Shown: piece by piece, positions 1-64,000 of the stretch
How positions within the stretch are numbered: the first letter of the stretch is position 1
How the letters are laid out: the number at the start of each line of letters is the position of its first letter
NCBI RefSeq assembly: GCF_026151205.1
Contig: NC_087073.1
Span: 13,597,837 to 13,661,836 of the forward strand
DNA: 64,000 bases
From: Bolinopsis microptera
Lineage: Eukaryota > Ctenophora > Tentaculata > Lobata > Bolinopsidae
Reading direction: 5' to 3'
Position numbers and translations under genes: made by a program
Notes under the pieces: model-generated
Told to the model about the DNA's origin: nothing
The model's input: the letters and a program-made list of their open reading frames with translations, nothing else
The model's database searches: none

Positions 1-1639
1 CAGCTCTGTCAAGAATTTGCTTAAACAGTCACTTCTAAGAGCTCAAAACAGGTATGGAACTGATTGGTGTGACAAAAATTTCACTGAATTCTGAGTGAGA
101 AGTGATACTTGCCTGTTATTCCCACTTACTGACTGATAATCTTATCTATGGATACCATGCTTGAATTTAGGTAAACAACATAGCACTTCCTCACCAGTCA
201 CGTTGAACGCGATCGCCGAATGATAAAACAATATGGGAGCGCGCACAGCATTGCGCGCTGATACTCTAAATACTGTGCGCGTTTCGTCCGGAACCTGGGG
301 GAGTTCCCGCTCTAATATATCTGACGACAGTGATCACTCATTATGAGAACTAATCCCGACCACTTTCCCGGTCGAACCGTACCCAAATCAAACTAATTTA
401 TGAACCACGTGTATAGCCAACGTCCTTGCGGTGCTGAGCCGATGTAAAACTCTTCTGTCTCTTGTTAATATTTTAGTTGTACTGTGCATAAAAGTGTGTA
501 GTGACAAGTGTGTAGTGGTAATGTATATTATTTATTATGACGACGCGATATCTATAACGCAGAATTAAAAGCTGCTTTCGATATGACTGGTGGTGGGCTC
601 TCTCCGGCGGGACATAGATCTATATAGGGGGTACCCGGGGTACGAGTTAACGAACAGTGTTCGTGTCCTTCCACAACCCCCTGTTACCTGTGTTTCTGTC
701 GGGGTAGCCTAATTCATCCGTTAGAATCGCAGAGTTAGCGGAGCTCATGATATCTCGCGACGTATGCTGCATGAACGGTGCAAGACTTGCGCCGTTTGTT
801 TCAGCATCCAGTTGCGAGTGCTTGCCCATCGAAAACATGATTAGTGATTGTGGATTTTATTGATATTACTGATTATCCATCATATTCAGTATTAATGTTA
901 TCCATTATTTATTTATTGACATCCTTCAGTCTCCAAAACGAGGTGTGAAGGTAAATTAACTTTGAGCCTTGTTTTGGCGACTGCTTAATCGATGGGCAAG
1001 TAGGTATTTGTTTTTTAGCAGTGTTGAACATTGAAACAATTATAAAATGTTTATTTTTATCTTATATAACGTACAATATGAATGACATATGCTATAGTGA
1101 CGTAACATATATAGTGCAAAGAATTAGTAACTTGCGAGATCTGATTTAGTGATAATCGACGTTAACATTTTGCAGTTTACAGTTGCACAATGTTGACGTC
1201 GATTGTTACTAACATTTATCTGAATTTAATACAAGTACATGTCACATATAAATTGGGTAGCTGAATGAAACTCGTGCCTCAAAATTTTCCGGTATTAGCA
1301 TTGCAGTGTCCACGCCCTGTACTGCGTTAACGACCGAAATTTTCCCAATATGCAATTATTATTTTGCTTTTAAAATTCTCTGATAATTAATAATATATCG
1401 TGACATGTAATTGTAAGATAACAAACCTTGCGCGCGCGGCGCTTACATCTGCACCTGAGAATCTCTCAACAATGTGTGGCTGTCTGCGCGGCGGGCTGTG
1501 TATTGTGTATATAGCTGAATCTAAATTTAGATTTATTTGTAATTGTATAATAATATTAAATATGTATTGATTGTTTTGTGGTAAATAAAAATTTTGTTTT
1601 ACTAAAAAAAAAAATTTTGTTTTACTTGGTCACTAAAGT
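1..1639. other. AT-rich DNA without a recognisable gene
   Basis: No reading frame here looks coding; the only listed-size frame (647-838, minus) resembles nothing I know. There are short CpG-rich patches near 210-300 and 1430-1490 and an imperfect hairpin at 1148-1210. An A-run at about 1604-1614 borders the retroelement fragment that follows. Confidence 0.6.
1148..1210. repeat. Imperfect inverted repeat (27-nt arms, 9-nt loop)
   Basis: The left arm 1148-1174 and right arm 1184-1210 are reverse complements with about four mismatches, separated by nine bases. This could be a tiny foldback transposon remnant or a hairpin-forming RNA. I see no convincing target duplication. Confidence 0.5.
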
Positions 1640-2172
1640 TACTCTCGTCACCAACTGTCAACTCTACTAATATGTCCACCTTTCCTTTATCAGACCAGAC
1701 TACAATATCAGGACGTTCTGCAGTTCCGTAGATGTGCTGGGGGAACTGTGCTGGGAGGTCATCTTCGTCCCAGATAATCTGTCAATCTTGGTCTTTCTCA
1801 AAAGGGCTCTCTCTTTTCATCTTCGTCTTTGGTTTTTGGTAACAGCTGCTAGATGACTTGAAGCCTGTCCAGTCCTGAACTTCAAGTTTAAAATATTTGT
1901 TGCTGAACTTCTCTATTTGATCCATTAGGGATTTTGCAATGACCCGCAGCACGTTGTCATGCCTCCAATTGTATCGTTTGTTGTTCAGCGAGAAGTTGCT
2001 AGCTACCAAAATGTGCTTAATGTTGCAGTGTTTCCATCCGCAAAGTGGACAGTGTCCTGTGTCAGCATAGTTCCAGATGTTGGACAACAATTACCATCGA
2101 ATCTTCTCTTGTCCACTGTACCGCTGTTCCTACAGAGAAACCATTCAAGAGCACTCCACTAGTGACCAACCA
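1640..2172 (-). pseudogene. Degenerate C-terminal fragment of a non-LTR retrotransposon polyprotein
   Basis: On the minus strand, 2090 to 1782 encodes a segment with a CPLCG zinc-knuckle start, a following H, and the RYNWRHDNVLR block typical of retroelement ORF C-termini. After an in-frame TGA the same frame continues with RPDIVVWSD and an ILVELTV block, also typical of these proteins. A stop (TAA) just upstream of 2090 and a frame change towards 2150 show further decay. Only the 3' end of the element is present; no reverse transcriptase core is visible. The clade cannot be assigned. Family assignment rests on recognised motifs only. Confidence 0.65.
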
Positions 2173-2913
2173 TGCTGGTCTATCTTAAGAGATGGTAGTG
2201 ATGGCAGCATCACTGCCTTCCGATCTTTAGCACAGATCGCCATCGATGAACTATCATAGAATTGATACTTATACTTATTAGTGCTCCTTCACCTCCATCC
2301 CCCTTCATGTCCTACATCTCCTTATGACATCACTCCCCCTTCAGCCTCTACTACTCCTTTACTACTCCATCTACTGCCTCATCTTCTGGACATCATTATC
2401 TTCTAGTTTAGTTGAGAATTCTCAACACCCACTTCCAAGTCGAGTACTCTCGACCCACTTAGTCCACATACCTTGCAAACTTACAGCAGGGTATTTGTAA
2501 TGGTCGAAGTCCCTAATACACGCCAAAGATGGTTCCTCTATACTCAACCGTAGGAGAAGAGAATTAGGTGACTGTATTTTGTTCTAATGTTGATATTAAT
2601 ATAAGTATGTTCTAGTTGTTACTCCTTTTGTTTTAACGTTTTTATGGTACTCTCCTTAAATTATTTCAATGCAGTCACTCAGATGATTTTTAAATCAGGA
2701 CACTTAAATAAAGACACATACTCTGCCCACAATAAGGGGCCATAATTTTTAAATTATGTAACAGTATAGAATTATTATTATTATTATTCATAGTTCCACA
2801 GGCTCATGTTTGCTGGAGTATTTTCAACGTCATGGGTTGCATTGAGGTGGAACTTAAGAAGAGCAAGGCTCATCTTGTAGTTGTAAATAAGGTTGTTCCA
2901 ACTTAGGTCTAGC

Positions 2914-2950
2914 TGCATGGTGTTTTCCCATGTTAAGAAAACACCATGCA
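2914..2950. repeat. Perfect 14-bp inverted repeat with 9-nt loop
   Basis: TGCATGGTGTTTTC at 2914-2927 is matched by its exact reverse complement at 2937-2950. It could form a stable hairpin. Function unknown. Confidence 0.75.
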
Positions 2951-3066
2951 TATGATATAATTATAAGAATATAATAGTATGTCACACCTATTTAACTGTT
3001 ATGTTTGAGTAGTCGTGCCATGGCTAAATCTAACTAGGACCAGTGGTGTTGATTAACATTTAATAG

Positions 3067-3111
3067 GTGAGTCTAAGTGAGTCTAAGTGAGTCTAAGTGA
3101 GTCTAAGTGAT
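3067..3111. repeat. Short tandem repeat, unit GTGAGTCTAA
   Basis: About four and a half head-to-tail copies of a 10-bp unit, without interruptions. Confidence 0.85.
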
Positions 3112-4251
3112 CCAAATGGAAAATTTTATGAAAAGACGGATCAAAACACAGATCCAAGGACAAGGAGACCCCACTGCAGGACCATACAATATACATTCTA
3201 GTGGCTAGTGCATGGCCCAAATGTCCAGGATGTCCAGGAAACTGTACGTAGCTGGTAAACTAGTTTTGAATTCAGACTAGGCTTGATGAGTTCTGGGGTT
3301 TCTAGAGGTAAGATTTGATGGTGCCAGGTTTGTTCAGGCGGACATGGAAATTATGCGAGGAATATTATATATTATATAGGTATATAAAAATCATATCTAT
3401 GTAAAAATAGATCCAAAAATAAATCCAAAGATTCACACGGCAGTCAGGGAACTTCCAGACAGGATGCTTTTGAAACAGGTATAATTAGCGCTTTTGTAAT
3501 TAATTGTGTGCAAGGGATGGGATGCTGATTGACTAAGCTGGTTCAATGCCCCAGCTATTTAGGGGGAGCCACTCAATTTCACGCCCAGGTGTTGCCAATT
3601 GCTGGGTTTCAAGTAAAAGCTTTTTGATACGGCTCTTGATAATTGAGATGGGGGAGGAAAGGTCGGAAAATTTAATAGAGCCAGGGACCATGACATTGTT
3701 TTCATTAGGAGTTTAAGCTGATTAGAGCTTATACTTATAGTTATAGTGAATGGAAATCTAGTGTCCACCAAAACGAAACAACGGGCCTAATTCTTGATTA
3801 GTAACATAATAATTGGTTCCCTTTATTCTTCCTAAATTATTCATAGTTCATTATAAGAAACATTTCTAAAAATAACATTCATTAACAAAACTTTTAGAAA
3901 TGATATCTCTCTTAAATCCATCTAATTCAACTTTAAAATTTAAAACTGTTTTAGAGCTCTTGACATCCGGCGCAGAGGGAGCTCTGGAGATTTTTAACAC
4001 TAGTACCCCTCTTACTACATCAGATTTACACGGTCAGATATGCCTATTCCAAATAGAACTGCTGAATAATCTGACAAACCGCTTTAAATAACCATGAAAG
4101 CTTTTAAAAGATTACCACGTACAGGCCACTCTGCCAGGGTTTTGTTTCATCGAAAATTGTATTGTTTCATTGATTCTTGGTAGCACTGAGAAGTACCTGC
4201 GTGTCTTGGCCATTCCAAGCAAAAGTTGAAACTTGTTTTTGTACATTTAAA

Positions 4252-4869
4252 GTGTACATATTATTGACATTTTCTTTACTTGTTTATTGTTCTCTGCTGA
4301 TTGCATCACTATTATTGACATTTTCGTTGCTTGGTTATAATTGTGGTCTGCCAATTGCATCACTTGATTTAATTAAATGTATATTATATGCATTTAATTA
4401 ATTATATATTATATTATATTATATTATATAATTATTATATTTAATATTATATCGTTTGACAATTTTTATATTCATTGTTGAGCATATGAATTGTTCACTA
4501 ATTTCCGCTGCCTGTGTCACTTGATTCGATTGAATGTATCATTTTCTTTCAATCTTAAGCTTATTTCTGGTACTTTCTACTTTAATGGTACTTTCTCGTT
4601 TCTCTTTCAATCTTTATCATGTATTTGTAACATTAATAATTTTTCATGGATGTATATTTATTACTAATCAATTCAGCAGATGAATGAAGAAGATCTTGAG
4701 TCCCAACAAGATGAAATATTGGCACTTCAGAGCATATATGATAGTAAAGAATTCAGAACAAACTATGAAAATCAGGGTATTTTCAATGCCAATGTTCAAC
4801 CAGCTCTTGATTTAGTGGAACTGATAATTGAAGATGACTCTCACATACCCAATTGTCTTACGCATCTTT
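4252..4869 (+). repeat. Upstream copy of a 618-bp direct repeat (LINE target-site duplication)
   Basis: This segment recurs at 11796-13877 once the 1462-bp transposon and its duplicated TA are removed; both copies are then exactly 618 bp. I find four substitutions and no indels by eye. The left end coincides with the last A of the LINE poly-A at the other copy and the right end with the first base of the LINE. It contains the upstream region, splice acceptor and first 63 codons of the RNF14-like gene. The copy lacks the DNA transposon, so it serves as the empty site for that insertion. Confidence 0.9.
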
Positions 4870-4871
4870 AA
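4680..4871 (+). pseudogene. Truncated first 63 codons of the RNF14-like gene
   Basis: The frame starts at the same ATG and splice acceptor as the intact gene at 13688 and matches its first 63 codons except for three replacements (Tyr for Asn29, Leu for Ser45, Glu for Gln51). It reads straight into the LINE, where the first bases form a TAA stop. The product would be only the start of an RWD domain. It arose by target-site duplication, not as an independent gene, but it keeps the original upstream sequence and so may still be transcribed. Confidence 0.85.
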
Positions 4872-4872
4872 A

Positions 4873-5087
4873 CTCACTTCTCAATTTAAACCATTTCTCA
4901 ATTTAAACCACTTCTCAATTTAAACACACTTCTCAATTTAAACTCACTTCTCAATTTAAACACACTTCTCAATTTAAACCCACTTCTCAATTTAAACCCA
5001 CTTCTCAATTTAAACACACTTCTCAATTTAAACCCACTTCTCAATTTAAACTTTTATTTCGTCACTTCTCAATTTAAACTTTTATTT
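4873..5087 (+). repeat. Tandem repeats at the LINE 5' end, core CTTCTCAATTTAAAC
   Basis: About eleven copies of a 17-18 bp unit run from the 5' junction of the element; the last spacings carry an extra TTTTATTTCG insert. Tandem monomers at LINE 5' ends often carry promoter activity in other families; that role here is inference. Confidence 0.85.
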
Positions 5088-5341
5088 CGCCACTCTTTCC
5101 TTAGCTCTCTTATCTTTTTAGATTACACAAACCTTTATTTCAACTTTTTATAACGGTTTTTTCAATCATGTACGATATGGCTTATCTAAGATAATTTTTA
5201 TCCGTTAAAGTTGTGACGTTTTTACCCGTTTTTCTAGAACTTTCCTAACGTCTATGCTATTCAGAGCTTAACACGTACATATTATTTACCACGTGATAAG
5301 GTTTACCGGTAACACTTTAGCTGTGCCCATATTTAACGGTT

Positions 5342-6416
5342 ATGTCGAGTATTTTAGGGTACTTTTCTGGTTCTCCTCCACAGAATTCGGATAATAAAAG
5401 GACCTTAGATGATGTAAGTGCCAGTAGTTCACCTTCTGACAAGGATACCAAACGTCCAAATTTAAATGTTTCAGGCTCTCCAATTAAGTCCGAAGAGCAG
5501 TCGATGGTAACGCTAATAGAAAATCTATTTGTTAATTTTTCTAACCAAACTGTTGCCAGACTGGATGCAATCTCCAATAAACTAGAAAGCTTCGATTCTA
5601 GATTAAATTCAATCTCGTTAAAACTTGATTCGTATGATACCCGAATGTCTTGTATCGAGGAGAGAGCGGGGTCCCATCAGCTCGAAACCACAGATTTGTC
5701 AGACCGTGTCGTTGCCTTGGAAAACTTAAATGTTGAGCTTGAGGCGAAAATAGAAACTCTCTCAGGGTCAAACTCAGCTAACTTAGAGTCAGGATGGGAG
5801 CCAGTAGGTTCTCCTGAGACCAAAATAGCCTTACTTGGTGATTCTAATTCGGGGGGGGAAAATCAAATTCGGACAGGGAAAAGGGACCTTAGGGGCCGCT
5901 TTACCTGGATCCGATACCTTTGTAGCCAAGGTCGAGGATTTACCAGAGCCGGAAACATATAATGGCATTTCTGATCTTATTTTAGCAGTAGGCACTAACA
6001 ACTTAAAAGTAGATTCTTGTATCCCGGAAGATTTGGTCAAATCTACTTTCACCTACATAAGCAAAGTCAGAAAAGCACATCCTTCGTGCCACATCTTTTG
6101 TCCCGGGGTTCTCCCATCTACCTCCACTGTAATCAATACCAGAATCACAAAGTACAACTTTTATTTGAACGATATGTGCCAACATTTACCAAATGCATCA
6201 TACGTAGATATGAAAACGTTCCAAAGCAACAACGGCAAGCTGCTACCGAAATTCTCAGTAGGAAATTCGGACTCTTTTCATCTTAACGAATCCGGCTTGA
6301 AGGTTTATTTTAGCCGACTTAAATTTTCCCTTAGGGCCAGACATGGCCTCCCTAATATCAAAAGGGGTCAACGTAGGCCAAACGATCCTCTAGCAAGCTC
6401 TGGTAACCATTCGTAA
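5342..6416 (+). CDS. LINE ORF1: coiled coil plus SGNH/GDSL-type esterase domain, frameshifted
   Basis: Two overlapping frames, 5342-5962 and the one ending at 6416, make a protein of about 357 residues if one base is discounted. The first part is charged and then forms a probable coiled coil (about residues 70-145). The second part carries SGNH-hydrolase blocks: GDSN (block I serine), GTNN in the block III position and DSFH (block V Asp and His) near the C-terminus. The shift falls at a run of eight G right after GDSN. Such esterase ORF1 proteins occur in CR1/L2-type LINEs, where they are thought to aid RNP assembly. Whether the shift is a mutation, a sequencing indel or programmed slippage cannot be told here. 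Confidence 0.82.
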
Positions 6417-7506
6417 CTGTTATAATATAGCCTATTTCTCTATTTATTTATTAGTTGATAAACTTTTAGTATATCACAGCACTCTAGCGTGTGTTCACTG
6501 TATTGTATTGTATTATCTCGTACGATTTTCGAGAGACCCCTTCAAGTTTTAACACTTAACTCACGCATAGAAATTATGCAGCGTGTGCCTTTTCTTCAAG
6601 TAGTGGTTCACGGGTTCCGTGGGGTGGGAGCTACGTGGTAGGGCTTAAGGGCTCTTCTTCAACTTCTTATCTGTTATTCAGAGTGCGTATCTCCTCATAT
6701 TATTGTATCCGCTAGTTTTTATAATATTGTATCCGTCAGCCTGATTCTATTGAATTTATTATTGATTGACTTGCTCCGTGCAGTCGTTTTCCAGTTAAGG
6801 TAACTTAGTATTTATAAAATTATCCCCTCTCATCATAACACCTGTATAATACCGACGTCGAGAGACCAGTTTTTTGTCCACGTGAGTTACCTCTTTATCA
6901 CCATCAATTTCACCTATTTATTATGTTTTATAGGTATTTTAAAAGGGTCTGTTTGACTCGTACTGATTTTTTGTACAGTGCATTATTCATTATTCAAAAG
7001 TTTAAAAAAATCTTTATAAAGGCTATGCCAACAAACATACAAAAAAAAACTCTTGCTCGGTGTATAACCGGTATCTATAAACATTATGATATAGTTGCTA
7101 TCATTCTCATTTTGTTCTAGATTTTCTGATCTTCTATCTGCTACAGTTTCGGGTAAACTGTCACAACTTCTCCTTGCGACGCGTTCACTCATGTTTCCTA
7201 GATACAGTGTGTTTCTCACCTTGCTACCTCGTCACTTCGATTATTGGTTCTACTATTATTCCAATAATAACTGTTATAATAAGGGCGGGGCCAGTGTAGG
7301 TTGTAGTACAAACAGGCTGTATTATTGTAGAAATTATTTTTCTACGATCGTTTTCCGTGTTTCTATGTCGCGTGTGCATGTTTTTTGTGTTATTTCCATT
7401 GTATATACTCATTTTTTCACGACACCATCACCTTCATTTCTGGGGTTTAATTCAGGGGGGGTAAAAAGCTACACTAAGGAAGGGCGGGGCCATTTTCAGA
7501 TTAACA
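6417..7506 (+). other. LINE inter-ORF spacer (1.1 kb), no convincing gene
   Basis: A frame at 7095-7523 (142 codons) overlaps the start of ORF2 by 17 bases but resembles nothing I know and has skewed composition. The spacer is long for a LINE. It may contain signals for ORF2 translation; none is recognisable. Confidence 0.5.
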
Positions 7507-10500
7507 ATGACTCCGCAAAATAACAGCAATAGTGGGTTGGCATGCCCAAAAATCGGTTCTTTTAACTGCAATGGTATGGGTAACCCGATTAAACGTAATC
7601 TTGTTTTAAACTGGCTTAAAAATAAACCTGAGCAAATCATTTGTCTCCAAGAAACACACTCAACTCCTCAAGTTGAGAGAGACTGGAAACATTCTTGGGA
7701 TGGGGATATAATCTTTAACCATGGCACTTCAAACTCCACCGGTATTGCCTTCCTTGTTAAAGCTGATGCTCCGAATCTCCATATTATTAACCAGCGTAGC
7801 ATCAGCCAAGGTCGTGCGACCCTTGTCGAGTTAGAATACGACTCTCTCAAACTGTGTTTAGTGAATGTCTACTGCCCCAATAATGACGATGTTTCATTTC
7901 TCGAAAACGTATTTCTAGAATCACTCAGTCGTGCACGAGATGATCATATAATATTTGTGGGAGACTGGAACACGGTTCTGAACAACATGTTGGACAAACA
8001 GGGGGGGTCTACCACCCATGCAAATAGTCGCTGCCAGAATTTTCTCAATGATTCCATTAACGACTATGGGTTTAGTGATATTTTCCGTCTTAACAGAGGT
8101 GCTGAGGCACGGGTTTTTACTCATTTTAACAAAAAGTACAAAACTCAGTCTAGATTAGATTTTTTCTTGATCCAAGATAGTCTGGTCAATCTACCTGTAT
8201 GTGATACAGAAATAAGCCATGGCTATAAATCTGATCACAGCTACATCTCGCTATCCCTCCAGGGCTCTACTATTGCACACGGAAAAGGATATTGGAAAAT
8301 TAACAACTCTCACCTCCTAGATCAAAATTTTATTAACGAAATAAAGAAAATCATTCATAATACAAAAGAAGATAGCTTTGATTCTTACAGGGGTCTTTGG
8401 GACGTTATAAAAATCAAAATAAAACAGTTTGGAATGACCTTTGGTAAAAAGAAAAAAAAAGAAATCACATTGAAAAAAGAAAAGTTAAAAAAAGATATTG
8501 AAGACTGTAAAAACGATTCGAATCTAGTAAACTGTACGATACTACAGAAGAAATTATTTGAAGCAGAGTTGGATTTAAATCATATTATAGATCAGGAGGT
8601 GAGAGGTGCAATTACCAGATCACGTGTGAAATGGACAGAGGAGGGGGAGCGCTCGACTAAATACTTTTTTGGACTTGAAAAATCAAACGGCAAGAAAAAA
8701 TGTATTAGTAAATTGATAGACAACGACGGAAATGAACTAACGGACCAGGATAACATCTCTAGTCACGTGGTTAACTTTTATCAGGATCTGTATAACTCAA
8801 CTAACCCATCTCCCACTGAGATAAATAATTATGTAACCAGCATCGAGCTTGAGCAAATCCCACAGGAAATTACTGAAACTCTGGAGGGACCTATTTCGTT
8901 ACACGAAATGGATGCTATTGTGAACAATTTAACAAACAATAAATCCCCAGGTTGGGACGGGTTATCTGCTGAATTTTATAAAACCTTTTGGTTGGATATC
9001 AGGCAGATCATTTACGACTGCTATCTAGAATCTATTGACAGTGGATGCCTGTCGCCTTCGCAGAGAATAGGTATTCTTACTCTTATTCCCAAGCCTAAAA
9101 GCCCAGTGGAACTTAACTACATAAAAAATTGGAGACCTATTACTCTGCTTAACATTGACTATAAAATCTTCACACATATAGCTAAGAATAGGATTATGAA
9201 AGCTATCCCCAGCATAATCAGCAAAACCCAGTCAGGCTTTCAAGCAGGCAGGAGTACAGCAGATAATCTTATTCTCATGTCAATGGTTCTGGAATCATTT
9301 AACAACGACTCGGAACAAGAGGGTCTCCTTTTACAGATTGACTTTGAAAAATGTTTTGACTCGGTAGAACATAACTTTGTCTTCAGTACGCTTGAAAAAT
9401 TAGGTTTCAGTGATTATATTATTAAGTTGATTAAAGTGGCTTTTCAAGCGTGCTTTAGCTACGCAAATATTAATGGGTTTTTAAGCGCACCTATTTATCT
9501 CCTCAGAGGTCTTCATCAGGGTAGCCCACTCTCTCCTATTCTATTTCTACTTGTGGCTCAAACTTTCTCGAATAAACTTCAGATCAACCCTAATATCAGG
9601 GGTATTAACATATCTGGTGTGGAAATTCTACAGAGTCTCTTTGCAGACGACACTGATCTGTTTCTGAAAGCTTCAATAGAGAGTGTAGAGGCAGTTATGG
9701 TAGAACTCAGAACGTTTGCTCAGTGCTCGGGGTGTAAAGCTAACATCGACAAAACTAGATGTATTCCTTTAGGTCGTGCTCGCCTTAATACAACTCTTCT
9801 AGCGTCCCTTCAAATGGACTACGGCGATGATTTTATTACAAATAACTTTACGGCTTTGGGTATAGTTTATAGGAATGATGGCTCACTTATGGATATAGTC
9901 AACAGTAATTATAATGATAAATTGATTAAGGTTCGGTCTTGGATTAACAGGTGGAACAAGAGGGATCTGACGGTAATGGGTAAATGTACAGTTATCAAAA
10001 CTCTCCTCTTTTCCCAATTAACATACCTGGTTCCTCCTCTCCCCAGACCAGATGCTTCCTTTATCAGAACTTTTGACACGATTATATTCCATTTTCTTTG
10101 GGGTTGCAAACGGGATAAAATAAAACGTGAAATCATAACCCGAAACAAGGAACATGGAGGCCTGGGACTATTTTATTTATCCGATTTTATTATAGGTCTT
10201 AAAACTAGTCTTATTTCAAAGCTACTAAATGATTCCTTTCACCACACTTGGAAAGATATTATGATAATGCAACTGAAATTTCCCGAGCATATCACCATCT
10301 CTGTAGAAAACGGTCTCGCAAATATCAACTGTAATTTTACACAGGACGTACTTGATTGCTACACTGAGTGGAAGATTAGTTCGGCTAATGCAGCCTTGGG
10401 TTCTATTGATCACTGTGTGTGGTCCAACCCAGCAATAACTGACATCGGGTCCAAACTTTGGAACAATCATCTTATTGATAAGGGAATATTTTACATCTCA

Positions 10501-11286
10501 GATTTCCTTTCTATAGATCAAAGTACAGTCCTTAACTACGATATGTTCATGAACAAGTGGGAGCTGTCTCCGAATACGATTTCCAAAATTGATTACTGTA
10601 ACATTATCATGGGGATACGGAGATATAACTGTCCCACGATTAACTCAAGGAATATCGAATTTGTTGACCCAAATATAAAACTTCGATTTTTACATTCTGC
10701 AACTGGGCAGGTGAAGGGAAGCAAAATTCGGGATAAAATGTACGATTCTATTTGTCCAAACGAGCTGTCTCCTTTACGTCAATGGGTTGTTGACTTGAAC
10801 AGCCATTCCATCGATTGGGCAGTCGTTCTAAGCAACCTGTTTTTCTTAGTATCTAAAAACTTTAAGTTGATTCAATTTCAATACAAACTCTTAATGAGGA
10901 TCACAACGTGTAGATACATGAGACATAATATGAAAATTGTTACAGATACTCCCATGTGTAGCCTGTGTAACACATACTTAGAAACAATTCCTCACATTTA
11001 CCTCCATTGTATTCACACAAATAGCTTCATCACATTACTTGAAGACTTTATTAAAAGGAAAATCGATAGTAATTACGAAGATCCCACTAAAATTAATTTT
11101 ATAGTCTGTAATCACACTTCACAAATTATAAATTATTTTAATATCGTTGCCAAATGGTACATTAGCAAAAAATTTCAGGCAGGAAACTTGCCGATCTGGC
11201 AGGGGTATATCAAACTTCTTAAGCTATCACTTACAGGAGATAAAATAGGTCACAAAAGTTCTATTGTGTCGATCTTGGCCGATTAG
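7507..11286 (+). CDS. LINE ORF2: APE endonuclease-reverse transcriptase, intact, 1259 aa
   Basis: Domains in order: APE-type endonuclease (residues 15-250; SFNCNG, LQETHS with Glu49, VGDWN, SRLDF, and the SDHS block holding the catalytic Asp-His), a lysine-rich linker, reverse transcriptase (about 480-760; SPGWDG, NWRPITLLN, QSGFQAGRST, IDFEKCFD, HQGSPLSP, and FADD at 712-715 as catalytic Asp pair), and a C-terminal region with HGGLGL and a zinc-knuckle-like CSLC...H...C from residue 1151. No stop interrupts it, so the protein could be active. The enzyme nicks target DNA and copies the element RNA at the nick. The C-terminal zinc knuckle and GGLGL block favour the L1/Tx1 group by recall. Confidence 0.93.
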   Translation: MTPQNNSNSGLACPKIGSFNCNGMGNPIKRNLVLNWLKNKPEQIICLQETHSTPQVERDWKHSWDGDIIFNHGTSNSTGIAFLVKADAPNLHIINQRSISQGRATLVELEYDSLKLCLVNVYCPNNDDVSFLENVFLESLSRARDDHIIFVGDWNTVLNNMLDKQGGSTTHANSRCQNFLNDSINDYGFSDIFRLNRGAEARVFTHFNKKYKTQSRLDFFLIQDSLVNLPVCDTEISHGYKSDHSYISLSLQGSTIAHGKGYWKINNSHLLDQNFINEIKKIIHNTKEDSFDSYRGLWDVIKIKIKQFGMTFGKKKKKEITLKKEKLKKDIEDCKNDSNLVNCTILQKKLFEAELDLNHIIDQEVRGAITRSRVKWTEEGERSTKYFFGLEKSNGKKKCISKLIDNDGNELTDQDNISSHVVNFYQDLYNSTNPSPTEINNYVTSIELEQIPQEITETLEGPISLHEMDAIVNNLTNNKSPGWDGLSAEFYKTFWLDIRQIIYDCYLESIDSGCLSPSQRIGILTLIPKPKSPVELNYIKNWRPITLLNIDYKIFTHIAKNRIMKAIPSIISKTQSGFQAGRSTADNLILMSMVLESFNNDSEQEGLLLQIDFEKCFDSVEHNFVFSTLEKLGFSDYIIKLIKVAFQACFSYANINGFLSAPIYLLRGLHQGSPLSPILFLLVAQTFSNKLQINPNIRGINISGVEILQSLFADDTDLFLKASIESVEAVMVELRTFAQCSGCKANIDKTRCIPLGRARLNTTLLASLQMDYGDDFITNNFTALGIVYRNDGSLMDIVNSNYNDKLIKVRSWINRWNKRDLTVMGKCTVIKTLLFSQLTYLVPPLPRPDASFIRTFDTIIFHFLWGCKRDKIKREIITRNKEHGGLGLFYLSDFIIGLKTSLISKLLNDSFHHTWKDIMIMQLKFPEHITISVENGLANINCNFTQDVLDCYTEWKISSANAALGSIDHCVWSNPAITDIGSKLWNNHLIDKGIFYISDFLSIDQSTVLNYDMFMNKWELSPNTISKIDYCNIIMGIRRYNCPTINSRNIEFVDPNIKLRFLHSATGQVKGSKIRDKMYDSICPNELSPLRQWVVDLNSHSIDWAVVLSNLFFLVSKNFKLIQFQYKLLMRITTCRYMRHNMKIVTDTPMCSLCNTYLETIPHIYLHCIHTNSFITLLEDFIKRKIDSNYEDPTKINFIVCNHTSQIINYFNIVAKWYISKKFQAGNLPIWQGYIKLLKLSLTGDKIGHKSSIVSILAD

Positions 11287-11757
11287 GGCAATATGTCCAC
11301 TCCATTTTTATTGCTGTCTATGTTATTTAATTTTTATCGGTTATTGTTACAATCTTGCAGTACTACTAGTAGCTGTGTTTTTGTAGTACATGCCCTGCTT
11401 CCTTCCTTTCCTAAATTCCTTACAGGCTCCTCCAGCCTCCTCTCTTAAACCCTTTTCTCTCACTTCATTTCACTCATTCACTTCATATTTTATTACCACA
11501 GTATCTGCCAAAACCAACATGGCCCAAGTGGAAGGGGGCCTTGACGTTGTTTCCCGCTTGGCCCTGCATCCCATGCTGACTGTCGGCCTCCACTCTAAAA
11601 AAACTTACCTTCAGTGAAGGCCGATGGTCGACAATTAGCGATGTAAGAGCTTGGCGGGAACAAATCCTGTCCTCCTTTTACACCTTCGGGACGACTTTCG
11701 CAAATGCGAGAGGAACGACCCGAGGAGGGCTCCATTGGTTTTAGTAGGTTGCATATT

Positions 11758-11795
<38 letters not shown>
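11287..11795 (+). other. LINE 3' UTR and 32-A tail
   Basis: After the ORF2 stop come about 480 bases without a coding frame, partly pyrimidine-rich (11385-11470), then 32 uninterrupted A at 11764-11795 that abut the downstream target repeat. No AATAAA is needed or seen immediately upstream. Confidence 0.75.
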
Positions 11796-11797
<2 letters not shown>

Positions 11798-11965
11798 GTA
11801 CATATTATTGACATTTTCTTTACTTGTTTATTGTTCTCTGCTGATTGCATCACTATTATTGACATTTTCGTTGCTTGGTTATAATTGTGGTCTGCCAATT
11901 GCATCACTTGATTTAATTAAATGTATATTATATGCATTTAATTAATTATATATTATATTATATTA

Positions 11966-13427
11966 CGGGTATCGGCCTTACAAAATGACACGAAAAAGGA
12001 GATGGCTCTGAAATGCACAAAAATGAGTTTTTTTCATGTTTTATTATCCAGATAGGTAGTTCAACAGGTATATTTTTCTTCCCGGGGGTTGATTTGATTG
12101 AAAAACCGTAAATTTTGCGATAAAAATTGTCATCTTTGAAATCTTCCAAAAAAACATGCCTTACAAAATGACAATTTCGTCACGGCTGTCATTTTTTAAC
12201 AGCAGCCTATAGAAATTTGATTTCACCTAGGACAGTTAGATAAATATAATAGATTGAAGATTAGAATAGCTTTTACAGGAAAAAGGATGATTAAAAAAAG
12301 TTGGGCAATTTCGCGTGAGATAGTGCCTTACAAAATGACAACCCAAAACGGCATCACTTCAAATCCGATTTGGGAAAAAGTTTCATTATTCTTTCACGTG
12401 TCTTACTGTTAGATATATATGTTGTTTATATTATACCAGTTCTGTTTTTACCAGAATATATTAAAAAAGGAACATTTTTTATACTTTAAAAAAACTTTAA
12501 AAATGTCATTTTGTGAGGCGTAAAAACCATTTTTTGTTTTCATACTTGAACACAGTATTTGGTTATATTTGATATTTTCTTTGACTGGATAGATCACTTT
12601 TCAGTGTTAAGTTAACGTTTGACATGTTTTAGGAGTTGTTATTACTCTCTGCTTTCACAAAATAGAAGCTTTATTTCGTTGAATTTTGAAATCAGAGTTT
12701 GAAATCAAAGAGTTTGAAATCAATGTTTTGATATCAGAACTGCACTTTTTTAATGTTACTTGATTGTTAACTGTCAGATTATGATTATTTTTAACTCCTT
12801 CTTGTATTGACTGCTTCTGATCCATTTTAGATGATGAAAGTAATTCAATCTGAAACATTGTCATTTTGTAAGGCTTTTCGGTGTCATTTTGTGAGGCATT
12901 TTGATCAAAATTGATGATCAAACAAACACATTTAGGCTCATCATAAGCTTACTGGGTTTAAGAATACCAATAATTAGGCAAGGGGCATCCAATATAAATA
13001 TGCCATCTTTGTATCATAAAATAAAACTGTCATTTTGTGAGGCATAACACTGTCATTTTGTGAGGCTAGGTCATTTTTTTGTCATTTCTTCTACCAAAGT
13101 CACTAAATCAGTTTTTTTATTTGACCAGAGTAGTCTTTGATTGACATAAGTCATGGTAGTACCTGGTTTTCTGGGGTTAAATTCTAAACTTTGGTCTCCA
13201 TTCTGGGTAACAGTTAGGCGGGGCAATGACTGAACAGCAAAAACGTCCATATTTATGTAAGAAATATAGATTCTATGTCATTATCATTCCTTGGGAAGTG
13301 TTAATTAATGCTTTTTCTTTCATACAGTAAAAGGAATAGGGTTCAATGTATAGGGAACCTAAGCTACAGCATGGTCTATGTGGGCTGTCATTTTGTGAGG
13401 CCTGTCATTTTGTAAGGCCGATACCCG
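11966..13427. mobile_element. Non-autonomous DNA transposon, 1462 bp, 25-bp perfect TIRs, TA duplication
   Basis: The ends are perfect 25-bp inverted repeats (11966-11990 and 13403-13427) beginning CGGGTATCGGCC. Comparison with the empty site in the upstream repeat shows the flanking TA was duplicated. A TA duplication points to the IS630/Tc1/mariner group, although the CGGG end is not the usual CAGT type, so the superfamily stays open. No frame longer than 88 codons and no transposase motif is visible, so it probably depends on a partner. It lies in the upstream region of the RNF14-like gene, about 260 bp before the ATG. Confidence 0.88.
11975..13418. repeat. Ten copies of TGTCATTTTGTRAGGC inside the transposon, orientation switching once
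   Basis: Copies in reverse orientation: 11975-11990, 12158-12173, 12325-12340. Copies in forward orientation: 12504-12519, 12859-12874, 12882-12897, 13028-13043, 13051-13066, 13386-13401, 13403-13418. The outermost pair is part of the TIRs. All left copies face one way and all right copies the other, with the switch between 12340 and 12504. Arrays of subterminal motifs are commonly transposase binding sites; that is the likely role here. Confidence 0.9.
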
Positions 13428-13670
13428 TATATTATATAATTATTATATTTAATATTCTATCGTTTGACAATTTTTATATTCATTGTTGAGCATATGAATT
13501 GTTCACTAATTTCCGCTGCCTGTGTCACTTGATTCGATTGAATGTATCATTTTCTTTCAATCTTAAGCTTATTTCTGGTACTTTCTACTTTAATGGTACT
13601 TTCTCGTTTCTCTTTCAATCTTTATCATGTATTTGTAACATTAATAATTTTTCATGGATGTATATTTATT

Positions 13671-13687
13671 ACTAATCAATTCAGCAG
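13671..13687 (+). promoter_or_regulatory. 3' splice acceptor touching the ATG of the RNF14-like gene
   Basis: ACTAATCAATTCAGCAG ends directly at the ATG, with a branch-point-like ACTAAT. Either a spliced leader or a 5' UTR exon is joined here. The same site is present in the duplicated copy before 4680. Confidence 0.6.
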
Positions 13688-15073
13688 ATGAATGAAGAAG
13701 ATCTTGAGTCCCAACAAGATGAAATATTGGCACTTCAGAGCATATATGATAGTAAAGAATTCAGAACAAACAATGAAAATCAGGGTATTTTCAATGCCAA
13801 TGTTCAACCAGCTCTTGATTCAGTGGAACTGATAATTCAAGATGACTCTCACATACCCAATTGTCTTACGCATCTTTGTACGAAAGCAGACAATACAATT
13901 GTCTATAATGTCAAGCATCTTCCTCCTATTGTATTGAAATTTGAGTATCCTCCGGGTTATCCATCTTCAGCATTTCCAAAGCTATCTCTTTCTTGTATCT
14001 GGTTGCCCGATAATATGTTGCAACAAGTCAAAGAACACCTAATATCCGATTGGGAGGATACTAAAGATGTTATTTTGTTTTCTTGGACTTCATTTCTTGT
14101 GAATGACATTTGGGACTATCTTCAACTTCCCAACAAATTAGTTTGTCCTGAATTTATTTCAGAAGATATAATTGGGCAATTATGCGTATTTGACTATGAA
14201 AAGAGATTGTCAGTGTTCAGCCAGTCTCCTCATAAATGTAATGTATGTTTTGATGAATACAAAGGATCTCTTTGTATGCAATTTTTACCTTGTGATCACG
14301 TCTTCTGCAAAGTATGCATGAAAAGCTATTTTGAGGTATTGATCAACTCTGGAGATGTAAACCAGTTGCTTTGCCCTAATGACAAATGTGATTCTTTAGC
14401 GCTTCCTACTCAAGTTAAGGAACTTGTTGAAAGTGACTTGTACGAGAAATATGAACGATTTTTATTGCAGAGGACTCTTGACCAAATGTCAGATGTTGTA
14501 AGATGTCCCAGGAAGTTTTGTCAAAATTCTGTCTTGAAAGATGTTGACTCGAATATGGCTCAGTGTAACAGTTGTAATTTCATCTTTTGTGTGTTGTGTG
14601 ATAAAACATGGCATGGAGAACATACCCCGTGTGAAATTCGTAGCTCAAAATACATTGAAATGTATGATAAATGGAAGGCAGCCAATGAGGCTGGGCAGGA
14701 AGCAATGTATAAAATGTACGGAAGAGCGAATGTTTTAAGGATTGTTGCAGACATAGATTCAGCCGATTGGCTGAAAACCAACACAAAACCATGTCCTTCT
14801 TGTAATACTCCATTACTCTTAGGGATGGGCTGTAATAAGATAAAGTGCTCTGTGTGCAGCAACTATATGTGCTGGCTCTGTGGACTGAGAATTCAACCTA
14901 ATGATCCCTATTCTCATTTTCGACCTGGTGGACCTTGTGAAAACAGATTGTTTGAGAATACAGACACTGGAGTCGAGGATGACTGGATTTTCAACGATGA
15001 TAATATTGATAATGGTGTGCAATTTCTTGAAAATGGAGATGATGACTGGATTGAAATTGTTTTTCAGGACTGA
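13688..15073 (+). CDS. RNF14: RNF14-like RBR E3 ubiquitin ligase, 461 aa
   Basis: RING-between-RING ligases take ubiquitin from an E2 onto a RING2 cysteine and pass it to substrate; RNF14 acts on translation-stalled ribosome factors and in nuclear receptor co-regulation in vertebrates. Order here: RWD domain (about 5-148, with YPPGYP), RING1 (184-234, CNVC, CDHVFC), IBR (about 260-315, with CNSC...CVLC), RING2 (369-398, CPSC...GMGC...CWLC) with Cys382 at the catalytic position. Acidic C-terminal tail. Human RNF14 is 474 residues, so length fits. The gene has no intron in the coding region. Codons 1-63 lie in the downstream copy of the LINE target duplication; the rest is original single-copy sequence. 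The first ATG follows a splice acceptor and matches the family N-terminus. Confidence 0.93.
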   Translation: MNEEDLESQQDEILALQSIYDSKEFRTNNENQGIFNANVQPALDSVELIIQDDSHIPNCLTHLCTKADNTIVYNVKHLPPIVLKFEYPPGYPSSAFPKLSLSCIWLPDNMLQQVKEHLISDWEDTKDVILFSWTSFLVNDIWDYLQLPNKLVCPEFISEDIIGQLCVFDYEKRLSVFSQSPHKCNVCFDEYKGSLCMQFLPCDHVFCKVCMKSYFEVLINSGDVNQLLCPNDKCDSLALPTQVKELVESDLYEKYERFLLQRTLDQMSDVVRCPRKFCQNSVLKDVDSNMAQCNSCNFIFCVLCDKTWHGEHTPCEIRSSKYIEMYDKWKAANEAGQEAMYKMYGRANVLRIVADIDSADWLKTNTKPCPSCNTPLLLGMGCNKIKCSVCSNYMCWLCGLRIQPNDPYSHFRPGGPCENRLFENTDTGVEDDWIFNDDNIDNGVQFLENGDDDWIEIVFQD

Positions 15074-16023
15074 TCTTATTTCTCACCTCAGACATCAGGG
15101 AAATTTAAATAAGTCTTGCAACCTTAGATTAAAGAATGCATTGCAATATTCAATAATTTCTCCAACCTATACTGGGAATACCTTTCTTTTGTTGTTGGGT
15201 TAATTAATTGAAATTAATTGAACAGCCTTTAATTATTATATACAGGACTTGTGGGCAGGTACAGTTTTACAAATTAGGTATTTATGAACTAATTATAAGA
15301 ATTTTTTGTGAAGTTGGTATCTTCTCTAATCCCATCTAGTGTGTAATTAATGAATGGGGGAAGTTAAACTTTCCTGCTAGGGGGATATGGAACAATTTAA
15401 GTTAGGGTACCTTATAACTAATATGACTATTCATTTATATGAACTCGTTTAGATAAAATAATGTTTGTTAAGTGATAGAATGAGGTTACTGTAAATAACG
15501 GGAATGTAATCTGTTTAGAAAACGTATAATAATTAGTAGTGTTTTTATGATGTAGTTTTTGATGATTTTATGAAAGTTTTTTTACAATGAAGTGTTTTAT
15601 TTGCATTCGTCATTCAAAATTCTTTTAAAAGTATGTTTTACTGACTCTTATTCACTGCAACTGTAAGGATTTATGAAAATTCAGTGTTGACTAATTATTC
15701 TTTTCCAAACTTTACGGCTTTCAATAGGTTATTATCCTCCCTTATATTATATTAGGGCCTGATATAATAGTATAGGCAATTCATAACAAATTTGAAATTT
15801 ATCCCTTTTCAATTCAATCAATCTTAGGGTAGCCTATCACATTATGAGCCTATCACATAGTATCACAAGCATCTCAAAAGTATAAGATGTTATAAGAAAT
15901 CATTAGTACTGAATGTTAATTAATTTAATGTTCTATAACTTATTCAGAGTGAAATTACAATTTTCATCCAATCTAATTCCCAGGATAAAGAATCGGTAAG
16001 ATCTAAACAGACTTTTCAGCAGC
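15074..16023 (+). other. Intergenic spacer between the RNF14-like and CWF19L2-like genes
   Basis: AT-rich, no coding frame. ATTAAA at about 15129 could serve as a poly-A signal for the upstream gene. A splice acceptor ends the spacer (16012-16022, CTTTTCAGCAG), one base before the next ATG. Confidence 0.5.
16012..16022 (+). promoter_or_regulatory. 3' splice acceptor 1 nt before the CWF19L2-like ATG
   Basis: CTTTTCAGCAG then C then ATG; either AG could be used (1 or 4 nt upstream). It is the same TTCAGCAG string as in front of the RNF14-like ATG. Confidence 0.6.
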
Positions 16024-18078
16024 ATGGGTAAAGAGAGAATTTCGATGGAAAAAGCTAATACATCATCAAGCAGTCAGAGTCAATTTGGCCCAGCTCTTCC
16101 ACCCTCAATGAATCAGTCAAATACTACTCAACCTTCTGCAAGAGAATCGTGGATGCAAGATTCTGATTCATTAGATTTTCTGGGATCTAATACTTATGAT
16201 AAGAAGGAAGCTAAAAATAAAAAAGAGAAAACACCTGAATATGACTATTCGGCACCTGGCCTTCATGTGATAAAAAAGTCGACTCTAAAGAACAATAGAC
16301 TGTTTTCAAGTCATAAGGAGAGCTCTTCGATTGATGACTCGAAAAGCCAGCTTCATAAAATGAAAGCAAGATTTAAGAACAACAATATCAATGATCACTC
16401 CAGTGATAAAAGACCCAAAGGAAATTCTTCTCATTTTAGAGCACCTACTGAAAGAAATTACTCACATCAAAATCGGAAAAGAGTCTCAAGATCAAGATCA
16501 AAAAGTCCTCGAAAATCTGCCTCTTCTCGAAATGAGGCTAGAGGACCTCGCCGGAGATCTGGATCTAGCAGTCCACGCAAAGAAAAAAAGCAGAGATCTC
16601 GATCAAAAAGTCCGGAAATAAAGTATAGAAAAAATTCAGTGTCCAAAAGTGATAACAAAAAAGACAGACAAAGATCTCGATCAAAAAGTCCGGAAATAAA
16701 GTATAGAAAAGATTCAGTGTCCAGAAGTGATAACAGAGAAGACAGACAAAGGTGTAGATCGAAAAGTCCCAAGTTAGACAGAAAAGAGGATTCCGGTATT
16801 GGTCATAAAGAAATAGATATGACTAAGGGCAGTGAAAAAGAGGCTTCAGCAAGTACAACTGATTCTTCGAATGTCAAATCATCAGAGGAAAAAATAATTA
16901 CCAATGATGACTTGAACAAGCTTTCAGCTAGGATTCTAAAAGCGGAAATCTCGGGTAATGCTGAAAAGGTTACAAAGTTAAACACAAAGTTAGAAGGAAT
17001 GAAAAAGCTTATGAAAACGCAGTCATCAAGTAAACCCTCTGTCAGAGAAGAAGTAGTTGTTCTAACGAAAACAGATTCTAAAGGCAATGCTCGTCCTGTT
17101 GAACTTGACAGTAATCAACTCACTGATAGGGGAAAGAAACGAAGGAAGGAGAAGATAGTAAAAACTCATGATGATTCCGGCGAGAGAGACAAATATTTCC
17201 CGGATGACAAAACGAAAGATTTACTGGATCTTCTGCAAGAAGAAAAATCCATTAACAAAATAGGACAAGATCAGCTTTTCATGAAATATGCCGGCAAACT
17301 TTCAAAGATGTCATCTGATAGACAAAACTGGACTATTGATGATATGTTTGAATCCAATATAGCCAAGGAAAAGTCAACTGCAACTAAAGATGCTGACCGA
17401 ATGAAATCTCAGAGCCAAAAGGAGCATAAACGGCTGGAATCATGTCATATGTGCCTTGAGAAATGTTCTAAGGATTCAATTGTATTTATTGGAAAAACAT
17501 TGTACATCAGAGTGCCGATATACAAATCACTTGCAACATATCAATGTCAAATTGTACCAGTCAATCATATTATTGCATCAGTAAACGGAGATGAAGATTT
17601 TTGGGAGGAGCTCAGAACTGTTAAATCATCAATTTCTAAGAAATTCGCCTCAAAGAATTTGGATGCCGTCTTCCTCGAAAGTGCCCAAAGATTAGGGCAG
17701 AGACGTCACATCTTTATTGACTGTGTTCCAGTTCCTATAGAGGATGGTACTTTGTTGCCAGCTTACTTTAAGAAAGCTATTCTAGACTGTGACGTGGAGT
17801 GGGCTCAGAACAAGAAGCTTGTAGACACACGACACAAATCATTGAGGAAATCTGTTCCTCAGGGTCTACCTTATTTCAGTGTTGAGTTTGGGACTGATGG
17901 TGGTTTTGCTCATGTTATCGAGGAAGAGAGTCTGTTTAAAAGATATTTTGGGCTAGAAGTTGTGGGTGGAGTTATAGATTGTGATGTTAATATTTGGAGG
18001 AATCCTGCCAAGGAGACCTCTGAGGGTTTAAAGTACAAGAAAAAGGTGTTTGAGAAGTTGTCTATTGAGTTTGAGTGA
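16024..18078 (+). CDS. CWF19L2: CWF19L2-like spliceosome-associated protein, 684 aa
   Basis: CWF19-like proteins act in late spliceosome (intron lariat) steps in the nucleus. The N-terminal half is disordered: RS/SP-rich repeats at about residues 155-260 (RSRSKSP units, two of them near-identical 33-residue blocks) typical of splicing factors. A basic segment precedes the DKYFPDD and MFESN blocks seen in the family. The conserved C-terminal region starts with CHMC at Cys474 and Cys477, followed by the HIT-like CQIVPVNH block and an RRHIFIDCVPVP block, then a CwfJ C-terminal 2 domain (PYFSVEFG, YFGLEV) to the end. Human CWF19L2 is longer (894), mostly through its disordered part. Single coding exon; 402 bp before the next gene on the same strand. 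Confidence 0.92.
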   Translation: MGKERISMEKANTSSSSQSQFGPALPPSMNQSNTTQPSARESWMQDSDSLDFLGSNTYDKKEAKNKKEKTPEYDYSAPGLHVIKKSTLKNNRLFSSHKESSSIDDSKSQLHKMKARFKNNNINDHSSDKRPKGNSSHFRAPTERNYSHQNRKRVSRSRSKSPRKSASSRNEARGPRRRSGSSSPRKEKKQRSRSKSPEIKYRKNSVSKSDNKKDRQRSRSKSPEIKYRKDSVSRSDNREDRQRCRSKSPKLDRKEDSGIGHKEIDMTKGSEKEASASTTDSSNVKSSEEKIITNDDLNKLSARILKAEISGNAEKVTKLNTKLEGMKKLMKTQSSSKPSVREEVVVLTKTDSKGNARPVELDSNQLTDRGKKRRKEKIVKTHDDSGERDKYFPDDKTKDLLDLLQEEKSINKIGQDQLFMKYAGKLSKMSSDRQNWTIDDMFESNIAKEKSTATKDADRMKSQSQKEHKRLESCHMCLEKCSKDSIVFIGKTLYIRVPIYKSLATYQCQIVPVNHIIASVNGDEDFWEELRTVKSSISKKFASKNLDAVFLESAQRLGQRRHIFIDCVPVPIEDGTLLPAYFKKAILDCDVEWAQNKKLVDTRHKSLRKSVPQGLPYFSVEFGTDGGFAHVIEEESLFKRYFGLEVVGGVIDCDVNIWRNPAKETSEGLKYKKKVFEKLSIEFE

Positions 18079-18481
18079 TGTTTGATTTCAAGCATCTGGA
18101 CTTCTGACGTGGTTTAACTAATTGATAATTTTATTGTTTTATAGCAGTACTATTTGACGAACACATTACAAAATTATTGAGGACATCTAATCAATGTTAT
18201 ATTATTGTCTAAAATTTTTGCATCAGCCCAAATATTGTTCCCAATACCTGCTGTGTTTTTTCTTTCCTAAATTCGAAATTTAAGCTCTAGAGATTTCTGC
18301 CAAAAATTCATTAGATTCCTGACCACGAGTCGATTTTATTTTCGTGAAATCGTATCAGGTAAAAGAATTTTTCAGTATATGACTTCACTATGCTTGTTAT
18401 TGAATCACTTTGTTTACCTGTACGTCCTACCTACGTCCTACATGTTTTGTTTGTTAAATTAAAAACAATTACAGGTACAGC
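18079..18481 (+). other. Intergenic spacer with splice acceptor
   Basis: No coding frame. It ends with AATTACAG (18467-18474) and a second TACAG (18476-18480), giving acceptors 7 or 1 nt before the next ATG. Confidence 0.5.
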
Positions 18482-21370
18482 ATGGAAGTTGAGCTTTTAA
18501 GCGAGGGGCTGTTCTTCGGAACAACAAAGTTCAAGAAGTACAGAGTCTGTTCAACTGGACTAAGTGTAACTATTCTTGAACATGGCGGTCCTATTATGAG
18601 CGCTAATATAGCTTTAAAGACTCTTACTTGTGATGACGATGGCTTGCCTCATACTTTAGAGCACTTGGTCTTCATGGGCTCATCTAGTTATCCTAAAGGA
18701 TTTTTGGACTTTGCTGCAAACCGCTGTTTATCGAACGGGACAAATGCATGGACAGATCAGGACCACACTGCCTACACCGTGAGTTGTGCTGGAAAAGAGG
18801 GGTTCCTAACTTTTCTGCCGCTCTTTCTTGACCACATCCTCTTCCCGCTTTTAACAGACGAAGGGTTTGTCACGGAGGTGTATCATGTTAATGGTGACGG
18901 ACAGGATGGTGGAGTCGTTTACTGTGAAATGCAGACTTATGAGAATACTATTTGTATTGCAGATAGAGCATTTTCTCACTCAGTTTTTGGGAAGGGGAGT
19001 CCATATGGTGTTGAAACAGGTGGTATGCTACATGAATTGAGAACAAGCTGTAATGTTGAGAAGTGTAGAGAGTTTCATGGTCAGGCTTACAGGCCTGAAA
19101 ATATGAATATCATCATTTGCGGTAAGATATCCATTGAGGAAGTAACAGCAGCTATCACTGAAGTTAACAATAAAATACTGAAAGACAAATCTACTAAACG
19201 TGTAAAGCAGACTGATTGTCAAGATTTGAAGGATAGAATCATTGCTGCTGAAACTCACAGTTTCTCGTCCATCAGCTTGGAAACTGCAGCTTTTCCATCG
19301 CCAGAGGATGAAGACCCGGGGTGTATGCTTTTTGGTTTTAAGAGTTTGCCCTTGAACCAAATAAAAGAAATATTGGCCGAAGACATAATCATAGAATATT
19401 TGATTAACACATCGGCATCGCCTCTGACCAAAGATTTGGTTCACATTCCGGAACCCTTTTGCTCGTCCTTGTCCTACCACAGATACTACTATCCAACTAC
19501 TGTAGTTCAACTTAAACTAGAGGAAACTAACTCTGAAAAGCATACCGAGTTAAAAGAGGCTGTTCACTGTATTCTATTAAAAGTTAGGACTGGTTCTATT
19601 GATCTTGATAGGATTTACTCGTTGTTACGAAACAGACTTCTTGAAAGCAAGTTGGAAATCGAAGAAAACGATCTCGAAAGCCTGGTATCTTATGCAATTG
19701 TGGACAATTTGTATGAGCGGGAGTGTCCCAATTTGCTAGAGAACTACTCTAAGATGGATACTTACTATCATGAGCTTCTTGAAGGAAGTCAGGATTTCTG
19801 GCAGAGTGTTTTGAGCAGATTTATGGAATCACTTGTTACGTGTGTTGCTGCTCAGCCAAGTTCAGAGCTTTTGACTTCAATGGAAGAAGAGGACAGTGAG
19901 CGAATAGAAAAGCGAATCGATGAACTTGGTGAAGAAAAACTAAGTAATTACGGAGAAATCCTTGCTCAAGCTGAGGATTTCAATAACAACAGTATTTCAC
20001 CTGAGTTATTTGCTGCTATCAAGAAACCTGATCTAAGTCAGTTTGATGCCTACGACATCAGTACCTCTTCAAGCCAGGCAGATTCATGTCCCAATTTATT
20101 CCTCCATAACATAAACAGTTCTTTCTACCGCTTCTATTCTATCATAGACACTGATAAGTTTTCCGATCAAGAGAAGTCATTAGTTCCACTGCTTCTTGAG
20201 GCTTGTTGTAACCTTCCTATTGCTGATGAGGCTGGTTTATCGATGAGTGGCGATGAGGTGACATCCAAGTGTGAGAAACTGTTTCTCAACCATGGTGTAT
20301 CACTCGGTCTGTTCAAAGAACAAATTTGTCTGGAATTCACACTTTCAGAAGATAGTTTAGAGGAAGGTATTGTTCTTCTCCAGCAGCTCCTTTTCTATCA
20401 AGTTGTCGATAGCAAGAAGATCAGCGAGTATATACAAAACCTCAAGTCCACTGTCAAAGCAAGCAAACGATGTGGCTATGAAAGTGTGCAGTCTCTGGTA
20501 TACCAACACCTTTATCCCTTCAGTACTTCAGCTAAAAGTAGCCTCTTTTGTCAGGAGCATTCCCTGGAGTCTGTTAGTCTAGAAGATGCCTGTTCCTCCC
20601 TACAAATCATGTTCAAAGAGCTTTTCACCTCCGATTGCTGCTTGCATATAATGAGCAACCCAGAATTGTTACATAAACTCGATCTGTCCGGAATCAGTTC
20701 GCTCTTCAAGCTAGACGGTCGCTCCTCTGATAAGCTCAACTTCGTTCAGCTTAAATCGTTCTTATGCAAAGATTTGACAAACCTGATGGAAGAGGATATG
20801 GTTGTTAAGGTACCAGGCGAGGAAACAAGTTACATGGCATCCATCGTTCCAATATCTCATTCTCTGTACGACCCTCTTGACATTAAGATGAGAGTTTTCA
20901 AGAATTGGTTTGGGAACCTTGATGGGGTTATTGGGAGAGAAATTCGTGGAAAAGGTCTTGCTTATCACTATTATACTAGATCTTCTGCAACGGATGGAAA
21001 TCTCATGATGCAGCTCCAACAGTCAACAGATGTTTCGGCAGCTTTCTGCGCTGTCAAGGAGCTTACTGACAGCATTGTTTCGTCTGAAAATCCTACTGCA
21101 ATTGTGGATGAGAACCAAGTTGAGCTGTCAAAGAGTTCTACTTTCTTCTCTCTTGTGGAGAAGGTAAAATCCGGTTACAGTGCAGCTCTTTGGGATCTGA
21201 ACTTTATTCATGGAAAAACGGAGAGGAAACCTTTTCAAGAAATTTCCAGAGTTCTGGATGACATTTCTTGTCAAGATATTGTTGATCTTTGTAAAGAGTA
21301 TCATTACAAGCTGTTTGCTAAGGGTGAATCTGTAAAGATTTATACTATTCCCCAAAATAAGGAGGTTTAA
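18482..21370 (+). CDS. M16C-type zinc metalloprotease, C05D11.1-like, 962 aa
   Basis: An inverted zinc motif HxxEH is present as His57, Glu60, His61 (HTLEHLVFMGS), and the third ligand candidate is Glu149 in the YCEMQTYEN block. The TDQDHTAYTVS block is family-typical. The arrangement fits two M16 halves forming a closed chamber; the C-terminal half (from about residue 520) lacks the zinc motif, as expected for single-chain pitrilysin-like enzymes. Closest remembered relatives are the uncharacterised C05D11.1-like proteins of animals and fungi (about 1000 aa). Substrate and compartment are unknown; no clear signal or mitochondrial presequence is seen, so a cytosolic location is likely. Single coding exon. 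The start chosen follows a splice acceptor. Confidence 0.9.
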   Translation: MEVELLSEGLFFGTTKFKKYRVCSTGLSVTILEHGGPIMSANIALKTLTCDDDGLPHTLEHLVFMGSSSYPKGFLDFAANRCLSNGTNAWTDQDHTAYTVSCAGKEGFLTFLPLFLDHILFPLLTDEGFVTEVYHVNGDGQDGGVVYCEMQTYENTICIADRAFSHSVFGKGSPYGVETGGMLHELRTSCNVEKCREFHGQAYRPENMNIIICGKISIEEVTAAITEVNNKILKDKSTKRVKQTDCQDLKDRIIAAETHSFSSISLETAAFPSPEDEDPGCMLFGFKSLPLNQIKEILAEDIIIEYLINTSASPLTKDLVHIPEPFCSSLSYHRYYYPTTVVQLKLEETNSEKHTELKEAVHCILLKVRTGSIDLDRIYSLLRNRLLESKLEIEENDLESLVSYAIVDNLYERECPNLLENYSKMDTYYHELLEGSQDFWQSVLSRFMESLVTCVAAQPSSELLTSMEEEDSERIEKRIDELGEEKLSNYGEILAQAEDFNNNSISPELFAAIKKPDLSQFDAYDISTSSSQADSCPNLFLHNINSSFYRFYSIIDTDKFSDQEKSLVPLLLEACCNLPIADEAGLSMSGDEVTSKCEKLFLNHGVSLGLFKEQICLEFTLSEDSLEEGIVLLQQLLFYQVVDSKKISEYIQNLKSTVKASKRCGYESVQSLVYQHLYPFSTSAKSSLFCQEHSLESVSLEDACSSLQIMFKELFTSDCCLHIMSNPELLHKLDLSGISSLFKLDGRSSDKLNFVQLKSFLCKDLTNLMEEDMVVKVPGEETSYMASIVPISHSLYDPLDIKMRVFKNWFGNLDGVIGREIRGKGLAYHYYTRSSATDGNLMMQLQQSTDVSAAFCAVKELTDSIVSSENPTAIVDENQVELSKSSTFFSLVEKVKSGYSAALWDLNFIHGKTERKPFQEISRVLDDISCQDIVDLCKEYHYKLFAKGESVKIYTIPQNKEV

Positions 21371-21962
21371 TTTATTGACTTGAAATGTTTGGCGATTTCC
21401 GATTTGACAGATATATCATATCATTAATTATTTATTGTGCGTGGGAAATATTATATAATTAATTATGCAGCGTTAACTTTGCTGTTATTCTGCTTTTTTT
21501 TGTTGTGTCAACTTTTTTAATATGATTTAGATACTTTATTATGTTTATTAAGTTATTAGTTTTGAGCAAGATTTGCTTTGGAGTTATTTCTAAGGTTAGG
21601 TTAATCTTGATTTAAATGAGCTTTTAATTTGAATGGTTTATAGTGCTTGAAATGGGACATGCGTTGTTGTATTTGAATACATTTATATATATATACATTT
21701 AAGCATAATTTATTTGTGATTTATTTGTTAAGAGCTCAATATAATAATGACTCATGAGTAATAATTTCCAACTTCCATGATCAAGGATGATTTCAGAATC
21801 ATTATCAAGTTATAAGTATGCTGATTTCAAAAACTTCCATTCTTCAAAACTTTTCTTATAAACCTAAACTTCGGCCATATTTGTTATTTGTCTTGAAATC
21901 GTTTCAATGTAAAACGTACCACACAATAGCTGGTGTATACTAACGACATCATTCAGGTAGCA
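21371..21962 (+). other. Intergenic spacer with branch point and acceptor for clpP
   Basis: AT-rich, no gene. Near the end TACTAAC (21938-21944), a perfect branch-point consensus, is followed by ATTCAG (21951-21956), six bases before the ClpP ATG. Confidence 0.6.
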
Positions 21963-22688
21963 ATGTTAAAACAGCTAATCAGACCAGGTCTAGCATGTAG
22001 GAAACTCCACAGCCTCTCCACAGACCCAGCTCCCCTCGAGTTCCCCTCCCAGAACTACCCTCTCCAGACTACTCCAGCTAGAAACGTGCACTTTGTCCCT
22101 GTAGTTGTAGAGAATACAGGTGGGGGAGAGCGTGCGTATGATCTCTTCTCCAGGCTCCTTGCAGAGAGGATTATCTGTATAATGACACCAATAGATGACC
22201 ACCTCGCTGGACTAGTTATAGGACAGTTGCTGCACCTCCAAGGTAGCAACAGCACTGAACCTATCAGTATGTACATCAACAGTCCTGGTGGGTTGGTCAG
22301 CGCTGGTCTGGCTATATACGACACCATGCAGTACGTTACAGCACCCATCAGCACATGGTGTATAGGACGCGCAATGAGCGCTGCATCTCTACTGTTGTGC
22401 GCGGGCGCACCCGGTATGAGGTACTCACTGCCACACTCCCGTATCATGGTACATCAGCCTTCTGGTGGCGCACAGGGACAAGCCTCCGACATCGCCATCC
22501 AAGCAGCTGAAATAATGTACTTACGTAACCAGCTGAATACCATCTATGTGAATCACACTGGGAAAACGTTAGAGGAGATAGAGAAGGCGATGGAGAGAGA
22601 CACTTATATGTCGAGTGAGCAAGCTAAGGAATTTGGACTCATTGATCATGTGACCGTTCAGCCACCTGCTCTCAATTTAGATCAGTAA
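21963..22688 (+). CDS. CLPP: Mitochondrial ATP-dependent Clp protease proteolytic subunit, 241 aa
   Basis: ClpP forms a double heptameric ring that degrades unfolded matrix proteins delivered by ClpX. The serine triad is visible: Ser in GRAMSAAS, His in MVHQPSGG and Asp in ERDTYMS. The INSPGG oxyanion block and the GLIDHV end block are also present. The N-terminus is basic, arginine/lysine-rich and lacks acids, a likely mitochondrial presequence. An upstream in-frame ATG at 21933 lies before the branch point TACTAAC and acceptor ATTCAG, so I place the start at 21963. Single coding exon; its codon use is richer in G+C than its three neighbours, without other signs of transfer. An AATAAA follows at 23014. 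Confidence 0.95.
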
Positions 22689-23013
22689 CTATGGTAACTG
22701 TGGTAACTACAGATCAGGCTGATTCGTGGAACGTTTTGCTGGGTTAAATTATTTTTGTCGGAATTTGAGAATGCTGACTGTTGTCCATTAATCAGGTTCA
22801 GTATGAACTGATACAGGTACGTACCGTGACCCATCTCGCTAAGTCAGTTGTCTTGTTTCTTTGCCCGACACTATATTGATAATTGTACCTCACGTGTTGA
22901 AAAGTTGACCACAAACAACGCTTAAAATATAAACTTTGGCGTATTTTTTTATGAATTTGGTACTTTGAGATTTCTACGTATCTATCAGTTTTTTATTTGG
23001 TTCACTGCTGTCA

Positions 23014-23019
23014 AATAAA
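23014..23019 (+). terminator. Probable poly-A signal AATAAA of clpP
   Basis: First AATAAA after the ClpP stop, about 330 bp downstream, in AT-rich sequence. No other candidate lies closer. Confidence 0.45.
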
Positions 23020-23393
23020 TGTCATCAAACCTAATCATGAAATATTTTCTGTGAGTTTATCCTAATTTCATAATAATTACAGTAATATTACATAATTAAA
23101 ATTAAATTATCCCAAGATCAAGAACAATACTAACATGATCAGTTTGATCACTCCAGTGATAAATGAATACTGTCTGATTGACCTTGTCTCTATTACTTAA
23201 ATAGGGTTATGGTATGATAATGGAACTAACAATTATCCATGGGTTCGTGGTTTTCTTCAAATCGAGTCACCGAAGTTGATCCTCTAGCTCTACAGTGGTA
23301 TAATACGATTACTATCACTATTAAGTATAATTGTAGTGTTTGACAATTCTGATTTAATAAAAATTTAATCAGTTTGGTAATATTTACCTCAAG

Positions 23394-23456
23394 TATATTA
23401 TATTATACAATATAAATTACTGCATTGCAGTAATTTATATTGTATAATATAATATA
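23394..23456. repeat. Long perfect palindrome, 31-bp arms with a 1-base spacer, plus a third arm copy
   Basis: Arms 23394-23424 and 23426-23456 are perfect reverse complements. The inner part of the left arm is repeated in direct orientation at about 23452-23473. It could extrude a cruciform. Confidence 0.9.
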
Positions 23457-24127
23457 CAATATAAATTACTGCAATCACGTATGGAATTTTATGTAAGGAT
23501 GGAATGCATCCACGACTAAAAGCAGTTTTCCCAGTCCGTGCTCAGCTGCTCGCCTAGCTTGTACTCAACTTGTTAAGACTAAGAATTGGTAATAATTAGC
23601 GTTTTAACTTGTACAGCAACAAAATGTATTCGCATGATTTAATTTGAAAACTGCTCTTAAATAAGCTACATTGCAGCACTTTTTCTTTTACATTTCGCTT
23701 TGCTGATCTTGATGGGATTATCACTATGATAATTACGTTATAGACTATAGTAGTAGTCAATCAGTGGTCAGATCCAGATTCCAAACATCCACGCTTCAGC
23801 AATATTCCAAATTGAAGCCTTTAACAACCGCATCAACAATCTACATAGCTGAATAAAAGTTGTTAAATTTTTGTCATTCATTAGTTCTAAAATCTCAAAG
23901 ATTTGTTGAATTGTTCGTTGGTTACACATCTGCTTCATTTAATGAGGACTCATTGTTAAATAAATTCCATTGAGTTTATTTTATTTTGTACACAATTAAA
24001 AAAAACAAAATGCCAACAATCAGGCGGTCCTATCAGGAGTGTACTAGAACAGCTGCAGTGTTGTTATGGTTACATTACCGTTATATAAGGTGGTGTTGTT
24101 ATGGTTACATGACCATATAAGGTAGTG

Positions 24128-26679
24128 ACTTACTGACTTAAGTCGGCTTCTTGGTCCGAGCAACTACAATTCCTCGCCACACGTCGCGGTCAAGCATAAC
24201 AGATCTTATCTCTTCAACACAGGAAAGGCTGGTGTCCTTCTTTAGCATGTCCAGAAACGTAAGGTGGGGCCTCCCCGGTCTCCTGTATCCATGCTGAGGG
24301 TCCCAGAACAGAAGTTGGTTTGCCAGAAGGTCGTCATGCCTGGCTACATGTCCAGCCAGTCTCATTCTTCTGGAGGCTATCATCGCTGATGGCTTGGGGA
24401 TGTTGCCGTATAAATCACTGTTATTGATGATTTGTGGCCAACGTATGTTCAAGGCCATCCGGAGCATTCTAGTGTAGCATCCATTGATCCGCTTAGTCAT
24501 GGATTGGCTTATCGTCCAAGCTTCAGAGCCGTACAGGAGTACGGGCTCAACCGTTGCTCGAAAGACACGGATCTTTAAGTCCCTGCGCATTCCAGACTTC
24601 CAGGTTGTCTTTAACTGATGACAGGCCCCCCATGCCTTTGCTTTCCTAACATCAAAGTCCTTCTCCGCACTCATTATTCTGCTTCCAAGGTAGACAAAGT
24701 CATCTACTTGCTCTATCTCCTGCCCACTTGCTGCTTTAATGACGGTAGAGTCAGACTCAGAGAGATTGACTCTGATGTACTTCGTCTTACTCTCGTTGAG
24801 GTGCAGTCCAACGGAGTTAGCAGCCAGCTCCACACTGAGGAGAAGATCTTGCGCTTGCTCTGCGGTGTCTGTTGTCAGTGCAAGATCGTCAGCAAAGTCG
24901 ACATCTGTCATCTTAACTGCTGGGTATCTCCTGCTTCTTCTGGGGTTGACAGTGAAGCCCAGATCTTTGCCTCTAAGTGCTGTTGTCATCACATAGTCAA
25001 TGACAATCACGAAGAGGTAGGGCGCCAGTGTATCTCCCTGCATAACTCCAGCAAGTATAAGGAAAGCTTCAGTCAGACCATCCTCCGTGATGACTCGTGC
25101 CATGGTGTCCTTGTACATAGCATCTATCAGCCTAACAATGGGCTCTGGTATCCCATATGCCAGGAGTATCTTCATCAATATACCCCTATGAATGCTATCA
25201 AAGGCCTTCTTAAAATCGATGAACAAGAGAAGGGCGGTCAGGTTTTTGTCTCTAGCCCCCTCCAAGATCCTCCTTAGACACAGAATGTGGCTGGTGGTAC
25301 TGCGTCCCTCCCGAAATCCGTTTTGGTTGATCCTCAGGATTTTCTCCATCGCTGGTTTGATTCTGTTAAGGATCATACGATTCAGGGTCTTACTAACAAT
25401 GGACGTAAGAGCGATTCCTCTGTAGTTATCCACTTTAGTTAGATTTCCTTTCTTTGGCACAGGCACGATGTTGAGTTGCCGCCATTGATCAGGGATTTTT
25501 CCATCAACCAGAGCGCTGTGAAGTGGTCCTTCCAGCTCTTCAATCTCCCCTCTGCACTACCTCCATCAACCAGGCTGCATGGCTTGCTTTTCCTGCCATT
25601 TATGTCATTAATAAGGTCCCAACTTTCCTTATTCTTGCACCTGTCAGCAGCATCCTCAGCCCGCCTGATCCGAGAAACAAGAGTCTCCTCCTCAACCTCT
25701 TTGTAGCTCACTGCAAGTGCATCCTTACACTCCTTAACTACCTCTCTACTCTCCTCTGTAGGATTCTCATGATATGCGTCTTTGGCCTGAAACAGAGTTC
25801 TCCTCCTCTCCGTTACCCTAGGATCTTGGGAGGGGTTGTTACGTTGTCTTCTTGGGATGGGCTTAAGCAACTTATGATTGGTTGCTTTCACGGCATCCAT
25901 AAGCTTTCCGTACTGAATCGTGGGATCGTTCTGCTCACTAGATTCTTCCTCCAGTAGCATAGAGAATCTGTTTTTCACCTCCACAGAATACAAGGCTTGC
26001 AACTCCTTATTCTCTTTGAGCAGTCTGTAGTCATATCTTACTACTCTAGGTGCATTCTGGCACTTTCGCAGGCTGAGTTTGACTGAACTAACTACTAGAC
26101 GGTGGTCCGACCCAAGAGAGTTAAAAGAATTGGAGACAACAGTGTCCTTGACTGAGTTACGCCACTTCTTCCTTATCAGGATGTAATCAATCTGACTCTT
26201 GCTCAGTGTTCCGTCAGAGAGATACGTCCATAGTTTACTGGGACGTTTCTGGAATCGGTGGTTAGTTGCCTCAAGGTTTCCCTCCAACAAAGTATCCCTG
26301 AGAAGCGATCCGTTTCTGTTGGATACTCGATGCCAGTACCAACCTGAATCCTCCTCATTCAATCTGCTAAGATGGGCGTTAAGATCACCAACAACCATTA
26401 GCAGATGATGGGCTGGCACCTCTCCTAATGCAGATCTTAGTCCCTCGTGAAAGTCCTCTGCCTCTTCATTTGATGCTGCTTCAGTGGGACTGTACACCGT
26501 TATTACTGTAAGCCGTGGGTTTCCATCAAAGGATATGAGAAAAATTCGCTTCCCAAACGATTTCATGAGACTCACTGCTTTGTAGGCCTGCTTGGTCAGC
26601 ATAAACCCAACTCCACCAGTAGCAGCTTGTCGGGTGTTTCTCCAAGCAGGTGTGGTCACCAGGTGCACACCCTTCTCAC
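24128..26679 (-). mobile_element. 5'-truncated non-LTR retrotransposon next to a splice acceptor
   Basis: The element lies in minus orientation, with its 3' end at 24128 and its 5' break near 26679. GGTAGTG at 24121-24127 and 26686-26692, with matching ATATA-rich flanks, looks like an imperfect target duplication of about 13 bp. The endonuclease lacks its N-terminal blocks, as expected for incomplete reverse transcription. It sits in the intron before a phospholipase exon, about 20 bp from the acceptor. Confidence 0.85.
24138..26668 (-). pseudogene. Endonuclease-reverse transcriptase of the truncated LINE, frameshifted
   Basis: Reading on the minus strand, 26668-25439 covers most of an APE endonuclease (GGVGF, VVGDLNAH, SQIDYIL, GSDHRLV), then a frame change near 25440-25480 leads to 25466-24138 with the RT (NYRGIAL, QNGFREGRST, FIDFKKAFD, MQGDTLAP, and FADD) and the C-terminal GHVARHD region. 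The EN start is missing and the frame is broken once, so the copy is probably dead. It is related to but distinct from the copy at 60.9-63.8 kb. Clade not assigned. Confidence 0.88.
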
Positions 26680-26713
26680 TATATAGGTAGTGTTGCTATG
26701 GTTACATTACCAG

Positions 26714-29700
26714 GTCTCACAACAACAGGCCCCTTATTACAGGGAGAAAGTGTCAGAAGATAAGCCTGTATCAATATACACACACGACAAGTCCTACCTA
26801 GTAACTGTAGAACAAAGTGAGAGACACTACCAGCTACACAAGAGTAATAAGTTACAGGACGCTAAACTCTCCGCTGAACAACTCAAAGGGAAACTAAAGG
26901 ATCTGCTACATCTCGTCCGTAAGTAACTGTCTGCCATAATATTCTACATTATATAATTGTAATTATGTATACAAGACGTTTACTGTACTTTATCTCAGGA
27001 TTAACTTATGCTAGACTGTTATGATGGTATTTAGTCATTACTCTTTACGTCCACTTTTGTGATCCTTCCTTCTGTTCATGTTTTAATTTCTATTTCGAGC
27101 CATTTGCCGGAATTGCCCTGTCACATATTTAGTCATTGTTTCTTCAGTGTAGAATGTAGGTTGTTGTAATTACTCCTCATGAAGGATATGTGTTGTATTG
27201 ATGCACAGGTTAATTTAGCCTACCTTAATAAGTTCATCATGTATTGTAACTTTGTTTTAAAACTTGAACCTTTGTTTTCGCTTTGTGTCTGTTTCTCTTA
27301 GTTATACCACCTGCAATTCATCAACTGTTACTTTAAGTAAGATCTAAAGCATGTGATCATGATCTAAAGCTTCTACTAAAAGCGTGCATCTTCTAGTTTT
27401 AGTTGACCACAGAGAGTTTAAACATTTTTATCAGCGATGATTTTATCTCTTAAAATATCGATTAGAAACCCTAGTAGATTGCACAGGGTAGGTCATCACT
27501 TTATGTAACATCCATGTTAGTGATGGTACTTTCACTTCCTTTTTATTGTATTATGGAGTAGTTTCAACAGAAAGTTTTGAGTTTCGGCTTTCCTAACCTT
27601 AAGTAAAGATTTGTTTGAGTAGGCACTTTGTCAAGTCGATACGAAAATAACGTTACATACTTTGCGTTTAGTCGGGATATGTTTTATACCATTTGCGGCC
27701 GTGTAAGTTGATTGTGTGGGAGTGAAACATAATATACAATGGGTTTAATATCGTGTTGTTACATACAGGCTACATGGAGAGGTCTCCTCATAGTCGTTGG
27801 AGTGGCCTGTATCACATACATCTCTCTTTTGTGTTCACAATGTTATAAATTCAATACAATTTTAAAGGTATTATTTGAAATTTTATTGTTAGTAGTATAG
27901 TGTTAACTGTCATTGGTGGGTCTTGTGCCTTGTTGCATTATACTCTGCAGAGTTTTGAGTTTTATAATATTTTAATCAGATGACTACTGCACTGTGCAAT
28001 GAGCAATCCTTCCTGTTAATTGACATATTGTTGGATTTATTACAAAGTTGTGACATTTGCTGTTGATTTTCCATTGATACTACGTCATAGACATCTCATT
28101 TATCAATTACCTTAATCCCAACCAATATTCCCAAAGTTCGTTCCCAGTTCTCTGTATCGTTAACATATCCTCATAACACGTGACGTTGTCTTCTTTGTAA
28201 AGGAAACTGACGCACACATTATACAAACAATAACGTATACAAGGACTCAGCAAAGTGAAGAATCATTATACAAATACAATACGTAATTATCATTGACATT
28301 TCCACCACACGCGAACCTCTATTGATATTTGCAGTAAATTAATATCATCTGCCAAATAACACTTTTGATACATTTGACTACCAGACTGTGACGTCATTTC
28401 AAATTCGGGTATTGTGACATCATGTCATGTTAAGTAACATTATAGCATGAGTAACAGTGCCTGATCTGTTATCTCACTATTCGTTAAATAACGTGACGTC
28501 GCGTGATTAACCTGACGTGACGTCATGTTTTCATACTTGTGACATCAGTTCAACGTTTGGAAGTAATGTCACGTTATAGGCAATATAACATAAGTAACAG
28601 TACAATGGTACATGATCACATTGCAACTCACTTCAATTTGACCTTTTTAGAACGTAGTTAGTTTACACTTTTAGTCAGATTGCTGCGTTGCGAGAATGTT
28701 TTATTTGCGGTCTTTGACAGATCATTTTGCAACATTTTCCTTAGTTGTTATGTTTCCCGATTTAACTTTTCTCATTAACATTTAACATACTCCGTGGTCA
28801 ATCTTCCAGCTCGTTAATTTTCATAACGTATCACATAGTTTTCTGGGTAGTTTTGGAGAATATAATAATTGGCTCAATTGTAACACATTTACGTTGCAAT
28901 TATTTACACTAATATGAACTTGGCCAAGACGTCTATTAATTTTGGCTTATTCCTATCCGTATCGTAAAATGGAAATATCCTCTCTTTAAAGTAGCCGAAT
29001 GTTGATTAAATAGCAAACAGTAACCTGGACCCTGCTGGTATAGTTAAAATGATCTATAATTCCAGTTCACACACGTATCAAATTACTAATCCTCCAGCAA
29101 TATCGTGCACATTTGAGAGCACTTGTTATATACAGTGTCATACAGTGCCATCTGTTTTAAATCTCTCCCGTTCAATCTAAACTCTGTAGCTTCAACAAGC
29201 TACAATATGGTGACTACTGACTATCAGCTGATTATTTGCACCGGTAGTAACACGTCTGATCTAACTTAGCCATTTTTAGCTTATGTTGAATTTTGATTTT
29301 GTGTGTTAAGCTGTCAATTTGTTATCTCTACGTTTAAGTTTTGGTATTAAATTCGACCAGTAAGCCAGTACATCCTAGTTTTCACTGCCTCCGTTCATTC
29401 TTGAAATATTGTTATTTCTGATAATGCAGAAGTAAAAACACTATTTCTCTGCTGGTGTACTCTCAGCTTGTCGTTATTATTTCTCAATTTAATACATTGT
29501 ACATTATATATTACATCGAACTGCTGCTTTATACATTGTGTATTGAACTGCTGCGGTACCACTTATCTTTCTCAATTTTAATTAGAAATAGGAAATCTGT
29601 AACATTTAATGAATCATTGGTACATTAACAGCCGCGGTACTGGTGGTTTACTTGTATAACTCGATCCCTCATGTCTCTGAGTACGATTGAAATTTTATGA

Positions 29701-30180
29701 AAATTACTTTTTCTATCAGATTAATTTTTCTACCACTACATCTTCATCCTTTACTAGATATATCAGAAAGTAGTGAGTTAGAGACCCTACTAGAACACAG
29801 TAAGAAGAACCCTTCCCACTCAGTCCTACAGTCAGTTTGTCACCTCAACATGTTCAACAAGTTCTCTGATGGTCTATCTGGACTCAAGACCTACGTTAAC
29901 TCTCCCGCTCTAGGTCGCAATCAGGTTAGAGACACCTTTAGAGGGTTAGATTGAGGCTGAGGTTCAATTTCATGGAGACTGCAACAAATCTCATTGATGG
30001 GCCTATGGGACGACTTATTGCAACAAATCACACTAATACTATAGTGTACTGCTAGTATATTTATAATCACTAATTGTTATACATTGTACATTATTTAATC
30101 TAATCCCTCTGATCAGGTGCCTCTACATATAGCTGTGAAGAGTAACACTGCATTTGCTGTTAATCAGCTTCTCAATGCTG
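26714..30180 (+). CDS. PLA2G6: Phospholipase N-terminal exons (three)
   Basis: Exon 26714-26918 ends at GTAAGT and leaves one base; exon 29767-29924 (or from 29758, same phase) completes that codon; exon 30117-30180 encodes an ankyrin-like VPLHIAVKSN segment and ends with one base taken up at 39798. The first exon begins just after a LINE insertion. The N-terminal part is weakly conserved in the family, so this assignment rests mainly on phase and position. Confidence 0.65.
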
Positions 30181-33100
30181 GTTAGTTCTTTGATCATATC
30201 ATTGGAGTTCTTTTGGGGCTGTTTTTTTATTGCTGTGCTGGTTTGATTAAACATCAAAACGAAGTTGTTTATAAATTGATGACGTCATGATAGTTAACAG
30301 TATAATTTGGTACGGTTGATAATCACATCACAACTAATGTACTCTACGAAAAAAGAATACAAGAGGAACATAGTATCTCATTAAACTATATAAAAAATAA
30401 GTATAAATAATAAGGAAAAGGAACGGGAATGAAGCCAATACCAGAAGTGAAACCCCACCAAAGAATAATTGATCCTTAGGTAGACCTGGTGAAATAAAGT
30501 AACTGAACTGTAAGTTTAAGAAAAGACGGAAGGAATAAAGGAGAGAGGAAATAATGTTATGTGAACATCATCAGCAGATGACTTGGCACACCGGTTTCGG
30601 GGGTTTAATACCTGTACCGGTTTAATGTGCCAAGACCCCCTAGCAATCACTCGTCAGTGATCACCTGTTCACGTTAAATGTGATGTCAAGGATGTCGCTG
30701 ACATCAAGTATACTGTATTTGTACAGAATACTAGGTCGGTCTTTCAGAAGCTTTCTGAATTTACTCTTCAGGAGTCTGTCATTATAACATCTTGAAAGAA
30801 GTGTCCTATAAAGGGTGTTGGTAGAACACAGAAAAGAATCAAGGTCAGAGATAATGGAAGAGTAACGAAGGACCTGACCGTAAAAAACATTATAACCAAC
30901 AGAAGAGGAAATATTACTGTTAGGAAAGGTGTACATGACCACAGGAAAGTTGAAGTCATCAAGTTTGTTGTAAAGCTTGGTGGCGACGTGTCCGGAGTTA
31001 TTCATCGAAATGTTGATGTCGAGATAGTTTACGGACTTATTGTCGTCACCACTCCTCTCCATAAGCAGGTCAGGTGGATAAATGGACCTGATTAGGTTAG
31101 AGAAATGCAAATAGTTCATGGTGTTGAGGTCGTCGACATATCTGCAGTTTCTTGAGAGGAGCTTAGCGAGACCGAACTTCTTTTCTTTGATTAGGCGTGT
31201 CATGTAGTTGAATTCACACTTCCCTAGCGAAAGATCAGCGAACTGGCTACTAGAATTCCCTCCCATGGGAATGCCTTTCGTTTGTCTTAAAATCTGATCC
31301 CCAAAACAAACAAAAGTGTTAAACAGAATAAATGTAATAGCTGTTTTGAGTTTATCAGCAGAAAAACATAAGTATCCGTTATATTCCTTTTTAGAGAAAA
31401 AATTGTTGTTCTTATACAGAGAAACACAAATAAATTTATTCGTATTACTAAAGAGGAGATCTATTAGCTCGAAAAGCAGTGACTGTAGTTGCCATAGGTT
31501 GATAAAAATCGCTTATTATTAAGAAACTGTTTACACCATTAAAATATTCAAAACCCCTAAAAGAAATCAAGTCATCCTAAAATGGTGATCAGTACAGATC
31601 AAGACAGCTAGAGTTAAAATTTGTTTCTCCAAGCAACTCTATCATCGGCTAATATCTTAAGCTTATTAAGATCATTCAAAGAGTTAAGTTTTAAACCTCT
31701 ACGGGTCAAATCATTCACAATAATCTTGAACAAATTCTTACGATGCGCACCGACGCGCCCTTTACAGTTTGTTGTGACAGCAAACTTTAACGCTAATGCA
31801 GCGGGGGAGTCATCAGCACTACGCAAGATATGACCTAGGAGCTTCCACCTTGCTTTAGGGACACGATCTGATAGCTTAACTGAGTTACATCTTAGGTATA
31901 AGTTTGCATTGGATATTGTTCCATGAGGCCAATAAATGTTCAGTAATGATCTAAGGTGTTTTCTATGGCAAATGTCTAGTTTTTCTAGTGACTTTGCAGT
32001 AGGACACCAACTACTGCAATTGTACATGATGATTGATACAATTTGGGCTTCGTATACTGCTATCTTTCTGATAACGGAGATATTCTGGTGAGACCAGATC
32101 TTGGTGAACTTATAGAAGGCATTGTTCCCAGCAATGCATCGAGCAGCTATATCACTTTCACTACACAACAATGACCCAAGAATCTTACTCTTCCGCCAAT
32201 CTTCATTTCCACGTAACATGGTATCATCACGACCAGGGATTGTTTCTCCAACAGGAGCGAGGAAAACATGGGTAAATTCTGTTTTCTCTGTGTTAATGAA
32301 CAGGTTAAACTCCTTGAAGACTTCCTTAGCTATTGGTAGGATAGCTTCTAAGGATTCTTTTTCCACGTTCATGAAGTTACAATCATCTGAATACGCTGAC
32401 TCCAGTGGCATACCTTCTTTTGAAATAGGGGGATTGGGTATGTGTGGGGGAGACTCTGCTAGTCGATGGCGTAGTTCTATAAGAGCTCCTGCTAGGACAA
32501 GAGTGAAGAGCTTGCCGGAGAGACTGTCACCTTGAAAGGACCCAAGAAGACTCTCGAATACAGCAGATAGTTCTCCTTCCACTCTGACCTTGAGCATGGT
32601 GTTGGTTAAGAGGAGTCTTACTAGCCTGAGGTCATCGTCTGTGCATCCAGCTTTGACAAGAAGGTCAAGTATAGTCTGGCGTTTGATTGTGTCAAATGCT
32701 CGAGACATATCTATGCCCATCTTGTGATACTGGAAGTGTTTACGCGTGACAACCGATATCAACATCCGCTCAGCCCACACTAGATCACCACAACTTCTAC
32801 CATGTTTGTACCCCGCCTGCGTGCTACCAGTGAAAGCATCAACTTTGTCTTCAATTCTCTTCAGTACAATCATGGATAATATCTTACGAGCACCATTTGA
32901 TAGACATAGAGGTCGTAGACTAGTGACAGGACCAGCTGGTTTGCGAGGTTTCGGTAAGGGGGTGATGATGGCTTCACCTATAACATCAGGAAATGAATTG
33001 GTCTCCAATGCGCTATTGATGATCTCGGCATATTTTGACCAGAATTTTGTACCAGCATTTTTCAACCACTCGTTGTAGACTTTATCTGGACCAGTGGCTT

Positions 33101-36100
33101 TGTTGTTCTTGAGAGATTGGGCGGCTTTCTTTACTTCATCACATGTGATGGGTATGTCTAGGCAGCGTCCATCCCCTATAAATGCTTGAAGTGGTTCATC
33201 CTCACACGTGAACTGCTTTTCGTAGTAGTCTCTGATCACTTGAGCTTTACCAGCATCTGTGGCAACAAAGTTACCTTCTTCATTGTGGACACTGATAGTA
33301 GATTTGGGCTTAGTGTCAGCTAGAGTACGCACAGCTTCAAACATCTGCCTTGTGTCATCTGTTGACATGATGGTTCGAGCGATGTCATCGGCACGTGTGT
33401 CAGCAAGGTTCTTGAGATGCTTACGGATGTCTTTCTGTAACCTGTTGATCCTTGTACGGACTTGAGTTCTGTCAGCAACTTGGTTGTTACAGTTAAGTGC
33501 AGCTTGCAGGGTTTGTCTCTCTTGTGTGATTGTAGGAAAGATTTTGTAGTAGGGGGCTAGTTTGATTTTACAAGCAACGAGTCTGTGGTCTGAGTTAGTA
33601 GCAAGACCGCCATATGCTCTACAATCTTGGAACATGAATCTGCTGCGTGTTCTGCACAGAATATAATCTAATTGTACCCATTCCAAAATTGCCCATATAC
33701 TCTGTTACACCATACTGATAGTCCAAAGGAGATAAGGTTCCCAACTTACTGTTGAGATCACCACAAACAAACAATTCATGAGATGCAGGAACTGAAATAG
33801 CATGGGTGAGTTCTCTGTAGAACTTTCTTAGAAGGGCAGGGTTTCCTTCTGCTTTAGGATTAGTCGGGCCATAACCGTTAACAATTCTGATATTTTTAGG
33901 ATGGGATGAGAGATTAGAAGGAATGACGACATTAAGATAGGAAACCCGGTCTGAGGTATACTGATAGTCTGTGACATAAGGTAGTAATCTAGGACTTATG
34001 ATGAAACCTAGTCCACCATGTCGTCCTTGATTTTGCTCCATCATGATCAATTTGTAATTGTTTCTGAGATATCTAGTGGAATGATTTTTGACTTTTGTCT
34101 CTTGAACGCACAAGATATCAACACTATATTCAAAACAATCCGTTCCGAGTTCTTCCTGTTTCTCCGTCTTAGAGAGCCCTTTTGCATTCAGTGATGCTAG
34201 GCTCAGTAAGGAAGTAGAAGAAAACTTTGAACTCATAACTGTCTCTTTCTGCTTATTATATAATATATACGACCAACTAGATTTTTATTCGAAACGCGTC
34301 GAAAAAACAAAACTTCAAGATGAAATATGAATTGATCGATTTAGATCATAAAATGTAAACTCTTATTAAACTATAAAATTTTCACCAGAATGATAATTAT
34401 ATGCAATATCTAGTATCTACACTAAGCGACAAGAAATTGAGCAATATGAAATGTCTATATTTTATTTATAAGAGTTATAAGAGTTATAGCCTGCTAAGTT
34501 GAACTGAATACAGACCCGCTCAGTAACCCAGTTATTAACATCCCGTTTGAGCCAGAACCCTTTGATGCCCCCTGGGGCTTCTAAACCTACTCTATCAGGC
34601 ACTGTGACCTTGGTCCCATCAGCTGTGGTCCCTGACAGTATAAAGTAATAAAACATGTCACGTGCTAGGAATGTGTTGTGGAAATGTATACCAGTCCCTT
34701 CATAGTCCTCATCTGCCTGGCACAGTTCGTACTTCTTGAACATAGGCATGCGAGCGTTTTCGTGTGAGCTCCTAATTATAATCCCGCATCTTCCCGTCTT
34801 ATCACACTCTGCACCGATTGGTTGATTGAAAAAGAAAAGATGTTTATGAGTAGAACCAGCTGTTTCCTCTATACATGTTTCTTCTGGTATAAGAAGGCTG
34901 TCACTACCTGAACAGAAATCTTCATCTTCCTTGATGCAGTTCAGGATGCTTATAAGATTCGGCTTTTTATTATCACGTGAATAATAACTATCACACTCAT
35001 GTCAGTTGAATGGATCAAAGCGGTAGTTATCATGTCCACATACTGATGAGACACTTTCTGTATGCGGGTTTTCTTTAAGCAATCTCTCAGTGCAGCAAGG
35101 AAGCTTTCTTTTTTGGTTTCTTGGAAAGGAAAACTTTTAATGTAATGACCTAAGAATTCGACTACTTCAAACATGGATTTCACTCTACCATTTTTGATTC
35201 CATTTATTATTTCATTAAGGTCCATGCAGTCTAAAATAAGCTGAGCGTTTTTCCAATTATCAAAAACCACATTTGACCGAGCTGTTTCCTTACATTGTTT
35301 CAATATGAAGCTATGATCTTCTGGCTTTAGTTCTCTCAAGCTAAATAGACATTCAAACAGCTGATCGATGTGGAACTTATGTTGAGACCAACAAAGTTGC
35401 AGATCAAGGTTTTGTAGCAGAAACTTCATGTTTTCATCAAGTGATTCTTGGAAGACAATATTGTATAACATATTGTTCACGAAAACCAATTGGTTGCTTC
35501 CACTCATCTTCAACAACAAATCTAATTGAACAGTATCCAGCTTATTGACTCCCTTTACAAGATTTTCCAATTCTTCCTTAATATACCAAGATACAAACTC
35601 GCTTACATCCTTCACGGCTAATTTCGAAATCAATGTTTCTATCATACCCTTTTCTTGGTCTTCCCATTTTCGAAGGACATTTAAAGACACTCCTCAAATG
35701 CAAACAAAATTTCCTTGAAACTGTGTTCCGTTTCTTTACTGTCGAATCTGGAGAAAAGCCAGTTTTCGACAACCTTCTTTTAGATGCTCAACCTCAAAGA
35801 CGACTGCCATCTTATGCAATTCCCTGAACTGTGATTCTTGTAGCTCGTTTACTTGGCTATCATCAAGATTGCGCTAAAAACAGTCCTACCACATCGGGGT
35901 CAAAGTCATCCATTTCAATCTCATAGAAATGGAGCTCATCTATGAGATGTCGGAGGAATTTACTGTTCTTTGTTAACCTTTCTTTTTCAACACATAGTGG
36001 GTCACCGTCTTTTATCTTTATCACAATTAGTCTCTCCTCCATGATGCTGCAATATATAGTCAGAAACTCAAACTTGGGTGGATTACGCAATAAGTAAAAA

Positions 36101-39100
36101 AGGTGTATGGAAGCGTTTAATAAATGCGATGAGACAATGTCGACTGCATACATTATCTAACAACATAATCAAACGGTGAGATGAACATTTTTCAGATAAA
36201 GAGTACGCTAGGAAGAAAACATGGCTTATCGTTATTATATCATCTACTTCTTGTTCTGAAGGGGATGTGAAATGTAATACGAGATTGTTACTCAATACTG
36301 CAAATTTATGATTTACTAGATGACATGTGGAATTATTGTGCTAGTTTTATTAAATTTTTATGTAACAGAAAGTTAAATATGAGTTACCTAATGACGCAAT
36401 TGTACGGTATTACGTGTGATTAATCATGCAACAAGAACAACAGCGATAATAAAGTATCCGTATGCAGTTTAATTGATGTCAGCAGCAGCTTCATTCTTTA
36501 ATAATGCTGTATCATTACCATCAGCCATGTTATAGAATATTGCACCTGTTATTACACCTGCATGCAAAACGTCCTTTATTGGTGGTTACGCTAGGTTCTA
36601 GGTTTTGTAAGCTAATGTGCTGATGTCTTACAATTTTAATCACTTCATCAGGTATTCGAGAAATTACTTTTGGTCCATTTGTATATCTCCGATAGGACGC
36701 TACATGCAATATTACAATAATAATGACATTAAATTTAAAATGTCTTTGTAAAAATGTCTTTGTAATAAAAGTTAAAACTAAAATCTAATTAATCACAATG
36801 CGTGCACCCTTGGAAGTCGAGCTTGCTCGTTGATTATTGATTCGAAAACATCGTAATATGTCAATGGTGCATTCACAGTACTACACAACGATAATACGTC
36901 TTCCCATCAGAAATATATATATTATAACCGGTACTGAACGAACATACGTTCTGTTATCCAGTTGTTAACATATGGAAACCATCTTCTGGATGAGTTGGCC
37001 GCCCTCTCAGGGACTTTGTCTCGAGCTCCCCTACCTTTACTACCAGACACTACGGTGTAGTAAAACATGTCATGTGCAGACACTGAATCATGAATGTGTA
37101 CATCAGTCCCCTCATAGTCCTTACTTTCCGTACACAATTCATCTTGCCAGAAGTTGTTGGGTCCACTTGAACTCCCTCTCACTATAAAGCCACAATTACC
37201 CGGTATTGTACAGTCAGGAACAGCAGGGTGCTTGAAATAGAAGAGGTGTTTGTAAGCAGAACCAGCTGCCTCTACTACACATCTTTCTTCCGGTATCAGA
37301 ATGTTGTCAGTTCCGCGTGAACACAGGTTAGAATCTCCCTTAATAAAGTTCAGGAGGTTTATAGCCAAATCCGCTTGCCATAAAGGTGAACGGTTCAAAG
37401 CAGCAGATATCATCCTCACATATTGAACTGAAACTTTCCTCGTGTTGGAATTCTTGCAACTGTTTTTGAGTGCTGCTTTCAACTCCAAAACGTCCTCTTC
37501 CTTCGGAAGCTTTTTTATTGAATAGCATGCGTGTAGTATCAGCTCAATAACTTCGTACATGGATGTCACATCCCTAATGTTAATAACATCTGCTATGCTC
37601 TGCAATGTTGCACAATTTGAAGACAGCAGATGATGTTTCCATCCATTGAAGAGGACAGTCTTCTGTAAAGACACTAAGTTGATTCTTGCAGTTCCTGAGG
37701 TTGTTGGAGTGTTCGAGGTTGTGGTACTCTCTGTTATTATTAGTGGCTTTATAAGCATAAGGCTGTCTGTGGCTGTTGGATTTGATACGCTTAACAATGA
37801 CTCAACGCCTCCAACACTTTTAGAACGAGCCAATCTAGTCGCGTCCATAAACAGTTTTGATATCAAACGTAAATCCTCATTCATCACGGCTTTCAGGCCA
37901 TGTAACTTATCAAACAACTGATCGTAGAGGTCCTGGTTCTGGCTACAACAAAGTGGTAAATCAATATTTTGTAGGAGAAACTTCATGTTCTGGTCAAGTG
38001 ATTCCTTGTTTTCAAGATTGAACAACATGGCTTCTAAGAAAACCGTTGTGTTATTTCCATTAATTAATCTTAACATAAAATCCAACTGCACAGTATCCAG
38101 CTTATCCATGTCTTCAAGATACTTTGATACAAACTCGCTAACATCCTTCAGGGCTAATTTTGAGATTAATGTTCCTATCATCTCTTTTTCTTCGTCTTTC
38201 CATTTTCTATGGACATAGAGGCACTCCTCGATTGCGAACAAGCTTTTCCCGTTATTTAAACTTTGTTCTGTTTCTTCAGTGTCCAGTCTACTAAAAAGCC
38301 AGTTTCGACAACCTTCTTTTAGCCACTCAACCTCAAAGACGACTGCCATCTTATGCAATTCCCTGAACTGTGATTCTTGTAGCTCTTTTACTTGGTTATC
38401 ATCAAGATTTGCTAAAAACAGTCCTACCACATCGGGGTCAAAGTCATCCATTTCAATCTCATAGAAATGAAGCTCATCTATGAGATGTCGGAGGAATTTA
38501 CTGTTCTTTGTTAACCTTTCTTTTTCAACACATAGTGGGTCACCGTCTTTTATTTTGACCACAATTAGTTTCTCCTCCATAGTGCTGTAATAATAAATTC
38601 AGGATACAGCCAGAAAATCAAAGTTAGGTCAGGAAGGGAGTAAAGCAATTTATTTAATTTGTTGTTGTTGTGTTTCATTTTTTGTTGAAAGATAATCCGA
38701 GGAAAATAAAGCAACTAATGGAGAAATTAAGCAACTGGTGATATTAAAATTGTCAGTGAACAATAAGAAATAGCAGATGCAGTAATTCAGAAGAATAATG
38801 CTGTCAATGACTGAACTTAGACTTAATTTCTAGACCACCTGCACCATGCGTGAGTTGACTGAGTGGGTAAGGCCAAAGTAGAGCTTATTTTTAAACGAAA
38901 AAGAACTTAAGCTAAAATTCTACATGAAATTCTGCAAAATACAAATAAATACATTGCCTCTTACAGAAATGTATTAATATTCAAAGAAAGAGTGCGCGCA
39001 GGAAGGGAAATATTACAAAAATAAATAACGTTATTATGTTATCTTGTTTCACAGCAACGAATATATCTTATGTTCAGGAGAAGGGGGGGGGGGGGGACCG

Positions 39101-41058
39101 GCCGAGGGCAATTTAGCCAGGTAATTAGGGTTTCTCACTTTCTCATGATGGAAATAGGCTGGGGAAACCTTTCCCGCCATCATCGGGAAGTTGGGAAATA
39201 TAACAAATTTTTATGGTGGAAAAATGTTGGAAAATTTTCCATTTTATAAATTACCAAAAGCGGTCACGGCTAACCTCCCCTATTCAAGGTGTACCCAGGT
39301 GCGTCTCCGAAACTGAAAACCTGGCTTCATCCCTGCCGCCATGATCCATATTATACTGAGTAACGTAATACTGGGACGTAATCTAAGAACTTAGAATTGT
39401 TATCCAAAGTAGTGGTTCCATTAAGTATTGACTATTGATTCTAAGTTAATCTCTGATTACAACTCCTGTTGTGACTGTATTGAGAGTGATGATCGTGTCA
39501 CATGTCACATGTCACATGTCACATGTCATTATTGTAGCATAATTATCGAATTAGAATAATTTATTGTTACAGGAGTGACGTGCCCTTGAAATTTGCATCT
39601 TTCTGGATATATATAAGATAAGCCGTGGAGAACGCGAATCCTATCCCAATTGTATTATTCGATGGTTTTGTAATCAGGAATCGACCGGGATTCCCGGTAC
39701 CGGGAATCCCGGTCCCGGTCAGGCCTGAAATCATGTCCCGGTCGATTCCTGTTTGTAATATTCAATGATATTTGAAATGAACACTGCTTTATGCCAGGTG
39801 GTGACCCGCTGGCAAAGGACGAGGCAGGCAATAACCCGGTACACGCTGCAGCCTTTAGCGGCTGCTACATTGCTCTTGAAGCTATCCTCGCTCAGTAAGT
39901 AGCTCTTCTCAGATATAACTTATAAAGACCTTTTGTTGGCACTGTAACTTATCCTGTAAAAATATGCACCCATGCAGTTACCAGAACAAATCGTCAAACA
40001 ACAACGTAATTATTCAAAGTCTAATTTCAACTTTCATCTCAACTTTTAAAATTCTTGATAATTTGCAGCGAAACTGTTAATCGAAATGGAATAAAGGAGG
40101 ACGTATTAGCCTCCACCAATAATGAGGGGGACACCCCTCTACACCTCGCCTGCAAGGTTCGTCTTTCTAAACTTGTTACTGATTATCTGATTTACAAATC
40201 ATTGTAATTGACTTACGATTTCCCATCAACTACAATTTTTACGTAGCTTTGTTACGACCTAGGCATAGCTTGCTGATGAGTGATGACATTTTTCTCGAAT
40301 AATTGTTCGTCGATATTGATCTCTTGAAAAAACATTGAAACACATAATGCTTGTTCGTCAGCTGTGAACTGCAACCTCAAACTGATTATCAATATTGCTG
40401 TTCAGTTAATTAGCTATTAAACAATTACCTTTCCAGTTAATTAGCTATAAACAATTACCTTTCCAGTTAATTAGCTATTAAACAATTAGCTGGTTAGTTA
40501 TTAAACTGCGATATGTGAACTTCAGGGAACAAATGAATATTATTTGTTAATCAAAATACAGTCCCAAGTCGTCACCCAAAAGGTCAGATATATGTGTGAG
40601 ATCAGTGTTTGCCAGGCTATGTATCCGCTGATGTTCCGGTTTGTCACGCTAGCCAATTAGCTCGCATGCTCAAGCTAGTGTTCATTAGTAGCTCGGCACC
40701 AATTAAGTGATTAATTACCTAATTGATTTTCTTTGTTTGCACCTCAGATAAAACCATCAGATGTTGCTATTGTTAAGGTAATCAAACGTGCGAGCCCACG
40801 CGAAAGCCCACGTGTGAGCCCAATGCCGCGCAGAAAAGTGTCCGAAGCAGCAAACAAACCGACAGACAAACAGACAAACGTACAAACTAACAGAATACTG
40901 TCCGAAGAACCTGACAAACAAACAAACAGTGGAACTAAGGAGGCTGTTACAGCTATACAAGCAACAGATCAGTCCGACAAACCAACCTCTACTACTACAG
41001 ATAGGAACTATATTGTAACTAATTGATTAATTAATTAACTAATTGATTAATTATTAAT

Positions 41059-41139
<81 letters not shown>

Positions 41140-41140
41140 T

Positions 41141-41179
<39 letters not shown>

Positions 41180-44100
41180 CACTAACTCACTAACTAACTA
41201 ACTAACTAGCTTAAAACTAGCTAAAAACTAACTGAATAAATGAATAACTAGATAACCAATTAACTAACTAAAAACTAACTAATTAAATGAATAACTAAAT
41301 AACCAATTAAAACTGAAAAACTAACTAACTAAACATTTAATTGACTAACTAATTTACTAACTTACTAACTTACATTATAATAATTGTGACTATGTATAAA
41401 CTAAAGGCTTGCTTTGTAAAGCTTGTTTGTTCTTAATCGCTAAGCTATGCAATCTGCTATGATATTGTGGTGTGATTAATTTTGATTTGCCCTGTACAGT
41501 ATGTTAGTGCCGCCTGATGATCTTCAATCACTAACTCACTATAACCCCTGGGGCCTGATCCCCATTTTCCAGGCACCTCAAGTCAGCTGTATAGATCTCC
41601 TACTCGACCATGGAAGTAGATTTGATACCCCCAACCTAGAGGGGTACCGTCCCATCCAGAGCGCAGTGATGTCACAGCACGCAGACGTGCACGCAATAGA
41701 CAAGTTGCTGGAACATGATCCTTCCCAAGTGGAGGTGACAGATGGTGAGGGTAACGGGTTACTCCACCACGCCAAGGGGCAGAAGGTCAGTTAATTTACA
41801 GTAACTATATAATTATAGCGGAGCTCTGTTTCTACAGATGCAAAATCTTCAATAACTAATTAAACTAAGTTTATCTACTCGCTGACTCATCTATTAACTC
41901 ACATTAAATCATGATATTATCCTAAAAAGCTAAAAAGCAAACTGTCTCCAGGTTATTCAGTGTTTAGTGCATCACGGAGTAGATACTACCAAGCTTAATA
42001 ACAAAGGTTAGTGATAAGGGACTCTCCTTCAGGAAAACCTATAAATTCTCAATTTATATATAGTATAATAAAGGAGCCGTGAGACATATTATGTAAATAT
42101 ATAATATTCCTATGTCGAAAATATAAAATGTTTGCACAATTTCATTTATGAGTTGTTGTATTAATAATTCCCATGCATATGTCAAGTCATTATACATTTT
42201 TGTTCTATATAATACATTGGACTTTGACGGTCGACGTTGTGATGTAAACAGTGGTACCAACCAATTTCAGATTTGTATTTCTTGCACTAATTGATTGGCG
42301 TGGTTAAAATATATACTCAGAAATGATTACGAATCTTCAATACGATTCTAGATTGATTGTGCTGGTTCATTGAGCATATTATTTAGTGTTGCTGTTATAG
42401 TGTAATCGTCGCGGATCACCTCTTTTATTCAAGTAACATTATTGTAACGAGTAACCATGTCCAGTGGTAGCGTTGACCAGGTCAAGTTTGAAGGTATTTT
42501 ATTTGGTCTTTTCAAGTTTCCGGTCAATTATTAATTGTAAAATAAAAATAATAATTCGTATTGATTTGATGTTTAAAATTTCATCAAAGCTCAATCTGTT
42601 TAACATTATACGATCTGACCTACTAATCTCACACATATTAGGCATCATGTAGCCGGTGGGCCCGACATGATACGACATATCTCGACACGTCGGGGTTTGT
42701 CGGGATATGTCGGGGTTTGTCGGGGTTTGTCGGGGTTTGTCAGGGTTTGTCGGGATTCGTTAATAATGGATGAAAAGTGATTAGAAGTTGCCTAAAGAAG
42801 ATTGATCAATGGCAGTCACGGGCTGTTGATTTTTTAATTTTTTTAAATTTTTATTTATTTATTTATTTAACAAATTAAAAAAAAAAAAAAAATAATAAAC
42901 AGAGGCCTCATGTAGCCGGTGGGCCCGACATGATACGACATATCTCGACACGTCGGGGTTTGTCAGGGTTTGTCGGGGTTTGTCGAGCCTGGAGGCTACA
43001 TGATGCCTCATATTTTACTTCGGACATTCCAACAGCTACATTGTTACACAAGTGTAACCAGCCAATTACAGGAAGCCGAAGGATTCAATTATACATTAGG
43101 CCAGTGACGGTTAAGGTAGTGTGTACCATACTTTCTTCGCCCGAAACTTTGCTGCAATGGGCAGCTCCTCATTTAACCCTCACACCCGATTTTTCGAGTA
43201 TTCGGCTGAGTAGAACGGGGGGCTGCATAGATCGCTCAGGATCCTTAGCTGAACGTCGACGACGCTCACTCTCTGATACTAGATTGAGAGTTCCCCAAAA
43301 AAACGCCTCCTAAGATGGTCCAACACCGTCCTTACAAAAAGCGATCTTCTAAAATAGCAGAAATTAAAGTGGAGAATCAATGTTAAAGGAATAAACATGA
43401 ATATATAGATTAGTGTTATTCGTTTACATAACATGTTACCATTTGCTGCTAACCCTACTATCACACAGGTCAGACAGCTCTACACAAAGTAGTATCTGAG
43501 GAGGGTTCAACTAACCCTACTATCACACAGGTCAGACAGCTCTACACAAAGTAGTATCTGAGGAGGGTTCAACTAACCCACTACTATCACACAGGTCAGA
43601 CAGCTCTACACAAAGTAGTATCTGAGGAGGGTTCAACTAACCCACTATTATCACACAGGTCAGACAGCTCTACACAAAGTAGTATCTGAGGAGGGTTCAA
43701 CTAACCCTACTATCACACAGGTCAGACAGCTCTACACAAAGTAGTATCTGAGGAGGGTTCAACTAACCCACTACTATCACACAGGTCAGACAGCTCTACA
43801 CAAAGTAGTATCTGAGGAGGGTTCAACTAACCCACTATTATCACACAGGTCAGACAGCTCTACACAAAGTAGTATCTGAGGAGGGTTCAACTAACCCACT
43901 ATTATCACACAGGTCAGACAGCTCTACACAAAGTAGTATCTGAGGAGGGTTCAACTAACCCACTATTATCACACAGGTCAGACAGCTCTACACAAAGTAG
44001 TATCTGAGGAGGGTTCAACTAACCCACTATTATCACACAGGTCAGACAGCTCTACACAAAGTAGTATCTGAGGAGGGTTCAACTAACCCACTCGACCAGC

Positions 44101-47100
44101 TAACTGCTCTGCTTCTTAACGGGGTTCCTGTGGATCTCCTGGATAGTAACGGAGATACAGCTCTTCATTGTCTCGCTAGACTGCCTGCTAAGAAGGGGGT
44201 GAGAACTTTATGAACTCTATTATTAAGTCTCAGTTGAAAACAGGGTTATGACGTTCTTTGGGGATGGCTTTTCGTTATATCTTTACAGATCATTAATGAC
44301 TAATTAAGTTAATTGTAAATATTTCTGATAATACCGCTTCACAGAGTAACAGAGAGTTCATGATAAAAGCTCTGGTGATTCTAGGAGCGGACCTAAACCA
44401 ACGTAACAAGAGTGGCATGACAGTGTATGATGTGGCTAAGAAAGAGAGCTGCAGGAGCACTATGACAGTGCTAGCTGCGGTGGGGGCTGATGATAGGAAG
44501 TACCTGGACTGTAAACAGTACCCTCCTATCAGCCAGGAATGTTAGGAATGTTCTTTCTACTTTCATAATAATATTAATGTCTTCTCTGTCAGACGGACTG
44601 GGAAAATTTCAATTTTCAAAACAAGCTAACTTAATTTCTGTGGTCTTCTAACGTATGTTGGCCTGATTGGAATGCCTATCTGGGAATAAATATTTTACTA
44701 TCTATATTGATATATCATACTATATTATTGTTGTAAACCTGTGTAAGTACTGCACTGTAGGACTGGTACCTTGTAAGAAGCAAGTTTGCTATCTTAAGAG
44801 TTTTGGATTACATGTTTTATTTTGCACACTGTACCCTGATACAATATTAATTACAGTGCTAGACGAAGCCAGCAGTGACAAAGTGCCACGTAAGCGCGTT
44901 AACTGGGATAAGAACAACGCGGCAGTGCTCGCACTGGACGGTGGAGGTATCAGGGGCCTAGTCCTGGTTCAGATGTTACTTGACTTGGAGCGCAGGTCTA
45001 ATCTGCAGATAACACAGCTGTTTGACTGGATCGGTGGAACCAGTACTGGTTCTATGTTGACTTTGGGAATGATATACGCTGACATGGGACTGAGGGATGT
45101 GCAGCAACTTTACTTTAGTCTCAAGGACGAGATATTTCAAGGTAAGATCCAGTTCTGTATTCAGTACTATATAATAATATGTTGATCTATTTGTCCTATT
45201 CTACTCTTTATTCTACTCTCTTATTATATTCTTCACTGAAAGTGCCATAACATTAAGGTTGCCTGTTTTATTATATTGCCGGTTACTCAGCCCAACTACC
45301 CAGGATCCAGACCGTACAACACGGAGATACTGGAGAACTTTATGAAGACTAAGTTTAGTGAGAGTGGGGTCATGTCCTCACGTCAGTTTCCACGTTGCGT
45401 CGTCCCAGCAACCATCGCAGATTGCCGGCCCTGCAAACTGCACGTGTTTAAAAACTACGGTTTCCGTTCCGAGAACGATCTCCCTCCTCCTCATCTTCAG
45501 AAGATCTGGGAGGCGACGCGCGGCAGCAGCGCTGCACCTACCTACTTCACACCACACAAGCGCTTCGTAGACGGTGGTCTGATGGCTAACAACCCTACTA
45601 TCGCTATTCTTACTGAGATGCATGAGTGTAACCAGGACCCTGGAAAACTGGGTTACTCTGAGGTTGGCAAGTTTCCAAGTTTATTTTCCGTCTTTTCTTC
45701 TTTGTAACCTATGTACTTCTCTAAGCGATTTTAACTGTGTGATTTATTGCTTACCCTTCTAGGAGCCTCACTTGAAGTTCAATGTAAGTTATTATAGCCG
45801 TGTGTGAGGTGGTTTGTGCTGCAGTTTCAGTGTTTTACCGGGTTTGATATATGTTAGCTGATTAGGATGACCATCTTAAGGGGTCTCATTTATATTAAGA
45901 TATTCGGAGACTAGGTTCATAGAATTTTAAAAAATTGTACAACTAAGAAAATTTCCAATTTTCACAGTATCAAGCCAAATTACACAAATTGCGTACTATA
46001 CTACTTAATTCTACATTAGAAAATATTGCAATAACATAAACACCGGTTATGATACTGGTAAATTAATAATTAGCTTCACTCATAAACATTTCAGCATACA
46101 GAGGCGGTGAGTTTAATGCTATGTTTAGTTTGTAGTCACAGTAGAAGAAAAGCATGTTTTAACAAAAGTGTATAGTTCATTTTAAGTGCCGTTATTTCTC
46201 TAAAACCATTCTTAAATATCTCTTTTAAGTCATTATACAGTCCGACTACAGGAAATAGTAGCTGGTAACCATGGTAACATTATACAGTTCGACTTAGAAA
46301 TAGCATTCATATTAGTTCTAGCACACTTCATCGACCCAACAACAGTCTTAGTAAAAATGTGGGAATGAGATAGGAAGCTTAATCTTGTAAGCACTAACAT
46401 TCTTTATACTTACTTGTAAAAAGTCACTCAGTGTATTTAAACTTATAAAATACTCTTGAGGAAGGAGTAGATTACTTCAGTAAAAGCTGTGCTAAACGTT
46501 CTTACTTTTGCTGCTAATATTGATAACTTATTGTTTTATCGTTATCTTCATAAACTACTTTTATCCTTTATTATTTACTTTTTAACAGCACTACAATACA
46601 TAAACAAAGGTAAGTTAATTCTAGAATTCTGCCAATGACTTACGACTATGTTACAACACTTGGTTACAAATACTAGCCCTCGTATAAACACTAATTACGG
46701 TAAAACCCCAATATACCACGGCCATTTCATTTCCTTCAAATAGGGCTTTTAACATATATAATGATGTAAACATTCAAACCCCGAATTTACTGCAAACCCC
46801 GCTTTTTCCTTTCTCCCAAACTCCGCGGTAATTGGGGTATTAGTGTAACTCATATTATTCCTACACACTATAATATACAGTATACAGTATACATAGTACT
46901 TGAAGTAGTGTAGACTGTGTTACTAGCCTTGTGAGATGTAGCACTCATGGTAACCATGGTAACACTCATGGTAACCATTATAGTAACACTCATGGTAACC
47001 ATAGTAACACTCATGATAACCATGGTAACACTCATGGTAACCATTATAGTAACACTCATGGTAACCATAGTAACACTCAGGCTGCTGCACCGGTAACGTT

Positions 47101-48747
47101 TACAGAAGGTTTAATGAGAGCAGTGGTGGGGGAAGATTTCAGTAAAAGAGAACAGGACAATAACGGGGTGGGCTACATTGAGAGTAGGCCTGTGCAACAA
47201 GGAAGTGAGTTTCTGTTATTTGTAACAATTTACTGGTTATTAGTTTATTATCTTTATTATCATTAATATTATGTGATTTATTTACTTATTCTGCTACAAG
47301 TTCTGCTTAATAGTCTACTCTTTATTGTGGTTTACACCAGTATTCTGCGATATACAACTGTGTAAATACTACAAGATACCAGATCTAAATGAACTTGCCC
47401 ATAATTATGATCCTCTCAGGAGTCATTTCAGTGCTTTTAACAGATGGTTTTGTATTTTCTATTCTGTTTACAGTACTCAAGACTCAAGAGGATGTTGTAG
47501 AGCGAGCCCCCCGAGTTTGCGACCCCTTCACCTGTGAGGGGTCGTATCCTCCTGGCTTGCCAGGGGAGACATTTTAATTCAATGCTATGCTATGTATAGT
47601 ATGTTGTATTCTCAGCGCGATATTGTAGAAGCACTGACTATAATCGTAAGTCATCTACTGAAGTTGGCAGCATCCGAGAAGCCCAATCTTCGATACTGCC
47701 CCAAAGTGTTTCTATTCTGGGTTTTGTTAAGATTAGTCAGCACTTTGTTCAGGGACTTTGTTTCTAGGCGGGGTACTAATTCAAGAAGGCGACTAAGGGG
47801 GGGGGGGGGGGGGGGGGGTATATTATACCTTACCTGATTGTAGGTAAAGTTCTTGTACATGTTTACTCATTATTTGTTATGTTGGTCTGTTTCAGTCTTT
47901 ATAATGCTTACTCTCTCCCCACAGGTGAACTAGTAAAGAACGTAGAACAGGAACCTACTAAACCCTATGTAGTAGTCTCATTTGGTACAGGGCTAGCTCC
48001 TGAAGTGTTTGTGAAGGACTATAACGTCTCAAAGGTAGAGGGTCCGCTTGGTGCTGGTCGCTTCCTGCTCGGAGTTAAAGAGTTTGCTGAAACACTCGTG
48101 GAACAGGTGGGAGAGTCACTTGGCTCCCTGCCAAGTTACTTTATTACAAGTTATTTACACACGCACATACTCTGAAATAAACTTGCTATCTAGATCAATC
48201 TTGAACTATATAATTACTGTAACCAGTAATTGTTCCTCAATCCCTGTGTAACAACACGTAATTAGTGTATAATTTATGCATAACAAGTACATAATTAGTG
48301 TATTATTAGCGTATGATCAGTGTATAACTTAAATGTATAATATATGACGAGTATATATATTTTCAGTGCGCAGCAACTGATGGGGCAGTGGTAATGGGCG
48401 CTAAAGCGTGGTGTGAGAGCATTGGGTCCTACTACTTCAGACTGCAACCACAGATGTCGTACAACATGAAGATGGATGAAACTGATAACAAGAACCTTGT
48501 GGAATGTCTGTGGGATGTGCAGTGCTTTATCTACCAACATAAGGATCAGTTTGCTAAGGTAATTCAATTATTTTATATTTATCAATTTAAAGTCTACATT
48601 AGCGGAGAGTTTGTTGATTGACAAAAAAAGCAAGTTGACAAAATTAGTGAAGTGTGTTTATACTTCAATAATATTAATAGTTGGTTTTTATAAAACTTGA
48701 CCCTTCTCTTTTTTCAGATGACAGATTTACTGATGTCCGCTTTCTGA
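26714..48747 (+). CDS. PLA2G6: PLA2G6-like calcium-independent phospholipase (ankyrin + patatin), 17 exons seen, N-terminus incomplete
   Basis: Group VI phospholipase A2 hydrolyses glycerophospholipid acyl chains without calcium in cytosol and at membranes/mitochondria. Exons by GT-AG sites and phase: 26714-26918, 29767-29924, 30117-30180, 39798-39894, 40069-40156, 40748-40777, 41500-41785, 41952-42006, 44041-44198, 44345-44540, 44857-45141, 45304-45662, 45763-45783, 47081-47204, 47925-48106, 48367-48558, 48718-48747. Phases agree at every junction except 40777/41500, where one base is extra. About 842 residues are covered against 806 in the human protein. Ankyrin repeats (TPLHLAC and relatives) precede the lipase with DGGGIRG, GTSTG (nucleophile Ser) and DGGL (catalytic Asp). 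The conserved ending FRLQP...LWDVQ...YQHKDQF matches the family. First exon(s) not identified. Confidence 0.88.
26919..29766 (+). other. Phospholipase intron, 2.8 kb
   Basis: Donor GTAAGT at 26919. AT-rich, no clear gene. A 53-codon frame at 27739-27900 encodes a possible single membrane segment but has no support beyond that. Several TGACGTCA sites occur between 28389 and 28525. Confidence 0.55.
30661..31517 (-). pseudogene. C-terminal part of a Penelope-like reverse transcriptase
   Basis: The open frame on the minus strand runs from a stop near 31520 to 30661, about 285 codons, longer than the ATG-initiated part that starts at 31266. Motifs: GIPMGGNSS, then CRYVDDL (the YxDD catalytic pair), then NYLDINISM and FRKLL near the end. 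This order (GIPMG, YVDDL, YLD) is what I remember of Penelope-like and related RTs. The N-terminal RT blocks and any GIY-YIG endonuclease are missing, so this is a fragment. A related class cannot be excluded. Confidence 0.7.
31614..34236 (-). mobile_element. Non-LTR retrotransposon with APE endonuclease and YSDD-type RT, one frameshift
   Basis: Minus strand: 34236-33619 is an APE endonuclease with its N-terminus (SLNAKGL, CVQETKVK, CGDLNSKLG); a frame change near 33680 leads to 33686-31614 with the end of EN (QLDYILC, NSDHRLV) and the RT. RT blocks: NNKATGPDKV, GYKHGRSCGD, GIDMSRAFD, FQGDSLSG, and AYSDD in the catalytic position instead of FADD or YADD. The C-terminus has KLLGHILR and ends in WRNKF. 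No ORF1 is visible upstream. The frame break suggests a dead or recently damaged copy. It sits between the Penelope-like fragment and the BTB pseudogene in the large intron. Confidence 0.87.
34462..36042 (-). pseudogene. Broken copy of the neighbouring BTB-type gene
   Basis: It starts with an ATG at 36042 preceded by a TGCAG acceptor (4 nt upstream) and matches the intact gene at 36922-38580 from end to end. The first 56 residues differ from the intact copy at only two positions, but one extra base near 35872 breaks the frame. Frames then change again before 35690-34950 and before 34749-34462 (C-terminal domain). The region past the N-terminus is far more diverged than the N-terminus. Probably non-functional; N-terminal similarity suggests gene conversion. 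Confidence 0.85.
36043..36921. other. Spacer between the two BTB copies
   Basis: No coding frame of note. AT-rich; it would hold the 3' end of the intact gene and the upstream region of the pseudogene. Confidence 0.5.
36922..38580 (-). CDS. BTB/POZ-BACK-like protein with a C-terminal domain of unknown type, 552 aa
   Basis: Residues 1-100 look like a BTB/POZ fold (SKFLRHLIDEL, DFDPDVVGLFL), followed by a mostly helical BACK-like region (about 100-390), then a 120-residue C-terminal domain with paired short motifs (GNCGFIVRG, DYEGTDVHIHD, NNWITERMFVQ). BTB-BACK proteins often serve as Cullin3 adaptors; that role is inference. The C-terminal domain is not kelch, MATH or zinc finger, and I do not recognise it. 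The gene has no intron in the coding region and lies inside the large phospholipase intron on the opposite strand. A splice acceptor (TATTATTACAG) lies 4 nt upstream of the ATG. An adjacent broken paralogue shows a tandem duplication. Confidence 0.75.
   Translation of the reverse strand: MEEKLIVVKIKDGDPLCVEKERLTKNSKFLRHLIDELHFYEIEMDDFDPDVVGLFLANLDDNQVKELQESQFRELHKMAVVFEVEWLKEGCRNWLFSRLDTEETEQSLNNGKSLFAIEECLYVHRKWKDEEKEMIGTLISKLALKDVSEFVSKYLEDMDKLDTVQLDFMLRLINGNNTTVFLEAMLFNLENKESLDQNMKFLLQNIDLPLCCSQNQDLYDQLFDKLHGLKAVMNEDLRLISKLFMDATRLARSKSVGGVESLLSVSNPTATDSLMLIKPLIITESTTTSNTPTTSGTARINLVSLQKTVLFNGWKHHLLSSNCATLQSIADVINIRDVTSMYEVIELILHACYSIKKLPKEEDVLELKAALKNSCKNSNTRKVSVQYVRMISAALNRSPLWQADLAINLLNFIKGDSNLCSRGTDNILIPEERCVVEAAGSAYKHLFYFKHPAVPDCTIPGNCGFIVRGSSSGPNNFWQDELCTESKDYEGTDVHIHDSVSAHDMFYYTVVSGSKGRGARDKVPERAANSSRRWFPYVNNWITERMFVQYRL
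38585..38600 (-). promoter_or_regulatory. 3' splice acceptor 4 nt before the BTB gene ATG
   Basis: On the minus strand the sequence reads TTATTATTACAG, CACT, ATG. The pseudogene has the equivalent ATATATTGCAG, CATC, ATG at 36040-36057. Both fit the pattern of the four + strand single-exon genes. Confidence 0.6.
39083..39096. repeat. G14 tract
   Basis: Fourteen uninterrupted G in the large intron. Confidence 0.9.
39676..39751. mobile_element. 76-bp hAT-like miniature element with 8-bp target duplication
   Basis: Perfect 16-bp TIRs (39676-39691, 39736-39751) starting CAGGAATCG, flanked on both sides by TTTGTAAT (39668-39675 and 39752-39759). An 8-bp duplication with CAG-starting TIRs is typical of hAT elements. 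The interior holds a 30-bp perfect palindrome (39685-39714). Far too short to code for anything. Confidence 0.85.
39798..44540 (+). CDS. PLA2G6: Phospholipase ankyrin-repeat exons
   Basis: Seven exons encode successive ankyrin repeats: GNNPVHAAA (39798-39894), GDTPLHLAC (40069-40156), a 10-codon exon (40748-40777), 41500-41785, 41952-42006, 44041-44198 with QTALHKVV and GDTALHCLA, and 44345-44540 with MIKALVILGADLN. Order and spacing match vertebrate PLA2G6. One junction (40777/41500) has an extra T that breaks the frame unless the acceptor is non-canonical. The exon at 44041 is preceded by nine extra copies of its own acceptor and 5' end. Confidence 0.85.
40403..40498. repeat. Three tandem copies of a 31-32 bp unit
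   Basis: Units contain CAGTTAATTAGCTATTAAAC with a one-base deletion in the middle copy; the last copy diverges at its end. Intronic. Confidence 0.8.
41058..41204. repeat. (AACT)n microsatellite
   Basis: More than thirty copies of the tetranucleotide with a few ACTC/ACTT variants, in the intron before the 41500 exon; degenerate copies continue to about 41370. Confidence 0.95.
42640..43008. mobile_element. Miniature DNA transposon with 15-bp TIRs and internal GGGGTTTGTC repeats
   Basis: AGGCATCATGTAGCC at 42640-42654 is matched by its exact reverse complement at 42994-43008. CATATT flanks both ends, a possible 6-bp target duplication. The first about 58 bp recur at 42903-42960, so a second, 106-bp short version lies within it or was inserted into it. 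The interior has repeats of CGGGGTTTGT and an A-run. No coding capacity. Superfamily unknown. Confidence 0.7.
43449..44090 (+). repeat. Ten tandem copies of a splice acceptor plus exon 5' end
   Basis: Units of 62 or 64 bp start at 43469, 43531, 43595, 43659, 43721, 43785, 43849, 43913, 43977 and 44041. Each has TATCACACAG as acceptor followed by 49-50 bases of the ankyrin exon. Only the last unit runs into the rest of the exon. If an earlier acceptor were used, the reading frame would shift and meet a TGA in the next unit. Confidence 0.93.
44857..48747 (+). CDS. PLA2G6: Phospholipase catalytic (patatin) exons
   Basis: 44857-45141 holds the nucleotide/oxyanion-type DGGGIRG and the GTSTG nucleophile elbow; 45304-45662 holds SRPYN, CKLHVFKNY, SSAAPTYF and DGGLMANNP with the catalytic Asp. 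A 21-nt exon (45763-45783) and 47081-47204 code for an insert of about 50 residues absent from vertebrates, then 47925-48106 resumes with VVVSFGTG and 48367-48558 with WCESIGSYYFRLQP. The last 30-bp exon ends at TGA 48745-48747. All phases join without error. Confidence 0.88.
46940..47077 (+). repeat. Minisatellite of CATGGTAACC-type units just before a phospholipase exon
   Basis: Units of about 17-21 bp (AACACTCATGGTAACCAT and variants) lead directly into the acceptor proposed for the exon at 47081. In the exon's frame the array is open and would code for repeated NTHGNH, so it could be partly exonic. Confidence 0.8.
47797..47818. repeat. G22 tract
   Basis: Twenty-two uninterrupted G in the intron before the 47925 exon. 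It may form a quadruplex and is prone to length error in assembly. Confidence 0.95.
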
Positions 48748-50194
48748 GGCCCCAGAAAATTAGAAACTTAGAAAGAATTTTTGGAATGTGCATATTTCTC
48801 ATTTTTGCTAAATTTTGTTGTTGACTCATCTTAGCCTATTATTTTGTTTAGAACTTAAGAAAATCCTATTAGAAGATTATTGCATAGGATTCTCTACGTT
48901 TTGACTCTGTTTACACACAGTATGATTATTTAAGTTAATTTATTCTCATAGTATGGTGTGGGATGGTCTTCAGCGTGGTTAGTTGCTGTATCAATATTCG
49001 TTAACTTTGTATTGTTAGAACTTAAAATTATTAATTATATTCTGTATGGAATTGGTTAGTGCGGTTTCGAATATTTACTTTCGATAAGTATAAAATAAGA
49101 AATATTTGTTTGTGTAATATAACCAGAATTTGTTGCTGGATCTCTTAATTGATGTAATTTGATCATTTCGACTGTTGAATGTCTAAGGCCTCGTGATTAT
49201 TTTGAATCTTTGTCAACTTTATTTCGAATGTAGAATCGTTTTGTGTTTACTGTTATAATATATTGTTAATATTCGTGGTCAGAATTTGTTGATTGATCGA
49301 TTTTTCAGTAACGTTCACAATGAAACAATTTCAATTCTATTAATGTTATGAAAGTATTAAAAGAAACACAATCACAACACTTGCAAGAGATACTAAAATG
49401 AACAAAACAGATGAGCCTAGTTAGTAGGATATTTACCTGCAACACTCAATGACCATATAATCGAACTAGCCCAAAATCTCATCTGAACACCTGATTATGT
49501 AACATAGGAGATATTTTATAAACTTATCAAGTACGCCATTAATTGGCTGATTTTATACCACCTAAATGTATATTCTCTTTGATATTTGTATCTTGTTCTA
49601 GGAGCAAGGAGGGTTAATTTTTGATAGCTGCAAAATTGGGATCCCACGAGCTACTGCATACAATATATTCCTCACATACTGCAGAACAATTTCACTATCA
49701 GGAGGGTGTCATATAACTGAAAAAGGGTTCGCTGGTTCGCAGCGTAACGTACTCCTCGGCCAGTGCACCAACTACCATACTATAGCTTTGTCATTACCCG
49801 TTTTACTTGTCTAATGAGACACATATGCCCAATTGCGCTGAACCAACTAGACCTCTGAATCGACATATTCTTGTTCCACGAAGCCTATCCTCCAGGACGT
49901 GCTTCGTTTATCGTGGCGAAACTGGCAATAGTTGTACTAGGATCTGAGAAAGGTCTTCCGTAAAAAGTGTTGGAACGCGCGCAATCTTAAATAATGCATT
50001 CTTTGCGCTATGTGGGTAGTAAAATTTAATTAAATTAATTATATTATTTTGCTTGAATAAATGATCATATCAGGTCTAACTACTACGGAGGACGTAGGTA
50101 GACCGTGCGTAAGGCCGGTCGTTCACATTACACATATTACGTAATCAAGTTTTGGACAATTTTTATTGTGAAAGACGTGAATGTAACCTAAACC

Positions 50195-50257
50195 TTACCT
50201 GGGGACCCCAGGCTATTATCATGTTCATAATAGAGATCCGGCGGAATGACAGGCTGA
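50195..50257 (+). repeat. Dispersed repeat, copy 1 (second copy at 59926-59998)
   Basis: Shares TTACCT...GACCCCAGGCTATTAT, ATAATAG and GGCGGAATGACAGGCTGA with 59926-59998. Both are followed by divergent sequence. Likely fragments of one mobile family. Confidence 0.75.
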
Positions 50258-50329
50258 CACGGCTGTTCAGAAGGGCGATTTCTGCGATTTTAATCAGATA
50301 GGATTACCCTAGGATTTATCCTAGCGCGT

Positions 50330-50575
50330 CCGAGATATCTCGGATTTTATTAATCCTTACGCCGATCCGGTTCCCCTAGGATACCCGATATCTCCGATGA
50401 ATTCCTATCGCCGAGCGGCGATAGGATGTGTAAGTTACGAGAGGCGATAGGATTTGCTCTCGGACCCGATAGGAAATTAAAACCCTATCGGATCCGAGCG
50501 CTAATCCTAGCGCAGCGGAGATAGGATTTAACGATTCCGAGTGCCGATAGGATTTGCTCTCGGACCCGATAGGAT
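50330..50575. repeat. Cluster of CGATAGGAT repeats and inverted repeats
   Basis: CCTATCGCCG and its reverse complement form a hairpin at 50404-50425. The string GCCGATAGGATTTGCTCTCG recurs (about 50443 and 50542, the first with a one-base change) and other CCTATCG/CGATAGG pairs lie between. Confidence 0.7.
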
Positions 50576-51084
50576 ACTCAATAATAATTGATCGAATTAA
50601 ATGTTTTGAGGATAGACCGGTAAAATCTTTAAAAAAATTGTGTTTTTGCTACATATGTTCAGTGTATACCTCTATCGTGCACGCAAAGCGTGCACTCCCA
50701 ACTCCGGCCAGCCGCCGCCGGCCACCGCGCATGATCAAAAGGGGTTGCAGCGTGTGTCAAGTGTGTTTCTAGAACAAAACGCACAGTTTTGCTAATACCA
50801 TATAGTAGTTAAGTTTTTCCAAATTGTCCCACATTCAAACAACGATTTGGTGTCCCCTAAGATTGTGCCGAGTGCCCCCCGGCCCCCCGCACAGCGGGGT
50901 TGGCGGGGCCCTTCGTTACGCCACTGTTAACCTACAAAGACGCGTTGCCGACCTACTATCTGAATGAAATGCACCGGACGGCGGATAATGGGGGTATTTA
51001 CAAATTCGGGCAGACCAATCACTTTTAATGTCAAATTTCTAGTAATCTTGTATCGAAAACTAAGGAATGCGACGGACAGTTTGA

Positions 51085-52637
51085 TTGCATGGACCACTTC
51101 GCGTCGAAGAATGCAACGATCGATTTTCGAGACAGATCTTAGAGGGAAAGTGTCTCAAAACAATTTTGTTCTTAATAGGAGGCCTAGCCGTTCTTTTTAA
51201 CCTGGTCATCAAGAACAGTGGAACTCTGAATCAGTGTAGAACATCTGTTGTTCAACAAATCCCTTGTTATCCTCATATCAACCGGAGACCTTTTGATAGG
51301 GTGCTATTTATTCGTTATAGCAATATATGACACAGTGATATTCGAACAAGACTACTGCATTTCTCAGATTAGTTGGGTAATTTAAGTTCCTTACAGTGCT
51401 CTATAATTATACTTATATGTGTTATCAGCACCATCGGATCCCAGCTGTCTCTATTTGCTATGACAAGTCTCAGCATCATCAGATTGAATGGAATAAGGTT
51501 CAGAGTCCCTGGAGAGATAAATCTGATCCATCCAAGTTGCTTTTGGAGTACTTTTAAATTAAATCGTTATAACTTCAACAGCTATCGTCGTCACGCCTGT
51601 AATTACTTGTATCACCCCCACGGTCGTTTCACTATATAGAGTTTCTACGATACAGGGGTTAGCCGCGCACTTGTGCGCGGCGGGTCATACAATGTACAAC
51701 GTACAGTGATAACTAAATTTGAAGATTACTTTGCAAACGGAGCAAATTTTGCTGATGAGCTCAGATTATTCATAGGAACACAAAACAAGAAGGAAATCTT
51801 ACCAGTTCTTGACGGATGTTACTCGTCTAAATTTCTTCGAAGTAGCGCGCGCCGCTTTCTTCTCGGGCCAGATCATTAACAATGGTCAAACCAGTTCTAG
51901 AAGCATACTACGGTCGGATGAAAGAAACAACTCTGAACTGGAAAAGTATCCTTGAGATGATCGGCAATATGTTCTCATGATCACACTGCGACAGTCACCA
52001 AACTAGGCTTCTACGGGAACGACGAAGTGTGCCTCTTCAAATACTTCGTTAACAAAGATGACCCACAGAGAAATTTTGTTTGGGGTACTCTTGCTCTGAA
52101 TTTCACCTATTTCTTATTGATCGCTGTATCATACATTTTGATTGGCATAGTCTCCACGAACTCCTCCAAAGGTCTGGCCAATGGACGAGGCAATGATCAA
52201 ATTGGTCAACGCAATCGCAAAATGAATAGAAAGATTGCAATCATTATCATAACTGATTTTCTTTGATGGATACCTTTCATTATCTTTTGTGTTCTGCACT
52301 TCTTGGGGGTTCTTGACGCAACTCCTTGGTACAGCATGTGATTCTACCTATTAATTTTGTGTTAAACCCACTGTTCTACGACGATGTTGTGACGGACTCA
52401 CTTAGAGCACCAATACGCTACATTACCACCTTGATCAACAACTCGAACATCTTCCAGAATTTCGCTTCTATCCGATTCACTCAGCAAATAGGGGTCGAAG
52501 GAGGAATTAGAATCGTGTCGGCTGCTGTTGACGGTCAAGATACAGAAACACGTGAGGAAAAATCCGCTGATGAAGCAGAAAAAAGGGAAAATGCAGCGGA
52601 GAATACATCACGCCTGAAAAGAACAACTCCAGAATGA
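51085..52637 (+). pseudogene. Rhodopsin-class GPCR pseudogene, relaxin/LGR-receptor-like
   Basis: Fragments in several frames recall a class A receptor without introns: TM1-like FLIGGLAVLFNLVI (51085-51330), a TM3 block with GSQLSLFAMTSLS (about 51430-51480), an ECL2/TM5 part with GNDEVCLF and NFTYFLLIAVSYI (52027-52266), then TM6 TDFL, a TGA stop, WIPF, and TM7 LPINFVLNPLFYDD in another frame (52326-52637). The TDF-CW-P and LPIN-LNP blocks resemble relaxin-family/LGR receptors. At least one in-frame stop (52264) and several frameshifts make it non-functional. No leucine-rich repeats are seen upstream. Confidence 0.75.
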
Positions 52638-52905
52638 AAGAGGAGAGGCTTCATCGGAAGACAAACTAGCTGTGGAAGAATTTGAAGGAGGACGACCAAA
52701 AGCGACAGACCACGTTGTAGTTGAGAAACATCATCCGGGAAGAGAGTTTCAGGGGGAACAGTGATCTCATCAAAACAGTGAGACAGACGCTTGATTCTGA
52801 ATCCGACAATATTTATATAAAGACTATGATGAAATATATAACGGCTATGATGAAATATTTTTCTTGAGACTGTTTGAGACATTACACATTTTCATTTGAC
52901 GTATA

Positions 52906-53130
52906 AACGGTATTTCTTGATATTTCTTGATATTTCTTGGTATTTCTTGGTATTTCTTGGTATTTCTTGGTATTTCTTGGTATTTCTTGGTATTTCTTGG
53001 TATTTCTTGGCACTTCTTGGCATTTCTCGATATCTTTTGGTATTTCTTGGTATTTTTTGGTATTTTTTGGTATTTTTTGGTATTTCTAATTGATATTTTT
53101 TGGTAATTCTTGGTATTTCTTGGTATTTCT
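52906..53130. repeat. 10-bp tandem repeat, unit TATTTCTTGG
   Basis: About twenty copies with scattered changes. The translated run of YFLVFLGISW is a by-product of the repeat, not a protein. Confidence 0.93.
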
Positions 53131-54040
53131 TGGTAATATCTATTGAAATGAATTTACTCGAACACTATTATATTTAAGATATTAAATTAAAACACAATTT
53201 TTATGGTAGCTTCTCAAATCCCCGATATAACAGTAGTCACTTACAGTTGCGAACCCCTTTCCGGGGTTTTACCGGGAAAATACTAATAGGCTAATTTCTT
53301 CAAAACATTAATCATCATTGTGGTAATCACATGGTTTTCTTTAAAACAACTTCAAAAATTATTAAAACTGGAAGGTAAGAACATAGAAAATAGCTATACA
53401 TCACAATAAACAACAAAAACGGTAAATCGAAATAAAGTATGGAAGAACTTTAGCACTTCTTAATCTTTGCCGTCATTCTTTTCAAAAATAATAATTTAAA
53501 ATGAATAAAACCATACACCGTCAATGAAGTAGTAGTTATAAAAACACAGCAGCTGGAACCCAAGCATGAAGTAAAATAGTATAAAGAATATTTGTCCCAC
53601 GATAGCCATTTGGCATGCTGATATTCTTTCTTCTGCTTTTGCGATTTCTATTGCTGAGGATTGATAATAAATAAATAAGGTTTTTTTCTCATAAAATCTG
53701 GTTGTAGTTTTTTTAAACGATGCCATGTGGCATGGCAGATATACAAACGTTGTAAATTACAATTTGTAATTATAACTAAAATGTAACCTTATGTAATGAA
53801 GCGTATCTAAATTTCTTAATTAAAAGGATCAGAGCAGACCAATAAACTGAAAATAAAAACATAAATACTGTACTAATTTAGAATAAAATCTCAAAGACTT
53901 TGATCTACGTTTTATATTAACAAGGATCAGCAAACCTTCAAATTTAGCAAAGTATTTCTCCATGTATGGTGAAGGAAAGAACCTGTCTGCCGCCTCCGCT
54001 TCAAATATATCGTGGACACTGCTTTCCGACATGAGGACGC
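53131..54040. other. No confirmed gene; two short minus-strand frames
   Basis: Frames at 53726-53496 (76 codons, one possible membrane segment) and 54032-53829 (67 codons) are the only candidates. The second has an ATG, a non-repetitive N-terminal part and a GAAG/GTTTGC donor-like site, so it might be a first exon. Neither resembles a family I know. Confidence 0.35.
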
Positions 54041-54291
54041 TTCAAAATAGAAGAGTAGATCTTGTGAAGACAGAAATACTAGACAGAGTCTTCAAAATAG
54101 AAGAGTAGATCTTGTGAAGACAGAAATACTAGACAAAGTCTTCAAAATAGAAAAGTAGATCTTGTGAAGACAGAAATACTAGACAAAGTCTTCAAAATAG
54201 CAGAGTATATTTTGTGAAGACAGAAATACTAGACAAATTATTTCAAAATATCAGAGTATATTTTGTGAAGACAGAAATACTGAAACTACGA
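54041..54291. repeat. Five tandem copies of a 50-bp unit
   Basis: Units start at about 54041, 54091, 54141, 54191 and 54242 (TTCAAAATAGAAGAGTAGAT...), with increasing divergence to the right. Confidence 0.93.
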
Positions 54292-56027
54292 AAACAATGA
54301 TCTTGTGAGACAGAACTACTGGGCAAAGTCTCAATTTGGGAGTACTATTCGAGGGAAATAAAACGTCGGGGATATTTAGGAAAGAATTAGCAATGAGAGT
54401 GGTTCTTACTGTAGAAGAGCACTAATCTATGCGAGTAACTAAGTCGGATAAGGCTGGTTAATTCAGTAAGCGAGCGAGCGTACTGTTTATACAGTACAAC
54501 AGGGCCGGGTACGCCGTTATGCTAGGGTATTAGAGAGAAAATTGTTCGTTTGGATTTATTTCAGGCTTATTTAGAGTTGTTCGGGGTTATCTATCGGCAT
54601 TGTCCACATTTTAAAAGCCAAGATGAAATTGTCGAAGCATGAATTATATTTGTAGTGAAACGGGAGAAAATCACATAATTATCTGGTTTTTTACTCATTT
54701 GGTATAGTATTTGGTATAGTATTTTCTGACTCATATTCTAATTTCTTACTAATTTTCTGTTGAGAGTTCTAAAGGGTAAGGGGTTAACAAAAAGCTTTGT
54801 AAATGTTCAACCCGACCTTCAATATATTATGGCACGTTAATATATAGCGCATAACCGTCACCATACTTACTTATATGGTCCAATTTTAACATTTCTTCAA
54901 CTATTGCGTGTAGCTGGGATTTACAATGAGTCACACTACTCGAGTTGTTTCTAATCAGTGATATTGTGCTGAATATGTCTGAACTTGTTGATGTTGTACT
55001 ACAACTTGTAATAAGTCTTTTAGTATTAGAGATAAGTTTGTGGTTAAGGTTTAACTGTGTACAAAAGATTACAAAATTCTATTAGACTTAAAAATAAATT
55101 GTCGATCGTATAATTGATAATTTATTTATTTATTAATTGATCATTATTAAAAATCCTATAAATAAAGATCGTGCTGAGAATCATTAAAAGTCACGTTAAC
55201 AATGATCATGTTACCATGGTTACTGCAGAATGTTACTTGTTAACAAATAAAATGTATATTCTACTATACAGATTACAGAGGAAAAGTAAAAGGTTAGGTA
55301 GGTACCATCTGTATTGCGTATGAATGTACGATAAACACAGCCACTATAATGAACAGGTCAATAGAGCCAATAAGACGATTATATCCTCCTTTTACCCGCT
55401 ATATCTCCTAGAAATAAACGGCGTAACCGTAGCAACCTAGGCGTACCCGTAGCAACCTTCAGACTTCATCCAAGTTATAGAGGTTTACTTATTCAAACTT
55501 GCTTCGGCTTAAACGACACGGCACAATGAGTACAGAGCTTTAAACTGATAATTGAATGAAGAAGGCTATGCAGTGAGAAATTTTGAATTTAGATGTTTGT
55601 CCAAATAAATGTAATAGTAAGCGTGGCTCCGGGGCAAATTGTGAACATTCAAGCTATTTGGAAATTACGAACGATACTAGTTATTTTATAAGCAACTTGC
55701 CCGTTGCTGAACATAATTAAGCCGCTCATAATTTCACTATTTGGGATGCTCATTGCGTCCAACTTAAGTTTTGAATGAAATTTTAAACTCGTCAATGGCA
55801 CCCAGGCCTTTACTTAAAAGTTAAATAACTGCATTTCATTTAAAGCCATGTTCGAATACATTTTGATCTTTATCGTTTCAGATTTTGCTATTGTTTAACC
55901 ATTATAAACGGGGTTGTCATGACTACCAACCCGGACGAATTTATACTTAAAGACCGCGTACAGAGTTTGTTAAAATTATAGCTATGCCATTGCAATTAAT
56001 TATGCAACCAACCAACTTTAACAAGCT

Positions 56028-56255
56028 TGTCCGCCGCCGAACACCGGCGATACACCCCGGCGTAAACCGGCGTGCATTTTCAAATTTGTTTCCAAACACA
56101 GCTTAATAAATAAAAAACTAAAGTAGTTTGCTATACCAGCATGAACTGTCAATGAATTTAACTGCGATAAACCGAAATTTACTTGGCGTTGATTTCACGC
56201 CGCCGGTGTTATTTTGGTCAACGCTGCCGCCAATCACTTGAAACACGGCGGACAA
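56028..56255. mobile_element. Possible miniature element, 10-bp TIRs TTGTCCGCCG
   Basis: TTGTCCGCCG at about 56028 has its reverse complement ending near 56255, and AGC flanks both ends (possible 3-bp duplication). The GC-rich ends contrast with AT-rich surroundings. No coding capacity. Confidence 0.5.
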
Positions 56256-57087
56256 AGCTAAATTTTAGCACCTTTTATCAAGGACCAAGCATAATTTGGA
56301 CTGTCTATTACTTTGAACTGATATCAATATCACGCTGATCGGTCTGCCCAAAAAAATGGCCGATAAGCTAGTTGTACTAGCCTCCTCTGTAGATCAAATC
56401 CAGGAGATATCTAAATACCTCCTAACTAATTTAGCAATTACAACTCTAACTCTTCTTAGGATGGTTTGCCGTGCTAGTTATACGCCATCTTAGTTAATTG
56501 CTAAAAATACTATATCAGAAATTTATTCATTTGTTCGGCAATCCCGACACAAGGTCTATGACAGTCTAATATCCATGGTAACCATGTAGTGACCACAGTA
56601 ACCAGTCTATGCCAGTCTAATATCCATGTCTCTCCATTTAACTGCTCGTAAACAATTGACTATCACTCTGATGCTTTGCATTACGGAGTAGTCTAACTCC
56701 TAACCATTCTAATCTAGGCGGGCTTGTTTACCCGTACCTACCTACCTCTGGATCTGTCCTATTGTTAAACTAGGGGCCAAAGTATTTTGCTTTCTACAGC
56801 AAATCTGCGATTTACCGTAACCCTCGATTTACCGTACAGCTATTTTCCTTTCCATAACTGTACGGTAAAACTAAATCGTGGTTTTACTGTATTTTGTTGG
56901 GTGACAAATATTTGATTAATCGATATCTGAGTTAATGCTAGGGCGGGATCGTAGCACTATGTTTTACTTTTCCCATAGCATGCAGCAATGTAATGCACCA
57001 ATATAATATCGTATATTGGTACATAACTTGCTCAGACGCCAGTTTTATAGCCAGTCCTTTCTCACGATCTTACTTACTTACCTAGGA

Positions 57088-57188
57088 TAGTTGCTATAGT
57101 TGCTATAGTTGATATAGTTGCTATAGTTGCTAGTTGCTATAGTTGCTATAGTTGCTATAGTTGCTATAGTTGATAGTTGCTATAGTTA
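57088..57188. repeat. 9-bp tandem repeat TTGCTATAG
   Basis: About eleven copies with a few truncated units (TTGATATAG, TTGATAG). Confidence 0.92.
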
Positions 57189-59218
57189 CAATTAACAATC
57201 TTACTTACCTAATCCAGATATCTTGACCTCCGCGAGTGGTAATGGTCTGGGTGGTAAGGGTCTGGGTGGCTCTGAAATAAGATTGTTGTTTTATTTGATG
57301 ACATTCGACTTTTTTTTATTAATAAAAAATTGCCGAGCTGTTTATTTGAAGATTCGACACTTGATTTCATGAACTGGCGTGGGTAACCATGAAAACTTGG
57401 AAATCTTGGAAATAAGCGATTTAGTCAGAAATAACAAATGGAAATATATTCATCTGCAGCAGACATCTATAGTCTATATAAGGAAAGATAAAATATGCGA
57501 TAATATATGCATATAGCACAGCACCACCTGGTAAAAACTAAATAGAATAACCTGAATCCGGAGTAGAAGGTGGTATCAGCACGAGTAGACTGATAAGCAA
57601 CATTCCGCTGGGTAATATCATGGCTCCTTTCACGTTTACTTGTATTTGCTAGATCTGTGATTGTGTGATGGAGTAAATTATAGTAAGGTCAAAAACATAA
57701 AATGTGAAATCAATATGGTGAGACACCAAGCAACGTACATCTGTTAGGAAGCAAATTGAATTTCATTCTCCTTTTTTTTGCAACTTTACTATAAGAGCGT
57801 AAGGAAGTGAGCCTGTCTTTCCGATTTTAACGCCTTAAGAATAACCATTTCAGACCAACTCTTGTGAGTTTAAACACGTGTCAGCCCCTCCCTCCCCCCA
57901 CCACTGGAATGATGATGGGTCACCATCCTCGGAGCTTTTTCCTTCAACAAATTGCCCTTATTTTACCACAAATCCTGTATTTTATCATATGTTATAACGT
58001 TCAGACTGTTAAACATTTCAGGTAACTAGGGCTGATTTCAGTTGTAGGTTTAACTTGGAAAAGTAGTAAAATCTAAATTAGGCTTACTTAACGACAATAC
58101 TTTTTATACATGACTTGGTCATATTATTAGTATTTTTGTGTAAAGGATCTCGAAGATACATCCAAAGACATTTTTTTATAACACAACGACTGCCAGAATA
58201 ACCTGGGCAAAACTACAAATAGAAAGAATAGTTCTGTGGCTGTGCCTGTAATTGTATAGTGGCGGAATAGTGGGTGTATCGACTATTGTGGCCACAACAA
58301 TGCCTAGGTCAACTAAATTTGTTGTCCATGAGTCAGTAAAAATCAGTAACTAGTTCGTGTGATTATGATTGTAGGACTCACGAAATACTACACTGTGGGT
58401 ACTGCGGTATTCCAAGGTGAACTAACGAGGAGGAGGGGGTTCGTACGTGTGCTGATCCATCACACTAATAATAATGAATAACCATTTCCTGGATCTACCA
58501 GGGCTTAACGTTTGAAGCAGCTTGCATCTTTACCCTGATTACCATAGACATTGTCACATCATGCCCGTGCCATTGTGAAATGAGCAGGTTTTGGCGCACT
58601 CAGGGCAGTTAGGCAATTAGCGAGCGCCAGTCAGGGGATGCCAGTGAGGGGATTCAAGGGGAGTCACAATGAATGCTCATGAATCTGAATGAAGAACAAG
58701 AAGTTCCCCTACTTATATACTTCCCATGAGACTTGGTGACGACTGACGCGTACTTCATTCACAGCAGACTGTGTATTATATAGCTGGCTCCTGTTAGTAG
58801 AAAGTTGAATACTATTACTTAGCGACATATTTTAAAATAACAATAGCTCACACTTTAGAACAGCTCCGGTATTCGTGTTTTATTAGTTACTAGTGTAACC
58901 CGGCCTACGGCCGGGATTTCACTGCCGCAGTTAAAAAGGGTAGGAGTAATTACCCGCTGAGTCAAAACCCGCATTAGGTGACCCAATAGTTTCTTAAACA
59001 ATAATCTCATAATTGCAGTTATTTCTTGTGGATAATTTAATCATTATTAGGCACCACATTCCATGATCATAAGGTCTGAACACCGAGTATTACACCTCAT
59101 CACTCCCGTCCTGAACCGCTTTCTATTTTTATTTAAATCGTTATAGAAATTAACCCTTGTTAACTCCGCACCACACCCGCATATTATATTTGAAAACACG
59201 CATAACATTGTCGTATGA

Positions 59219-59241
59219 ACTCTCTCTCTCTCTCTCTCTCT
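59219..59241. repeat. (CT)n microsatellite
   Basis: Uninterrupted CT dinucleotides; a related GA-rich stretch follows at about 59378-59401. Confidence 0.9.
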
Positions 59242-59607
59242 GCAGTCCAAACAGACCCCAAACACTAACAGTACTCCCTCCCCTAATAAGCTTAAGGTAT
59301 AACATTACAGCAAATCTTCCGGGCTAATCCAATTATGACGCTACTTAAATGCAGCAGATAACATATTACACAGTAATGAGAGAGAGCGAGAGAAAGAGAG
59401 AGCAGGCCCCGTAACTCTTGCCGTTCTGCTCAAGCAACTTTATGTAACATTTGTGGTACAAAACCATCAATAAAACCACTTACCACCGGCCGATTTTTAA
59501 AAAAATTTCCTATGGGCTTCATCAGAGTTTTGTCGACACTATACCGAAAAAATCAGTCCCGTAACTCTTACCGTTTTTTTTGTATAACCGACCGGAAATT
59601 ACACACG

Positions 59608-59644
59608 GACAGACAGACAGACAGACACACACACACACACACAC
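59608..59644. repeat. (ACAG)n(AC)n microsatellite
   Basis: Tetranucleotide repeats pass into AC dinucleotides. Confidence 0.9.
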
Positions 59645-59925
59645 ATTCTGGTGTTATTAAGGTGATTACCATTAGCATTTAGATAATTATCATTATTTAG
59701 TCAGAGGATGGATAAAAGAGCTTAGTTATATTTTAATATCACTACTAAGACAAAGAGTTAAGACCCTAGCTTACGAGCCAATAATTATTCACAAGACCCA
59801 GGGCCGGTACCTTTTCCGAGTGGGGCTCCATAGCTAGCTATAGGCATAACCAACGCGAATTTTAAAGACGTTTGCTTTCATTTCTAAAAGCTTTCACTTT
59901 TACAAAACATAAATCGCCACCAACG

Positions 59926-59998
59926 TTACCTGAGGACCCCAGGCTATTATGTTCATTAACATAATAGCGAATAAAGATTTGGCGGAATGACAGGCTGA
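59926..59998 (+). repeat. Dispersed repeat, copy 2
   Basis: Partner of 50195-50257; here the central hairpin (CTATTATG...CATAATAG) is longer. Confidence 0.75.
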
Positions 59999-60126
59999 GC
60001 GCGGCCCAGTAACACCAACGAAGTCAGATTTCAATTTCAAAATATCAAAATAAAGTTTTTTTGTATTACTTCAGGTGATCCGGATCGCGTCTTCACAGCT
60101 AGCTTGTAGTTGTTGAAGCTCGCGCG

Positions 60127-60166
60127 CGCTCGTAACAAGTTTATTGCAATAAACTTGTTACGAGCG
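60127..60166. repeat. 40-bp perfect palindrome without spacer
   Basis: The sequence equals its own reverse complement around the centre TTGCAA. It is preceded by a CG-alternating stretch (GCGCGCGC). Confidence 0.9.
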
Positions 60167-60849
60167 TGCATGCACGCTTCAAAAATTCCAAGAATGCGAT
60201 TAAATTGCACCACGTAATACAATTTAGTCAATCAGAGAATAAGAATCCGCAAAGTTAAAGCTGATTTAGCTGCGCACTATTTTTAGGCCCAAAATAAGAC
60301 TTTTTGGGATAACTCAAAATTTACAATGTCCCTAATTTTCCTCCTTGGGAGGTTCAGGTAACGTTATTTTTATAAGGCGAACATTTTGCAAAAAACTGAA
60401 AGTCTAGCTACCTCTTTTACTTTCAAAGTTAGGCCCCAGTCGGTAAGGTTTCCTCCGGCCTGGGACGCTTAAATATTTGCATGATCTGCTATTACAGCTG
60501 GCCGACAAAGTAACTAATAATGAAATGTCCTTTTAGTTTTGCCATAGTGCATAGGCTCCACTGGGCTACCTTTTAAATTAATATGGTACTGGTAGTTTGA
60601 GCATTGAGTGGCAACTCATGGTACTTTATATTGCATAGAGACCTGCACCCGTGATTGTACCTACTGATGGGGGTATTGGATTATAGTGTCACATCCAGGT
60701 TGCAGTGGCGCCGTGCCTGGAACAATGTCTAGCCATTAGACAAAATCCCCCCTCACTTTTATGATGACACACAATAACAGCACTAGGGTTCAAGCCCCTA
60801 ACTACTCAGTGGCAGCTAGCTCCCTGTATGACGGGCCCTCCCTAAAACC

Positions 60850-63825
60850 CCCGGGAGGGGTGGGTCCTGACTCCTGATAGTCGCAGCAACCCTGTTACTA
60901 CCCTTTTAGTTCGTAGGAAAACCCCTTTTCAGGTTAGCACCTTCAACTGTAGGACTCTCAACCCTGTATCACGTAAGCAGGAGTTAGCTCACTCAGCCTT
61001 CCTGCATCATAATGATGTTATCTCCTTGCAAGAGCATCGCCAACACCACAAAGAATCCCTAAGAATTGAAAACATCTTATCATATCAGCTCATCACTGCT
61101 TCTGCTACGAAGAATTCAGTTAATGCGTCGGTTGGTGGTGTTGGGTTTCTTTTATCTCCTAGAATTCAGAAATCTCTCCTATCTGTAGAAAAAGTTAATA
61201 GCAGAATCATCTTGCTCCATGTAAACGGGAATCCTCGCCTCACAGTCCTTTCATGTTAATTGTTATGCTCCTACTAACTGCAGTGATATTGAAGAAAAAA
61301 CTGCATTCTACAACGCTCTAACCAGGATCATCTCTTAGGTACCTCCTCACAACATGCTAGCAGTGTGCGGTGATTTCAACGCGAAGCTCAGTAATAGCTA
61401 CGGTTTCACATACCATCAGTCAACCAACGACAACGGTGAACGACTACTGGATCTGGTAGACCAGCACCAGCTGATAGTTGCTAACCGCTGTTTCCAGAAA
61501 CCGGCTAATAAAATTTGGACCTATGAAGACCCCAAAAGAACAAAGCATCAAATTGACTTTGTACTCTGGCGTAAGAAGTGGGCAAATAGTGTGAAGAACT
61601 GTCAAGCGTACAACATCATGCAAACTGTCGGTTCAGATCACCGGATTGTAACATGTTTTGTTCAAGCCAGCTACAGAGTCAACAAAACTCCAGCACGGGA
61701 CACTCTTAGGAGCATTGACTGGACTCCACTGATCCACGATTCCATCATGAAACACCAGTATGCAGTGGAAGTGAAAAACAGGTACAGTGCACTCCTAGAG
61801 GAAGCAGAGCTCGAGTCCGACTACGACCTGCTCGTTAAAAGCGTTACAAGCACAGCACTTAAGGTGTTGCCAAAAAAGAGGAAGAGGAAACGGGAAAATC
61901 CTTACAACGATCCTAATATTGCACACCATCGCAATATCCAAAAGGATGCGTCCCTGAGTCACAGGATTTCCCCCTCTTATTCGTCCAAGGAAAAGCTTGA
62001 AGACGCAAAGAAGCAACTGGACGAAGCCTATAATGCTGCTACTTCACAGCACATTCGACAACAGACTGACCGGCTGGAGAAAACTAACCCTGAGCACAGG
62101 CATCGCAGTTCCTGGCACATCATCAGGCAACTAACATCTTCCGACACTGTGCCATACTGCAAAGTGCCAGGAGGCACTACCGAAGAACGGCTCAACATCT
62201 GGTTCGAGCACTTCAAGTCCCTTCTAGGCACAGAACTGAGAACAGCCTCCGCCGGACCTCACCCTCCCCTTCTTCAACCAGCGAGTATCTGACACCCTGC
62301 CCATCAGCTGCTCATCCTTCAGCATGTCAGAACTCGACACGGTTCTGAAGTCCGTCAAGTCCTCCAAGTCACCCGGTCTAGATAGCATCCCTCCCTCAGT
62401 CTGGAAGCTTCCCCAGCTACGTGAAAACCTCCTCGGATTCTGTAACAAAGCACTCATGGATGGTGTGATCCCTCAAGCCTGGAAAACGGCCTCTATCATT
62501 CCTATCCCCAAAAAGGGTGATCTTACTAATCCAGGAAACTACCGTGGCATTTCACTGGCACCGGTTGCAGCGAAAGTTTTTAACAAGCTCATCCTCAACC
62601 GGATCTACCCATTCATTGATCCCCTCTTGCGGCCAAACCAAAATGGGTTCCGTAGAGGAAGATCCACACTCCCACAGGTCCTTGCCCTACGTCGTATACT
62701 CGAGGAATGCAAGATCGGAAATCGCTCAGCCGCAATTGTGTTTGTCGATTTTTCGAAAGTGTTCGACAGCATTAACCGGGATGCCCTTTTCCACACCCTC
62801 TCCCTCTACGGTATCCCTGCTCCACTTGTAGATGCTATCACTATCAGGCTTCTTTATGACTCATCGTTCTCTCGTGTCCAGACCATCGACGGCCTTACTG
62901 ACTTTTTTAGGACACTTATTGGAGTTCTTCAAGGGGACACTCTAGCACCCTTTCTCTTCATCATCGTCCTTGACTATGTCCTCAGAAGCTGCATGGGTGA
63001 AGAATTCGGTCTTACCATCGTGCCTAGGAAAAGTCGAAGAGTGCCTGCGGTCAAAATCACAGACCTTGACTTTGCTGATGATTTGGCCTTAATTTCAGAC
63101 ACCATAGAGCAAGTCCAACTTCTGCTGACAGACCTTGAAAATGCAGCCGCACAAGTTGGTCTTGCTATGAATGCTTCTAAGACCGAGTTCATGACCATCA
63201 ACATCCCTGACACTGTCGACTTACATTCCATCTCAGGCCGCCAGATTAAACAGGTTGATGATTTTAAATACCTCGGCTCTTTCATTGCGGACAGTAGAAA
63301 GGATTTCAACACAAGGAAAGGAATGGCCTGGTCAGCCTCTATTAAACTGCAAAAAGTCTGGTCCTCTGGCATTTCCGAACAACTGAAAGTCAAGTTCTTT
63401 AGAGCCTGTGTCGAACCAGTATTGCTCTATGGATCAGAGACATGGACCATAAACAAGCAGCTTGAGAAGCGCCTCAACTGATGCTACACCCGTCTTTTAA
63501 TAAAGGCCAAGAACATCTCGTGGAAGAAGCATCCAACCCTCAAGCAGATCTATGGCAACCTTCCATCTATTGCATCAGTGGTTGCGTCGAGGCGTTCCAG
63601 ATTTGCTGGGCATTGCATGAGAGCTTCTGACCAAGTTATCTCCTCTATCCTCCCCGGCCCTGGCGACTTGCCCAATCCGGCCGTGGAAGGAGACCACTCA
63701 CCTTCCTGGACGTAGTAGCTCGTGACACTGGGCTCCAGTTAGACGACCTTCGAACTGTTATGTGCGATCGAGACGTGTGGAGTCAGACAGTGAATGGGAT
63801 TTCGATTGAGGATCGCCCAAAGTAA
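60850..63825 (+). mobile_element. Decayed non-LTR retrotransposon with APE endonuclease and FADD-type RT
   Basis: The endonuclease start (STFNCRTLN, SLQEHR, GGVGFLL) lies at about 60930-61259 and is broken by a stop before GDFNAKL (61354-62292). One frame change near 62290 leads to 62324-63481 with RT blocks NYRGISL, QNGFRRGRST, FVDFSKVFD (Val for the usual Ala), LQGDTLAP and FADD. An in-frame TGA at 63479-63481 separates the C-terminal GCYTR-like block and the FAGHCMR region, which ends near 63825. The 5' boundary is uncertain. Same general clade as the copy at 24.1-26.7 kb, but a different family. Confidence 0.85.
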
Positions 63826-64000
63826 AAGTAAGTATATTACATAGAGATTAGAGTTAGACTATGTTTAGGGCTAGGGTTAGGGTATGAGCCATGAAATTAT
63901 ATTAAGGTTATTATATATTAGGGTTATGGATAGCTTCGGGGTTATGGTTTGACGTTACTGTTAGCAACGGGTTTGTCACTATAAAGCAGGAAGTAGGAAC
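63826..64000. other. 3' flank with TTAGGG-like strings
   Basis: GGGTTAGGGT at about 63873 and TTAGGGTTA at about 63918 resemble telomere units but are not a continuous array. No gene. Confidence 0.4.

Follow-up and report, generated by a model that had tools for sequence, protein, structure and literature searches.

A complete LINE flanked by a 618-bp duplication in the ctenophore Bolinopsis microptera

LINE integration typically leaves a target-site duplication of about 10–20 bp, and the source of the second break during integration is described as still unclear (PMC6895275). How, then, did a LINE in Bolinopsis microptera come to lie between two copies of a 618-bp stretch? The element is found within a 64,000-nucleotide stretch of contig NC_087073.1 (the window), in the following arrangement.

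4249..4251, + strand: AAA common to the repeat and the poly(A) tail, with the putative first nick at TTT/AAA on the bottom strand.
4252..4869, + strand: upstream copy of the 618-bp target-site duplication (self-BLAST, ungapped comparison).
4870..11795, + strand: 5'-complete LINE with poly(A) at its end (junctions, genome searches for copies).
11796..13877, + strand: downstream copy of the 618-bp duplication, split by a TA-flanked element (self-BLAST, ungapped comparison).
11966..13427, no strand assigned: later insertion of 1462 bp with 25-bp inverted ends and a TA duplication, from a dispersed family (repeat comparison, genome search).

The original prediction held that the repeats are exactly 618 bp with four substitutions once the 1462-bp insertion and its TA are removed, and that they end flush with the LINE 5' end and tail. 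Self-BLAST of the window aligned 4249–4421 with 11793–11965 at 100% identity and 4420–4869 with 13428–13877 at 99.1%. Removing 1464 bp (1462 plus TA) from the second copy gave a gap-free comparison of 618 bp with four mismatches (first-copy positions 4449, 4764, 4813 and 4830), a 99.4% match in full agreement with the claim; judged from sequence, chance is not its source. At the left junction ...CATCTTT is followed directly by the LINE, and the right junction reads poly(A)|GTGTACAT...CATCTTT|GTACG. The flush ends are thereby confirmed, except that AAA at 4249–4251 can be assigned to either repeat or tail, which makes the duplication 618–621 bp long. The repeat was not seen to reach past the LINE at either junction. 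The later insertion has perfect inverted ends (27 bp with the TA counted), and its first 535 bp are part of a dispersed element: of 195 candidate places 40 were scored, including the copy in the window, every one at 98–100% identity. The window is also rich in repeats of other kinds.

The coding capacity of the element is contained in two regions.

5342..6416, + strand: ORF1 region in two reading frames, with a weak GDSL-like match in the second part (ORFs, Pfam).
7510..11286, + strand: ORF2, open for 1258 codons from 7510, with an APE-type endonuclease and reverse transcriptase (ORFs, Pfam, solved-structure comparison).

In ORF2, PF03372 and PF00078 both score above the Pfam cut-off, and among solved structures the best match is human L1 ORF2p (aligned residues 15–893, 321 bits), which likewise combines an endonuclease with a reverse transcriptase. 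Unlike human L1, ORF1 yielded no L1-type RNA-binding domain in Pfam when its two parts were searched apart, although the frame break may hide a match; the GDSL-like match in its second part reaches 23.1 bits against a cut-off of 32.9. The label ‘L1-type’ in the original prediction holds for ORF2, but no L1-type domain was found in ORF1. The poly(A) of the window LINE adjoins the right duplication copy, with a nick site that is T-rich on the bottom strand; the tails of a few others (L015, L017) mix A with T. Truncation at the 5' end is common (20 of the 24 copies examined from 3'-end matches). The predicted endonuclease and reverse transcriptase, the poly(A) with its T-rich nick site and the frequent 5' truncation place the element among the APE-type LINEs. 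A duplication of ~10–20 bp, a length that is typical of such elements and not defining, is absent at the window copy (618 bp) and at the copies on C13 (566 bp) and C10 (397 bp).

We surveyed duplication lengths in 30 copies: four 5'-complete copies of the subfamily and six of a sister subfamily, on all of which two genome searches agree, and 20 truncated copies, the sample for the last coming from 24 of the 40 scored 3'-end places. C9:14676150 (which matches 174 bases of the 5' end), C10:5346076 and C10:14425376 are left out, as are two divergent copies (L044/L045 and L046/L047), dropped because no 3' end was found. Three of the four complete subfamily copies have long duplications of 618, 566 and 397 bp. 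The 566-bp pair on C13 is identical and the 397-bp pair on C10 has two mismatches, and both run from tail end to LINE 5' end; the fourth copy (L027) has a duplication of 15 bp. In the sister subfamily, complete copies show 8–17 bp in five of six cases, the sixth (L032) lying inside a satellite. Truncated copies show 8–19 bp in 16 of 20 and 14 bp within a satellite in one (L022); no flush duplication was found in the other three (L010, L017 and L051), a 10-bp match 62 bases beyond the 3' end of L010 being left uncounted. Because L032 and L022 lie in satellites (periods of ~365 and ~191 bp, from match spacing), their duplication lengths are ambiguous, with minima of ~12 and ~14 bp. A 1-kb duplication at L051 was rejected, as two separate copies of another repeat lie there.

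Resolved short duplications are thus found in 22 copies, at 8–19 bp. Long duplications occur in three of four complete subfamily copies versus none of 17 truncated copies (Fisher p 0.003), and in three of nine complete copies overall versus the same 17 (p 0.032); these post hoc tests include only three long cases, count L022 as short, accept truncated copies down to 91% identity, and leave out L010, L017 and L051 (no duplication found) and the satellite copy L032. Since L027 and five complete sister copies have short duplications, 5'-completeness does not require a long one. In a FastTree tree of LINE positions 5551–6880 (15 copies, L022 dropped as incomplete), the long cases WIN, L018 and L019 did not group, so a change in the LINE specific to one lineage is not favored.

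Could the duplication be older than the insertion, with the LINE landing on the border of a 618-bp tandem or segmental repeat? Other kinds of repeat are common in the window, which lends this idea some plausibility, but the C11 palindrome, a LINE-free relative of the window stretch, has one 618-bp copy per arm, unbroken across both edges, and two further sites, whose target sequences differ, show the same flush arrangement. We find an older duplication barely credible. The single copy in the LINE-free palindrome argues that the duplication arrived with the LINE; its arms are probably one molecule and so count as one witness. No LINE-free locus carrying the duplication was seen, the palindrome being the single LINE-free relative found of the whole stretch. 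For the other two long cases, LINE-free relatives cover the right edge only: those of the C13 target cross it without the LINE in three of the four fetched (L053, L054 and L057; L055 is gapped there), and those of the C10 target in two of two, one by only 19 bp. The original prediction had also raised the objection that other copies might be short, with a separate segmental duplication here. The 22 short cases fit its first half, but the flush 566- and 397-bp cases elsewhere speak against the second and make a separate segmental duplication at the window unnecessary.

The C11 palindrome is itself a likely assembly artefact of the locus. With one such artefact in the assembly, the repeat in the window might be another, for example two haplotypes placed in tandem. 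However, nothing about a misjoin would make it abut poly(A) at an endonuclease-like site on one side and the LINE 5' end on the other, let alone three times. Between paired copies there are 0 to 4 mismatches, unlike raw-read error; an artefact is very improbable. We are instead confident, from the sequence evidence, that the long target-site duplication arose during the insertion by way of a distant break, whatever the location of that break.

The 5' end of the window LINE bears on how the cDNA was completed.

4867..5051, + strand: array at the LINE 5' end with a period of 18 bp, a constant core and variable 3–4 nt spacers, followed by one longer unit (self-BLAST, array comparison).

The initial TTT of this array could be part of the duplication. 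At some LINE 5' ends the terminal 16–21 nt of the copy itself recur in arrays, separated by variable spacers, a pattern that looks like re-copying of the template end by the reverse transcriptase with untemplated spacers left behind. Array length showed no link by eye to long duplication, L026 and L027 having long arrays and short duplications. In those parts of the open-access literature consulted, we found no description of 5'-end tandem arrays of LINEs. If the arrays do arise by iterative re-copying of the template end, they would link LINE and telomerase behavior in a directly testable way.

At the first nick the long cases read ttt|AAA, ttc|AAG and ttt|AGA, similar to the 22 short cases, where T or C precedes the nick in 18 and A follows it in 21, a count inflated by assigning any A shared with the tail to the duplication. 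The second-break sites of the three long cases (CTTT/G, CCGT/G and CAGC/C) show no clear common motif. We read these data, a small sample, as a break of the opposite strand 400–620 bp away, favored when cDNA synthesis gets as far as the RNA 5' end. Target-primed reverse transcription would start at the bottom-strand site TTT/AAA (4251|4252), and the usual opposite-strand cut ~13 bp away would not be made in time. The reverse transcriptase would then proceed to the RNA 5' end, the new cDNA end would be joined to a break in the top strand, several hundred bases further downstream, and filling in would double the stretch between the two breaks.

The original prediction offered two routes, second-strand cleavage about 600 bp from the first nick or a different way of resolution, and the sequence is compatible with both. 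We lean towards the same duplex as the place of the distant break. It may instead have been on a sister chromatid or at a replication fork, with cDNA from one chromatid joined to a break 618 bp on in the other. Such a route yields the same flush structure, the sequence being alike for a distant nick, and duplications of engineered L1 in NER-deficient human cells range from hundreds of bp to >6 kb (PMC5223499). It should, however, also yield duplications of a kb and larger, whereas the three sizes fall in a narrow band of 397–618 bp; larger ones could be missed only in L010, L017, L051 or the satellite copies L022 and L032. We regard this route as rather unlikely. Less probable again is a route with one nick, in which the cDNA end would pair, 618 nt downstream, with the unwound top strand and be extended back to the first nick with no second cut. 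The left end of the duplication would then be the first nick by construction, and the possible 3-nt TTT overlap to the LINE array at the window 5' junction would fit, yet the other two 5' junctions have little or no overlap and ~600 bp of duplex would have to be unwound.

Given duplications of 618, 566 and 397 bp versus the usual 8–19 bp, the late insertion steps of this LINE appear to run by two routes. In a tentative and somewhat doubtful extension of the distant-break reading, an early close cut would stop reverse transcription prematurely and give truncated copies with 8–19 bp, while a missed cut would allow finished cDNA, often with telomerase-like re-copying of the RNA 5' end, and its capture by a break 400–600 bp away. 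The resulting complete copies would double several hundred bp of host sequence, which here include the start of a gene.

Exceptionally long duplications for a LINE have been described in R9 of bdelloid rotifers, at 126 bp (PMC6895275); R9 is rDNA-specific by the title of its paper, whereas the LINE here has varied targets, and its duplications vary in length and are three to five times as long as that of R9. In chicken DT40 cells, ZfL2-2 similarly makes short duplications as a rule, with one long case (1228 bp) among 25 wild-type insertions, but its full-length copies came only from NHEJ-deficient cells, and we found no link drawn there between full length and long duplication (PMC2666801). 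Among 66 full-length human L1 copies, duplications are 10–20 bp with two exceptions (PMC4245944), in contrast to three of four long in the subfamily here. Long duplications are already known from engineered L1, mainly in repair-deficient cells, and the LINE here is a natural variant. In NER-deficient cells, engineered human L1 gave duplications >100 bp in 57–91%, versus 33% in complemented cells and at most 10% in HeLa, and a distant nick of the second strand was proposed (PMC5223499). Those insertions are like the ones here in their duplications (hundreds of bp to kb), mostly endonuclease-like sites and mostly present poly(A), but they arose in cell culture (PMC5223499), whereas here they are natural, long in three of 30 copies, all three 5'-complete, and in a genome with a Rad4-family match. 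This XPC-like match, located in an open frame of 768 codons, scores 31.4 bits (cut-off 27), and absence of XPC from the host finds no support.

Finally, the insertion affects a gene at the target.

13688..15073, + strand: intact RWD-RING-IBR reading frame of 461 codons (ORFs, Pfam domains).

We take this frame to be RNF14-like, the domains themselves coming from Pfam. Of the upstream 618-bp copy, 428 bp are 5' flank of the gene and the remaining 190 bp the beginning of its coding sequence; there the frame ends after 63 codons, with a stop at the LINE junction. Since the start of the gene lies within the duplicated stretch, the reading frame was restored intact on the downstream side of the LINE. 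Insertions with long duplications copy a gene start whole, and so a coding exon can receive the LINE and still be left with an intact frame. This natural family, whose duplications fall into two separate classes of 8–19 and 397–618 bp, offers a test ground for the second break.

The original prediction placed the LINE of this window (C2:13597837-13661836, forward strand; genome total 264.65 Mb) flush between two 618-bp copies of host DNA with four substitutions, the right copy holding a later 1462-bp insertion with its TA. Both points were confirmed. Pairwise alignment of 4252-4869 with 11796-13877, inserted element set aside, gave four differing sites and no gaps; the AAA at 4249-4251 is common to the repeat and the LINE tail.

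4252-4869, + strand: left 618-bp copy, stopping at the LINE start
4870-11795, + strand: LINE, flanked by the 618-bp copies
11796-13877, + strand: right 618-bp copy, beginning at the last A of the LINE tail, split by the 1462-bp element with TA
11966-13427: dispersed element, 1462 bp, with 25-bp inverted ends and a TA duplication

Inside the dispersed element TGTCATTTTGTRAGGC recurs many times, on either strand, and the element occurs at no fewer than 40 near-identical places in the genome, its own included. Elsewhere in the window lie a ~480-bp direct repeat (35590-36063 and 38126-38602; 88% identity, 2.5 kb apart) and a tandem array at 43449-44092 with a period of ~62-64 bp.

ORF2 of the LINE is open for 1258 codons from 7510 and encodes APE-type endonuclease and reverse transcriptase domains, its closest solved structure being human L1 ORF2p (321 bits). 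ORF1 is split over two frames and has at most a weak GDSL-like match, under the cut-off. The target is the start of a gene with computed RWD-RING-IBR domains, which we take to be RNF14-like. The left copy encodes 63 codons of this gene and then a stop at the LINE junction, while the right copy runs on into the intact frame of 461 codons, ending at 15073.

On contig C11, two stretches continue unbroken through the equivalents of window 2796-4869 and 13878-15366, with a single 618-bp copy and without the LINE. They are the arms of one imperfect palindrome resembling the C2 locus (L029, C11:3177000-3186999, centre near 7892), and we count them as one witness. Each arm is ~88% identical to C2, yet only 80.5% to the other. 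We tested one arm: its mismatches in two genes hit each codon position about equally often, the ratio of transitions to transversions is 159:298 and indels are chiefly of 1-2 bp; mismatch counts vary with the gap penalty chosen. The differences are error-like, and the palindrome is probably a fold-back long read from a LINE-free allele that entered the assembly unpolished, though it might be a genuine palindromic duplicate. Read artefact or true duplicate, it documents, at both edges, a locus with one 618-bp copy and no LINE. The four copy mismatches can be polarised only loosely from the arms, which have the copy 1 base at 4449 and 4813 and match neither copy at 4764; at 4830 the one arm having a base agrees with copy 2. 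Against window 1982-2789, the palindrome has one extra and one missing stretch of several hundred bp.

Our 3'-end search scored 40 places of 155 candidates, and 24 of those 40 were examined, window included (4 complete, 20 truncated). Two 5'-part searches returned 13 and 16 matches, some diverged or partial, and both gave the same four complete copies of the window's subfamily (5' UTR 95-100%) and six of a sister subfamily (5' UTR 88-89%). Direct repeats at the ends of these ten were long in three, short in six and in satellite in one.

Target-site duplications of complete LINE copies
Subfamily, window (C2): 618 bp, 4 mismatches
Subfamily, C13 (L030/L019): 566 bp, identical
Subfamily, C10 (L031/L018): 397 bp, 2 mismatches
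Subfamily, C3 (L027): 15 bp
Sister: L034, 13 bp; L036, 8 bp; L038, 13 bp; L040, 17 bp; L042, 8 bp
Sister, L032: sits in satellite

Among truncated copies, 16 of 20 have duplications of 8-19 bp, and L022, in satellite, has 14 bp; in the other three (L010, L017, L051) a duplication was sought at the LINE ends and not found. The median short duplication is 13 bp (22 resolved copies). LINE-free relatives cross the right edge, the only edge covered, of the C13 target in 3/4 fetched and of the C10 target in 2/2. The C13 target is partly made of dispersed repeats, and for the C10 target five other partial matches were seen. The reading of the 618-bp repeat as a target-site duplication made with the LINE insertion is supported, and strengthened by the 566- and 397-bp cases.

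Against the window LINE, L018 (C10) and L019 (C13) stand at 97-99% in the 5' UTR and 95% in the 3' UTR, and are possibly mosaics. Four copies are interrupted by other sequence, with LINE positions overlapping by 3-8 bp at the break (L019, 5028/5026; L018, 5510/5506; L015, 6070/6063; L022, 5759/5755), as expected of later mobile-element insertions.

Duplications of APE LINEs are generally 10-20 bp, and that of R9 is 126 bp (PMC6895275). Engineered L1 is described as making duplications >100 bp in 57-91% of its insertions when the cells are deficient in XPA, XPC or XPD, in 3/9 in complemented cells and in <=10% in HeLa (PMC5223499). A Rad4-family match was found in this genome.

The first-nick context is TT/R-like on the bottom strand, alike in long and short cases, and the step setting them apart would be the second break. 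We favour a distant second break in the same duplex: the close cut would fail, the cDNA would be completed, and the distant break would then be reached. Joining of the cDNA between sister chromatids and a one-nick route without a second cut would each lead to an identical end product. Long duplications occur in 3/4 complete subfamily copies (3/9 complete copies of both subfamilies) and in 0/17 truncated copies, an association noticed after the fact that is only suggestive of a tie to 5'-completeness.

Some 5' junctions also carry arrays. These were sought with a repeat finder at 11 loci and in the window, and by eye at the junctions of the remaining truncated copies.

Tandem arrays at the 5' junctions of four copies, with periods of 17-20 nt
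L025: 6459-6577
L026: 7023-7224
L022: 1564-1616
Window: 4867-5051

In L025, seven identical 15-mers separate the short duplication from the LINE, with six spacers of 1-2 nt (AC, TC, C, GC, GC, AC) and then a final longer step. L026 has nine identical 18-mers ahead of the LINE's own 18-mer (spacers CT, CA, CAA, TAG, CA, CA, AA, CTA, CA), and L022 has two 18-mers. The unit is each copy's own 5' end, within ORF2 in L025 and L026 and between the ORFs in L022. Complete copies have 11 (window) and 15 (L027) cores with varying spacers, 5 (L040), 3 (L036) and ~3 each (L032, L042); L030 and L031 show short partial 5' repeats by eye, and no array was seen at the L034 and L038 junctions. A more distant relative (L046, C5:21388400-21389900, LINE on the minus strand) has three ~95-bp units at its 5' end; its LINE 3' end was not found. 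Our literature search for LINE 5'-end arrays found no report, which does not exclude one. R2 polymerase is described as adding untemplated bases at template ends (PMC2718515). Later DNA slippage would not be expected to yield constant units with changing spacers, as seen in L025, L026 and the window. Because units stay constant while spacers change, the arrays suggest re-copying of the template end, in which reverse transcriptase would jump repeatedly from that end back into the template, adding a few untemplated bases.
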